Virus record (IMG/VR): IMGVR_UViG_3300004369_000058 | Coordinates: 1-35,685 of that record | DNA: 35,685 bases | DNA from: a virus | Direction: 5' to 3' (one strand) | Part shown: piece by piece, positions 1-35,685 of the stretch | Layout of the letters: each line of letters opens with the position of its first letter | Numbering within the stretch: position 1 is the stretch's first letter | Notes under the pieces: generated by a model | What the model was told of the DNA's origin: nothing | What the model saw: only the letters and a program-made list of their open reading frames with translations | Databases searched by the model: none | Made by a program: the position numbers and the translations under genes

Positions 1-89
1 AAACCGTTTAGATAGCCGTCCCAGTGATGATAAGCGGAAACGTATGAACCGTCTGTGTAGCGATATGCAATTCTTGCTCTTGTAGCCAT
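1..89 (-). CDS. Small phage protein, 3' end beyond the window (partial)
   Basis: An ATG at 89-87 opens a frame that runs off the left edge of the window; 29 residues are visible (MATRARIAYRYTDGS, then HHWDGYLNG). The start is chosen because GAGAGGG, a good ribosome binding site, lies just upstream. The pattern of a short Arg-rich start followed by a strand with DGS and a WDGY motif is familiar from small uncharacterised phage proteins (compare DGYPEG-type proteins), but I know no function. It lies directly downstream of one copy of a duplicated sigma-70 promoter (145-172), so it is probably an early gene. Confidence 0.7.
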   Translation of the reverse strand, partial: MATRARIAYRYTDGSYVSAYHHWDGYLNG

Positions 90-108
90 TGTGCCCTCTC
101 TGCTGAGT

Positions 109-173
109 TTGGAAAAACGTAAGCTAATTGCTTACTATGATAATAGTATAACAGATAGATTCAAAAAGTCAAC
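109..173 (-). promoter_or_regulatory. Early sigma-70 promoter with dyad, repeat copy 1
   Basis: On the minus strand TTGACT (172-167), a 16-base spacer and TATACT (150-145) form a strong sigma-70 promoter. Just after the expected start is an inverted repeat, GTAAGC-5-GCTTAC (119-135). The whole 65-base block recurs at 449-513 with one mismatch. Confidence 0.85.
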
Positions 174-430
174 TATATTTTTGAAAAATATTTACTTCCT
201 ATAACATTTAGTCCTTCTCCAGCAAGTAGCATATTATAAGCAATAGCAGCAACATCTAAAATCTTGCGTGTACCTTTAACTTGATTTAACAAATATTGAC
301 GTTTAACAGGTTTAATAGGGCGCTGACCTGTACTACTATTTTCAATAATAGTGTTTAGCAAAACTCTAGCAGTTTGCAAAGAGTCAGCATTTTCAATTTC
401 CTTGATCTGTTCTACTGTAAAATTAAACAT
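173..430 (-). CDS. Hypothetical early protein, 85 aa
   Basis: A complete 85-residue frame beginning MFNFTVEQIKEIENA. The start follows AGGATT at a normal distance. The protein is mostly helical by eye, with a basic middle (PVKRQYLLNQVKGTRK) and no membrane segment, Cys pair or recognisable motif. The second copy of the duplicated early promoter (485-512) lies upstream, and the first copy begins at the stop codon, so this gene appears to be a promoter-plus-gene cassette. I do not recognise it; small early proteins of T4-like phages often target host functions, but nothing here shows that. Confidence 0.75.
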   Translation of the reverse strand: MFNFTVEQIKEIENADSLQTARVLLNTIIENSSTGQRPIKPVKRQYLLNQVKGTRKILDVAAIAYNMLLAGEGLNVIGSKYFSKI

Positions 431-448
431 TTTTAATCCTACTTGGAG

Positions 449-513
449 TTGGAAAAACGTAAGCTAATTGCTTACTATGATAATAGTATAGCAGATAGAT
501 TCAAAAAGTCAAC
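449..513 (-). promoter_or_regulatory. Early sigma-70 promoter with dyad, repeat copy 2
   Basis: Minus-strand TTGACT (512-507), 16-base spacer, TATACT (490-485), then the dyad GTAAGC-5-GCTTAC at 459-475. It is identical to the block at 109-173 except at one position (491 versus 151). It should drive the gene at 173-430. Confidence 0.85.
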
Positions 514-520
514 ATTTTTT

Positions 521-766
521 TTAGATTGAATATTTTCCTAATTCACTAATGCTATGAAGCTCTACGGGCAGTTGGTCAAAATCTTCTTCAGGTCCCAACA
601 TCTCTGCAACTCGCAAAACTGTTTTCAATGGTAAGTCATATTCATCAGCAAGTAACTCTAGATATTCTTCTCTAGAATTAAAACCATCTCCACTATATTG
701 ATTTTCTGCAATATTTTCATTTAAAATGGTGAGCATATTGCGTATATGGTTTGTAGTATTTTCCAT
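521..766 (-). CDS. Hypothetical acidic protein, 81 aa
   Basis: I place the start at the ATG at 766-764 (MENTTNHIRNML), because TAGGA sits 9-10 bases upstream; an in-frame ATG at 793 has no ribosome binding site and falls in a late-promoter-like sequence. The product is acidic and helical, with SREEYLELLADEYDLPL followed by LGPEEDFDQLPVEL. The ADEY-LPL-V-AEMLG-EEDFD pattern resembles small uncharacterised proteins common in T4-like phages of marine bacteria. No catalytic or binding motif is visible. It is separated from queD upstream by about 40 bases. Confidence 0.75.
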   Translation of the reverse strand: MENTTNHIRNMLTILNENIAENQYSGDGFNSREEYLELLADEYDLPLKTVLRVAEMLGPEEDFDQLPVELHSISELGKYSI

Positions 767-792
767 TGATTGTATTCCTATAATATTAAACA

Positions 793-799
793 TATTTAT
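793..799 (-). promoter_or_regulatory. Possible late promoter -10 element (ATAAATA)
   Basis: ATAAATA on the minus strand, about 27 bases upstream of the chosen start of the 81-aa gene; transcription would begin near 786 and include its ribosome binding site. Confidence 0.4.
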
Positions 800-806
800 T
801 TACATA

Positions 807-1244
807 CTAAGAAAATCTTTCCACAGTAGCTGAACATTTACGTGTCTCTTCTATTATGACTTTATAAAGAGTTACTGGACTGTCTTTCAATTGTTGAGGT
901 CCCACAACATCTAGCAAATATTGACCCATGTTTTCTGCTGTAGGATTAAACTCCACAACAACTGTACCTTCAGGATCAGTTTCTTTTAGGATCACACTCC
1001 AGGGGTCTTTCTCCCAAACCAAAAATTTGTGATCCCAATTATCTTCTAGCCAATTACACAAATATATTTTAATATCTGAAAAATCAATTACCCTTCCAAT
1101 ATTGTCCAAAGTAGGTGCGTCACAATAAAAGTGTATGCGGTAATTGTGTCCGTGGAGATGAGCGCATTTGCTCTCATGCTGATATACTCTATGTCCTGTT
1201 GAAAAATCATGATACCTATGTGCTGTAATTCTTGTTTGATTCAT
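807..1244 (-). CDS. queD: 6-carboxytetrahydropterin synthase (QueD/PTPS family)
   Basis: 145 residues, the normal size for QueD, which converts 7,8-dihydroneopterin triphosphate to 6-carboxy-tetrahydropterin on the path to preQ0 and 7-deazaguanines. Family marks are clear: FSTGHRV with the first zinc histidine, ESKCAHLHGHNY with the catalytic Cys and the other two zinc histidines, GRVIDFSDIK, WDHKFL and PTAENMGQYL, then the Glu in KVIIEETRKCSA. The start is the ATG at 1244 preceded by AAAGGA; an upstream TTG in the same frame lacks support. It overlaps no neighbour but directly follows the 213-aa gene in one operon. In phages such genes usually serve 7-deazaguanine DNA modification; partner genes (folE, queE, queC, a DNA transglycosylase) are not in this window, so the end use is inference. 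Confidence 0.95.
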   Translation of the reverse strand: MNQTRITAHRYHDFSTGHRVYQHESKCAHLHGHNYRIHFYCDAPTLDNIGRVIDFSDIKIYLCNWLEDNWDHKFLVWEKDPWSVILKETDPEGTVVVEFNPTAENMGQYLLDVVGPQQLKDSPVTLYKVIIEETRKCSATVERFS

Positions 1245-1251
1245 TTTTCCT

Positions 1252-1893
1252 TTATATACCAAAAACGTGAATACCTAACTGATTTCCTAATTTTTTTGCT
1301 TTTTCACTATGTACCTTTTTTGCTTCTTTACAATGCTCTTCATGTGACTGATATACATCACTGTCTTTTTTGTCTATCCAATTCAGTGCTTTATTATAAT
1401 GTTCTATTTGCATCTTTTGATAGATATATTGCTCTTTTTTTCTTTCAATAATATGTTCTTCACTATATGGTAGCTCACAAATAACAAAACTATAATTAAT
1501 AACTTTATTTTTTTGTTTAGTTGCTACTTTAAACACAATTTCTTTTGCATTATATTTTAATGCTTCATTTTGCATACACTGAAACGATCTATCAAAATCT
1601 TCATCTAAAGATATTTCACTGCTATTTGAAACAGTTTTAAAACTGTTAAAAAAATTATTATATTTCCATCCCAAATATCTAAAACTTTTTACAAGATTGC
1701 CGTTGCGAGATAAAACTTGCCCTTCTAAATATCCCCTATAAACAAACGCAACAAATGCATTCAATTTATATGAAATAAGACAATACCTAGCTGGTCGCTG
1801 ATAATTAAAAGTATTATTTTTAATATCACTTAGATAAACATTATCTATATTTTTATATTTGCTCAAATGATGCACAACGTTTTGAATATCCAT
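1252..1893 (-). CDS. Hypothetical protein, 213 aa
   Basis: A complete 213-residue frame that I do not recognise. It begins MDIQNVVHHLSKYKN and has an N-terminal half with a possible beta-rich fold (NYQRPARYCLISYKLNAF) and a Lys/Glu-rich helical C-terminal half with several His and Cys residues (YQSHEEHCKEAKKVHSEK). No signal peptide or membrane segment is seen. It is the first gene behind a consensus sigma-70 promoter at 1938-1966 and is followed 7 bases later by queD, so the two are probably co-transcribed early. Confidence 0.7.
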   Translation of the reverse strand: MDIQNVVHHLSKYKNIDNVYLSDIKNNTFNYQRPARYCLISYKLNAFVAFVYRGYLEGQVLSRNGNLVKSFRYLGWKYNNFFNSFKTVSNSSEISLDEDFDRSFQCMQNEALKYNAKEIVFKVATKQKNKVINYSFVICELPYSEEHIIERKKEQYIYQKMQIEHYNKALNWIDKKDSDVYQSHEEHCKEAKKVHSEKAKKLGNQLGIHVFGI

Positions 1894-1937
1894 AACTCTA
1901 TTTATTAAAGGTTAAAAGTACACAATTACAAAAAATT

Positions 1938-1966
1938 ATTATAACTTATATTGATTAGTTTGTCAA
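1938..1966 (-). promoter_or_regulatory. Consensus sigma-70 promoter
   Basis: On the minus strand TTGACA (1966-1961), 17-base spacer and TATAAT (1943-1938): a perfect match to the bacterial consensus. It faces the 213-aa gene and queD, with a start expected near 1931. Confidence 0.9.
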
Positions 1967-1974
1967 CTTTTTTT

Positions 1975-1982
1975 GATAAATA
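1975..1982 (+). promoter_or_regulatory. Late promoter (GATAAATA) for the neck/fibre/gp15 unit
   Basis: GATAAATA differs by one base from the T4 late -10 element TATAAATA. It lies 20 bases before the ATG at 2002 and is back to back with the early promoter of the opposite strand. Confidence 0.65.
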
Positions 1983-2001
1983 TTTACAATTGGAGAGTTC
2001 T

Positions 2002-3051
2002 ATGCCCAGATTGAGCATGTGGAGAGATCATAAAAGTCTCGACTATCAATTTTTAGACAATCAAATAAGTGAATGTTTTATAGTAGGTGGTACTGGTATT
2101 ATTATTCACAAATACATAGGTCCCGCAAGTGCAGGCAAACCTGACGATCCTACATATCAAAATCCAGATACAAGTGATAAAAATGTAAAAGAACGAGTAA
2201 TTCAGGATTTATTATTTTTAGAAAATCGTGATAGAAAATATGATGATGATGTATATGAACTCAGAGGAGTATATAATGTACAAGACAACGATTTTGACCT
2301 AAGTCAATTTGGTTGGTTTTTAAGTGCAGATACACTTTATATTACTTTTCATTTGAATGACATGGTCAGTATTTTAGGAAGAAAATTAATGAGCGGTGAT
2401 GTTATTGAACTGTTACATCAACGTGATGAAGATTTATTAGATCCTGATGCTCCTCCAATTAATAAGTTTTATATTGTTCAAGATGCTAATAGAGCAAGTG
2501 AAGGTTATAGTCAAACGTGGTGGCCACACTTATGGAGATGTAAAATTAGTAGCCTGGTAGATAGTCAAGAATTCAGTAATATACTAGGATCTGCTGATGA
2601 TAAAGATTCTTTAAAAAACATATTAAGTACTTATAGTGCAGAAATGGAAATTAATAAAGCTGTTGTAGATTCTGCCCAAAAAGCAGATCCAGTTGGAGGT
2701 ATAGGTGTACAGCAAACTGATAGTAACCATTTTTATGAAAATGGTAGGGTTGTAACAGAATGGTCTGCAGAAAAAGATTATGGAGAAGCAATAGGTACAG
2801 GTACTGCATTTCCTGCTGATCCTGCTCAAAATCAAAAATTTATTCGTACTGATTTTAGTCCTGTAAGACTTTATGAAAGACGTGATAATGTTTGGATAAG
2901 GTTATATGATAATTTACCTGCAACCTGGGAAGACGTAACTTTAATAGGTAGTGATTTAACCAACGATGAAACTTTCACTAGTATTGATAATAATACAATA
3001 ATTGGAAAACAAGGATTAAATAAAGTAATAGACCCAAAGGACGAAGGATAA
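2002..3051 (+). CDS. gp14: Neck protein, gp14-like
   Basis: 349 residues from the ATG at 2002, preceded by GGAGAG; an upstream in-frame TTG at 1951 lies before the late promoter and is rejected. The sequence MPRLSMWRDHKS, FLENRDRKYDDDVYELRGVY, DLSQFGWFLSADTLYITFHL, GRKLMSGDVIELLHQRDED and INKFYIVQDANRASEGYS matches my memory of the gp14 neck family of T4-like marine phages, which seals the head-tail connector with gp13. The C-terminal 130 residues are low in complexity and resemble attachment regions of fibres. The call is supported by the neighbour gp15 two genes on, as in T4 (13-14-15). No gp13 is seen in the window. It could alternatively be another neck/whisker component. Confidence 0.65.
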   Translation: MPRLSMWRDHKSLDYQFLDNQISECFIVGGTGIIIHKYIGPASAGKPDDPTYQNPDTSDKNVKERVIQDLLFLENRDRKYDDDVYELRGVYNVQDNDFDLSQFGWFLSADTLYITFHLNDMVSILGRKLMSGDVIELLHQRDEDLLDPDAPPINKFYIVQDANRASEGYSQTWWPHLWRCKISSLVDSQEFSNILGSADDKDSLKNILSTYSAEMEINKAVVDSAQKADPVGGIGVQQTDSNHFYENGRVVTEWSAEKDYGEAIGTGTAFPADPAQNQKFIRTDFSPVRLYERRDNVWIRLYDNLPATWEDVTLIGSDLTNDETFTSIDNNTIIGKQGLNKVIDPKDEG

Positions 3052-3055
3052 AAAA

Positions 3056-4321
3056 ATGGCAATTACATTAAGAAACACCAAAGGTATAGCATTAACTCAT
3101 AACGAGTTAGATGGTAACTTTATTGATTTAAATGATAGAACTACTTGTTTAGAAAGTTGTGCAAGTAATAGCATAACAAGTACACAAATAGATAATTGGG
3201 ACTGTGCTTATGGTTGGGGAGATCATAGCCAAGCAGGTTACTGCACAACTGAAACTAGCCATGCCGATGTTGTAGTAGATGGTGATTTTACAAGTGCTGG
3301 ATTAATGACAACTGATGGTAATGGTGTTTATAATATCACAACAAATAATAGTTCTAATTGGGATACTGCTTATGGTTGGGGAGATCATGCCTGTGCAGGG
3401 TATCTAACTAGTGAAACTGATGGCCAAACATTATGTTTAGTTGGTACAGATTTAAGCATAAGCAACGGTAACACTGTAGATTTATGCGGTATAGGTGGCA
3501 CTAGTTATACTGATAGTGATGTAGATACACACTTAAACACAAGTACAGCAAGTCCTAATGAGGTATTAAGTTGGACTGGTACTGTTTATGATTGGGTGGC
3601 ACCAAGTGGAGGTGGTAGTGCTGATCTAACTTGGACTATAACAAAAAATAGTGATAGCAGTTCCTTTGAATTTAGTGGGCCTGGTATAGAAACAGGAAAC
3701 ACATTTAATCCTGAGTTGCAATTAATAAGAGGATATACATACAAGTTTAGTGATACCGATAACCCTACTACTTTAGAAATAAGAACTTCCGAGAACGGAA
3801 GTGCATATACTCCTGGAGTAACAACAAGCGTAAACTTAACAACATTTACTGTACCTTATGATGCACCTGATACACTTTATTATGAAACCACTGCTAGTTC
3901 CTTAATTCATGGCGTAATTAAAATTGTTAATGCTAATAATGGCTTACAAAGTAGAACAACTGTTAGTGGAGGTGCTTTTATACCACCTGGACCTTCACAT
4001 ATTGTCGATATTACAGGATATAAAGGTTATAACTTATATAAGATAACAACCAGTGTTGCTGCAAGAGTTATAGTGTATACATCACCGGCAGCACGGACAG
4101 CAGATTCTGGAAGGGCAGAAGGTACAGATCCTACACCTAATTCAGGAGTTATTGCAGAAGTTATTACAACAGGAGCAGAAACTGTTACATTTAGCCCCGG
4201 TGTTATAGGATATAATGACGAAAATCCTGTTACAAATAAAATACCTATAAGGTTACAAAACAAAACAGCTTCAACTGCTACAACTACTGCAACATTGACA
4301 GTGGTTCAGACTGAAGTTTAA
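3056..4321 (+). CDS. Tail fibre or whisker-like structural protein
   Basis: 421 residues, start supported by GAAGGA. The N-terminal third has two repeats of the fibre motif N-W-D-x-A-YGWGDH-x-AGY, with Cys at several positions that are usually Ser, Thr or Ala (seven Cys in the first 145 residues, none later). The middle (about 200-300) is a beta-rich domain, SFEFSGPGIETGN and YTYKFSDTDNPTTL, that looks like a carbohydrate- or cupredoxin-type sandwich. Residues about 300-421 form a C-terminal domain with RTADSGRAEGTDPTPNSGV that is shared with the fibre at 9811-11016. It lies between the gp14-like and gp15 genes, a place used by whisker or fibre genes in T4-like phages. Receptor binding or assembly role is inferred. 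Confidence 0.75.
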   Translation: MAITLRNTKGIALTHNELDGNFIDLNDRTTCLESCASNSITSTQIDNWDCAYGWGDHSQAGYCTTETSHADVVVDGDFTSAGLMTTDGNGVYNITTNNSSNWDTAYGWGDHACAGYLTSETDGQTLCLVGTDLSISNGNTVDLCGIGGTSYTDSDVDTHLNTSTASPNEVLSWTGTVYDWVAPSGGGSADLTWTITKNSDSSSFEFSGPGIETGNTFNPELQLIRGYTYKFSDTDNPTTLEIRTSENGSAYTPGVTTSVNLTTFTVPYDAPDTLYYETTASSLIHGVIKIVNANNGLQSRTTVSGGAFIPPGPSHIVDITGYKGYNLYKITTSVAARVIVYTSPAARTADSGRAEGTDPTPNSGVIAEVITTGAETVTFSPGVIGYNDENPVTNKIPIRLQNKTASTATTTATLTVVQTEV

Positions 4322-4352
4322 TATTGAGATAGGGTTAATAATTGGAATATAA

Positions 4353-5768
4353 ATGAATTATTTTTATGATAGACAAATAAGAAGATATATACAGCAATTC
4401 ATAAGAGTTTTTAGTAACTTTAGCTGTCAAATGGGTATAGATGATTTAGGTAAACCCTTTTATCAAACCATTCCTGTTAGATATGGAGATCTAAGCAGAC
4501 AAGTTTCTCACATCGTTAAAGAAAACTCAGAAAACAAAATTTCTACAGTGCCTATGATGAGCGCTTATGTAACAGGATTAAGAATTAGTCCTGATAGGAG
4601 ATCAAAACCTAGTGAGCGAAATTTTGTGCAAGTTAAAGAAAAGTTTTATAATAAAGACACTAGACAATATGAAGACAAGCCTGGTAATTATTACAGTGTG
4701 GAACGTCATATGCCTGTTCCCTATGATATGACAATGAATTTAGATTTATGGACTAGCAATACTGAACAAAAAATGCAGATCCTTGAACAAATATTAGTTT
4801 TGTTTAATCCTGTTTTAAATTTAAACTCTGATGATAATCCTTTAGACTGGTCTAGATTAGGATACATGGTACATACTGATATAATTTGGTCTAGTGCTCA
4901 AATACCACAAGGTGTAGAAAATGTAATTGATATTGCTACCTTAACATTCGACATGCAAATTTATATTAATCCACCCGCAAGAGTAAGAAAACAAACATTA
5001 ATACATACTATTTTGATGGACTTACAAGCACTAGATACAAACAAAATAGAAGAGTGGAAAGCTAACAATTTATACTTAGAAAATCAACATCAAGAATATA
5101 TTATTGTAGCACAAAAGGGATTCAAGGTAAAAGTAAATTGTGATAACACAGTAAGTCTTATAGATAGACAAAATAGAAATGAAGTTAACAATGAAGCTTA
5201 CCGTTGGGATACATTATTTAAGTCATATGGTACACTTAATGAAAATATTAGTGTATTAAATCTAGTTACTAGTGATAATGGATATATAGATGGAAATGAA
5301 ATATTAGGAACTTTAACTTATAATGAAAATAATCCTAATTTATTAAATGTAACTTTTAATCCTGATACTTTACCAACGACAACTTTAGATCCGGTATTAA
5401 AATTCATTGATCCTACTGTAAATTATCCAGGAGATGGCACACTAGATAATCCAGATAATGGACAAAGATATATAGTAACAGAAGATATCTCAACTACAGA
5501 TAACTGGAATATAGGTGGATTTACTGCTTATAAAAACAGCATCATTCAATATGATGGAAATGTTTGGACAATTGACTTAAATAGTTCTAGTGCAAATTTA
5601 GGGAAATATATAGAAGATGGATATGTAGATTCTTCATATGTAAATCAAAATAAAGTTTCAAGGTTAACAAATTTAGAAGATAACTATTTGTATGAGTTTG
5701 ATGGGGAAAATTGGATTTATTCTATTTGTAAAATATACGATGAAGGATTATGGCGAATTTACCTATAA
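4353..5768 (+). CDS. gp15: Tail sheath stabiliser and completion protein gp15
   Basis: 471 residues. The N-terminal 230 match the gp15 family: MNYFYDRQIRRYIQQF-RVFSNF resembles the T4 start YFYN-FRRY-FSN, followed by MPVPYDMTMNLDLWTSN, QILEQILVLFNPVLNL and FDMQIYINPPARV. In T4, gp15 forms the hexameric ring that caps the tail tube and sheath and joins the head. T4 gp15 is 272 residues, so the last ~240 residues are an addition: beta-rich segments with DNGQRYIVTEDIS and IIQYDGNVWTIDL, of the kind seen as decorations on virion proteins. The start is preceded by TTGGAA. It is followed 7 bases on by the Nudix gene. Confidence 0.88.
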   Translation: MNYFYDRQIRRYIQQFIRVFSNFSCQMGIDDLGKPFYQTIPVRYGDLSRQVSHIVKENSENKISTVPMMSAYVTGLRISPDRRSKPSERNFVQVKEKFYNKDTRQYEDKPGNYYSVERHMPVPYDMTMNLDLWTSNTEQKMQILEQILVLFNPVLNLNSDDNPLDWSRLGYMVHTDIIWSSAQIPQGVENVIDIATLTFDMQIYINPPARVRKQTLIHTILMDLQALDTNKIEEWKANNLYLENQHQEYIIVAQKGFKVKVNCDNTVSLIDRQNRNEVNNEAYRWDTLFKSYGTLNENISVLNLVTSDNGYIDGNEILGTLTYNENNPNLLNVTFNPDTLPTTTLDPVLKFIDPTVNYPGDGTLDNPDNGQRYIVTEDISTTDNWNIGGFTAYKNSIIQYDGNVWTIDLNSSSANLGKYIEDGYVDSSYVNQNKVSRLTNLEDNYLYEFDGENWIYSICKIYDEGLWRIYL

Positions 5769-5775
5769 GGTATAA

Positions 5776-6234
5776 ATGAAAAAAGCTGTTGGATGTATAA
5801 TATATGCTATTCAATCCAAAAGAATTTGTCTACAATTAAGAAGTAATTCTGTAACTTATCCTCTTACATGGGGGTTTTGGGGAGGAAAATCAGAAAAAAA
5901 GGAAAAAAGCTTTGATACTCTTTTTAGAGAACTTACAGAAGAACTAGGAATACTTCCTCAAATTATAGACATAAAACTTTTAGACATCTATAAAAAATCT
6001 AATTTATTTGAATATAAAAGTTTTTGCGTAATAGTAAGAAATGATTTTAGCATTAAAACAAACAACGAGTCTGCAGGTTATGCATGGTTAGATTATGGAA
6101 AATTACCAGAACCAATGCATAACAACGCTAAATTAATACTTAATAAAAAACATGTGTATAAAAAAATGAAAAATATTATTAATAATTATACATATGACAA
6201 TAGTATTAAAATATTAGCTAGCAAATCAGCTTAA
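5776..6234 (+). CDS. Nudix hydrolase
   Basis: 152 residues with a complete Nudix box at about residues 36-58: GKSEKKEKSFDTLFREL then TEELGI fits G-x5-E-x7-RE-U-x-EE-x-GU with all catalytic Glu and Arg present. Nudix enzymes cleave nucleoside diphosphates linked to another group (oxidised dNTPs, NDP-sugars, NAD, capped RNA); the sequence does not tell which. The start MKKAVGCIIYA is the typical first strand, and AAGGT precedes the ATG. It is the last gene of the plus-strand unit and its stop overlaps the convergent glycosyltransferase gene by 9 bases. The Lys/Asn-rich C-terminus is unremarkable. Confidence 0.9.
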   Translation: MKKAVGCIIYAIQSKRICLQLRSNSVTYPLTWGFWGGKSEKKEKSFDTLFRELTEELGILPQIIDIKLLDIYKKSNLFEYKSFCVIVRNDFSIKTNNESAGYAWLDYGKLPEPMHNNAKLILNKKHVYKKMKNIINNYTYDNSIKILASKSA

Positions 6235-7095
6235 TATTTTTTTGACTGCATCAATTACTTCTTGTGGCTCTACCTTGACCTCAGTAGCACTATATGATCT
6301 TAAATTTTCGTGCATACTATGACCTATCATTTCCCGTTTTGTTACAGTTCCCCACATAACAACACCAGGTTTATTTACTTGTTTAGCAGCACTAAAATGT
6401 TGTAAACTACTATCTAAACTAACAAATGTTTTTGCATGTTTTAGCATAGCAGCATAAGTTAATGCATTTGTATTTGCATAGGCTACTCTATTTGTTATTG
6501 TTTCTGGAATACTAACAGGTTCATTAGGTAGTCTATACAATAAAAATTTGTAATTTGGATATTCTTCTGCCAAAGCTAGCCAAATATCTGCATAATTTTG
6601 TACATTCCTACCTTCAGTCATATTGTTGACTGGATATTGTTTATTTTGTGTAACGCCTTGAGCGGGTTGGCCACCTGTCCATTGAACCATAATAAAATCA
6701 CTAGCTAATTTTTCATACATATTTTTAGCTTCAGTTACAAACTGTTGACCTATATATAAATCTGGTTGTATGTTTAGTCCTCCCTGTTCAAAAGGATCTA
6801 AACCAAACATCTGTGGCCATTCATCTAAAATATGTCTATCTCTTTTACTATAAGAACTAACATAAGGCTCCCTAAAAATAATATCACTAAAATACTCAGC
6901 AATATCATAATTTAAATCACCTCCGCTCCATTGTGGGCTACTAACTACTTTTGGGTGGTATTTATAAACATCCGGAAATCCACTTCCTACTGAAATTTTG
7001 TTTTCATCTCTTGCAGCAAGGGCTTCTATCATGCTGGTAAAAATAACTTGCTTTCCGATTCCTCCGTGTACACAATATAAATTTGTTTGTTTCAT
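6226..7095 (-). CDS. Glycosyltransferase family 9-like protein
   Basis: 289 residues. An N-terminal GGIGKQVIFTSMIEAL segment resembles the nucleotide-fold loop of GT-B enzymes of the heptosyltransferase (GT9) group, and the C-terminal half has the donor-site pattern FVSLDSSLQHFSAAKQVNKP followed by GVVMWGT, very like SLDT-x-x-H-x-AAA-x-x-PxVxLWG of that group. It would transfer a sugar from a nucleotide sugar; the acceptor is unknown. It is the distal gene after a run of fibre genes on the same strand, so glycosylation of a virion protein or of host surface sugar is a reasonable inference. No signal peptide or membrane segment. Confidence 0.72.
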   Translation of the reverse strand: MKQTNLYCVHGGIGKQVIFTSMIEALAARDENKISVGSGFPDVYKYHPKVVSSPQWSGGDLNYDIAEYFSDIIFREPYVSSYSKRDRHILDEWPQMFGLDPFEQGGLNIQPDLYIGQQFVTEAKNMYEKLASDFIMVQWTGGQPAQGVTQNKQYPVNNMTEGRNVQNYADIWLALAEEYPNYKFLLYRLPNEPVSIPETITNRVAYANTNALTYAAMLKHAKTFVSLDSSLQHFSAAKQVNKPGVVMWGTVTKREMIGHSMHENLRSYSATEVKVEPQEVIDAVKKILS

Positions 7096-7109
7096 TAAAC
7101 CTTTTTTGT

Positions 7110-7376
7110 TTACAAAATATAAAGAACTCTTACTAAAACTGTAGCATTAAATGCAGGGGGGGTTATGAATGTTATTTGTTTTGTTTCAGAATCAAAAGTA
7201 TATTCATCAGGAGATACTAGCATAATCCCTGCTTCTTGAACAAATAAATCTCTAGAACTAATTACATAATTTACATTTGGAAAACCAGACAGTGTATAAA
7301 CATCTGTAGTGTTATCTCCAGTAAACTTCCAACTTTTAGTTTGTGCTATTGGTGAATAGCTTCCTATATATGACAT
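7110..7376 (-). CDS. Small virion-type beta protein, 88 aa
   Basis: 88 residues, MSYIGSYSPIAQTKSW, then FTGDNTTDVYTLSGFP, FVQEAGIMLVSPDEYTFD and ITFITPPAFNATVLVRVLYIL. The pattern of G-D-x-T-x-x-Y-x-L, a two-residue turn before an (E)YT strand, and a closing TPP-x-x-x-V-x-VR strand is that of the small beta domain found repeated in phage fibre and tail attachment proteins. It belongs to the minus-strand fibre unit, 12 bases after the 111-aa gene. Role (adaptor or fibre accessory) is inferred. Confidence 0.65.
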   Translation of the reverse strand: MSYIGSYSPIAQTKSWKFTGDNTTDVYTLSGFPNVNYVISSRDLFVQEAGIMLVSPDEYTFDSETKQITFITPPAFNATVLVRVLYIL

Positions 7377-7388
7377 TTTTTTATACCT

Positions 7389-7724
7389 TTATTCCATTTC
7401 TAAAACACTAGCAGTAACATCACAATCTGTAATCGAAGCATTAATAATTACTTGATCTTCTGGTTCTAAGTTTAAAACCTTATCTATAACAAGTGTGGTT
7501 GTTTTATATACTACAGCATTTTTTACTATATATCTACTTAAACCTGAACCTGAATTTGCACTTTTATCGAAAAAAATTACACTAACAGTCATTGCTTCGT
7601 CACTTGTATTTGCAATATATAATGCATGAACTATAGCACTTCTTAAAGCAGCATTACATGTATATAAGCTTTGATCTGTATTAGCAGTTGCTATAGTCAA
7701 AGATGCATTTTTAAAACTAGCCAT
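7389..7724 (-). CDS. Small virion-type protein, 111 aa
   Basis: Start set at the ATG 7724-7722 (MASFKNASLTIATANTDQSLYT), which follows AAGGA; the TTG just upstream is not needed. The segment SAIVHALYIANTSDEAMTVSV with a following FFDKS and the VLNLEPEDQVIINAS stretch is typical of small beta-sandwich proteins encoded beside fibres in T4-like marine phages. Two Cys residues. Function unknown, presumably a virion component because of its place between two fibre-type genes. Confidence 0.65.
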   Translation of the reverse strand: MASFKNASLTIATANTDQSLYTCNAALRSAIVHALYIANTSDEAMTVSVIFFDKSANSGSGLSRYIVKNAVVYKTTTLVIDKVLNLEPEDQVIINASITDCDVTASVLEME

Positions 7725-7733
7725 CAAAATTCC

Positions 7734-9797
7734 TTAATTTGAAAAGGCTATGGCATATGCTATAGGATCATCTACATTGTAGAAACAACAAAATGGCATA
7801 GCTTTCCATAAACATTCACTTGCATTATATCCTACTAAATATTTATCTGTTTGAGCAGGTGTACCTTGATCTATCAAACAACGTAAAACTAGTTTTCCTG
7901 TTATATCCAAACAAGTATTATAATATCCATAATTAGCTGTTACAGTATCAAAATTCACACACGATGTTGTACTTACATCCTGTCCTATACTTATTTCTCC
8001 AGATGTATCACAATATGTTACTCCTGTGCCCCCACATAAATGAGCTCTAACTTCATTAGGACTAGATCCAGTAAACGTAAATATTCCAGAAACGTTGTCG
8101 TATGTAAAACTTCCATCTCCTCCACAATCACAGGCACTTACTGCATCTCTTACTCTGCAATCTAAATAATATAAATTAGTACTACCTTCTGTTAATTCAT
8201 CTGTGTTATGATCATATAAATCAAAGCAAATAGTACCAGTAGTATTATCATATGTAATATCACATATACCACATATTGCTGCTCTAGATCTTGCATCTGT
8301 GTAATATAAATTTATACATTCAGTAATATCACAAGTAAAATGGTTACTAATATCACTAACTTGACCATAAAGACAATTTACTACTAAATCTTTATTTAAA
8401 TTCCATCTATCATTTACACTATTATAATAGAAGCAAGCATCTGCACCGCAGACTGTTAATCCTGCTCCATCTGCTTGTGTTGGATTAACAGCACAACATG
8501 CTAATGTTATATTTTTATCTGCTATATCAACTGTTGTGCTATTAACTGTCGTAGTTGTTCCAGTTACTGTCAGATTTCCACAAATATATACATTACTTGC
8601 AGTAACGTCATCACTCAATAATCTACCACTTACACTGACATCACAAAATGTTACATTACTAGTACAACTTACATCTTGCCCAATACTAATTTCACCATTA
8701 GTATTGCAGTATGTAACTCCTGTGCCACCACATAAACTATTTCTAGCTCTGCAATCTAAATAATATAAATTAGTACTACCTTCTGTTAATTCATCTGTGT
8801 TATGATCATATAAATCAAAACAAATAGTACCAGTAGTATTATCATATATAATATCACATATACCACATATTGCTGCTCTAGATCTTGCATCTGTGTAATA
8901 TAAATTACAAGTACCTTCTGTAAGTGCATCAGTAGTATGGTCATCTAAATCAAAACAAATAGTACCAGAGGCATTATCATATATAATATCGCAAATACCA
9001 CATAAACTATTTCTAGCTCTGCTATCTAAATAATATAAATTACAAGTACCTTCTGTTAATTCATCTGTGTTATGATCATATAAATCAAAGCAAATAGTAC
9101 CAGTAGTATTATCATATATAATATCACATATACCACATAATGCTGCCCTAGATCTTGCATCTGTGTAATATAGGTTAGTACTACCTTCTGCAAGTGCATC
9201 AGTATTATGGTTACTTATATCACTAATTTGACCACAAACATAAGGTACTACTAAATTTTTATTTAAATTCCAAGTGTCGTTAGGTTGATTATAATAAAAA
9301 CATGCATTGGCACAACTAATATTAAATCCTGCACCATCGGTTTGAGTAATATCAGTTGCATCGCTTGCTATAGTAAAGTTAATATCTGAAATATTTAAAT
9401 TAGTGGATTTAATATTGGTATTTGTACCATAAACTGTTAAATCACCACAAACATCTAGAGTATTGTTAACAGTTAAATTAGTAACATAATCTGCAAGTTC
9501 AAAACAGCAAGAGGTTATGTTATAAATTATATGCTTAGTTACATTAACAGGATCAATAAAACAAAAATCTTCTAAATCTGAAACAGTTTGCGGAATAATG
9601 TGCCATGCAGTATCATAATACTCTATAGTACAAAGATCAGAGTTATGTCTTATACTACCTGTTGCACTAATACCACCTACTGGATTTCTTTGACTGATTG
9701 AACCACTAGGTAGAATTAAGTTACCACTATTATCAATTTGTAAAATTTGGTTACTAGTAGTTAATGAGCTTAATTGGTGATTTAAATTAATTGCCAT
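7734..9797 (-). CDS. Long Cys-rich repetitive tail fibre
   Basis: 687 residues starting MAINLNHQLSSLTTSNQ. The body is built from about six repeats of some 44 residues with the core H-x-TD-x-L-x-EG-x-x-NLYY-x-D-x-R-x-R, then CGICDI-YDN-x-x-GTICFDL. A larger ~90-residue module (GNLTV-x-G, DGAG, ACFYYN, WNLNK-LVV, DISNH) occurs twice. These are fibre-shaft repeats known from other phages, where positions used here by Cys are Ser, Thr, Ala or Gly. I count 46 Cys in 687 residues (6.7%), against two in the 389-residue capsid protein. The C-terminus (about 590-687) is different and may be the tip. DNA repeats follow the protein repeats and could recombine. No chaperone gene is obvious nearby. Confidence 0.88.
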   Translation of the reverse strand: MAINLNHQLSSLTTSNQILQIDNSGNLILPSGSISQRNPVGGISATGSIRHNSDLCTIEYYDTAWHIIPQTVSDLEDFCFIDPVNVTKHIIYNITSCCFELADYVTNLTVNNTLDVCGDLTVYGTNTNIKSTNLNISDINFTIASDATDITQTDGAGFNISCANACFYYNQPNDTWNLNKNLVVPYVCGQISDISNHNTDALAEGSTNLYYTDARSRAALCGICDIIYDNTTGTICFDLYDHNTDELTEGTCNLYYLDSRARNSLCGICDIIYDNASGTICFDLDDHTTDALTEGTCNLYYTDARSRAAICGICDIIYDNTTGTICFDLYDHNTDELTEGSTNLYYLDCRARNSLCGGTGVTYCNTNGEISIGQDVSCTSNVTFCDVSVSGRLLSDDVTASNVYICGNLTVTGTTTTVNSTTVDIADKNITLACCAVNPTQADGAGLTVCGADACFYYNSVNDRWNLNKDLVVNCLYGQVSDISNHFTCDITECINLYYTDARSRAAICGICDITYDNTTGTICFDLYDHNTDELTEGSTNLYYLDCRVRDAVSACDCGGDGSFTYDNVSGIFTFTGSSPNEVRAHLCGGTGVTYCDTSGEISIGQDVSTTSCVNFDTVTANYGYYNTCLDITGKLVLRCLIDQGTPAQTDKYLVGYNASECLWKAMPFCCFYNVDDPIAYAIAFSN
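7950..9240 (-). repeat. Internal repeats of the fibre gene
   Basis: DNA blocks of about 130 bases recur inside the fibre gene, visible as repeated TTCTGTTAATTCATCTGTG (plus strand) at about 8187, 8782 and 9052, and repeated CACATATACCACAT. They encode the 44-residue shaft repeats and are nearly identical in places, suggesting recent internal duplication. Confidence 0.8.
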
Positions 9798-9810
9798 CTA
9801 TACTAGTACC

Positions 9811-11016
9811 TTAATTTTCTAGTTTAACAATAGTTAAACTCAATGTAATTGTTGCAGTTGCACCTGAATTGTTTCTTACACTTGCATAAATTGTTCCTAC
9901 AGGAGAAGTGTCATTATTAAAACCAAAAGTTCCTGGTGTAATTAATACGGTTTGGTTTCCTGTTGTGATCACGTCTAACAAAACTCCACTTCCTGGTGTA
10001 GGATCAGTTCCTTGAGATCTACTTGTATCTGCAGATCTACTTGCACTATCTGTATATAATGTTACCCATGCGGCATGCGATATTGCTGCTTTGAGAATTA
10101 AATAACTTTTAAAAGCAGTACCTGCAAAATCTATATTACCTGTAGCGCCTGCGGTTATTGATTGTGACTGGCTTATAGTTGTTCTGCTTTCTAAACCACT
10201 AGCAGCAACTGCACTTATTACCCCATTAGATATTGTAATTGTAGAATTATCAGGCTGTACTATACCTTTAGCACTACTTGTTGCTGTTGCTGCACTAATT
10301 ATACCACTATTGTTTATAATTGTAGTACCATCTGCAGTAAGAAGGCTTCCTCCTCCGCTTCCACCTACACTTAATGTTCCATTGGCATCTATAGTCACAG
10401 TAGATCCATCAGGTTTTACTACTCCTACTGTGCTTGTAGTAGCAATAGGCACACTTGTTAGATAACCTGATAGTAAATTAGCTTTTGTTATCTTTTTTAA
10501 CTGTGTTGAATCCGTGTCATATATTAATAAAACATCATCAGTTGCGCTACTTGTTAATTCTGTTTTTCCGGTTACAAAATTATTTCCTATACTATATTGA
10601 ATTTCTGTAGTTGTTACATTTACACTTAGCTCTCCACTAACTGTCCTTGCCTCCCAAGCATTATTTGCTCTAACTAATAAATCTTTTGTTGTACCAGTTG
10701 AAGCAATTCCATCAATATTAGATAATGGTATATTTTGAAATACAATTTTACCTGAGGAATCTAAATATAAGGGTTTATTGCTTGTAGTTATTGGTGATTC
10801 TACATCTAATAAATATACCCAACCTACTGTGGTATTTTTATAGTATTCTAAAATGCCTTTAGCAGTATTATATCGTATTGCACCTGGTTCGTTAGTAAAA
10901 CCTGCAACAGTTCTGCCTGAATCATCACCTGATGGCAAAGTTAAATGGCTGCCTGATCGGATAATTAAATTTGCATTAGCATCACTTTCCGGACCCGGAA
11001 TAATAATTGAAGTCAT
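9811..11016 (-). CDS. Tail fibre protein sharing a C-terminal domain with the 3056 gene
   Basis: 401 residues. The N-terminus (SGSHLTLPSGDDSGRTVAGF, then PGAIRYN-x-x-K-x-x-LEYY) matches the attachment pattern also seen at the start of the 687-aa fibre. The middle is Ala/Thr/Ser/Gly-rich, with two repeats of T-S-x-x-G-x-V-x-PD-x-STITI typical of shaft segments. The last ~125 residues carry SRSADTSRSQGTDPTPGSGV, paralogous to the end of the protein at 3056-4321. Unlike its neighbour it has no Cys at all. It is the first gene of its unit, behind ATAAATA late-promoter elements at 11045-11055, with GGATGAGAT as ribosome binding site. Confidence 0.83.
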   Translation of the reverse strand: MTSIIIPGPESDANANLIIRSGSHLTLPSGDDSGRTVAGFTNEPGAIRYNTAKGILEYYKNTTVGWVYLLDVESPITTSNKPLYLDSSGKIVFQNIPLSNIDGIASTGTTKDLLVRANNAWEARTVSGELSVNVTTTEIQYSIGNNFVTGKTELTSSATDDVLLIYDTDSTQLKKITKANLLSGYLTSVPIATTSTVGVVKPDGSTVTIDANGTLSVGGSGGGSLLTADGTTIINNSGIISAATATSSAKGIVQPDNSTITISNGVISAVAASGLESRTTISQSQSITAGATGNIDFAGTAFKSYLILKAAISHAAWVTLYTDSASRSADTSRSQGTDPTPGSGVLLDVITTGNQTVLITPGTFGFNNDTSPVGTIYASVRNNSGATATITLSLTIVKLEN

Positions 11017-11044
11017 ATCTCATCCAAACAATTAAGTATTATTA

Positions 11045-11055
11045 TATTTATTTAT
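11045..11055 (-). promoter_or_regulatory. Late promoter (two overlapping ATAAATA)
   Basis: Minus-strand AATAAATAAATA directly after the stop codon of the ART-like gene; the start would fall near 11040, giving a leader of about 25 bases for the fibre gene at 11016. Confidence 0.6.
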
Positions 11056-11056
11056 T

Positions 11057-11644
11057 CTATGGATGATATCCCCATTCCAACCAGCTATTTCCATCAGTAA
11101 ATAATTGACTTGCTGAGACTGTTTTTGACAATATTTTGTATTGATTATTTAAGTTTGACTCGCCATGATCTTTAGCATATCCTTTTACAATTGTTACCCA
11201 ATCTCCTACATTTAAAGTGTCAACGTTCTTTACACTATCAGTTTGTTGTGATAACTTTTGTTCTAGATCATCTAAATAATCATAATAATATTTTTGTGGA
11301 AGGTCTAAATTTATAAAACTTTTATGAACTTTATTCCTTTTTAACCATAATTTTTTTGCATCTGCAACATCTAGTAATTGATCTTCCACAGACTTAACAT
11401 ATGGAACAGCTCTATATATTTTAACTTTTTTATTAGGTTTATTATAGGAATTTCTAATTATATTAAAAGCTTCTCTGTCTAAGTTATCTTGATGACCTGT
11501 TCCATAATATTGTAAACCATTTATAGAATAAACATCATCTGGATAAACACTGTTCATTGTTAAATCGAAAAGCGGAGCACCTTCCTTTCCGGAAGCCTGA
11601 TGTTCACCTTTGTAGTCTTCTAATTCAACAATATAGGATTTCAT
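11057..11644 (-). CDS. ADP-ribosyltransferase-like protein (ART-PolyVal type)
   Basis: 195 residues from the ATG at 11644, which overlaps the stop of the preceding small frame (TAATG), implying translational coupling; a longer TTG start at 11677 is less likely. The C-terminal half has the pattern of ART domains found in phage polyvalent and head proteins: VKIYRAVP (candidate NAD-binding Arg, about residue 78), LNVGDWVTIVKGYAKDHGES (about 150-169) and LFTDGNSWLEWGY at the end with the candidate catalytic Glu near 191. If active it would move ADP-ribose from NAD to a protein. T4 packages the ART Alt, but this protein is much shorter and not similar to Alt as far as I can see. Late expression and virion location are inferred from the neighbours (gp23, fibres). 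Confidence 0.6.
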   Translation of the reverse strand: MKSYIVELEDYKGEHQASGKEGAPLFDLTMNSVYPDDVYSINGLQYYGTGHQDNLDREAFNIIRNSYNKPNKKVKIYRAVPYVKSVEDQLLDVADAKKLWLKRNKVHKSFINLDLPQKYYYDYLDDLEQKLSQQTDSVKNVDTLNVGDWVTIVKGYAKDHGESNLNNQYKILSKTVSASQLFTDGNSWLEWGYHP

Positions 11645-11828
11645 TAGGGATGATCTTCGTCGCAATGCGTATGCCAATAACTTCCACCATGTTGATCATC
11701 ATGATCATGGTATATCCTGGAGTTACATTCATAATGCATATGATCACGATGCATTCTATGTTCCCTGTGGGGTACTGTACAAGCTGTTAAAAATAAAGTT
11801 ATTATTGCTGTTAAAAAAAAAATTTCAT
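11644..11828 (-). pseudogene. His-rich lipoprotein frame interrupted at a T10 run
   Basis: ATG at 11828-11826, preceded by AAGG, reads MKFFF then stops, because the run of ten T (11822-11813, A on the plus strand) puts TAA in frame. With one T more (or two fewer) the frame reads on: LTAIITLFLTAC, a lipoprotein signal with lipobox LTAC, then about 44 residues with 11 His, several Asp and two more Cys (HREHRMHRDHMHYEC, YHDHDDQHGG, YWHTHCDEDHP), 61 residues in all. The length of the open part fits exactly one missing base. An internal ATG at 11754 with AGGGA upstream could give a 36-residue His-rich peptide without the signal. The stop overlaps the ATG of the ART-like gene. Sequencing error, true decay or transcriptional slippage at the homopolymer are all possible. 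Confidence 0.6.
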
Positions 11829-11853
11829 TTTTGCCTTTTTATAATTGATAGAG

Positions 11854-11884
11854 AAAAAGCAAGGAGTTGCCTCCTTGCTTTTTT
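11854..11884 (-). terminator. Terminator after gp23 (bidirectional shape)
   Basis: AAGCAAGGAG-4-CTCCTTGCTT (11857-11880) is a perfect 10-bp stem, flanked by A and T runs so that it can act on both strands. It sits 9 bases past the gp23 stop. Confidence 0.9.
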
Positions 11885-11892
11885 GTTGTCTA

Positions 11893-13062
11893 TTAAAGGA
11901 ACTTGAGATTAGCAGCTGAGATAGCAATTTTAGCCAAATAATCAGCAGCATTACCAAGTGAGCTAGCCACGTTAGTTAATTCTACATAACCGTAACGTGT
12001 CATAAAGCTTACAGTTGGCTCGAATGTCCCTGGATCCAATACCACACCACTGCTCATTAAAGGAATGTATGGGCAGTAGAATGCAGCAGCATCAAGTTCG
12101 CCACTTCCTTTGTAACCAATCAATACAGGAGCTGTATCGCTTGCATATTGGTTTACATATACTTTCATGGAGCTATTCAAGGTTCCAACAAATTTTGTAT
12201 TTGTAGGAGCTTCAAATGTTCCTTCAGTTGTGCGAGCAAAAGCACTTGTTGTAGCACTTTGCAAAACTGTCAATGCTGTAGGTGAAACAACTGCCCAGTT
12301 ACCTGCGCCACGTCGTGTTCTAGCAGCAATTAAGTTTGCGGCTCTGTTGATCAATACTGCTAAAGCAGCATGTTCATCGCCTACAAATGTAGCTGTACCA
12401 CTTACATTACCTTGGTTGTATTCTCCTGTAGCAGGAGCTAAATTTTCCAAGCTAGTCAAAATTTCCTGATCAATTTCTGCAGTAATTTCTTGAGCTAAAG
12501 CAGCCATTACTTCTGCTTCAACATCAAGCCCATGCATAGACTGAGCATCTTGAGCAGCTTCAAAAGTCCATCTTGCACTCAACTTGCGGCTTTTAGCTTC
12601 CACAGTTTGCTTGAGTACTTGAATGTTTAATCTGTTACCAGCAGTACCTTCCATTGTAGCTGTAGCATTTGGTCCAGGATTGTTTGCATTTTCATTTCCA
12701 GAGTAGCTTGCAGCAATCTTGAATGGTGACATTGCTTCTTCACCAGCAGTAACATTGGCTGCTGTATCAGCATATCGTACACGTAATGTGTGAATTTGAC
12801 CTACTGGTCCGGTCATTGGTTGTACCCCTACCAATTCGTTAGCAATAACGGTTGGCATTACACGTCGAATGACTGGTAAAATAACCTTGTTTAATGGTGC
12901 AATATTACCAACTTGGGTTGCACCTGAAGTGGCCTGTTCCATCAAATATTTCTTTGTGTTTTCAAGAGTACTTTCCATTACAGTTCTCTTGTTTCCTTGT
13001 AATCCCTCACAAAGAGCTTCTTTGGTGGACTGCCAGTTTCTTGATTCAAATAAATCTGCCAT
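11893..13062 (-). CDS. gp23: Major capsid protein gp23
   Basis: 389 residues; T4 gp23 is 521, so this is a shorter version of the HK97-fold capsid protein. Family marks: VILPVIRRVMPTVIANELVG, then VQPMTGPVGQIHTLRVRYA, the counterpart of the conserved GVQPM-x-x-P-GQ-x-x-x-R region of T4; KLSARWTFEAAQDAQSMHG; and LAQEITAEIDQEIL. In T4, gp21 cleaves the N-terminal ~65 residues; here the stretch up to about residue 50 (LMEQATSGATQVG) would be the removed part, the exact site not being visible. AAGGAG precedes the ATG. It is the last gene of the head module and is followed by a strong terminator. Confidence 0.97.
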   Translation of the reverse strand: MADLFESRNWQSTKEALCEGLQGNKRTVMESTLENTKKYLMEQATSGATQVGNIAPLNKVILPVIRRVMPTVIANELVGVQPMTGPVGQIHTLRVRYADTAANVTAGEEAMSPFKIAASYSGNENANNPGPNATATMEGTAGNRLNIQVLKQTVEAKSRKLSARWTFEAAQDAQSMHGLDVEAEVMAALAQEITAEIDQEILTSLENLAPATGEYNQGNVSGTATFVGDEHAALAVLINRAANLIAARTRRGAGNWAVVSPTALTVLQSATTSAFARTTEGTFEAPTNTKFVGTLNSSMKVYVNQYASDTAPVLIGYKGSGELDAAAFYCPYIPLMSSGVVLDPGTFEPTVSFMTRYGYVELTNVASSLGNAADYLAKIAISAANLKFL

Positions 13063-13074
13063 TTGTTAGTCTCC

Positions 13075-14187
13075 TTATTCTAAACCGGCTAGTTTTCTAA
13101 TGTAAACTAAATCATTACTATCACTGGTATTGGCCTCATTCAAAGAAGGTTTATTTCCAGTAATCTCTCGCTTTCCTGTTGATTCAACAAGATTCACTTT
13201 TTTGTCTTCTTTATCTACTTTCTTATTCTCTTTAAGAACAGTTGGTAAATATTTTTGGTAAGCGACTTTTAAATTGTCTGTTTGAACACTTTCCAATAAA
13301 TCATTCATGATTTCACGTTGATCTTTATTTAGTGGAGCTAAAAGTTCGCTCATGGTTTTTTCTCGCACTACACGACTTTCAACCATTTTAATCTTACGTT
13401 CAACTACATTAACAGTATCAGCCGCTTCTGAAAGTTGTTCTCGTTGTTGCTGAACCATTTGTTCTGATTCTTCCAACTTCTTTTTCATTTTGGCAAGTTC
13501 TGTTCCTTCTGCAAGATAGCTTGTCATAAACTCTGTTGCAAAAGTTTCAAAAATCTTTCTACCAAAATTATTTTCTCTTGCTTGTTTAATATCTTCACGT
13601 AAGGTTGTCATTTCTGATCTTACAGTAGATTCAACAAGCTTCTCTACTTTTTGTGCTGCTCGTTTGATAAATTGTTCACGTGTTTCAGCAATCATTTTTT
13701 TGCCTTCACGTACCAACTTAACCTTTTGTTCTACGAGAGCTCTCTTATCTTGATAAAATTCGTTAAGCTCTGTGGTTAGCTGTTTTAAAACAAAATTCTC
13801 TAATTTTTTAAAGTTTTGTTCTTGCAACTTTTTATCAGCATAAAGTTCTTTCATCTCTTTTGCAAGGTTTTCTAATACGAATTGATCAAGTACTTTTGCG
13901 TGGTTTTTGATACTCTTTTTGTATTGTACAGTAGCTTCAACCATCTTTTGCTTATCATTATGGAATTCTGTAATTTCTGCTGAAATAGCATCTGTTAACA
14001 TTTGATCCATTGATTCTACAATAGTCTTTTTATCATACTCGTATCTTAGGGCAAATTCTTCACGCAACTCAGCTTTCATTTCTTGCCGAGCTTCGTTTAA
14101 TTTTTCTTCCCAAGCCTCACTTAAAGTTGTTTTAACTTCTTCAGATAAAACCTCAGAACCTAAAAGTTCTTCGAAAGCATTTTTCAT
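13075..14187 (-). CDS. gp22: Prohead core scaffold gp22
   Basis: 370 residues, almost entirely charged helices and coiled coil (for example KMKKKLEESEQMVQQQREQL), between gp21 and gp23 exactly as in T4. This scaffold fills the prohead and is cut up by gp21 during maturation. T4 gp22 is 269 residues, so this one is longer. The C-terminus SNDLVYIRKLAGLE is typical of scaffolds that contact the shell. The start follows TAGGAG and the gene overlaps the gp21 stop by one base. Confidence 0.93.
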   Translation of the reverse strand: MKNAFEELLGSEVLSEEVKTTLSEAWEEKLNEARQEMKAELREEFALRYEYDKKTIVESMDQMLTDAISAEITEFHNDKQKMVEATVQYKKSIKNHAKVLDQFVLENLAKEMKELYADKKLQEQNFKKLENFVLKQLTTELNEFYQDKRALVEQKVKLVREGKKMIAETREQFIKRAAQKVEKLVESTVRSEMTTLREDIKQARENNFGRKIFETFATEFMTSYLAEGTELAKMKKKLEESEQMVQQQREQLSEAADTVNVVERKIKMVESRVVREKTMSELLAPLNKDQREIMNDLLESVQTDNLKVAYQKYLPTVLKENKKVDKEDKKVNLVESTGKREITGNKPSLNEANTSDSNDLVYIRKLAGLE

Positions 14188-14819
14188 TAATTTCTCCTAA
14201 TATCTAGGTTCCGAATAAATTTGACCATTTCTTTTGTAAAAAAGTTTTGAGCCTTCTTATCATGTTGTATTGCCTCGGCTAAAGCTACAACATTTTTACT
14301 TCTTTGTAAACGTTCATAAATTGGAGTAGGATAAGCATTAGGCGCACTAGGTTGTGCTACCATGTCTACTGTAATAATTTCATACTCGCTTACAGTTCCA
14401 TTTTCGGCAACATTTCCACTTCCTCTAGAGCTTACTCCTAATTTAACTCCACTTTCAAGCAAGGCTTTAACAATATTTCCCATTGGTGTAGGTAGTATTT
14501 GTAATTTCCCTACACCGTTATTTCCTTGCATTTTCATTTCATTAATCTGTAGGCATACCCTATCCAAATTAATTTGTAGATCGTCTGGATGATCTAATTC
14601 ACCTAATACACTATAACCTGAGTGTAACTTTTCATTAATAGAGGTAACTGCTTTCTTAATTTCATGTACAGGATATACTCTTTTATTTTGGTTTTTTACG
14701 CCACCTTCAATAAAAATTCCTTCCATGTACAATTTCTTTTCACCAGATTCTGTAGTAACACTTTCTACAGTCATTCCAGCTTTATCAAAACTTAGTTGCT
14801 CTCTTAATGCTACCGACAT
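14187..14819 (-). CDS. gp21: Prohead maturation protease gp21
   Basis: 210 residues, the usual length. The catalytic motifs of the T4 prohead protease family are visible: GELDHPDD with the active-site His (about residue 76) and KLGVSSRGSGNV with the active-site Ser (about 129). NKRVYPVHEIKKAV near residue 45 and VDMVAQPSAPNAY near 160 are further family signatures. It processes the scaffold and capsid proteins and then itself. It lies between the acidic core protein and gp22. Confidence 0.97.
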   Translation of the reverse strand: MSVALREQLSFDKAGMTVESVTTESGEKKLYMEGIFIEGGVKNQNKRVYPVHEIKKAVTSINEKLHSGYSVLGELDHPDDLQINLDRVCLQINEMKMQGNNGVGKLQILPTPMGNIVKALLESGVKLGVSSRGSGNVAENGTVSEYEIITVDMVAQPSAPNAYPTPIYERLQRSKNVVALAEAIQHDKKAQNFFTKEMVKFIRNLDIRRN

Positions 14820-14821
14820 AA

Positions 14822-15868
14822 TTACATTCCGTTATTAGGGCTAGTTGTATTTCCAGCTGCATCACTATTCTTTGGAGTTGCTACACTAGAAAGCTTTTGT
14901 TTGGCTCCAGGAACATTTACATTACCTGTATTCATAACTTTAGCAGTTGTAGTTAGTTTTTTACCTTCTCCGCCGCCATCTTTCATCATGCTTTGGTTTA
15001 CTGTTCCACCTGGTTTGTTTGAACCTTTTGCAACAGGACTTGTGCTTTTTTCACTAGTATTATAAGGCATTTTAACTTGAGTTAAAGTTGCTGCTTCATC
15101 TACCATCTCATAAGCTTCGTCAGTTTTTTCTTTAGCTTTTTTGCCTTTTGCTTGAGGGTCCACTTCTTGATCTCGTTGATACATGGCAGCTTTATTTTTT
15201 CTATGGTGTTTTCTTTTTAAAGCTTCATCTACGGAAGGGTCCACTTCTTGATCTCGTTGATACATGGCAGCTTTATTTTTTCTATGGTGTTTTCTTTTTA
15301 AAGCTTCATCTACGTAGTCGTAATCTTCCTCTAGATCTTCATCTTCGTCATCAGATAAATCTAGCTCTACTTCTTCGTCTACACTTTCTTCTTCATATTC
15401 AAAACTATCCATCATATCTTCTTCTGAACTATCCATGGCGCCCATTTCTTCGTCACTCATGTCCATGTCACCTTCTGGCTCTTCCATATCACCACCTAAA
15501 ATAGCTTGAAAACTTTGTCGTAATTCTTCAATAGCGTCTTCTACTTTTTCAAAATTACTTTCTATCTCATCTGGCCCTGCTTCTTCTCCATCCATTTCTG
15601 GATCAACATCCATAGCCATGTCATCAGCTACATCACCTTCTGCATCATCCATGTCCATGTCCATTGCAGGCTCATGATCTTCTTCTGCAATTTCATCAGA
15701 ATTAATTTCTTCTTCGTAACCTTCAAGATCTTCATCTTGATCCATTAAATCTTCATAAACAGTACGAGCCTTTTCCACAAATACATCATGGAGCAAATCA
15801 CTCGCTTTTTCTTGTTCCTCGTTTATAATATATTCGAGTACTTGTTCTAGTTTATCTCGTGTGGTCAT
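14822..15868 (-). CDS. Acidic prohead core protein (gp67/gp68 position)
   Basis: 348 residues. A helical start (EQVLEYIINEEQEKASDLLHD, EKARTVYEDLM) followed by a very acidic Asp/Glu/Met-rich stretch resembles T4 gp67 in layout, and the position between portal and gp21 is that of T4 genes 67 and 68. It is far longer than either (80 and 141 residues). Near residues 185-240 a basic 26-residue segment (DEALKRKHHRKNK...) is present twice in tandem, from a perfect 78-base DNA duplication. The C-terminal 80 residues are Gly/Ser/Asn/Thr-rich and disordered. TAGGAG precedes the ATG. A core/scaffold role is inferred from layout and place. Confidence 0.65.
   Translation of the reverse strand: MTTRDKLEQVLEYIINEEQEKASDLLHDVFVEKARTVYEDLMDQDEDLEGYEEEINSDEIAEEDHEPAMDMDMDDAEGDVADDMAMDVDPEMDGEEAGPDEIESNFEKVEDAIEELRQSFQAILGGDMEEPEGDMDMSDEEMGAMDSSEEDMMDSFEYEEESVDEEVELDLSDDEDEDLEEDYDYVDEALKRKHHRKNKAAMYQRDQEVDPSVDEALKRKHHRKNKAAMYQRDQEVDPQAKGKKAKEKTDEAYEMVDEAATLTQVKMPYNTSEKSTSPVAKGSNKPGGTVNQSMMKDGGGEGKKLTTTAKVMNTGNVNVPGAKQKLSSVATPKNSDAAGNTTSPNNGM
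15156..15314. repeat. Perfect 78-bp tandem duplication, 81-bp period
   Basis: 15156-15233 and 15237-15314 are identical by eye and separated by three bases. The duplication stays in frame in the prohead core gene and doubles a 26-residue basic segment (VDEALKRKHHRKNK... to ...DQEVDP). Confidence 0.92.
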
Positions 15869-15907
15869 TATTAAGCTCCTATTAAAATAGACAACAAAAC
15901 TGTAGTA

Positions 15908-15915
15908 TTATTTAC
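15908..15915 (-). promoter_or_regulatory. Possible late promoter (GTAAATAA)
   Basis: A GTAAATAA element on the minus strand in the 112-base gap before the prohead core gene, about 40 bases ahead of its ATG. The rest of the gap shows nothing else I can support. Confidence 0.4.
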
Positions 15916-15980
15916 TCAAGAAGGTAGAAATATGTTTCAAATGGGCAAATTTTGGGCGAAAAAGACTGGAATTATTTAAA

Positions 15981-16190
15981 TTAACCTAAATCAGAAGGTG
16001 GTTCCTTAGGTCTAGCATACATCATTTTGTATACATCTCTACGTTTTTCCATATCTAAATTTTTCTTTTCTCGTAACTTTCTTAATTTGTTTAAATCTCT
16101 CAAACCTATAATTTGTTTTCTTACATCTTTTTTATAGGTTCTACTTATACTTTGATCTTCAGTTTCATCATATTCTTCTTTAAGCAGCAT
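15981..16190 (-). CDS. Small basic protein in the head operon, 69 aa
   Basis: 69 residues, rich in Lys and Arg (LRDLNKLRKLREKKNLDMEK), probably helical. The ATG lies inside the last codons of gp20 and is preceded by AGGAGG, so the start and the translational coupling are well supported. Its place just after the portal is that of T4 gene 67, but it is basic where gp67 is acidic, so I do not assign it. A head-assembly role is inferred only from the operon. Confidence 0.75.
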   Translation of the reverse strand: MLLKEEYDETEDQSISRTYKKDVRKQIIGLRDLNKLRKLREKKNLDMEKRRDVYKMMYARPKEPPSDLG

Positions 16191-17907
16191 TAGCTTGTCC
16201 TCCTGGTGGTGTAGGTCCTACTGGTTGTATTGCTTCTGCTCCACTAATAGGACTTGCATCACTACCTGCATCTCCTGGAGCACCTGCATCATCTATGGGT
16301 TCTGCGTCAGCACCTTCTAAATCTAATCCTCCTTGTTCAAGAGGTCTTCCTCCTACATTTCCTAAACCTGGTTCTTGTGTATCTGAACTAGTTATTTCAT
16401 CAGCCTGTTCTTCTTGCCACATTTTTTCGTTTTTCACAATTTCATCTTCTGATAATTGTAGGTATTTTTTTAAGGCAAAACGTCTGCTGATGTAAGGTAC
16501 TTCACTTATACTACCAAATACGCTCACTAAACTATTGTTTAATTCAACCTCTCTATAAGCACTGAAGTTTTGTGGTTCCGTAAACCTCAAATTAAAAATA
16601 CTAGTATCAATATTAATACCTTTCCATTTTAAATACATTTTATATTCTTTATCAAAATATCTGGAAAGATTATTTTGCAATCTCATACAGTACTTTGTAA
16701 AACGGAATTCACTAATGAATGCTGTGCCCACTCTACCATCACTATATACTGCTGTGCTATCTTCTGGTCCTGTGCTAATGTATGTGGTAGGTACTCTCAA
16801 TGCTCTCATCATTTTATTATTAAAATATTTTAAATCATCTATTTCACCTAGATTATCTCCTCCAGGTAAAACTTCAACTTTACTACCTCTACCTTCTGCT
16901 GTTTGTGCAAAAAAGTAATCTTCCATAATGCTTAATGGGTTATAACTAGCATCTAAAACACTACTTCCTCCACCGCTTCTAGTAGGTATACGTTTTTGAT
17001 GTATTTCATTCTTTACACGTTCAACAAAACCCATTGCTTTGTGAGCAGGCATATTTCCTGTATCAATATAAAACACACGTCTTTCAGGTGCTCGTTGTAC
17101 ACGATAAATGATAATACTGTCTTCTAGTAATTGTTTTTGAATGTATGTTTTGTAAACAGGATCTAATAGACTGTTACCAAAGGGCCAGTTACCGTCCATT
17201 CCTTCAGTAAAACTTAAATGAACCATATGTTTTGCATCAACACCCATTTCAGCTGCTGTTCCAAAACCACTTGTACTTTGATTGCCTGCTCCGTATTGTG
17301 TTTGCTGTACTATTCCGCCTTTTCTTAAATCGCCTAATGTGCTATATTGATTACTATGTGCAACAACTTCGCTGGCTACTTTTTCTGTTAAATTAGGAGC
17401 TAAATCTTTTACAACATATTGCTCTACTTTTTTACCTTTGGCATCATTAACAATTGCTTTTGTTACTGTTGTTGGATCAACCCAATATAATTCAAATGTT
17501 TCAGGATCTCTAATAAAAAATTGTTCTCCATATTTTATACAATTGCGAAATATACGAAATATTTTGTTATCAAATTCATTTAAATCACTCCATTGATCTA
17601 AAGTATTTTTTAGTACCTCTATTTCAGCCTCGCTTGCATCGTCAACAAAATCAAAATCAAAGGGTATGTTATTATTTTCTTTAAATTGTGTACTAAACTC
17701 TGCAATAGTATCTAAAGCTTGATTGATTTCGCTATCAGCATCCATTTGATCATATTGAGCATATCTTTCTATTCTGTTAGGTTGACCACTATAGACTTCA
17801 GGGAGCCAATTATTAAATTTAGTATATCTACTAGCATCACTATTAGAAGTTTTACTTAACGTATCGCTTTTTTTTCTATAGATAGAAAAATGTTTTTTCC
17901 AACTCAT
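16180..17907 (-). CDS. gp20: Portal vertex protein gp20
   Basis: 575 residues, close to T4 gp20 (524). Conserved blocks include NRIERYAQYDQMDADSEINQ, ALDTIAEFSTQ, IFRNCIKYGEQFFIRDPE, LLEDSIIIYRVQRAPERRVF, YIDTGNMPAHKAMGFVERV and DDLKYFNNKMMRALRVPTTY. The dodecameric portal starts head assembly and is the DNA channel. The last ~70 residues are Gly/Pro/Ala-rich and variable. A perfect T4 late promoter lies upstream at 17929-17936 and AGGAA precedes the ATG. Confidence 0.97.
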   Translation of the reverse strand: MSWKKHFSIYRKKSDTLSKTSNSDASRYTKFNNWLPEVYSGQPNRIERYAQYDQMDADSEINQALDTIAEFSTQFKENNNIPFDFDFVDDASEAEIEVLKNTLDQWSDLNEFDNKIFRIFRNCIKYGEQFFIRDPETFELYWVDPTTVTKAIVNDAKGKKVEQYVVKDLAPNLTEKVASEVVAHSNQYSTLGDLRKGGIVQQTQYGAGNQSTSGFGTAAEMGVDAKHMVHLSFTEGMDGNWPFGNSLLDPVYKTYIQKQLLEDSIIIYRVQRAPERRVFYIDTGNMPAHKAMGFVERVKNEIHQKRIPTRSGGGSSVLDASYNPLSIMEDYFFAQTAEGRGSKVEVLPGGDNLGEIDDLKYFNNKMMRALRVPTTYISTGPEDSTAVYSDGRVGTAFISEFRFTKYCMRLQNNLSRYFDKEYKMYLKWKGINIDTSIFNLRFTEPQNFSAYREVELNNSLVSVFGSISEVPYISRRFALKKYLQLSEDEIVKNEKMWQEEQADEITSSDTQEPGLGNVGGRPLEQGGLDLEGADAEPIDDAGAPGDAGSDASPISGAEAIQPVGPTPPGGQANAA

Positions 17908-17928
17908 TGTTGTTCCTGATTGTAATCA

Positions 17929-17936
17929 TATTTATA
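17929..17936 (-). promoter_or_regulatory. Late promoter TATAAATA for the head module
   Basis: An exact match to the T4 late -10 element on the minus strand, 22 bases before the gp20 ATG. It includes the TAA stop codon of the tape-measure gene. Confidence 0.85.
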
Positions 17937-19851
17937 CTGCATTGACATAGGACAACTTGTCCATTTTAGATTTTTGTAAACCTGTAATAACTTTGTCAAT
18001 ATCTATCATACGTTTGTTAGGATCTGTTTCTTTAAGTGCAGTTGCTAGTTCTATTATAGCTCCTGGTACTTTTTGCATAGCTCTAAATCCTAATTCTTGT
18101 TCTTTATTATTTTTTTCTTGTTGTTCTTCTATAAATTTATTAAATTCTGGACCGTAATTATTAGGCGTAAAAATAAGTTTTTCTTCTAATCTTCTTTGTA
18201 AATTAACTTTTTCTTGTATTTCTTCTGGTGTTGCATTATCAGATATAGGACTATAAGCTTCTTGTGCTTGCTGTAATATTGTATTTACGTCCTCTTGTCT
18301 ACCATTATTACTAAGTTCTAACAGTTTTATTTTATCAAAAAAATCTTTTTTAAAATCTTCATCAATTGTTCCTGTTTGAAGCATGTTAGCAATTTGTTGT
18401 CTAGTAAATTCAATACCTTGTCTCCCTAAATTTTCTTCATTGGTAGCTCCTCCTAATATACCACTTCCTAAACCACTAGCACCTGATAAAATTCCAATTT
18501 TAATCACATCTGATAGAGAATTTAAATCTCCACGTAAATCTCTTATAGATAGAACTGTACGATCCAAAGCAGCGTCAGTATCACCTTCAGGCAATTCAGG
18601 TATAACTTTTATTCCTTCTCCTGTGACTTTTTGTGCTTCTGCAATAACTTTTTGTAAAAATTGTCCTGCTGCACTTCCTTGATTTGATAAAATACTTATT
18701 ACTCGTTGATTTTCTAGATTTACACCTCGTAGCATTTCAGAAAATGAATTAGTAAGATTAGCTACTCTTTCACTATCGTCTGACTGAATAGCCTCACTTA
18801 ATTCATTTAATATACTTGTACTTTGACCTCCTGTGATTGCTGCTAATTCAGCCATCATAGGGTCTACACCTTCTATAGGTATCCCTTGACTAATACTTTT
18901 AGTTAATACTCCTGCTAAAGCCTGTCCTGTTTCTGGACCCAATCCTGCACTTAATATATTAATATTATCTTGCAATTTTCTTATAAGTTCAGGATCTCCT
19001 TGGGTTTTTAAATATGCAAGTAAATCATCATCTTGCACAACTGATTGTACAGCATCTATTAAAGATTGTCTATCTCTATTAGTTTGTCTAGCTAAATTTG
19101 TTGTTACTGTGGCAACTTCTAATACTCTTTGCCTAATTTTATCCTCTACATTTGCACCTTGCAATCCCTCCAACCTTGCAAGTTCTAATTGGTCATTAGT
19201 TATTTGATTTAACTCTTCTAAACTTAGGCCATAAAATCCCAAATCTCTTGTTTGATTTTTAATTTCTTTAATTAAATTTCCATATGTTAATACTGCTTGT
19301 TTTGCTCCCTCATTAACATCTTTAGTTTGGTCCTGTAAAACTTGTAGTCCAGTTCCTGCACCTAGTAAACCTGAACTAAACTGGTCTATGGTTTGTCCTG
19401 CACTCATTGCTCCACTGGTTATATCTCTAAAAGTAGCATTTAAACCTATACCTATTCCACTTAAATCCATTAAAGGTTTTTCTAGATCTCTAAATCCATC
19501 TTGTAAAAATCCCACAACTTCTATAAAGCTAGCTACTGCTACGCCTAACGGACCTCCTATTTTTCCTAATGATTTAATATTACCAAATGCATCTCCTAAA
19601 CCTGCAACTATTTTATTATTTGAAGCATAATTTTTTACAGTTGCATCGTAAACAGTAGTTAATCTTTCTTTAACTGATTTAGTTTGTTCATTAATTGCAG
19701 TTGTAGTTTGTCTAGTATTTCTATTAGATGAACTTGCTAATGTGTTGCTATTAATTTTTAAATAAGTTAGCAACTGCCTCATTTGATCTTCAGTTGCCCA
19801 TTCTGGAACGAAAACAGCACCTACATTTGGAATATCAATACGATTAGCCAC
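17932..19851 (-). CDS. Tail length tape-measure-like protein (gp29 position)
   Basis: I set the start at GTG 19851 (then ANRIDIPNVGAVFVPEWATE), because AGGA lies 7 bases upstream and a longer TTG frame to 19887 contains the promoter; product 639 residues. The sequence is largely helical, with Gly/Ala-rich hydrophobic segments (IGGPLGVAVASFIEVVGFL, GASGLGSGILGG) and repeated Gln/Asn-rich helices, as in tape-measure proteins. T4 gp29 has 590 residues. The divergent gp26-type chaperone gene beside it supports the call, since tape measures are encoded next to their chaperones. Direct similarity to gp29 is not obvious to me. Confidence 0.6.
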   Translation of the reverse strand: MANRIDIPNVGAVFVPEWATEDQMRQLLTYLKINSNTLASSSNRNTRQTTTAINEQTKSVKERLTTVYDATVKNYASNNKIVAGLGDAFGNIKSLGKIGGPLGVAVASFIEVVGFLQDGFRDLEKPLMDLSGIGIGLNATFRDITSGAMSAGQTIDQFSSGLLGAGTGLQVLQDQTKDVNEGAKQAVLTYGNLIKEIKNQTRDLGFYGLSLEELNQITNDQLELARLEGLQGANVEDKIRQRVLEVATVTTNLARQTNRDRQSLIDAVQSVVQDDDLLAYLKTQGDPELIRKLQDNINILSAGLGPETGQALAGVLTKSISQGIPIEGVDPMMAELAAITGGQSTSILNELSEAIQSDDSERVANLTNSFSEMLRGVNLENQRVISILSNQGSAAGQFLQKVIAEAQKVTGEGIKVIPELPEGDTDAALDRTVLSIRDLRGDLNSLSDVIKIGILSGASGLGSGILGGATNEENLGRQGIEFTRQQIANMLQTGTIDEDFKKDFFDKIKLLELSNNGRQEDVNTILQQAQEAYSPISDNATPEEIQEKVNLQRRLEEKLIFTPNNYGPEFNKFIEEQQEKNNKEQELGFRAMQKVPGAIIELATALKETDPNKRMIDIDKVITGLQKSKMDKLSYVNAV

Positions 19852-19862
19852 TTTTTTTCCTA

Positions 19863-19885
19863 GTAAATAGATAAAAGTATTTATC
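19863..19885. promoter_or_regulatory. Overlapping divergent late promoters
   Basis: Minus strand: GATAAATA (19885-19878) for the tape-measure gene at 19851. Plus strand: GTAAATAG (19863-19870) for the gp26-type gene at 19895. Each leaves a leader of about 20 bases with a good ribosome binding site. Confidence 0.6.
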
Positions 19886-19894
19886 AAGGAAAAT

Positions 19895-20740
19895 ATGTCG
19901 AATTCTTTATTAGAATATTATAGAAAACCTCAAATATATTGCAGTTTACCAAGTTTAGGAAAGTTTTATTTTGATGGTATTAAGCTTAGTTTAGATGGAC
20001 AATTAGCTGTAAAAGCAATGACTGCAAATGATGAACTAATGTTAAAGAATCCAGAAGCATTATTAAACGGAGAAGCTATTTTAAATTTATTACGTAGTTG
20101 TTGTCCTGATATTACTAATCCTTTAGAAGTACCTATTATAGATTTAGATGTTATTTTAGTAGGTATAAGACATGCAACATACGGTGAGGACTTAGAATTT
20201 ACAAGCAATTGTCCAAAGTGTAAAGGAAAAAATACACTGGATATAAACATAACAAATTTTTTAGACAGTGTTGAATTTATAGATGTTACACCTACTTGTA
20301 ATATAAATGAGGATTTAAAGTGCTACATACGACCTTTTAGTTATGTAGACAGTCAAAAGTTAGAAATTGCAGAATTTGAATATCAAAGCATGTTACGCAA
20401 TTTAAATAATAGTGATTTAGAAAAAGAATTAAAGGAAAAAGAATTACAAATAAAAGAAAAAAGAGATGTTTATATAGCAAAACAACTTGAAATGATTATT
20501 AATTGTGTATACAAAATAGTTACACCTAAAGAAGAAATTACAGATAGAAAACAAATAAACGAATTTATCTTACAATTAGACAAGCTTAACTATAATAAAA
20601 TTAATAAAGTAATAAAAAAAATAAACAGAAATACAGTAAAAAAGAAATTTGACCTAAAATGTCCTATGCCTAATTGTGGAGCAGAATTTTCACAGGAGGT
20701 AGATTTTAATAATACTAATTTTTTCGAAAAAGGCTCTTAA
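19895..20740 (+). CDS. gp26: Baseplate hub/tail chaperone, gp26 family (zero-frame product)
   Basis: 281 residues; T4 gp26 is 208. The pattern LAVKAMTANDELMLKNPEAL, LNGEAILNLLRSCCPDI, DLDVILVGIRHATYGEDLEF is that of the T4 base-plate protein family (gp26 type). Two Cys pairs, CPKC at 106-109 and CPMPNC at 256-261, are placed to form a zinc ribbon. A charged helical segment (EKELKEKELQIKEKRD) lies near 175-195. The start is preceded by AAGGAAA. The end of the gene holds a T-TTT-TTC heptamer in the frame needed for a -1 shift, giving a longer product. Its divergent neighbour is the tape-measure-like gene. Confidence 0.82.
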   Translation: MSNSLLEYYRKPQIYCSLPSLGKFYFDGIKLSLDGQLAVKAMTANDELMLKNPEALLNGEAILNLLRSCCPDITNPLEVPIIDLDVILVGIRHATYGEDLEFTSNCPKCKGKNTLDINITNFLDSVEFIDVTPTCNINEDLKCYIRPFSYVDSQKLEIAEFEYQSMLRNLNNSDLEKELKEKELQIKEKRDVYIAKQLEMIINCVYKIVTPKEEITDRKQINEFILQLDKLNYNKINKVIKKINRNTVKKKFDLKCPMPNCGAEFSQEVDFNNTNFFEKGS

Positions 20741-20952
20741 CTAGTAACCCTACAGAAATTCCCAGAATACTAGAAGAATATAAAAGCGAGTTAGGAGCCA
20801 TTAAAGACAAAATAGCACAATGTATTATATATCTCCCTAATTTAAGTTATATAGAACTACACTCTATGACAATAAGAGATTTAGATCATTTAATTAAAGT
20901 ATATACTAACAAAATAGAAAGAGAAAATAATGCTAATAAAAAGAAATTCTAG
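19895..20952 (+). CDS. Predicted -1 frameshift product of gp26 (352 aa)
   Basis: Zero-frame residues 1-277 (to NFF) would be joined, after a -1 slip at 20719-20725, to 75 residues from the overlapping frame 20725-20952: RKRLLTSNPTEIPRILEEY, then helices IKDKIAQCIIYLPNLSY and MTIRDLDHLIKVYTNK. That frame has no ATG, GTG or TTG near its start (the first ATG is at 20869, in the second half), yet it is open, continues to the terminator and has the codon use of the neighbours. The layout copies the G/GT tail chaperones of lambda-type phages, which are made by -1 frameshifting. The shift itself is inferred. Confidence 0.68.
20719..20725 (+). promoter_or_regulatory. Canonical -1 slippery heptamer T-TTT-TTC
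   Basis: The zero frame reads AAT TTT TTC GAA and stops at 20740; slipping back one base lets both Phe tRNAs re-pair with TTT TTT. An AGGAGGT at 20694-20700 lies upstream, 18 bases before the heptamer, a little far for a dnaX-type stimulator. No strong downstream hairpin is evident. Confidence 0.72.
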
Positions 20953-20953
20953 A

Positions 20954-20984
20954 GCAATCGAACCTTCGGTTCATTGCTTTTCTT
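20954..20984 (+). terminator. Terminator 1 after the gp26 unit
   Basis: GCAAT-GAACC-3-GGTTC-ATTGC stem with one bulged base, followed by TTTTCTT; it begins right after the stop of the frameshift frame at 20952. Confidence 0.88.
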
Positions 20985-21010
20985 AGCTGACGCTAAGAAA
21001 TATTTTTTTA
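20980..21010 (+). terminator. Terminator 2 after the gp26 unit
   Basis: TTCTTAGC-4-GCTAAGAA (20980-20999) followed by ATATTTTTTTA; a second hairpin terminator in tandem with the first. Confidence 0.82.
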
Positions 21011-21026
21011 TTATAAAGGAATGAAT

Positions 21027-21405
21027 ATCTATCCAAGTATGAAGTCGCACTTAGCCTGAATAGGCCAAGTGCGATCTATCCAAGCAACTCATCACATATT
21101 CCTAAGTCTAACCAAAATATTATGGAAATCGCGGTTGTGCGGTACGATTTTATAGACAGCTTACAACGCAGGCATTAGATATTTCCTAGGAATACAAAAA
21201 ATATCTTACCTTGTGGGTTCTAACTGCACAAGAGTGCCCACTCTTACTCATTTAGGGGCCGAGCAGCCCTAGAGAAGTCACCTTCTCAACATGAGGTAGT
21301 TTATGCCTCTGTGATTTGCATCCGAACAGGTCCAATCGCGAGTCATCTCAACTCCCTGAACTCGGCAAAGTTGCGCTACAGCAACCGTAGTGTCACTATA
21401 TTAAA
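21027..21405 (-). ncRNA. Candidate structured non-coding RNA, family unknown
   Basis: A stretch of about 380 bases with no supported reading frame and clearly higher G+C than its surroundings. It holds many stems: 21045-21074 (13 bp with a G-U on the minus strand), 21082-21215 region with AGATATTT/AAATATCT extended by GGUA/UGCC, 21226-21238, 21253-21271, 21272-21287, 21371-21386, and a 6-bp match between 21361-21366 and the loop side of 21258-21263 that would make a pseudoknot. The minus strand is favoured, since 21272-21287 gives a GUGA (GNRA) tetraloop there and several mismatches become G-U pairs; one small stem at 21293-21309 favours plus. I recognise no tRNA, tmRNA, RNase P or group I intron core. 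It would be the 3' part of, or lie just beyond, the gp55-46-47-nuclease transcript. Confidence 0.55.
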
Positions 21406-21423
21406 CTATGAAATATGATGTTA

Positions 21424-21474
21424 GCCAGTGTTGGTAAGGTATTAGCCTAAAGTGTGCCAGTGTTAGCCAGTGTT
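21424..21474. repeat. Three direct copies of GCCAGTGTT
   Basis: Nine-base copies at 21424-21432, 21456-21464 and 21466-21474; two lie in the last codons of the nuclease gene and one just beyond it. Confidence 0.7.
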
Positions 21475-21977
21475 TGTACAGAATTTTTATTTAATTGCCA
21501 AAAGTCTCTATATCCAGTAATAGCCCAAGTATTATTATGTTCGTCTGTGTATGATACGTATCTGTTTGTTTTAATATGTTTGTTTAATAAATTATTTTCA
21601 AAAACTACATATTTTCCTTTTCTATTGAATTTCATTATTAGCAAATTTAAATCTCCTGGTTTAGCTACATCCATAAGTTGAGATAAAAATTTTTCTAATA
21701 TAGGTATTTTACCTTGAAATAACAACTGATGAAAAGGAAAATCGCTGTAGCTTTTACATTCACAATTGAAAAAACTCCATCCGTCAGGTGGTTGGATATC
21801 TCCTCTACTGCTTTGTACTTGCCCTTCGCTAAGTGTATTTACTCTATGGTAATTAGCACCTCCTACATAAGCGCCACTATTAGCAACCCTTATGAAACTT
21901 TCATTATACAGGTCTGACAAGTCTTTTGCAACTTCTCTTTCAAAAGTACTGCCTTTTATTTTGCTTTTATTAGACAT
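21447..21977 (-). CDS. PD-(D/E)XK nuclease, possible Holliday junction resolvase
   Basis: 176 residues. The layout KGSTFEREVAKDLSDLY (helix with the first Glu), RVANSGAYVGG, SSRGDIQPPDGW (catalytic Asp) and FFNCECKSYSDF (E-x-K) matches the catalytic core of PD-(D/E)XK nucleases of the Hjc/resolvase type. The start overlaps the end of gp46 by 8 bases, so it is translated with the recombination proteins. A role in resolving recombination or packaging intermediates, in place of T4 endonuclease VII (gp49), is a fair inference; a restriction-type or DNA-repair nuclease is the alternative. The last residues TLANTGTL are encoded by short direct repeats. Confidence 0.75.
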   Translation of the reverse strand: MSNKSKIKGSTFEREVAKDLSDLYNESFIRVANSGAYVGGANYHRVNTLSEGQVQSSRGDIQPPDGWSFFNCECKSYSDFPFHQLLFQGKIPILEKFLSQLMDVAKPGDLNLLIMKFNRKGKYVVFENNLLNKHIKTNRYVSYTDEHNNTWAITGYRDFWQLNKNSVQTLANTGTL

Positions 21978-23754
21978 TTGTTACAAATTCTTTGGTTGTG
22001 TTGTATTGAGTGAATCCATTTTCTTTTGTAACGTGTAAAATAGATTCTGCTCTTGTTTGTAATTCATCTCTGTGACTGATTAAGAATATATTTTTATTTA
22101 GCTGTCTACTCATACGCTTCAAAACAGCCATAGCAGAATCTACTCCAGCTGAATCCATACCACTGTCAATTAACTCATCAATACAAACAAAATTAATAGG
22201 AATATTTAAACTTTCATATACATCTCTAAACGCCCAACTTAAACTTAAGATTAATCTGTTGCGTTCCCCCCTGCTTAAATTATCAAAGTCTAAATCTCTT
22301 CCTAGTTCTGTAATTTCTACATCCAAATTATTTAAGAACTTTACTTGATGTGGTAAGCCGATTTCAACTAAGTAAAATCCTAGTCTGGAATTCAGATATT
22401 TTAAATTTTGATCTATAATTTTTCTACGTATAAAACTATCAGGTTTTATCAATAACTTCAGCAAAAAATCTTGATGTGTATACAAGTCGTTTAACCTATT
22501 TATTTCTGCCCAATCTATCTCTTGTATTGCAGTTGTAGTTAAAGACTCTACTTGTTCTGTATAAGGATTAATTTCTTGTTCTAGTTCCAATAATTTTTTT
22601 TCTAATTGTTCCACTGTTGTTTTGTGATTCCATGCTTCCTGTAAGCTATCATAAAAAACTTTTGGTTGTTTTTTGGACTGTTTTTCCAAAGTCTTGATTT
22701 GCTTTAGGTTCTCAGTAATTGTATTTTCTAATTTGTTTAAACATTGTTGCTCAGACTCTAGTGTATTTTGTTTTGCGACTATGATATCTTTGTGTTCAGG
22801 TGTGTCGTGTAATGATTGATTACAAGCATAGCACACATTGTTTTTTAATGATTCTATTTCCACAAGATATTTGTCTATTTTTTCACTATATTTTTTTTGC
22901 TTTAACTTGTCCTGTTTTGTTTGTGCTAGTAAATTTGTTAGTTCTTGTTTATTTGTATTGTATTCATCTAATGCTTTGTGATTTTGTAATTCAGCTTCAA
23001 TGTCTACTTTAATTAATCTAGAATGTTCTGCTATTAATTCCGATATTGTGTTGTCCTGTTTGGTTTGCCAAAGTTTTTCTCTACGTTTGATATCATCAAT
23101 GCTTTTTTGTATGTTTTCGTTACTTTGTTGTATGGTTTTGATTTTGATTTCTTCTTCCTTAAGAGAATCTTTTGTGTTTTTAATTTGTTCTTTTAGTACT
23201 TCAGCTTTTTCACTAAGTTGAGTTATACCTAGCAGTAGTTCAATGATTTCACGTTGATCATTAGGACGCAAACTCAAAAAAGGTTCAGTATATGTGTTTA
23301 AACTGACAATATGTTTGAATAGATTATGATTTAAACCAATTACTTTGTTAATGTACTCCTGTGTTTTACGGCTTTCTCCCTGGCTTTCATCAGTGTCTTC
23401 TTCGTTAACTTCTTGACTGTTAACTAAAAATTTAAAAATATTAGGTTTTCTACCACGTTCTATTCTGTAGCTATCTGCATTGACAGAAAAATCCACAGTA
23501 ACCAACATGCCTTTACTGTTTGTTTTATTGATTAGATTGTCTTTTTTAATACTAGTCAATGCTCCTCCAAACAGAGCATAACTCAAAGCATTAATTATTG
23601 TGGTTTTTCCTGTGCCATTTCTACTACCATCTCCACCCAAATCCAAATTATTACCAAGTACTAGAGTAAGTCCGCTATCATCAAATGTCACACTTTGTGT
23701 AACATTCCCTACACTCATGAAATTTTTTACAGTTAAATTATGTATTACTAGCAT
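21970..23754 (-). CDS. gp46: Recombination ATPase gp46 (SbcC/Rad50-like)
   Basis: 594 residues, near T4 gp46 (560). Walker A is at about 45-52 (SRNGTGKTTIINAL), followed by long coiled coils around a zinc-hook CYAC (about residue 310), the ABC signature LSRGERNRLILSLSW (about 490), Walker B FVCIDELIDSG and the H-loop FLISHRDEL. With gp47 it forms the Rad50/Mre11-type complex that resects DNA ends for recombination-dependent replication and host DNA breakdown. The start codon overlaps the gp47 stop (TAATG). Confidence 0.97.
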   Translation of the reverse strand: MLVIHNLTVKNFMSVGNVTQSVTFDDSGLTLVLGNNLDLGGDGSRNGTGKTTIINALSYALFGGALTSIKKDNLINKTNSKGMLVTVDFSVNADSYRIERGRKPNIFKFLVNSQEVNEEDTDESQGESRKTQEYINKVIGLNHNLFKHIVSLNTYTEPFLSLRPNDQREIIELLLGITQLSEKAEVLKEQIKNTKDSLKEEEIKIKTIQQSNENIQKSIDDIKRREKLWQTKQDNTISELIAEHSRLIKVDIEAELQNHKALDEYNTNKQELTNLLAQTKQDKLKQKKYSEKIDKYLVEIESLKNNVCYACNQSLHDTPEHKDIIVAKQNTLESEQQCLNKLENTITENLKQIKTLEKQSKKQPKVFYDSLQEAWNHKTTVEQLEKKLLELEQEINPYTEQVESLTTTAIQEIDWAEINRLNDLYTHQDFLLKLLIKPDSFIRRKIIDQNLKYLNSRLGFYLVEIGLPHQVKFLNNLDVEITELGRDLDFDNLSRGERNRLILSLSWAFRDVYESLNIPINFVCIDELIDSGMDSAGVDSAMAVLKRMSRQLNKNIFLISHRDELQTRAESILHVTKENGFTQYNTTKEFVTNV

Positions 23755-24770
23755 TAAGATAGATTATTATAGATTTCCAAAAGTTTACCAGTTTTGATAC
23801 TTTCACTCTCAATTGATTGTAACTGATTTATCACAATCTTGTCAACTGTTTCGCATTCCAGCAGTATTTCAGTGTCATGATCAAAATCCACATGTATGGG
23901 AGGTATTAATATGATTTCTCTTATAGGATAATTTTTTGTATATTCTTCTTTGATAAGGTTAGCCTCTTCATATGTAATATCAATATCCAAATCTACTTTA
24001 GCATGAGTTTTGGGGAGCAACAAATTATCTGTATTGTCCATCAATTCACTGAGCTTTGTAGTAATAAATCTAGGACACAAAGGCCAGTTAATGAACTCAG
24101 GTACTCCGCCCCACTCCAGTATCATCATGCCTCTGTCGTCATCCCATACATCTGCAAAATTGTGAGGAAATGCATTACCAATATAATGTACATTTGTTTT
24201 TTGCTGTCGTTTATGGAAATGACCAGAAAAAACATATTCCTGATTGGGAAAATGAGTCATGTTTAGTCCACCATGGTCTGGCATTTCTACCATGGCATTC
24301 ATTTTAAATCCGCTTAATTCAAAATGACCAAACATATATCTGCTTTTACATTTGCTCATTTTACGCCATTCATCTTCAACTAACCAAGGAACAATTGTTA
24401 CATCTCCTGCAGTAAAGATATCGTTTACAACTGTTACATTGTCCCATAGTCTACCAAAAGGAACACTGTTAATTTCACGTTTTTCTCTGTAATATAAATC
24501 ATGGTTGCCCATGATCATATAAACATGCTCAAAGTTTTTACTGAGAAATTCTATACCACTTACAGTGTAATTAAGTGTACTGACATTAATTGTGGCTCTA
24601 TGATGATGCCAATCTCCTAAAAATATTGCCGTTTCGCAGTCATTCTGTTTAGCAGTATCACAAAACCATTTAACAAATTCTTCACAATCCAAATTATGGG
24701 TACGACTATTATTACGCATTCCATAATGAATATCAGTAAAACAAGCAGCCTTTTTAAATAAATTTTGCAT
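23754..24770 (-). CDS. gp47: Recombination nuclease gp47 (SbcD/Mre11-like)
   Basis: 338 residues, as in T4 (339). All metallophosphatase motifs are visible: CFTDIHYG (I), FLGDWHHH (II), MIMGNHDLY (III), MFGHFELSG (IV) and VFSGHFHKRQ (V). It is the manganese-dependent nuclease partner of gp46. Its ATG overlaps the stop of gp55 by one base, which ties late transcription to recombination in one operon. Confidence 0.97.
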   Translation of the reverse strand: MQNLFKKAACFTDIHYGMRNNSRTHNLDCEEFVKWFCDTAKQNDCETAIFLGDWHHHRATINVSTLNYTVSGIEFLSKNFEHVYMIMGNHDLYYREKREINSVPFGRLWDNVTVVNDIFTAGDVTIVPWLVEDEWRKMSKCKSRYMFGHFELSGFKMNAMVEMPDHGGLNMTHFPNQEYVFSGHFHKRQQKTNVHYIGNAFPHNFADVWDDDRGMMILEWGGVPEFINWPLCPRFITTKLSELMDNTDNLLLPKTHAKVDLDIDITYEEANLIKEEYTKNYPIREIILIPPIHVDFDHDTEILLECETVDKIVINQLQSIESESIKTGKLLEIYNNLS

Positions 24771-25528
24771 TAAAATACATCATTTTGGGTTGTTTGTGTA
24801 GCAAGCATATCTTCTACTTGTCTTGTGTAACTCGGTGTATATCCAGCATTTACAAGTAAATCATCTCTAATAACTTGACTCCTTTTTTCTGTGTTTAAAA
24901 TTCTAGTAAAACTGTTAGTAATTGCTGCTGTATAATATGCAAATGGATTTTGACTTTTAGACTCATCAAATTGCAAACCCATAATAGTTAATTGTAAAAT
25001 TGCTTGACTCCTCATTTCATCTACATAAGTATATCCTCTCCAATTACTCCTAGTAGCATATCGTTCGCAAAGTTTTAAAAACATTCTTGCTAGCTCGTCA
25101 CTTATGTTACCGTGGGTAAAACTAAATTTTCCAGTTTCTAAGTCCCCTTTCCAGTGACTTCTAGCGACTTCCTTATAACCATCATTTTGTTGTATATAAT
25201 GTTTAAAACTAGGGAAATTAATTTTTACATGCTTGTCAGCAATTGATTTGGGTTTGCTTTTTCTTTTTGGATCAGCAGGTATGTGTTCATAAGTAACAGT
25301 CCTGTATACAATCTTGTCTTGTATACTAGCTATATTTTCATCTGTTTTTTCTAGCTCTAACCTATCCAAACATTTTTTTTCTGCTTCGCTTTTTAATTCC
25401 TGTGAGATGTTGTAAAGATCATCAACTATAACATCATAGAAAAAATAATCTTTATTTTTATACCAGCTGTAGCTCATTTTACTGATATGAATTTGTTTTA
25501 ATAAATCTTTATTATTGAGGTATTTCAT
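24770..25528 (-). CDS. gp55: Late-transcription sigma factor gp55
   Basis: 252 residues; T4 gp55 has 185. The C-terminal half carries the family core: HGNISDELARMFLKLCERYA, YVDEMRSQAILQLTIMGLQF (region 2-like helix), SKSQNPFAYYTAAITNSFTR and ILNTEKRSQVIRDDLL. gp55 binds host core RNA polymerase and directs it to TATAAATA late promoters, which are present in this window. The extra N-terminal 90 residues include a basic stretch (PADPKRKSKPKSIADK). Transcribed from a strong sigma-70 promoter at 25551-25579, ahead of gp47, gp46 and the nuclease. Confidence 0.92.
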   Translation of the reverse strand: MKYLNNKDLLKQIHISKMSYSWYKNKDYFFYDVIVDDLYNISQELKSEAEKKCLDRLELEKTDENIASIQDKIVYRTVTYEHIPADPKRKSKPKSIADKHVKINFPSFKHYIQQNDGYKEVARSHWKGDLETGKFSFTHGNISDELARMFLKLCERYATRSNWRGYTYVDEMRSQAILQLTIMGLQFDESKSQNPFAYYTAAITNSFTRILNTEKRSQVIRDDLLVNAGYTPSYTRQVEDMLATQTTQNDVF

Positions 25529-25550
25529 AGATTGACACTCCTAAAACTAT

Positions 25551-25579
25551 ATAATACTATAAATGAAATAATTTGTCAA
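25551..25579 (-). promoter_or_regulatory. Sigma-70 promoter of the gp55-47-46-nuclease operon
   Basis: Minus-strand TTGACA (25579-25574), 17-base spacer, TATTAT (25556-25551); the transcript would start near 25544, followed by AGGAG and the gp55 ATG. Confidence 0.85.
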
Positions 25580-25598
25580 GAAAAGCCTTTTTCGATAT

Positions 25599-25606
25599 AA
25601 TAAATA
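25599..25606 (+). promoter_or_regulatory. Late promoter (AATAAATA) of the baseplate hub unit
   Basis: AATAAATA lies 24 bases before the ATG at 25630, with AGGTCAG as ribosome binding site between; divergent from the gp55 promoter. Confidence 0.6.
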
Positions 25607-25629
25607 TAACTAAAATAGGTCAGAAATAT

Positions 25630-26238
25630 ATGAAACTTTATGAATTTAATGAAATGAATGTAACTGTCTTTTATGGTGGAAGATTTCAACCAATGCATAA
25701 AGGTCACTATCAAACTTATCTCTCTTTAGTTAGGAAATTTGGCGCTGATAATGTATTTATCAGCACTACTTTTGGAAAAAAACAACAACAAGCTCATGAT
25801 AAAAAAGATTATACTACTGATCCATTTACATTTGATGAAAAAAGAAGAATTATAAATGAGATGTTTGGTATAAGTAGAGATCACATAGTAAATACTTTAC
25901 CTTATCAACCAGATCAAAGATTGGTTAATCGAAATCCTGAAGAATATCCTTTGATACTTGCATTTAGTAAAAAAGATGCAGGTAGGTTAAAACCTGGGAA
26001 TGTTTTTCAATATTATAGTGATGATATCACTTTAGTTCCTAATGTACAAAATGAAAAACAGACTGCATATATTTTGGAGTTACCGGTACAAGAAGGTGGT
26101 ATGAGTGCTACAGATTTTAGAAAAATAATGAGTGATGATCAAATTACAAATACAAAAAAGCAAAAAGCATTTGAGCAATTTTTTGGTAAATTTAATCCGG
26201 AAATTTTTAATTTTATAAATGGAAGATTAAATGGCTGA
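25630..26238 (+). CDS. Nucleotidyltransferase of the HIGH superfamily
   Basis: 202 residues from the ATG at 25630 (MKLYEFNEMNVTVFYGGRFQ); a longer frame from 25573 starts before the promoter and is rejected. GGRFQPMHKGHYQTY contains the nucleotide-binding HxGH motif (HKGH), and GGMSATDFRKIM near residue 160 is the counterpart of the ISSTxxR motif. These enzymes join a nucleotide to NMN, phosphopantetheine, glycerol phosphate or similar; the sequence does not fix the substrate. An NMN adenylyltransferase role would pair with the prs gene for NAD supply, but that is speculation. It overlaps the next gene by 8 bases and leads the baseplate operon, an odd place for a metabolic enzyme, though I recall similar genes there in other T4-like phages. 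Confidence 0.78.
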   Translation: MKLYEFNEMNVTVFYGGRFQPMHKGHYQTYLSLVRKFGADNVFISTTFGKKQQQAHDKKDYTTDPFTFDEKRRIINEMFGISRDHIVNTLPYQPDQRLVNRNPEEYPLILAFSKKDAGRLKPGNVFQYYSDDITLVPNVQNEKQTAYILELPVQEGGMSATDFRKIMSDDQITNTKKQKAFEQFFGKFNPEIFNFINGRLNG

Positions 26239-26881
26239 TACAAGAGTAAAATTACAACCTTATGAATATATAGAAAATCCAGTACGTAAGGATAATGGTG
26301 TTAGTGCATTAATAGAAGATTCACCTATTATGCGAGATTACTTAGGTAAAGATAAAGGTACACGTGGTATTATATTTCCATATACTCCAGTATTTGCATT
26401 AAGCGCAAGCAGTACATATAATGAATATCAAACTACACATAGTAATTATAATGTATTAGCTTATAGTATGAGTAATGTAAGTCCTTTTACCATCACTGCT
26501 CAATTTACTTGCGGGACATTAGAAGAATCTAGGTATAGTATGGCTGTAATACATTTTTTTAGAACAGTAACTAAATCTAGGTTTGGTATAGATGATGAAT
26601 TTAGAGGAGCACCTCCTCCTTTACTAAAATTTAGTGCATATGGAGATTTAATTATTAGAAATGCACCAGTAGTAGTTGGAAATTTTACAATGACATTTAG
26701 TGATGATGTAGATTATGTTGATGTAACTTTTCCTAACACAACATTCTTGTCTAGGATACCAGTAATTTTTACTATTTCTGTGGAGCTAAAACCACAATAT
26801 CTACCAACTAAACAATTTAAAGAATTTAGTATTACAGAATTTGCTAACGGAAATTTAATTAAAGATAAAGGCTTTATATAA
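26231..26881 (+). CDS. Baseplate tail-tube cap/initiator, gp48/gp54 family
   Basis: 216 residues. The segments FPYTPVFALSASSTYNEY, SRYSMAVIHFFRTVTKSRFG, GAPPPLLKFSAYGDLI and DDVDYVDVTFPN resemble, from memory, the gp48/gp54 proteins of T4-like marine phages, which close the baseplate hub and start the tail tube. T4 gp48 and gp54 have 364 and 320 residues, so this is short, and I cannot decide between the two. Its stop overlaps the next ATG (TAATG). The place between the nucleotidyltransferase and the gp53-like gene fits a baseplate cluster. Confidence 0.68.
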   Translation: MADTRVKLQPYEYIENPVRKDNGVSALIEDSPIMRDYLGKDKGTRGIIFPYTPVFALSASSTYNEYQTTHSNYNVLAYSMSNVSPFTITAQFTCGTLEESRYSMAVIHFFRTVTKSRFGIDDEFRGAPPPLLKFSAYGDLIIRNAPVVVGNFTMTFSDDVDYVDVTFPNTTFLSRIPVIFTISVELKPQYLPTKQFKEFSITEFANGNLIKDKGFI

Positions 26882-27177
26882 TGGCTTATTTAGAAAAAAC
26901 TAATTTTTATAACAATACTACTTTAAATAGCAAATTTTTAGAATATTGGAACTCACCTTATTTAAATACAAGTTCAGTGAATACAGAAATAGTAACTATA
27001 ACTCATAATTACGAAAATAGACCTGATTTATACAGTTATTATTTGTATAATACACCGAGATATCTATGGACATTTAAATATTTAAATCCAAGTGTTTTAC
27101 AAAATCCAATTTGGGATTTCAAAGCCGGGACAGAAATACGTATTTTTAGGCCTAACTACCTTGCTAAAGTAAATTAA
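26881..27177 (+). CDS. gp53: Baseplate wedge protein, gp53-like
   Basis: 98 residues; T4 gp53 is 196. The C-terminal half, ITHNYENRPDLYSYYLYNTP then LWTFKYLNPSVLQNPIWDFKAGTEIRIF, follows the LysM-like gp53 pattern (YxxRPDL, LWW/TF, DP-x-x-x-KAGT-x-x-x-I). In T4, gp53 holds wedges together around the hub. The N-terminal part is reduced. Coupled to the gene before it and followed one base later by the hub gene. Confidence 0.7.
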   Translation: MAYLEKTNFYNNTTLNSKFLEYWNSPYLNTSSVNTEIVTITHNYENRPDLYSYYLYNTPRYLWTFKYLNPSVLQNPIWDFKAGTEIRIFRPNYLAKVN

Positions 27178-27178
27178 T

Positions 27179-29299
27179 ATGGTTACAGTTGTAAGTAAAA
27201 CCGAAAACACAAGTAATTGGTTAGATAATGTGTTGGAAACAGTTTTTAGGAACCATACATATGTTATACAATTTGCTATGGTACATCCTAAAAATTTGAA
27301 AGATACAAGTAGTGTAGAAGATGGTGGTATTATAATTGCACAAACAGGTGTTACAAGCAAATTTCAAATAGAAAACTTAAATTTAGAAAACTTTGTTGGA
27401 TGGAATAATACAAGTAGAAGCGCAATAGCATTACAAGGAACCATTGATATATTTGAACCCTTGGGGTTAAATTATTATGATGCTATTTTTAATGCTAGTT
27501 TGGATTTGGGTATAAAAAACCATTTACGAGCAGGGTATGTATTAAGTGTTACTTGGGCTGGTCAAGATGAGTTTGGAATATATGAAGCAAATATCCCAGT
27601 GTATCGTTGGCCTATTCTTGTTACTGGAGTAAGATCTGTACCTGATAAACATGGAACATCTCATTCTATAGATTTTGTTAGTGTCACTAATGCTGCTTTT
27701 GATGTTTTCACAGAAAAAATTTCACAACAAATTACTATTAAAGGCGTAAAAACCTATAATGAATTTTTAACCCAATTAGAAGCAAATATAAATCAACATC
27801 AAAGTGATAAAGAATTGGAAACTGTTGCTTATCCTGACAAATATGTTTTAGGTATCAAAGATAAGAGTCAAAATAATGGAACAGGTGAAGAAGTTATAAA
27901 AAATTATAATTTTGCAGTAGGAAAATATAAAAAAACAAATAAATTACAAGTAGAATACAATAGTGGTACTGGATTTGATTTTACTATACCTGCAGGAAGT
28001 ATGATAAGCGAAATACTTAGCCTTGCATATATGAATACTGATGAAGCTCAAAAATCTGTATCTACTGTTAAAAAAACAGGAACAAAAAACCGAGCAAATG
28101 ATGAAACTGCAGTAGATTCCGGAAGTGGTTTGCCTATGTTTTTTAAAGTAGATGGAGATGTAGAATATTTAGAATACGATAGCTGGCGTAACGAATATCA
28201 GAAATTGGTAACATATAATCTTATACCCACAATAGAAGTAGGATTATTGTATGATGCAAATAATTATAACAACTTAATTGTTGATAAAGCGTATCAAGAA
28301 AAAAGACTCAAACAAATAGAAAAATATACACTACTTAAAAAACGATACGATTATTGGTATACAGGAGCAAACACAAGTGTTCTAAATTTTAATTTTGATC
28401 TAAACAATGCTTGGGTTGCTATGCAACCTATAGATAGAGGTACTGTAAATTATCCTGGTAACAACATGGGTATTAGGGAATTTAATGGAAATATTTCAAT
28501 AGATTACGAAAGGAAAAGTTTAGATAAATTAAAACAATTAAAAACAGACCAAAAATCTTTAACTAAAAGACTTGAGCAAGCAAAAGAAACAGGAGATGGA
28601 AATAGTATAAAGGAATTATCACAGCAGATACAAGATAATAAGCGTAAACAAGAACAAAAAAGACAAGAAATAATTAGTTTAAGAGAAAACAAAGAAGCAA
28701 GTACACTAGGTAATAATAAAAATCAACCTGCAAGTACAAACACTCCTACTAAATCCGATAGAGTTAAAAAACCAAAATACATTGAAGAATATTTTTATAA
28801 TCAAAGCACAGGTAAAAGCACTGAGCTACCTGTGAGATGGAAGGAAATAGATTTAAGTACTTACACTGGATTTTTAGACTCTGGAGAATTGGCAGCTAGT
28901 TCTGTAATGATGGGTGCTGTATATGCCAATTTAATTGGAGAAAAAAGTCTTGTTAAAATTAATTTAGATATTGTTGGAGATCCCTATTGGTTTGGTTTTA
29001 CTCCTAATTTTTTAAGTGGAGAATCTTTTGCTAACGATATTGAATTAAGCAAAGTTTATGCAGATTACAAAAAAGGAAGTCATTTATTTTACTTTACAAT
29101 CAAATTACCAAAAGAATCACAGTATATTGATCCTCAAGAAGGAGATTATAAATCCAGTGTAAGTATTATACAAGGTTTGTATCAGGTAATAAAGGTAAGA
29201 TCTACTTTTACAAATGGACTTTTTACTCAGACCTTAGAAGCTATAAAAGATGTAAATACCAATTCACAATTTATTAACAAAATAGAAGAAATAGAATGA
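27179..29299 (+). CDS. Baseplate hub protein (gp27 position)
   Basis: 706 residues. I do not recognise a diagnostic motif, but the place directly before the gp5-like spike gene, with an ATGA overlap, is that of the hub to which the spike attaches. The N-terminal 200 residues are beta-rich (IALQGTIDIFEPLGLNYYD, AGYVLSVTWAGQDEFGIY) and reminiscent of hub/VgrG-type barrel domains. Residues about 440-510 are a charged coiled coil (KSLTKRLEQAKETGDGN, IQDNKRKQEQKRQEI), followed by a beta-rich C-terminal domain with GDYKSSVSIIQGLYQVIKV. T4 gp27 is 391 residues, so this is much larger. A fused wedge/hub role cannot be excluded. Confidence 0.55.
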   Translation: MVTVVSKTENTSNWLDNVLETVFRNHTYVIQFAMVHPKNLKDTSSVEDGGIIIAQTGVTSKFQIENLNLENFVGWNNTSRSAIALQGTIDIFEPLGLNYYDAIFNASLDLGIKNHLRAGYVLSVTWAGQDEFGIYEANIPVYRWPILVTGVRSVPDKHGTSHSIDFVSVTNAAFDVFTEKISQQITIKGVKTYNEFLTQLEANINQHQSDKELETVAYPDKYVLGIKDKSQNNGTGEEVIKNYNFAVGKYKKTNKLQVEYNSGTGFDFTIPAGSMISEILSLAYMNTDEAQKSVSTVKKTGTKNRANDETAVDSGSGLPMFFKVDGDVEYLEYDSWRNEYQKLVTYNLIPTIEVGLLYDANNYNNLIVDKAYQEKRLKQIEKYTLLKKRYDYWYTGANTSVLNFNFDLNNAWVAMQPIDRGTVNYPGNNMGIREFNGNISIDYERKSLDKLKQLKTDQKSLTKRLEQAKETGDGNSIKELSQQIQDNKRKQEQKRQEIISLRENKEASTLGNNKNQPASTNTPTKSDRVKKPKYIEEYFYNQSTGKSTELPVRWKEIDLSTYTGFLDSGELAASSVMMGAVYANLIGEKSLVKINLDIVGDPYWFGFTPNFLSGESFANDIELSKVYADYKKGSHLFYFTIKLPKESQYIDPQEGDYKSSVSIIQGLYQVIKVRSTFTNGLFTQTLEAIKDVNTNSQFINKIEEIE

Positions 29300-30480
29300 A
29301 TCAATCAGGAATGTACAACGAAGTTTTATCTTCGTATGGTCACAAAAATAGTTTAAAAATAGCTAACTTTGATAGTTTGCATTTAGGTAAAATTAAAGAC
29401 AACCGAGATATTCTTAAACTTGGTAGAGTAAAAGTTTATTTGTCTAGTAGTAATACTAACGAAAGTGATGAAAGCAGTTGGGTAACGTGTCTGTGGAGCA
29501 GTCCTTTTGCAGGAAGCACCAAAGAATATGACTTAGGAAATAGTGTTACATTCGACGATACACAGAAAAGTTATGGTTGGTGGGGGGTACCTCCTGATTT
29601 AGATAACTATGTTGTAGTAGCTTTTCCTAAAGGTATGGAAACTGGAGTCGTTTTAGGATGTTTATTCCAAATTGATGTCAATCATAGTTTACCTGCTTTG
29701 GGTTATAGTGAAGAGTCAGGAGATAAACCTAAACCAAAAACAGAAAAAAACAGAAAAGTTCAAACCGAATCAGATACTAAACTAGCTGATCATACACCAT
29801 TTCTTACTCATTTAACTACACAAGGTTTAGACAAAGACAAATATAGAGGTCCTACAAGCAGTAGTGCTAGAAGAGAAACTCCTAGTCATGTATACGGATT
29901 TTTAAGTCCTAGACAACACCAGTTGGTTATAGATGATGGAAAACCTGTAGATAACAATAATTATGTAAATGCTCGAGAAGATAGTCAAATACGATTAAGA
30001 ACACATAATGGTATGCAAGTGTTAATGCATGCCGAGAAGAATGTTCTTTATATTAATAATGCTGATGGTAGCTGTTGGTTAGAAATGACACCTGAAGGTG
30101 ATTTACATGTTTATAGCAAAAAAAATATAAGTTTTAATGCAGAAGAAAATATAAATTTTCATGCCAGTAAAAATGTTAATATAGAAGCAAAACAAGAAAT
30201 GGTTATAAGAGCAGGCACAAAAATGATTGTAGAAACTGGAAATGACAATTTAAATATTTACAGCGGTAAAGAATTATTATTGTATGCAACTAGTCAAGGA
30301 CATATAAAATGTGAAGGTAATTTGAGAGAAACTGCTCCAAGAATAGATTTAAATGGACCACCTGCTGCCAAAGCAGAAGAGAAAAAATTACAACCATTGA
30401 GTAGTAATGTAAAAGTAACTCAGGGTATTGTAACTGAAGCTCCTGAGCATGAACCTTGGAAAGGTCACAGTGTAAAATGA
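29296..30480 (+). CDS. gp5: Baseplate spike, gp5-like (OB fold plus beta-helix, no lysozyme domain)
   Basis: 394 residues. The N-terminal OB-fold region has GRVKVYLSSS, WVTCLWSSPFAGS, YGWWGVPPDLDNYVVVAFP and GVVLGCLFQ, the gp5/VgrG pattern. After a linker, QIRLRTHNGMQVLMHAEKNVLYINNADGS leads into a C-terminal repeat of short strands (KKNISFNAEENINFHASKN, VNIEAKQEMVIRAGTKMIVE), the triple-stranded beta-helix needle. In T4 gp5 a lysozyme domain sits between these parts; here it is absent and a GH24-type domain is encoded by the next gene. The gene starts within the stop of the hub gene and ends in an ATGA overlap. Confidence 0.9.
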   Translation: MNQSGMYNEVLSSYGHKNSLKIANFDSLHLGKIKDNRDILKLGRVKVYLSSSNTNESDESSWVTCLWSSPFAGSTKEYDLGNSVTFDDTQKSYGWWGVPPDLDNYVVVAFPKGMETGVVLGCLFQIDVNHSLPALGYSEESGDKPKPKTEKNRKVQTESDTKLADHTPFLTHLTTQGLDKDKYRGPTSSSARRETPSHVYGFLSPRQHQLVIDDGKPVDNNNYVNAREDSQIRLRTHNGMQVLMHAEKNVLYINNADGSCWLEMTPEGDLHVYSKKNISFNAEENINFHASKNVNIEAKQEMVIRAGTKMIVETGNDNLNIYSGKELLLYATSQGHIKCEGNLRETAPRIDLNGPPAAKAEEKKLQPLSSNVKVTQGIVTEAPEHEPWKGHSVK

Positions 30481-31238
30481 CATTACTGACTGTAGCGCCT
30501 ACACAAATAGAATATGATATATTCAATGCAGAATCTGCAGCATATGACCAAACTAAAATTAGTTTGGGTAATTTAGCAATAAGTGAACAAGGAATAAATC
30601 ATATATTAAGCTTTGAAAGATATAGGGGAATTAACCAATATATTAATGGAAGAGAAGTTATAGGATATGGACATCAAGGTTTTGCAAAATATGGATTGAC
30701 TGAAGAAGAAAGTTATGAGCTATTTAAAGATGATATAAAGAAAACCAGTTTAGACATCAAACACACTTTAAGATTTACTTCTGTAGAAAAGCTTACACAA
30801 GGTGAGTTTGATGCATTAATGAGTTTACATTTTGACCAAAAACAAATAAAAACTTTACAAGGAAATTCAGGAACATACGATTTAATTACTGCACTAGAAA
30901 AAAATGATCCTGTAAATTTTGCAAGTATACTACATGATGCTACAAATAGTTATAAAAGAAGATCACAGGATGCAGACATTTTTATACTAGCAAATTATGT
31001 TAATTATGTATCTAGAGAATGGTTAAAAAATGAAGGCATACAATGGTTACGAGAAAAATATGGAAATTATCCAAGTAGCAATTTATATAATACAGTAGAA
31101 CAAGCTACCCAGGCTAAAGTTTCATATTACAGAAGTATTAAAAAATTTTTTAAAAATGACAGTGAATCTCACAATTTAAAAACAAAAGAAATAGTAGATC
31201 AGTTATCATTAGAACCTAGATTAAATGTCATTCAATAA
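30477..31238 (+). CDS. GH24 lysozyme-like protein, catalytic residues partly missing
   Basis: 253 residues from the ATG at 30477, overlapping the spike stop. Residues about 38-150 follow the GH24 (T4 lysozyme/lambda-type endolysin) pattern: ISEQGINHILSFERYRG, EVIGYGHQG, GLTEEESYELFKDDI, LTQGEFDALMSLHF, YDLITALEKNDPVNF and SYKRRSQDADIF. The catalytic Glu is kept (SFER), but the Asp and Thr of the E-D-T triad appear as Ile/Asn and Val. It may therefore be a structural remnant of the gp5 lysozyme domain or use other residues. The C-terminal 100 residues are helical and unassigned. No signal peptide; likely part of the spike complex. The stop overlaps the convergent gene by 11 bases. Confidence 0.75.
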   Translation: MTLLTVAPTQIEYDIFNAESAAYDQTKISLGNLAISEQGINHILSFERYRGINQYINGREVIGYGHQGFAKYGLTEEESYELFKDDIKKTSLDIKHTLRFTSVEKLTQGEFDALMSLHFDQKQIKTLQGNSGTYDLITALEKNDPVNFASILHDATNSYKRRSQDADIFILANYVNYVSREWLKNEGIQWLREKYGNYPSSNLYNTVEQATQAKVSYYRSIKKFFKNDSESHNLKTKEIVDQLSLEPRLNVIQ

Positions 31239-32319
31239 CCAACCTAAATCCTACATGGAATTCTCCTTGATCACTACTACTTGTATCAAATTTATCGCAA
31301 GGGACTACATTTAACCCGTTACTACTTCCACCAGCTTTTTCATGATAACCCGGATAACCTGTGTCAGCCAAGTATTCAACCACATTGTTACTCATTCCAT
31401 ACAAATTAAAACTATTAGGAGCATATCTTTTTACAGAAAAAATTACATCTCCTCTTTTTCTTTTGCTAGGTAGTTCTCCTGTTTCTGTACCTGCAGAATG
31501 CAAATTACTACCAGATTGACAGGCCCAAGTCCATTCTGATTTTGTAGGTAACCTTACCTGTAAACCTGTGTACTGTTTTACTTGATTAATGTAAGATTGC
31601 ACTTCATTAAATTTCATAAAATGAGCAGGATTGTCATCTCTTTTGTTTCTTTCAGTAAATTTATCCTTGTCCATAAATCTTCCATATTGTCCTACAGTAA
31701 TTTCTGTCTGACTCATCCATAAAGTAGTTTCAGGAATAGGTACAAAGGTTATACCTGTTTGTTGATGAGTCCAAGTAGTACCAATATCCTTGTAATAATT
31801 CATACCTCCAGGAGATCGAGTTTCTGGTATGTCAGATTCAGGACTAGCTTTAATTAAAACATATTTTTTATACTTTGTTTTAAAAAAGCCTTTGTCTACT
31901 TCTGTATGGACACCTGCCACACTGAATCCACTTAGTACTGTATTAGAACGTGCATGGTTAAAGTTTGCAGTTGTCCTTTTAGAGCTTTGCATTCTACCAC
32001 TAGTACCTGTATGATTGATCTCTTCTTCGTACCAGGTATTAACTTGTGACTCTTTAGACAAACTCATAGCGCCTAAAGCTTCTGCTTTAGCTTGATTGAG
32101 TGCCATGTTTTCATGTTCTAACCACCTACTAACTCCAACAAAATATCTAATACCGTCCTGTTCAAATTCAACTTCATTGACCCAAAACGGTACAGAATTA
32201 TTGTTACTAGCGGAATCACTAAATGTTTTTGTAACGCTTATACCTAAGCTTACGTCTCCAGCAACAACAGATTGACTAGATAACAAACTTAAAGCTAATG
32301 CTATACAAAACTTTTTCAT
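31228..32319 (-). CDS. Exported protein with FGE-sulfatase (SUMF1) fold and LPP20-like domain
   Basis: 363 residues. MKKFCIALALSLLSSQSVVA is a signal peptide with cleavage likely after VVA. Residues about 43-160 (PFWVNEVEFEQDGIRYFVG, ENMALNQAKAEALGAMS) resemble the domain in the neighbouring lipoprotein. Residues about 195-363 match the FGE/C-lectin fold: TEITVGQYGRFM, NPAHFMKFNEVQSYINQV, LQVRLPTKSEWTWACQSGS, NSFNLYGMSNNVVEYLAD and the final HVGFRLVIE. The active Cys pair of true formylglycine-generating enzymes is not apparent, so it is probably a binding protein, in the periplasm or at the surface. It is the last gene of an early operon, 8 bases after the lipoprotein gene. This fold also serves as the variable domain of diversity-generating retroelements, but I see no reverse transcriptase or template repeat here. 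Confidence 0.85.
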   Translation of the reverse strand: MKKFCIALALSLLSSQSVVAGDVSLGISVTKTFSDSASNNNSVPFWVNEVEFEQDGIRYFVGVSRWLEHENMALNQAKAEALGAMSLSKESQVNTWYEEEINHTGTSGRMQSSKRTTANFNHARSNTVLSGFSVAGVHTEVDKGFFKTKYKKYVLIKASPESDIPETRSPGGMNYYKDIGTTWTHQQTGITFVPIPETTLWMSQTEITVGQYGRFMDKDKFTERNKRDDNPAHFMKFNEVQSYINQVKQYTGLQVRLPTKSEWTWACQSGSNLHSAGTETGELPSKRKRGDVIFSVKRYAPNSFNLYGMSNNVVEYLADTGYPGYHEKAGGSSNGLNVVPCDKFDTSSSDQGEFHVGFRLVIE

Positions 32320-32327
32320 AATACCTT

Positions 32328-32858
32328 TTAGTTAGACATTGCACGATTAATAGCATTTTTAAGATCTCTTGCATTAATTTTCATAACTGCAAAAGCTCTG
32401 TATCCATATTTTTCTCCTCTGTCTACATCAAGCTCAGTGTAAGTTTCATGCACACTAATACTTTGCATTACACTTCGACTTACAATTTTTGCCATTTCTG
32501 TGCCATTACGAAATTGTAACACTGTATTTTCCGTTTCTCCCTCACTGGTCATTTTTTGAGCAAAACTAATATCTACATCTTGACGTACATGCTCACTCAA
32601 ACGAAATGTTGCATCTCTCATGGCGTCTTTTTTAGCCTCACGTTCAGTATCAAATACAAAACTTTCTCCTACTTGGAAATATTGATCATCTTCTTCCCAA
32701 AAACCTTTACTAGTCCAATCGGGACGTACATCTTTAATTTCCTGATAATAACGAAGTCTATCAACATTATCACTAGGATCTTTGGGCAAAACAGGATCTT
32801 TTGTACAACCTGAGATAGCGGCTGCAGTAACAATAGCTAAGATAAAATACTTGTTCAT
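32328..32858 (-). CDS. LPP20-like lipoprotein
   Basis: 176 residues. MNKYFILAIVTAAAISGC is a lipoprotein signal with lipobox ISGC, so Cys18 would be lipidated; TKDP follows, with Lys not Asp at +3 and outer-membrane sorting likely. The mature part, RPDWTSKGFWEEDDQYFQVG, FDTEREAKKDAMRDATFRL and EKYGYRAFAVMKINARDLK, has the pattern of LPP20/FlgT-like envelope domains (YF-VG, E-A-x-x-x-A-x-x-x-A, later Y-x-A-x-A-V-M-K). AAGGAG precedes the ATG. The same domain recurs in the next gene, so the two proteins probably work together at the host envelope; exclusion of other phages is a guess. Confidence 0.83.
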   Translation of the reverse strand: MNKYFILAIVTAAAISGCTKDPVLPKDPSDNVDRLRYYQEIKDVRPDWTSKGFWEEDDQYFQVGESFVFDTEREAKKDAMRDATFRLSEHVRQDVDISFAQKMTSEGETENTVLQFRNGTEMAKIVSRSVMQSISVHETYTELDVDRGEKYGYRAFAVMKINARDLKNAINRAMSN

Positions 32859-32871
32859 TTGGTTCTCCTTG

Positions 32872-33051
32872 TTAATTATAAACTTGTGGTTTGCACTCCT
32901 TAAACCCTTTAAGGACAGTGCCGTCAGATTTAGCGTCAGTAATCAAAGCATCACGAAGCTTTGCATTTGACATTCTAGGCAAGCTAACAATATACTGTTT
33001 GCCATTTGCATGCCAAACCTGATAATCAATGAGCTTGAGTTTTCTAGCCAT
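32872..33051 (-). CDS. Hypothetical protein, 59 aa
   Basis: Start set at the ATG at 33051 (MARKLKLIDYQVWHANG), because CAGGAG lies 7 bases before it; the frame extends further to 33132 but inside the preceding gene. The 59 residues form a probable beta-alpha unit (YQVWHANGKQYIVSLPRM, SNAKLRDALITDA). Begins one base after the stop of the 107-aa gene, so it is co-transcribed and coupled. Function unknown. Confidence 0.78.
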   Translation of the reverse strand: MARKLKLIDYQVWHANGKQYIVSLPRMSNAKLRDALITDAKSDGTVLKGFKECKPQVYN

Positions 33052-33052
33052 T

Positions 33053-33376
33053 CTATACTCCTGGATAGGTGTTATGAGATTTTTGCACAAAATGCCATTT
33101 TTCCGGAACTGGATTGCCATATTTGTCTTCATCTAAGGCAATATAGCACCGAGTTTTAAGCACTGTGCCGTAGCGGAAACCTGACTCCAAACACATTCCA
33201 TTGCTTGCATACATTGGAGTAGATACCCAAATTTTGTGGGGAAATTGTGACATAGGTCCTTCAGTCACATCATTTTTGCTATACTCAAACAAATTGCCTG
33301 AGTCTAGCTCGCGGAAGTTACCAATAATTGAACCGTCACCAGTATTGAAATAAGTGGAGTGGGATGCAAAAGCCAT
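33053..33376 (-). CDS. Hypothetical protein, 107 aa
   Basis: 107 residues, MAFASHSTYFNTGDGSIIG, rich in aromatic residues and probably beta (SQFPHKIWVSTPMYASNG, GFRYGTVLKTRCYIALDED). AGGAGA precedes the ATG. First gene of the early operon behind the promoter at 33417-33445. No motif I recognise; no signal peptide. Confidence 0.75.
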   Translation of the reverse strand: MAFASHSTYFNTGDGSIIGNFRELDSGNLFEYSKNDVTEGPMSQFPHKIWVSTPMYASNGMCLESGFRYGTVLKTRCYIALDEDKYGNPVPEKWHFVQKSHNTYPGV

Positions 33377-33416
33377 GTTATCTCCTATCAGGAGTTAATA
33401 ATTAACTGTTCTAATA

Positions 33417-33445
33417 AGTATAACACCTTTAGAGGATAAAGTCAA
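33417..33445 (-). promoter_or_regulatory. Early sigma-70 promoter of the envelope-protein operon
   Basis: Minus-strand TTGACT (33445-33440), 17-base spacer, TATACT (33422-33417); downstream ACAGTTA and a GTTAAT-ATTAAC dyad precede the ribosome binding site of the gene at 33376. Confidence 0.85.
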
Positions 33446-33450
33446 CACTT

Positions 33451-33939
33451 TTATAAATTAGCAAAATGATTTTTACAATAGTAATTTACAACATGATTTT
33501 CATATGCATTGTACCAATCTTCCTCAGCCTTTTTTGTATTCTTTTCAGTAATAATATCCTGTGCAATACGAAGGAAATGCCGTCCATATACAGTGTCCAA
33601 AATACCCAAAGACCATACATAACCTTCTACATCCTGTGGGTGGTTGAACTCTTCTTCGTTAGCCTCAAGCATCCAGCGAATACCCTCACGGGTGTTGCCA
33701 GCACCTGACAAAATGTTAATAGCCACAGTGGTTTGTACTGCACGAACATTAGCAAGATTAGCAACCTCTTGGCGCTCTAGCTCTTCTTCAACCTCACGAG
33801 CTAACCACTGAATCTCAGCTTCAAGTTGAGCCTCACTTAATCCCTCGTAACGTGTAAGTGAAGGACGAAAGCCTCTAGCATCCTTGTGGAAGTCGGAGAT
33901 GATTGAAAGTAGTTCCTCACGCTTGCTTAATTCAAACAT
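33451..33939 (-). CDS. Hypothetical early protein, 162 aa
   Basis: 162 residues, acidic and helical: MFELSKREELLSIISDFHKD, RGFRPSLTRYEGLSEAQLEAE, IQWLAREVEEELERQE. The start with a Phe-Glu-Leu-Ser/Thr-Lys-Arg-Glu pattern and the R-P-x-x-x-x-x-x-x-L-S-x-x-x-L-E-x-E stretch are familiar from uncharacterised early proteins of several phage groups. CAGGAGA precedes the ATG, and its own sigma-70 promoter lies at 33982-34009. No catalytic motif visible. Confidence 0.8.
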   Translation of the reverse strand: MFELSKREELLSIISDFHKDARGFRPSLTRYEGLSEAQLEAEIQWLAREVEEELERQEVANLANVRAVQTTVAINILSGAGNTREGIRWMLEANEEEFNHPQDVEGYVWSLGILDTVYGRHFLRIAQDIITEKNTKKAEEDWYNAYENHVVNYYCKNHFANL

Positions 33940-33981
33940 GGTGTCTCCTGTGTGTGTTGCGTTTGCCTAACTGTTCCATAT

Positions 33982-34009
33982 AGTATAGCAGGTTGACTAA
34001 AAAAGTCAA
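33982..34009 (-). promoter_or_regulatory. Early sigma-70 promoter with palindromic -35 region
   Basis: Minus-strand TTGACT (34009-34004), 16-base spacer, TATACT (33987-33982), then CAGTTAGGC. The -35 is one arm of GGTTGACT-5-AGTCAACC (33991-34011), which could be an operator or, with the T-rich stretch on its right, a plus-strand terminator. Confidence 0.82.
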
Positions 34010-34033
34010 CCCCTATTTTTATCTTTTTTAAAA

Positions 34034-34278
34034 TTATTTTGCCATCACTGTAGCATACCAAACTGGATCAGCATCACGCAGGATACCTACTGGTGTTTCG
34101 CTGTTGTCCAGCTTCTCAAAGTATTCTGCTGGAGTGTGGTTGGCGATGAGTTGCTTGACGAACTTGGCTTTGGTGAGATTGGGTTACGATACTTGAAACG
34201 AGCAACAAACTTACGCTCATTGTTAATTGTGTAGTAGAGCCATCCTGCTGAGTAGCTGAACAATGCTTTCTCAAACAT
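34034..34278 (-). pseudogene. Small early gene with a frameshift near 34174-34185
   Basis: From the ATG at 34278 (CAGGAGA upstream) the frame reads MFEKALFSYSAGWLYYTINNE, RKFVARFKYRNPIS and then turns into a Ser/Pro/Thr-rich tail that stops at 34087. In the adjacent frame the expected continuation is present: TKAKFVKQLIANHTPAEYF, EKLDNSETPVGILRDADPVW, YATVMAK, stop at 34034. Together they make a coherent protein of about 81 residues with the look of small early proteins of T4-like marine phages (VARFKYR ... FVKxLxxNxTPxEYF). One base appears to be missing near the CCCAATCTC stretch; sequencing error or real mutation cannot be told apart. Promoter at 34322-34349. Confidence 0.78.
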
Positions 34279-34321
34279 ATCGTCTCCTGTATGTGTTGTG
34301 GATCGCCTAACTGATAATAAT

Positions 34322-34349
34322 ATTATACAGCCTTTGTAAAAAGAGTCAA
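34322..34349 (-). promoter_or_regulatory. Early sigma-70 promoter
   Basis: Minus-strand TTGACT (34349-34344), 16-base spacer ending AAAGGCTG, TATAAT (34327-34322), then ATTATTATCAGTTAGGC, shared almost exactly with the promoter at 34971-34998. Confidence 0.88.
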
Positions 34350-34356
34350 TCTTTTT

Positions 34357-34896
34357 CTAAAGTTTATTTGGCTGGCGTTTACAAAGCTCCGCAAAGGATG
34401 AAACTTCGTACCCCCACCATTTAAAATGTCTTTGTGGTATACCAGTAAAGGTTGGCTCACCGTCATAACAAGTACTCCTCTCTATGATTATTTCTATATA
34501 TAAGATATGGCGATAGGCTGAATAAGGTATATAAAAGTAATGAAATTGATCCAATATTTTGTTATAGGCTATGACACGTAAATCTCCAGTTTTAGTAGTA
34601 ACGGATCTTACCATGAACGAGTTGGTCCATTGTCCTTTTTCCTTGTTATTGTTACGAGCAGATGAAACAACTGTCTTAGCATCTGTTCCGTCATCAAAAT
34701 CTCTGCCTACAGCACTATCACCGCCAAAGTCACCTATAGCAGACATTGCAACTTCTGCAACTGTTTCTCGTTGTACAATGCCCATTTCAGTGAACTTTAT
34801 TAGGTTGTCAATTTCACAGGCATTTAGGTTTAGGTATGGTGACAATTCTCGAACCATTCGTACATCATATTGTACAGCGTTATCTGTTGTAGCCAT
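34357..34896 (-). CDS. Hypothetical early protein, 179 aa
   Basis: 179 residues that I do not recognise. The N-terminus (MVRELSPYLNLNACEIDNLIKF) is helical; the middle has a Gly/Asp-rich stretch (AIGDFGGDSAVGRDFDDGTD) and then SSARNNNKEKGQWTNSF; the C-terminal half is beta-rich with many Tyr (YNKILDQFHYFYIPYSAYRHI) and ends with a Trp/Cys-containing segment. No signal peptide. It has its own early promoter and an unusual 23-base palindrome in its leader. Confidence 0.75.
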   Translation of the reverse strand: MATTDNAVQYDVRMVRELSPYLNLNACEIDNLIKFTEMGIVQRETVAEVAMSAIGDFGGDSAVGRDFDDGTDAKTVVSSARNNNKEKGQWTNSFMVRSVTTKTGDLRVIAYNKILDQFHYFYIPYSAYRHILYIEIIIERSTCYDGEPTFTGIPQRHFKWWGYEVSSFAELCKRQPNKL

Positions 34897-34917
34897 TGTA
34901 TTATCCTGTTGAGGTTA

Positions 34918-34940
34918 ACCGGACGAAATTTTCGTCCGGT
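34918..34940 (-). promoter_or_regulatory. 23-base palindrome in the leader of the 179-aa gene
   Basis: ACCGGACGAAA-T-TTTCGTCCGGT is nearly a perfect palindrome, G+C-rich in an AT-rich region, between the promoter and the ribosome binding site. No T run follows on the minus strand, so it is more likely an operator or mRNA hairpin than a terminator. Confidence 0.65.
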
Positions 34941-34970
34941 ATTTGTTTGCATTGCCTAACTGATAAAAAT

Positions 34971-34998
34971 ATTATACAGCCTTAGTAAAAAAAGTCAA
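34971..34998 (-). promoter_or_regulatory. Early sigma-70 promoter
   Basis: Minus-strand TTGACT (34998-34993), 16-base spacer ending TAAGGCTG, TATAAT (34976-34971), then ATTTTTATCAGTTAGGC. It lies just after the prs stop and drives the 179-aa gene. Confidence 0.88.
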
Positions 34999-35006
34999 AT
35001 ATTTTT

Positions 35007-35685
35007 TTACACAAAGAGGCTACTAATAGATTCCTCGTTAGTAACTCGACGGATCGCTTCTCCGAATAAATTTGCGACACTTACCTGTCTTACCCTACAA
35101 CCATCTTCACAATGATCTGCAATCGTATCAGTGATAACTAGCTCTGTTAAAACGCTTTCTCGTACCCTAATGCAGGCACTACGACTTAATACACCATGTG
35201 TGATGTAGGCTTTTATATCAATTGCACCCGCATCCATAATGGCTTTTGCAGCATTGCATAATGTACCTCCACTGTCTACGATATCATCCACAAGGATAGC
35301 ATGCCGGCCTTCCACATCGCCAATTAAATGCATTACTTCACTCTTACCAGCTGCAGGTCTACGCTTGTCAACAATAGCAATGTTGCCATGGAAAGCGTCT
35401 GCAAACTTACGAGCACGGACAGCACCACCTGCGTCTGGACTTACAAACACATACTCACTATTGTCTTTTTGATGTTCTTTAATATCTCTTGCAAAGATAA
35501 TCCTACTGGTAAGATCGTCAACAGGAATGTCAAAGAACCCTTGTATCTGTCCTGCATGTAAATCCATAGTCAATACACGGTCAGCACCTGCTGTGGTAAG
35601 TAGGTCAGCAACTAGTTTTGCTGTAATTGGTGTGCGGCTGGCACTCTTGCGGTCTTGTCTAGCATATCCGAAATATGGAATGACT
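35007..35685 (-). CDS. prs: Ribose-phosphate pyrophosphokinase, 5' part beyond the window
   Basis: 225 C-terminal residues are visible; the frame is open to the right edge and the true start lies outside. It makes PRPP from ribose 5-phosphate and ATP. Marks, in order: IPYFGYARQDRKSASRTPIT (ATP-binding loop), TMDLHAGQIQGFFDIPVD, VSPDAGGAVRARKFAD, IVDKRRP, the PRPP-binding loop ILVDDIVDSGGTL, and the full C-terminus IRRVTNEESISSLF, all close to bacterial Prs. PRPP feeds nucleotide and NAD synthesis; other T4-like phages pair prs with an NAMPT gene for NAD salvage, which is not seen here but could lie upstream. Confidence 0.97.
   Translation of the reverse strand, partial: VIPYFGYARQDRKSASRTPITAKLVADLLTTAGADRVLTMDLHAGQIQGFFDIPVDDLTSRIIFARDIKEHQKDNSEYVFVSPDAGGAVRARKFADAFHGNIAIVDKRRPAAGKSEVMHLIGDVEGRHAILVDDIVDSGGTLCNAAKAIMDAGAIDIKAYITHGVLSRSACIRVRESVLTELVITDTIADHCEDGCRVRQVSVANLFGEAIRRVTNEESISSLFV

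Follow-up and report, generated by a model that had tools for sequence, protein, structure and literature searches.

A predicted programmed -1 frameshift at the end of the gp26-family gene of jumbo phages and other T4 relatives, a candidate source of two forms of a tail assembly chaperone

The tail assembly chaperones (TACs) of T4-like phages were identified by Vladimirov, Gautam and Davidson in 2022 (Virology 566:9-15, PMID 34826709), as reported in PMC10885494 and PMC12846349. PMC10885494 cites the study for some T4-like phages having a short gene and, separately, a fused long gene; PMC12846349 cites it for slippery sequences of the poly-T type in the TAC-N genes of T4-like phages. As far as these citations describe it, the TAC-N/TAC-NC pair of such phages resembles the locus analyzed here: there is a short form, a long form extended by a C-terminal domain, and poly-T slippery sites in the TAC-N genes. 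The core idea, namely that the chaperone of T4 relatives involves a frameshift, has therefore been in print since 2022. The claim of an earlier, sequence-only reading of this DNA that such frameshifting had not been described for T4-like phages falls, because Vladimirov et al., according to the two papers citing them, had already identified these chaperones.

Several other reports bear on the locus. T4 gp26 and gp51 are listed among the hub assembly chaperones (PMC3004832), and a 2016 review described the G-T frameshift as a conserved trait of long-tailed phages, "except T4" (PMC5009743). Sullivan et al. (2010) described the cyanophage gp51 as a reduced separate protein of about 20% of the length, without the first ~200 residues (PMC3037559). 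The TAC of Pakpunavirus/Vandenendeviridae is also a myovirus tail chaperone with a conserved -1 frameshift whose downstream frame was misannotated as a separate gene, although it belongs to other phage families and uses a GTTTTT motif (PMC12846349). With respect to gpG/gpGT of phage lambda (and E/E+E' of P2), the protein family differs, being PF12322 here; moreover, unlike in lambda, the candidate tape measure gene is divergent and not located downstream.

The gp26-family gene and its -1 frame

The DNA analyzed, called the window below, corresponds to positions 1 to 35,685 of IMGVR_UViG_3300004369_000058, and the feature studied spans positions 19,895 to 20,952. Its zero frame, on the plus strand at 19895-20740, encodes a protein of 281 residues that matches PF12322 (T4_baseplate; E 1.3e-18, 67.9 bits, the gathering cut-off being 24.5) and the baseplate hub family phrog_150 (E 6e-20). 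An AlphaFold2 model of this protein (pLDDT 89) was matched by Foldseek in BFVD to a T4-like baseplate hub assembly protein (E 3.6e-24) and to gp26 of Aeromonas phage 25 (E 9.8e-6). In the PDB, the 50 matches listed for the model were helical-hairpin matches under Z 8 only, and a solved tail chaperone was absent from these 50, which does not exclude that fold. The protein contains two Cys pairs (CxxC/CxxxxC, zinc-ribbon-like) at residues 106-109 and 256-261, which are invariant in the alignment of the jumbo group; Cys residues are missing at these two positions in some cyanophage proteins. The second pair sits shortly upstream of the putative slip site.

Direct inspection of the 3' end of the zero frame (...AAT TTT TTC GAA AAA GGC TCT TAA) confirmed that a T TTT TTC heptamer, located at 20719-20725 on the plus strand, lies in the phase for a -1 slip. 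It conforms to the X XXY YYZ pattern expected of a frameshift site in -1 phase ahead of the zero-frame stop: four codons separate its TTC from the TAA at 20738-20740, which ends the short form. The -1 frame (20719-20952, plus strand) is open for 77 codons, starting FFRKRLL, up to a TAG at 20950-20952, and 70 of these codons lie past the gp26 stop. The sequence-only reading was also correct that this frame lacks a nearby start, its sole ATG/GTG/TTG being an ATG at 20866 (codon 50). The extension, which would be the TAC-C part, matches phrog_18291 (E 4e-8); the profile of the extension had no significant match among PDB sequences. It is probably a small, helical C-terminal domain. The terminator that had been noticed past the -1 frame corresponds to two terminator-like hairpins on the plus strand at 20960-21000 (20960-20972 and 20979-21000), against 0.4 expected in shuffled sequences.

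The same sequence-only reading placed the gp26-family gene beside a tape-measure-like gene. The neighbour, on the minus strand at 17932-19887, encodes 651 residues and is transcribed divergently from gp26. By its size and position it is a plausible tape measure gene, but profile searches with its product gave no match to a tape measure family. The T4 tape measure family phrog_1283 was present only in T4 among the 15 records scanned, and a divergent frame of 644-1155 codons occupies the neighbour's place in all 74 jumbo-type loci checked.

Conservation and selection in related phages

The comparison covered about 200 related viruses. A tblastn search of INPHARED with gp26 gave matches that, among those listed, nearly all belonged to large-genome (jumbo) phages. 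With the extension as query, the same locus was recovered in many jumbo phages, in alignments that begin at the FF of the heptamer. Nineteen loci were read individually, comprising 17 related phages, one IMG/VR contig (L001) and the window, and every one of them has an in-phase heptamer and an open -1 frame. The heptamer is T TTT TTT in two of them and T TTT TTC in the rest; it is located 1-11 codons ahead of the gp26 stop, and the -1 frame continues for 57-75 codons past that stop. The arrangement was also present at five further IMG/VR loci. Three profile scans then added 175 IMG/VR loci, a few of whose contigs represent the same phages as others, and 175 of 175 have an in-phase T TTT TTC followed by an open -1 frame. 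From Phe codon usage, conservation of two Phe residues alone would give the heptamer in 6-9% of cases. The arrangement is thus conserved far beyond chance.

The two frames behave differently downstream of the heptamer. The -1 reading is conserved as FFR.rLL, starting at the heptamer and ahead of any start codon, whereas the zero frame over the same region varies and stops 1-11 codons on. Past the gp26 stop, median pN/pS values were 0.13, 0.21 and 0.15 in the -1 frame, compared with 1.2-3.3 in shifted frames, and the extension is therefore under purifying selection in the -1 frame only. The alignment of relatives that had been proposed as a check hence came out in favour of a frameshift, with the heptamer and the -1 frame conserved (19/19 and 175/175 loci) and pN/pS at 0.13-0.21. 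The one-gene groups checked keep both heptamer and -1 frame, except for the Vi01/Cygsa01 branch, and gene 26 of phages with two such genes lacks the heptamer. At the gp26 3' ends of Vi01 (L039) and Cygsa01 (L041) there is a -1 extension matching the gp51 tail, but ATTTTC replaces T TTT TTC. In these two phages, a different slip or coupled re-initiation may operate.

In sequence records, the extension is either left unannotated or entered as a hypothetical protein whose start varies. A frameshift would correct the annotation of many genomes of jumbo phages, cyanophages and pelagiphages that now lack the long chaperone or show it in pieces. It would also account for the puzzling cyanophage "short gp51" (PMC3037559), a small frame past gp26 whose only match in T4 gp51 is to the C-terminus and which, in our analysis, follows T TTT TTC in the -1 frame.

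Candidate stimulators and alternative explanations

Structures that stimulate frameshifting are expected 5-9 nt downstream of the heptamer, and the window has a stem at that distance. A 6-nt spacer, GAAAAA (20726-20731), is followed on the plus strand by the 5' arm GGCTCTTAACT (20732-20742), which pairs with the 3' arm AGTTAGGAGCC (20789-20799) in a helix of 11 bp (MFE -15.7 kcal/mol, z -2.4). Folding of single sequences supplied this stem, which was then tested as a predefined structure. In 36 sequences of the window's type, seven of the 11 pairs show two-sided changes, and the number of double-change cells was 41, against 18.8 +/- 3.5 in shuffled alignments and more than in any slid control. 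RNAalifold alone yielded no consensus structure on the alignment of this sequence type (A12).

Other lineages have other elements. In place of the long-range stem, cyanophage-type loci have a short hairpin roughly 5 nt past the heptamer, and an upstream Shine-Dalgarno-like (GGAG-like) element is present in 73 of 80 of them, compared with 3/80 and 0/15 in the jumbo sets. The long-range stem, the short hairpin and the upstream element are all absent in the enteric jumbo phages, so that the stem is not required everywhere. The window itself has an AGGAGG about 19 nt upstream of the heptamer. The Shine-Dalgarno-like stimulator of dnaX has a spacing of about 10 nt, which the AGGAGG exceeds, and we dropped it as a candidate upstream stimulator. 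We found no report in the open-access literature of the covarying stem, of its change between lineages or of coverage of this jumbo group; as weak evidence, this suggests that the stem and its change between lineages may be new.

The best reading of the locus, to which we assign a probability of roughly 93%, is a programmed -1 frameshift following the logic of lambda G/GT, in which gp26 would be TAC-N, and gp26 plus the extension TAC-NC, of a T4-superfamily tail assembly chaperone. The locus has the anatomy of TAC genes, that is, one gene with a short and a predicted frameshift-extended form, and selection in the -1 frame. Conservation and selection support the earlier proposal that gp26 is the short member of a chaperone pair with a programmed frameshift. 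The majority of ribosomes would terminate at 20738, producing the abundant short form, and a minority would slip by -1 on the heptamer, aided by the stem formed by 20732-20742 and 20789-20799, and read the -1 frame up to 20952, producing the scarce long form. If they act like lambda gpG/gpGT, the two forms would coat the tape measure protein, and the extension might recruit tail-tube subunits or the hub. The slip and its efficiency are inferred, as is the function as a chaperone; judging from position, the divergent 651-residue neighbour would be the partner of TAC-N and TAC-NC.

Most GenBank records annotate the extension as a separate small gene with its own, often overlapping, start. This agrees with an ATG overlapping the gp26 stop in BF, PBECO4, Kaldavass and XbC2, and with a first ATG at codon 5 past the heptamer in 77 of 80 cyanophage-type loci. 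However, start positions vary among relatives, the -1 frame of PA5oct has no start codon whatsoever, and the first start in the window, at codon 50, lies beyond half of the conserved domain. Furthermore, conservation of the -1 peptide sets in at the heptamer, ahead of the candidate starts, and a separate gene leaves the invariant heptamer unexplained. We therefore consider an independent gene quite improbable, although re-initiation could add some free extension, because many relatives carry a -1 ATG near or just past the gp26 stop.

The heptamer could also act on the polymerase instead of the ribosome: the six-T run is conserved, and transcriptional slippage that adds a base to the mRNA would open the -1 frame and yield the long form. 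Polymerase slippage, however, would favour longer runs, and the invariant C limits the run to six in all 175 IMG/VR loci, seven T residues being found only in XacN1, RAS14 and HTVC008M. The covarying stem, at ribosomal spacing, also fits ribosomal slippage, and we regard slippage during transcription as highly improbable. Finally, an open frame arising by chance, or a sequencing error that splits one continuous gene, has nothing in its favour beyond the AT-rich sequence. The same arrangement in every frameshift-group relative checked, together with purifying selection in the -1 frame, refutes this explanation and makes its probability negligible.

Relation to T4 genes 26 and 51, and flanking DNA

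T4 gp26 and gp51 are PF12322 paralogues, and the C-terminal tail of gp51 is phrog_634. Among the phages compared, phrog_634 is in frame only in T4, which has two PF12322 genes and carries it in gp51. P-SSM2, DSL-LC02, HTVC008M, KVP40, phiAS5, Cygsa01 and Vi01 have a single PF12322 gene with phrog_634 in its -1 frame, and the first five of these contain T TTT TTC or T TTT TTT. In five two-gene phages, gene 26 no longer has the heptamer, and its -1 frame either is closed or is taken up by gene 25. The abstract of Vladimirov et al. (2022) reportedly describes frameshifting as conserved in several T4-like groups, with T4 using genes 26 and 51. The proposal that the long partner is made by frameshifting rather than from a separate gene hence applies to the one-gene relatives, but not to T4, where gp51 carries the extension as an in-frame fusion. 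As this separate gene supplies the long partner in T4, frameshifting is not a general rule among T4-like phages.

T4 gp26/gp51 and the window's gene belong to the same protein family, and gp51 bears a homologue of the cyanophage-type extension (hhalign of the cyanophage extension against the gp51 C-terminus, E 1.9e-12). For the window's own, jumbo-type extension the homology support is weaker (E 2e-5), and the match covers only the C-terminal half of the extension. The T4 arrangement differs in having two genes, a gene 26 that has lost the heptamer, and the extension in frame in gp51. In the tree, two-gene phages have their gp26 and gp51 genes in a single clade (100/99), to which the frameshifting KVP40 and phiAS5 are, weakly, the nearest rows. 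With its arbitrary root, the tree would fit a later duplication giving rise to 26 and 51.

It seems to us an even bet that the ancestral state of the T4 superfamily was a frameshift at a set efficiency, which T4-type phages later escaped by duplication into genes 26 and 51. The efficiency would be set by stimulators that differ between lineages: window-type jumbo phages would use the long-range covarying stem, cyanophages the short hairpin plus the Shine-Dalgarno-like element upstream, and enteric jumbo phages neither of them. Such stimulators, or an order of frameshift followed by duplication, may be missing from what has been published on T4-like chaperones. The split between lineages would explain why G-T frameshifting was described as conserved "except T4" (PMC5009743), and the contrast between one frameshifting gene and two genes makes the required short-to-long ratio testable in T4.

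The DNA flanking the extension deserves a brief comment. The non-coding stretch 20953-21446 of the window, which contains several hairpins (e.g., 21045-21074), is ~98% identical to positions 4062-4557 of L001. On its left, gp26 has only 72% protein identity with its L001 counterpart, while the genes on its right hardly differ. This conservation probably reflects a recombination boundary near 21020 and not a constrained RNA; the stretch could possibly hold a structured RNA. Neither the window nor seven related loci gave an Rfam match, and the corresponding stretches of the enteric jumbo phages gave none either. In those phages, ~700-850 bases at this place past the gp26 extension have no annotated gene (L008 2722-3526, L013 3537-4374, L015 3543-4330, L022 3043-3848 and L016 3040-3724).

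Follow-up and report, generated by a model that had tools for sequence, protein, structure and literature searches.

A lipoprotein gene and the gene of a second exported protein lie convergent with the tail lysozyme gene of a jumbo T4-like myovirus, and the question that this locus raises is what such a pair does in the infected cell. We analyzed positions 1 to 35,685 of the IMG/VR record IMGVR_UViG_3300004369_000058 (35,685 nucleotides, here called the window), and the features of the locus are collected in Table 1. The general idea that the pair acts on the envelope of the infected cell, for example in superinfection exclusion, fits what can be read from the genes.

Table 1. Features of the exported-pair locus and the neighboring tail operon.
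Feature	Position	Strand	Basis
Promoter TTGACT-17-TATACT, sigma-70-type	33445-33417	-	one of a six-member family in the record
107-aa protein, PHROG 23785, function not assigned	33053..33376	-	PHROG match
59-aa protein from ATG at 33051 (86 aa from ATG at 33132)	32872..33051	-	
176-aa lipoprotein (P0002), lipobox ISGC, weakly LPP20-like domain	32328..32858	-	lipobox and domain comparisons
363-aa Sec-exported protein (P0001): signal 1-20, LPP20-like ~44-160, FGE/C-lectin ~199-363	31228..32319	-	
Tail lysozyme, 253 aa, Phage_lysozyme, convergent with the cassette	30477..31238	+	Pfam/PHROGs; position as in relatives
Baseplate hub, gp5-like OB-fold and needle part	29296..30480	+	phrog_13211, E 4e-43
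Mosaic block: tail operon and FGE domain diverged from L002, both flanks nearly identical	26251..31695	.	

Promoter and export signals of the cassette

An earlier note on this DNA had placed a strong sigma-70 promoter ahead of four tightly packed genes, the last two encoding a lipoprotein and a signal-peptide protein. Its coordinates were right: TTGACT and TATACT are 17 nt apart and the four minus-strand genes are separated by gaps of 1, 13 and 8 nt. The motif TTGACT-N15-19-TATAMT has six matches in the record against 0.20 expected, a count reached in 0 of 100 shuffles, and all six members of this family lie on the minus strand and are confined to non-structural stretches. No terminator-like site was found on the minus strand when positions 29000-35685 were scanned. 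The T4-type late promoter TATAAATA gave only 2 matches, below chance, which makes it unusable as a late-gene marker here. From the promoter type alone, we infer early expression of the lipoprotein and the 363-aa protein.

The description of the last two genes was also borne out. The lipoprotein has the lipobox ISG/C with Cys18, and the 363-aa protein has a Sec-type signal at residues 1-20 ending in VVA-G; these were the only ORFs flagged with clear export signals in a simple hydropathy scan of the 37 listed ORFs. No export signal was seen in the 59-aa protein, which was judged from its translation. Under the +2 rule of lipoprotein sorting, Thr at +2 predicts the outer membrane, and since the +2 residue of the lipoprotein is Thr, it is predicted to be placed there. 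Relatives of the 107-aa protein were found at 11 IMG/VR loci and in 8 phage records.

A shared LPP20-like domain and an FGE domain

Both exported proteins carry the motif that the earlier note had pointed out, with one correction: its element E-x-A should read E-x-x-A. In the 363-aa protein the motif is P44-x-W46, Y59-F-V-G62-x-S64, A73-x3-A77-x2-E80-A81, and in the lipoprotein P46-x-W48, Y60-F-x-V-G64-x-S66, A75-x3-A79-x2-D82-A83. Two-sequence BLASTP aligned the proteins at 23% identity over 116 residues (E 0.001). The mature parts scored Z 8.0, a score reached by 0 of 2000 shuffles, and among 36 window proteins tested the lipoprotein was the best match of the 363-aa protein. Profile comparison agreed with the proposed likeness of the pair, as the lipoprotein matched the profile of the N-terminal domain (N-domain) of the 363-aa protein with probability 42.6 (E 2.5e-4). 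The 59-aa protein resembles the shared domain only weakly (Z 4.4), possibly by chance.

The N-domain is clearly LPP20-like by profile, the family against which the earlier note had thought to compare it. With hhalign it matched the LPP20 profile with probability 88.8 (E 2.5e-6, 111 columns); unrelated controls reached at most 0.6 and 16 column shuffles at most 1.9. N-domain and lipoprotein combined gave a probability of 90.9, and the lipoprotein alone a weak 5.9 (E 0.0064). Since the lipoprotein alone is weak, its link to LPP20 comes chiefly through its resemblance to the N-domain, and we regard it as weakly LPP20-like. Neither protein matched the LPP20 Pfam family PF02169 (gathering cut-off 25.9 bits) at E<=10; the orthologue of the 363-aa protein in the relative L008 (P0009) scored 16.3 bits over profile positions 1-88 of 97 (E 0.014), under that cut-off. 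When the N-domain and lipoprotein profiles were compared by sequence with solved structures no match was found. The AlphaFold models were poor and unusable by themselves (pLDDT 38.7 for the lipoprotein and 31.1 for the 363-aa protein). With the lipoprotein model at this pLDDT, Lpp20 and Tip-alpha ranked 1 and 2 of 350,542 chains, and the six best VIA entries (Z 5.1-5.5) were all Tip-alpha or Lpp20, with the next unrelated row at 4.5.

The second protein had been said to add an FGE/C-lectin domain without the catalytic Cys. The domain is there, scoring 39.1 bits on Pfam PF03781, above the cut-off of 23.3; the L008 orthologue matched the same FGE-sulfatase family at 33.9 bits, and the best solved-structure match was TvpA (2y3c, E 1e-8). 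An active formylglycine-generating enzyme would presumably carry a copper-binding cysteine pair after GGS. On reading the alleles, we found this pair missing and a single Cys in the segment after GGS in all three. The statement on the catalytic Cys holds as far as the pair is concerned; however, Cys341 lies near the second cysteine position and is conserved together with Cys267 in 3/3 alleles. The FGE domain looks non-catalytic, and judged by the cysteines a catalytic FGE is unlikely.

Searches for relatives separated the two halves of the 363-aa protein. Beyond the lineage 17 phage records and 41 plasmid records (30 of these 41 listed) matched it, over the FGE half only, and no relatives were found in genome contigs. 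The lipoprotein had no match in phage records beyond the lineage, and one match in plasmids (E 1) was judged to be chance. The A1 and A2 queries found no match in 10 phage and virus records, a set that holds no positive control; across 8 genomes A2 gave 0 matches and A1 FGE-only matches in 2. In 369 gammaproteobacterial genomes the N-domain gave only 8 weak partial matches (E up to 0.1), judged to be chance. In L099, the likeness of a distant exported protein to the pair is limited to 16-24 residues, a lead and not evidence. None of the 7 proteins given to PADLOC matched a defense family, and such a pair is not recognized in the portions of the literature on LPP20, SUMF1/FGE, jumbo phages and superinfection that were available. 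No equivalent of the lipoprotein with its LPP20-FGE fusion partner turned up in the phage collections searched, and the assertion that no described phage system has this pairing stands within the phage, PADLOC and partial literature searches.

Exchange of the FGE domain with the tail-tip genes

The tail lysozyme gene of the window occupies the position of annotated tail lysozymes in relatives, and a separate tail-lysozyme gene between hub and gp25 was present in 5/9 named jumbo phages examined. PA5oct and SCTP-2 have minus-strand genes at the same spot, and those checked lack an export signal; a general rule of exported minus-strand genes beside the tail lysozyme is unsupported in these two phages.

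Compared with the close relative L002, the cassette and the N-domain are nearly identical, the FGE domain is 60-65% identical in DNA, the tail operon is about 67-89% identical, and identity is 97-100% again left of 26251. The edge of this mosaic coincides with the border of the FGE domain. Identity drops on entering the FGE domain and remains low across the lysozyme/hub operon; in this one genome pair the domain was therefore exchanged as one block with that operon. The dN values are 0.36 for FGE, 0.17 for the lysozyme and 0.08 for the hub with similar dS; the FGE domain has the highest nonsynonymous divergence in the block, with dN/dS <1 and dS near saturation. Against L008 divergence begins in the lipoprotein already, and the FGE value of 0.43 (0.21-0.70) overlaps that of the lysozyme, 0.34 (0.22-0.51). 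Only three distinct alleles exist, and the two relatives that cover both the entire gene and the lysozyme are contigs of 13 and 9 kb. Co-exchange favors a target at the tail tip over a receptor, although physical linkage alone could explain it.

Possible targets of the FGE head

We propose, with a probability of about one in three, that the pair forms a periplasmic binder, tethered to the outer membrane, which keeps out superinfecting phages in a Spackle-like manner. Both proteins would be made early in infection, the lipoprotein would go to the outer membrane, and the two LPP20-like domains would pair, as SHS2-like domains of the same family do in FlgP rings. This pairing would suspend the FGE head in the periplasm, where, as a binder without catalysis, it would obstruct the tail tip of related phages on arrival, most likely by acting on the hub or on the tail lysozyme, its presumed target or partner. 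This would bring about superinfection exclusion and also protect against lysis from without. The head would vary with the tail genes because it must fit its own versions or those of competitors. Exclusion is suggested by the promoter family limited to non-structural stretches, the export signals, the shared domain, the mosaic and the Spackle precedent. Against it, co-exchange is expected from adjacency, as one crossover in conserved DNA carries the neighbors along. The small number of alleles, dN/dS <1 with dS near saturation, the comparison with L008, the weak LPP20 match of the lipoprotein, the poor models and the genes of PA5oct and SCTP-2 also weigh against it.

T4 Spackle (gp61.3) is an early periplasmic protein that binds and inhibits the gp5 lysozyme; its mature form has 75 aa and an all-alpha fold, and the available part of the source describes neither a lipoprotein partner nor an FGE domain (PMC7677548). 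Its residues touching gp5 are conserved, not diversified (PMC7677548), which would count against exclusion by a diversified head. The likeness would be that of an exported, presumably early phage protein directed against the phage's own type of tail lysozyme; the cassette has a convergent tail-lysozyme neighbor, and a signal peptide and a lipobox predict periplasmic export. No Spackle family is among the Pfam/PHROGs matches of the window proteins.

With the envelope proteins LPP20, FlgP and FlgT (SHS2-like) the pair shares the P-x-W...G...A-x3-A motif, a whole-domain profile match of the N-domain, the lipoprotein form and a weak fold match to Lpp20. Unlike them, it falls below the Pfam cut-off and is encoded by a phage, and an FGE domain is fused to one of its two copies. 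Other phages are excluded by envelope lipoproteins of phage origin in the case of Ltp of TP-J34 and the T5 lipoprotein Llp, as far as the accessible parts of the sources go; to our knowledge these are single proteins with no FGE partner. Secretion machines have periplasmic FGE-domain proteins in PorK/GldK and, presumably, in TagR, whose partner TagQ we take to be a lipoprotein, and we know of no shared LPP20-like domain in PorK/GldK or TagQ/TagR. In these systems, as proposed here, the FGE domain would be an envelope part outside formylglycine chemistry, but they are bacterial regulators or rings and not phage-encoded. TagQ/TagR is described, in the part of the paper at hand, as an outer-membrane partner with a periplasmic protein (PMC10482370).

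The export signals and host-type promoter also suit a target on the host surface, where the head would mask or disable a receptor or envelope complex and vary with hosts, the lysozyme link being passive. We consider this possible but somewhat unlikely. FGE/C-lectin domains are general ligand binders in the part of the source available (PMC5006420), at the protein level no part of the block has diverged more than FGE, and adjacency alone can explain the block. The mosaic edge at the FGE border, where a new head arrived with its own tail-tip genes, argues the other way but is suggestive only.

It is improbable that the locus is a module of tail weapon and immunity in which the lipoprotein-anchored, swappable FGE head neutralizes whichever lysozyme or hub belongs to its own type of tail and is inherited as one block with those tail genes. 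If so, each phage lineage would exclude its own kind, as in bacterial toxin effector-immunity pairs. The LPP20-like domain might instead mimic host LPP20-type lipoproteins and engage wall or outer-membrane upkeep, for example reinforcing the envelope or delaying lysis in a long infection. In a gammaproteobacterial genome the LPP20 lipoprotein gene adjoins another lipoprotein gene, which on reading we take to be LpoB/CsgG-like. This reading seems quite improbable, as it leaves the fast-changing FGE head unexplained and the N-domain had no convincing match in the gammaproteobacterial genomes searched. A role in the virion or in lysis, with the FGE protein packaged or aiding release like DGR-type or tail-tip lectins, is very unlikely: tail genes adjoin the FGE gene and the fold serves receptor-binding variable proteins, in the portion consulted (PMC5006420), but cleavable signals and a lipobox are what one expects for export rather than for cytoplasmic assembly, and the gene lies on the opposite strand behind a host-type promoter. 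Targeting of the FGE domain by a diversity-generating retroelement (DGR) we reject as extremely improbable, although the nearest solved FGE domain, TvpA, is a ligand-binding DGR variable protein with a variable C-terminal head, since in this fragment record there is no reverse transcriptase at E<=1, the largest repeat families listed include no template repeat for the 3' end of FGE, and substitutions fall on all codon positions (45, 45, 73) and base pairs over the whole domain, not adenine-directed.

Even with a host-factor target, the LPP20-like lipoprotein with its LPP20-FGE fusion would be a pair unmatched in the phage collections searched. If the exclusion reading is true, tail penetration could be blocked by a second architecture with no relation to Spackle, the specificity of exclusion would reside in a swappable C-lectin head traveling with the tail-tip genes, and jumbo phages would gain a directly testable exclusion system.

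Organisation and export of the gene pair

The promoter heads four genes encoding proteins of 107, 59, 176 and 363 aa, separated by gaps of 1, 13 and 8 nt. No terminator-like site was found among the four, and the tightly packed operon proposed in the earlier note is borne out. The record contains six matches to the strict pattern TTGACT-N15-19-TATAMT against 0.20 expected (0 of 100 shuffles had six), all of them on the minus strand in non-structural stretches (0–0.5 kb and 33–35 kb). Just downstream of the -10 box, three of the four right-hand promoters of this family share CAGTTAGGC, whereas the promoter at 33445 has CAGTTA. The family is consistent with early transcription by the host polymerase and does not prove its timing. 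Two 74-nt copies, 95% alike, each carry such a promoter beside small minus-strand ORFs. An 80-aa protein (MFEKALFSYSAGW...) of the phage contigs L002, L008 and L099 is shortened to a 63-aa ORF in the window by a frame disruption, either a mutation or a sequencing error.

Coordinates of features in the window
Feature	Position	Strand
Promoter	33445-33417	-
59-aa gene	32872-33051	-
176-aa lipoprotein gene	32328-32858	-
363-aa protein gene	31228-32319	-
253-aa lysozyme gene	30477-31238	+
Baseplate hub gene	29296-30480	+
Disrupted 80-aa gene	34036-34278	-
74-nt copies	109-182, 449-522	
79-nt copies	15155-15314	
348-aa ORF	14822-15868	
135-nt repeats	8133-9222	
687-aa virion protein ORF	7734-9797	

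Of 37 listed ORFs screened by hydropathy, two were flagged, those for the 176- and 363-aa proteins. The former has the lipobox ISGC with Thr at +2 and the latter a Sec-type signal, so the sequence bears out their proposed export. The scan row for the 59-aa gene was out of frame and was set aside; its translated frame, judged instead, has no visible signal.

The shared domain and the FGE head

The N-terminal domain of the 363-aa protein (residues 22–165) and the mature lipoprotein give an alignment of 116 residues (BLASTP of the two sequences, E 0.001; Z 8.0; 0 of 2000 shuffles as good), and the lipoprotein was its best partner among 36 window proteins tested. For comparison with LPP20, PF02169 domains were gathered from a 185-genome sample of one class, reached via a Thiotrichaceae genome (24 of 185 had a match), and the 30 with loci given were used in hhalign. 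LPP20 matched the N-terminal domain with probability 88.8 (E 2.5e-6, 111 columns), and the N-terminal domain matched the lipoprotein with probability 42.6 (E 2.5e-4, 117 columns), in line with a domain common to the two proteins. Unrelated phage profiles gave at most 0.6 and 16 column-shuffled profiles at most 1.9. The likeness to LPP20 suspected earlier holds for the N-terminal domain, but the lipoprotein alone reached only 5.9 (E 0.0064, 49 columns). The L008 orthologue of the 363-aa protein matched PF02169 by itself at E 0.014, under the cut-off. A combined profile of both domains matched LPP20 (26 of the 30 domains) with probability 90.9. With a poor AlphaFold model of the lipoprotein (pLDDT 38.7), Lpp20 and Tip-alpha ranked 1 and 2 of 350,542 chains (E 0.23 and 0.38), and the six best VIA entries were all Tip-alpha or Lpp20 (Z 5.1–5.5; next, an unrelated row at 4.5). 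We call the shared domain LPP20-like, not a PF02169 member.

The 59-aa protein lacks an export signal, yet its Z against the N-terminal domain is 4.4, by chance or as a remnant of the LPP20-like domain. In L099, which also has the 107-aa gene, a 203-aa signal-peptide protein (4175-4786) has a mature part whose first residues are weakly similar, by three profiles, to the beginning of the LPP20-like domain. In a gammaproteobacterium (L085:776-1956) the gene for an LPP20 lipoprotein overlaps that for another lipoprotein, which we take to be LpoB/CsgG-like.

The 363-aa protein matches PF03781 above cut-off, and the solved structures nearest its FGE domain are TvpA, PorK/GldK and PvdO. Active FGEs carry a cysteine pair. 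By reading, this pair is incomplete in the head, but Cys267 and Cys341 are present and kept in all three alleles, so the earlier note's missing catalytic Cys is only partly upheld. A PHROG and several phage annotations label such proteins kinases; PHROG 18508 and two Microcystis phages (L028, L029) have FGE-domain proteins named serine/threonine kinase or kinase, probably an old misnomer carried over.

Genomic neighbourhood and exchange of the head

The 35,685 bases are a whole IMG/VR-type virus record, taken for a piece of a larger genome. PHROGs names portal, protease, capsid, sheath, late sigma factor, SbcC/D and baseplate genes in it. Among the matches listed, its capsid protein shows 66–73% identity to the capsid proteins of jumbo T4-like phages (Sinorhizobium Phosso, Vibrio 2.275.O, PA5oct and GAP32). 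Two exact 79-nt copies spaced by 81 nt lie within the 348-aa ORF adjoining protease and portal, and 135-nt (45-aa) repeats lie within the 687-aa ORF.

The pair occurs in four further IMG/VR contigs (L002/L009, L003/L010, L008 and L004/L012, where the contig end cuts the FGE gene), and each time the two genes are neighbours within the same cassette. At the sensitivity used, neither the lipoprotein nor the N-terminal domain matched in named phages. We examined 14 hub neighbourhoods from relatives, nine from named phages and five from IMG/VR loci (two nearly alike), and none has the exported pair next to the hub. In 12 of these 14, the next gene after the hub is gp25-like (assigned by reading in the IMG/VR loci and the Vibrio phage), or is separated from such a gene by a single lysozyme gene or a couple of small ORFs. 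Among the nine named phages, five have between hub and gp25 a 162-aa gene annotated baseplate hub subunit and (tail) lysozyme. Since the 253-aa lysozyme of the window occupies this place, it is most likely a tail lysozyme; the cassette sits between it and gp25. The order in L002 is gp6, gp25 (both by reading), PRPP synthetase, cassette, lysozyme, hub.

Compared with L002, cassette DNA is mostly 90–99% identical, with two dips to 77–78% and a portion of the lipoprotein gene at 89%. Identity is 97–100% in the N-terminal domain, falls to 60–65% in the FGE domain, is about 67–89% across lysozyme, hub and upstream tail genes, and returns to 97–100% left of 26251. The head was thus exchanged together with tail-tip genes, and the right mosaic edge, near residue 208 of the 363-aa protein, falls at the FGE border. 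The head is also the most changed in protein, with dN 0.36 (0.27–0.47) at a dS similar throughout (1.12–1.44); the lysozyme has dN 0.17 (0.13–0.22), the 706-aa tail protein 0.19 and the hub 0.08. Against L008 this contrast is weaker because divergence begins inside the lipoprotein and the dN/dS intervals overlap (FGE 0.21–0.70, lysozyme 0.22–0.51). The FGE changes are not adenine-directed, and no reverse transcriptase was found in the record.

A candidate periplasmic binder

We propose that the pair, made early, would be a periplasmic binder anchored in the outer membrane, its two LPP20-like domains perhaps pairing, with a head that is exchanged along with the tail-tip genes. Its target may be the tail lysozyme or hub of related phages. 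The nearest working analogy for the pair is T4 Spackle, a periplasmic protein made early, which binds the gp5 lysozyme and inhibits it (PMC7677548). The main caution is that adjacency by itself could produce the co-exchange, and three alleles cannot tell adjacency from functional co-exchange. A further caution is that the gp5-contacting residues of Spackle in T4 are conserved, not variable (PMC7677548). A host receptor is nearly as likely a target.

Pfam, PHROGs, NCBIfam and PADLOC have no family describing the pair and none was recognised in the literature searched, in keeping with the earlier note, which knew of no described phage system with this pairing. Its parts are of known kinds; what is new is their architecture and the linkage to a tail lysozyme.
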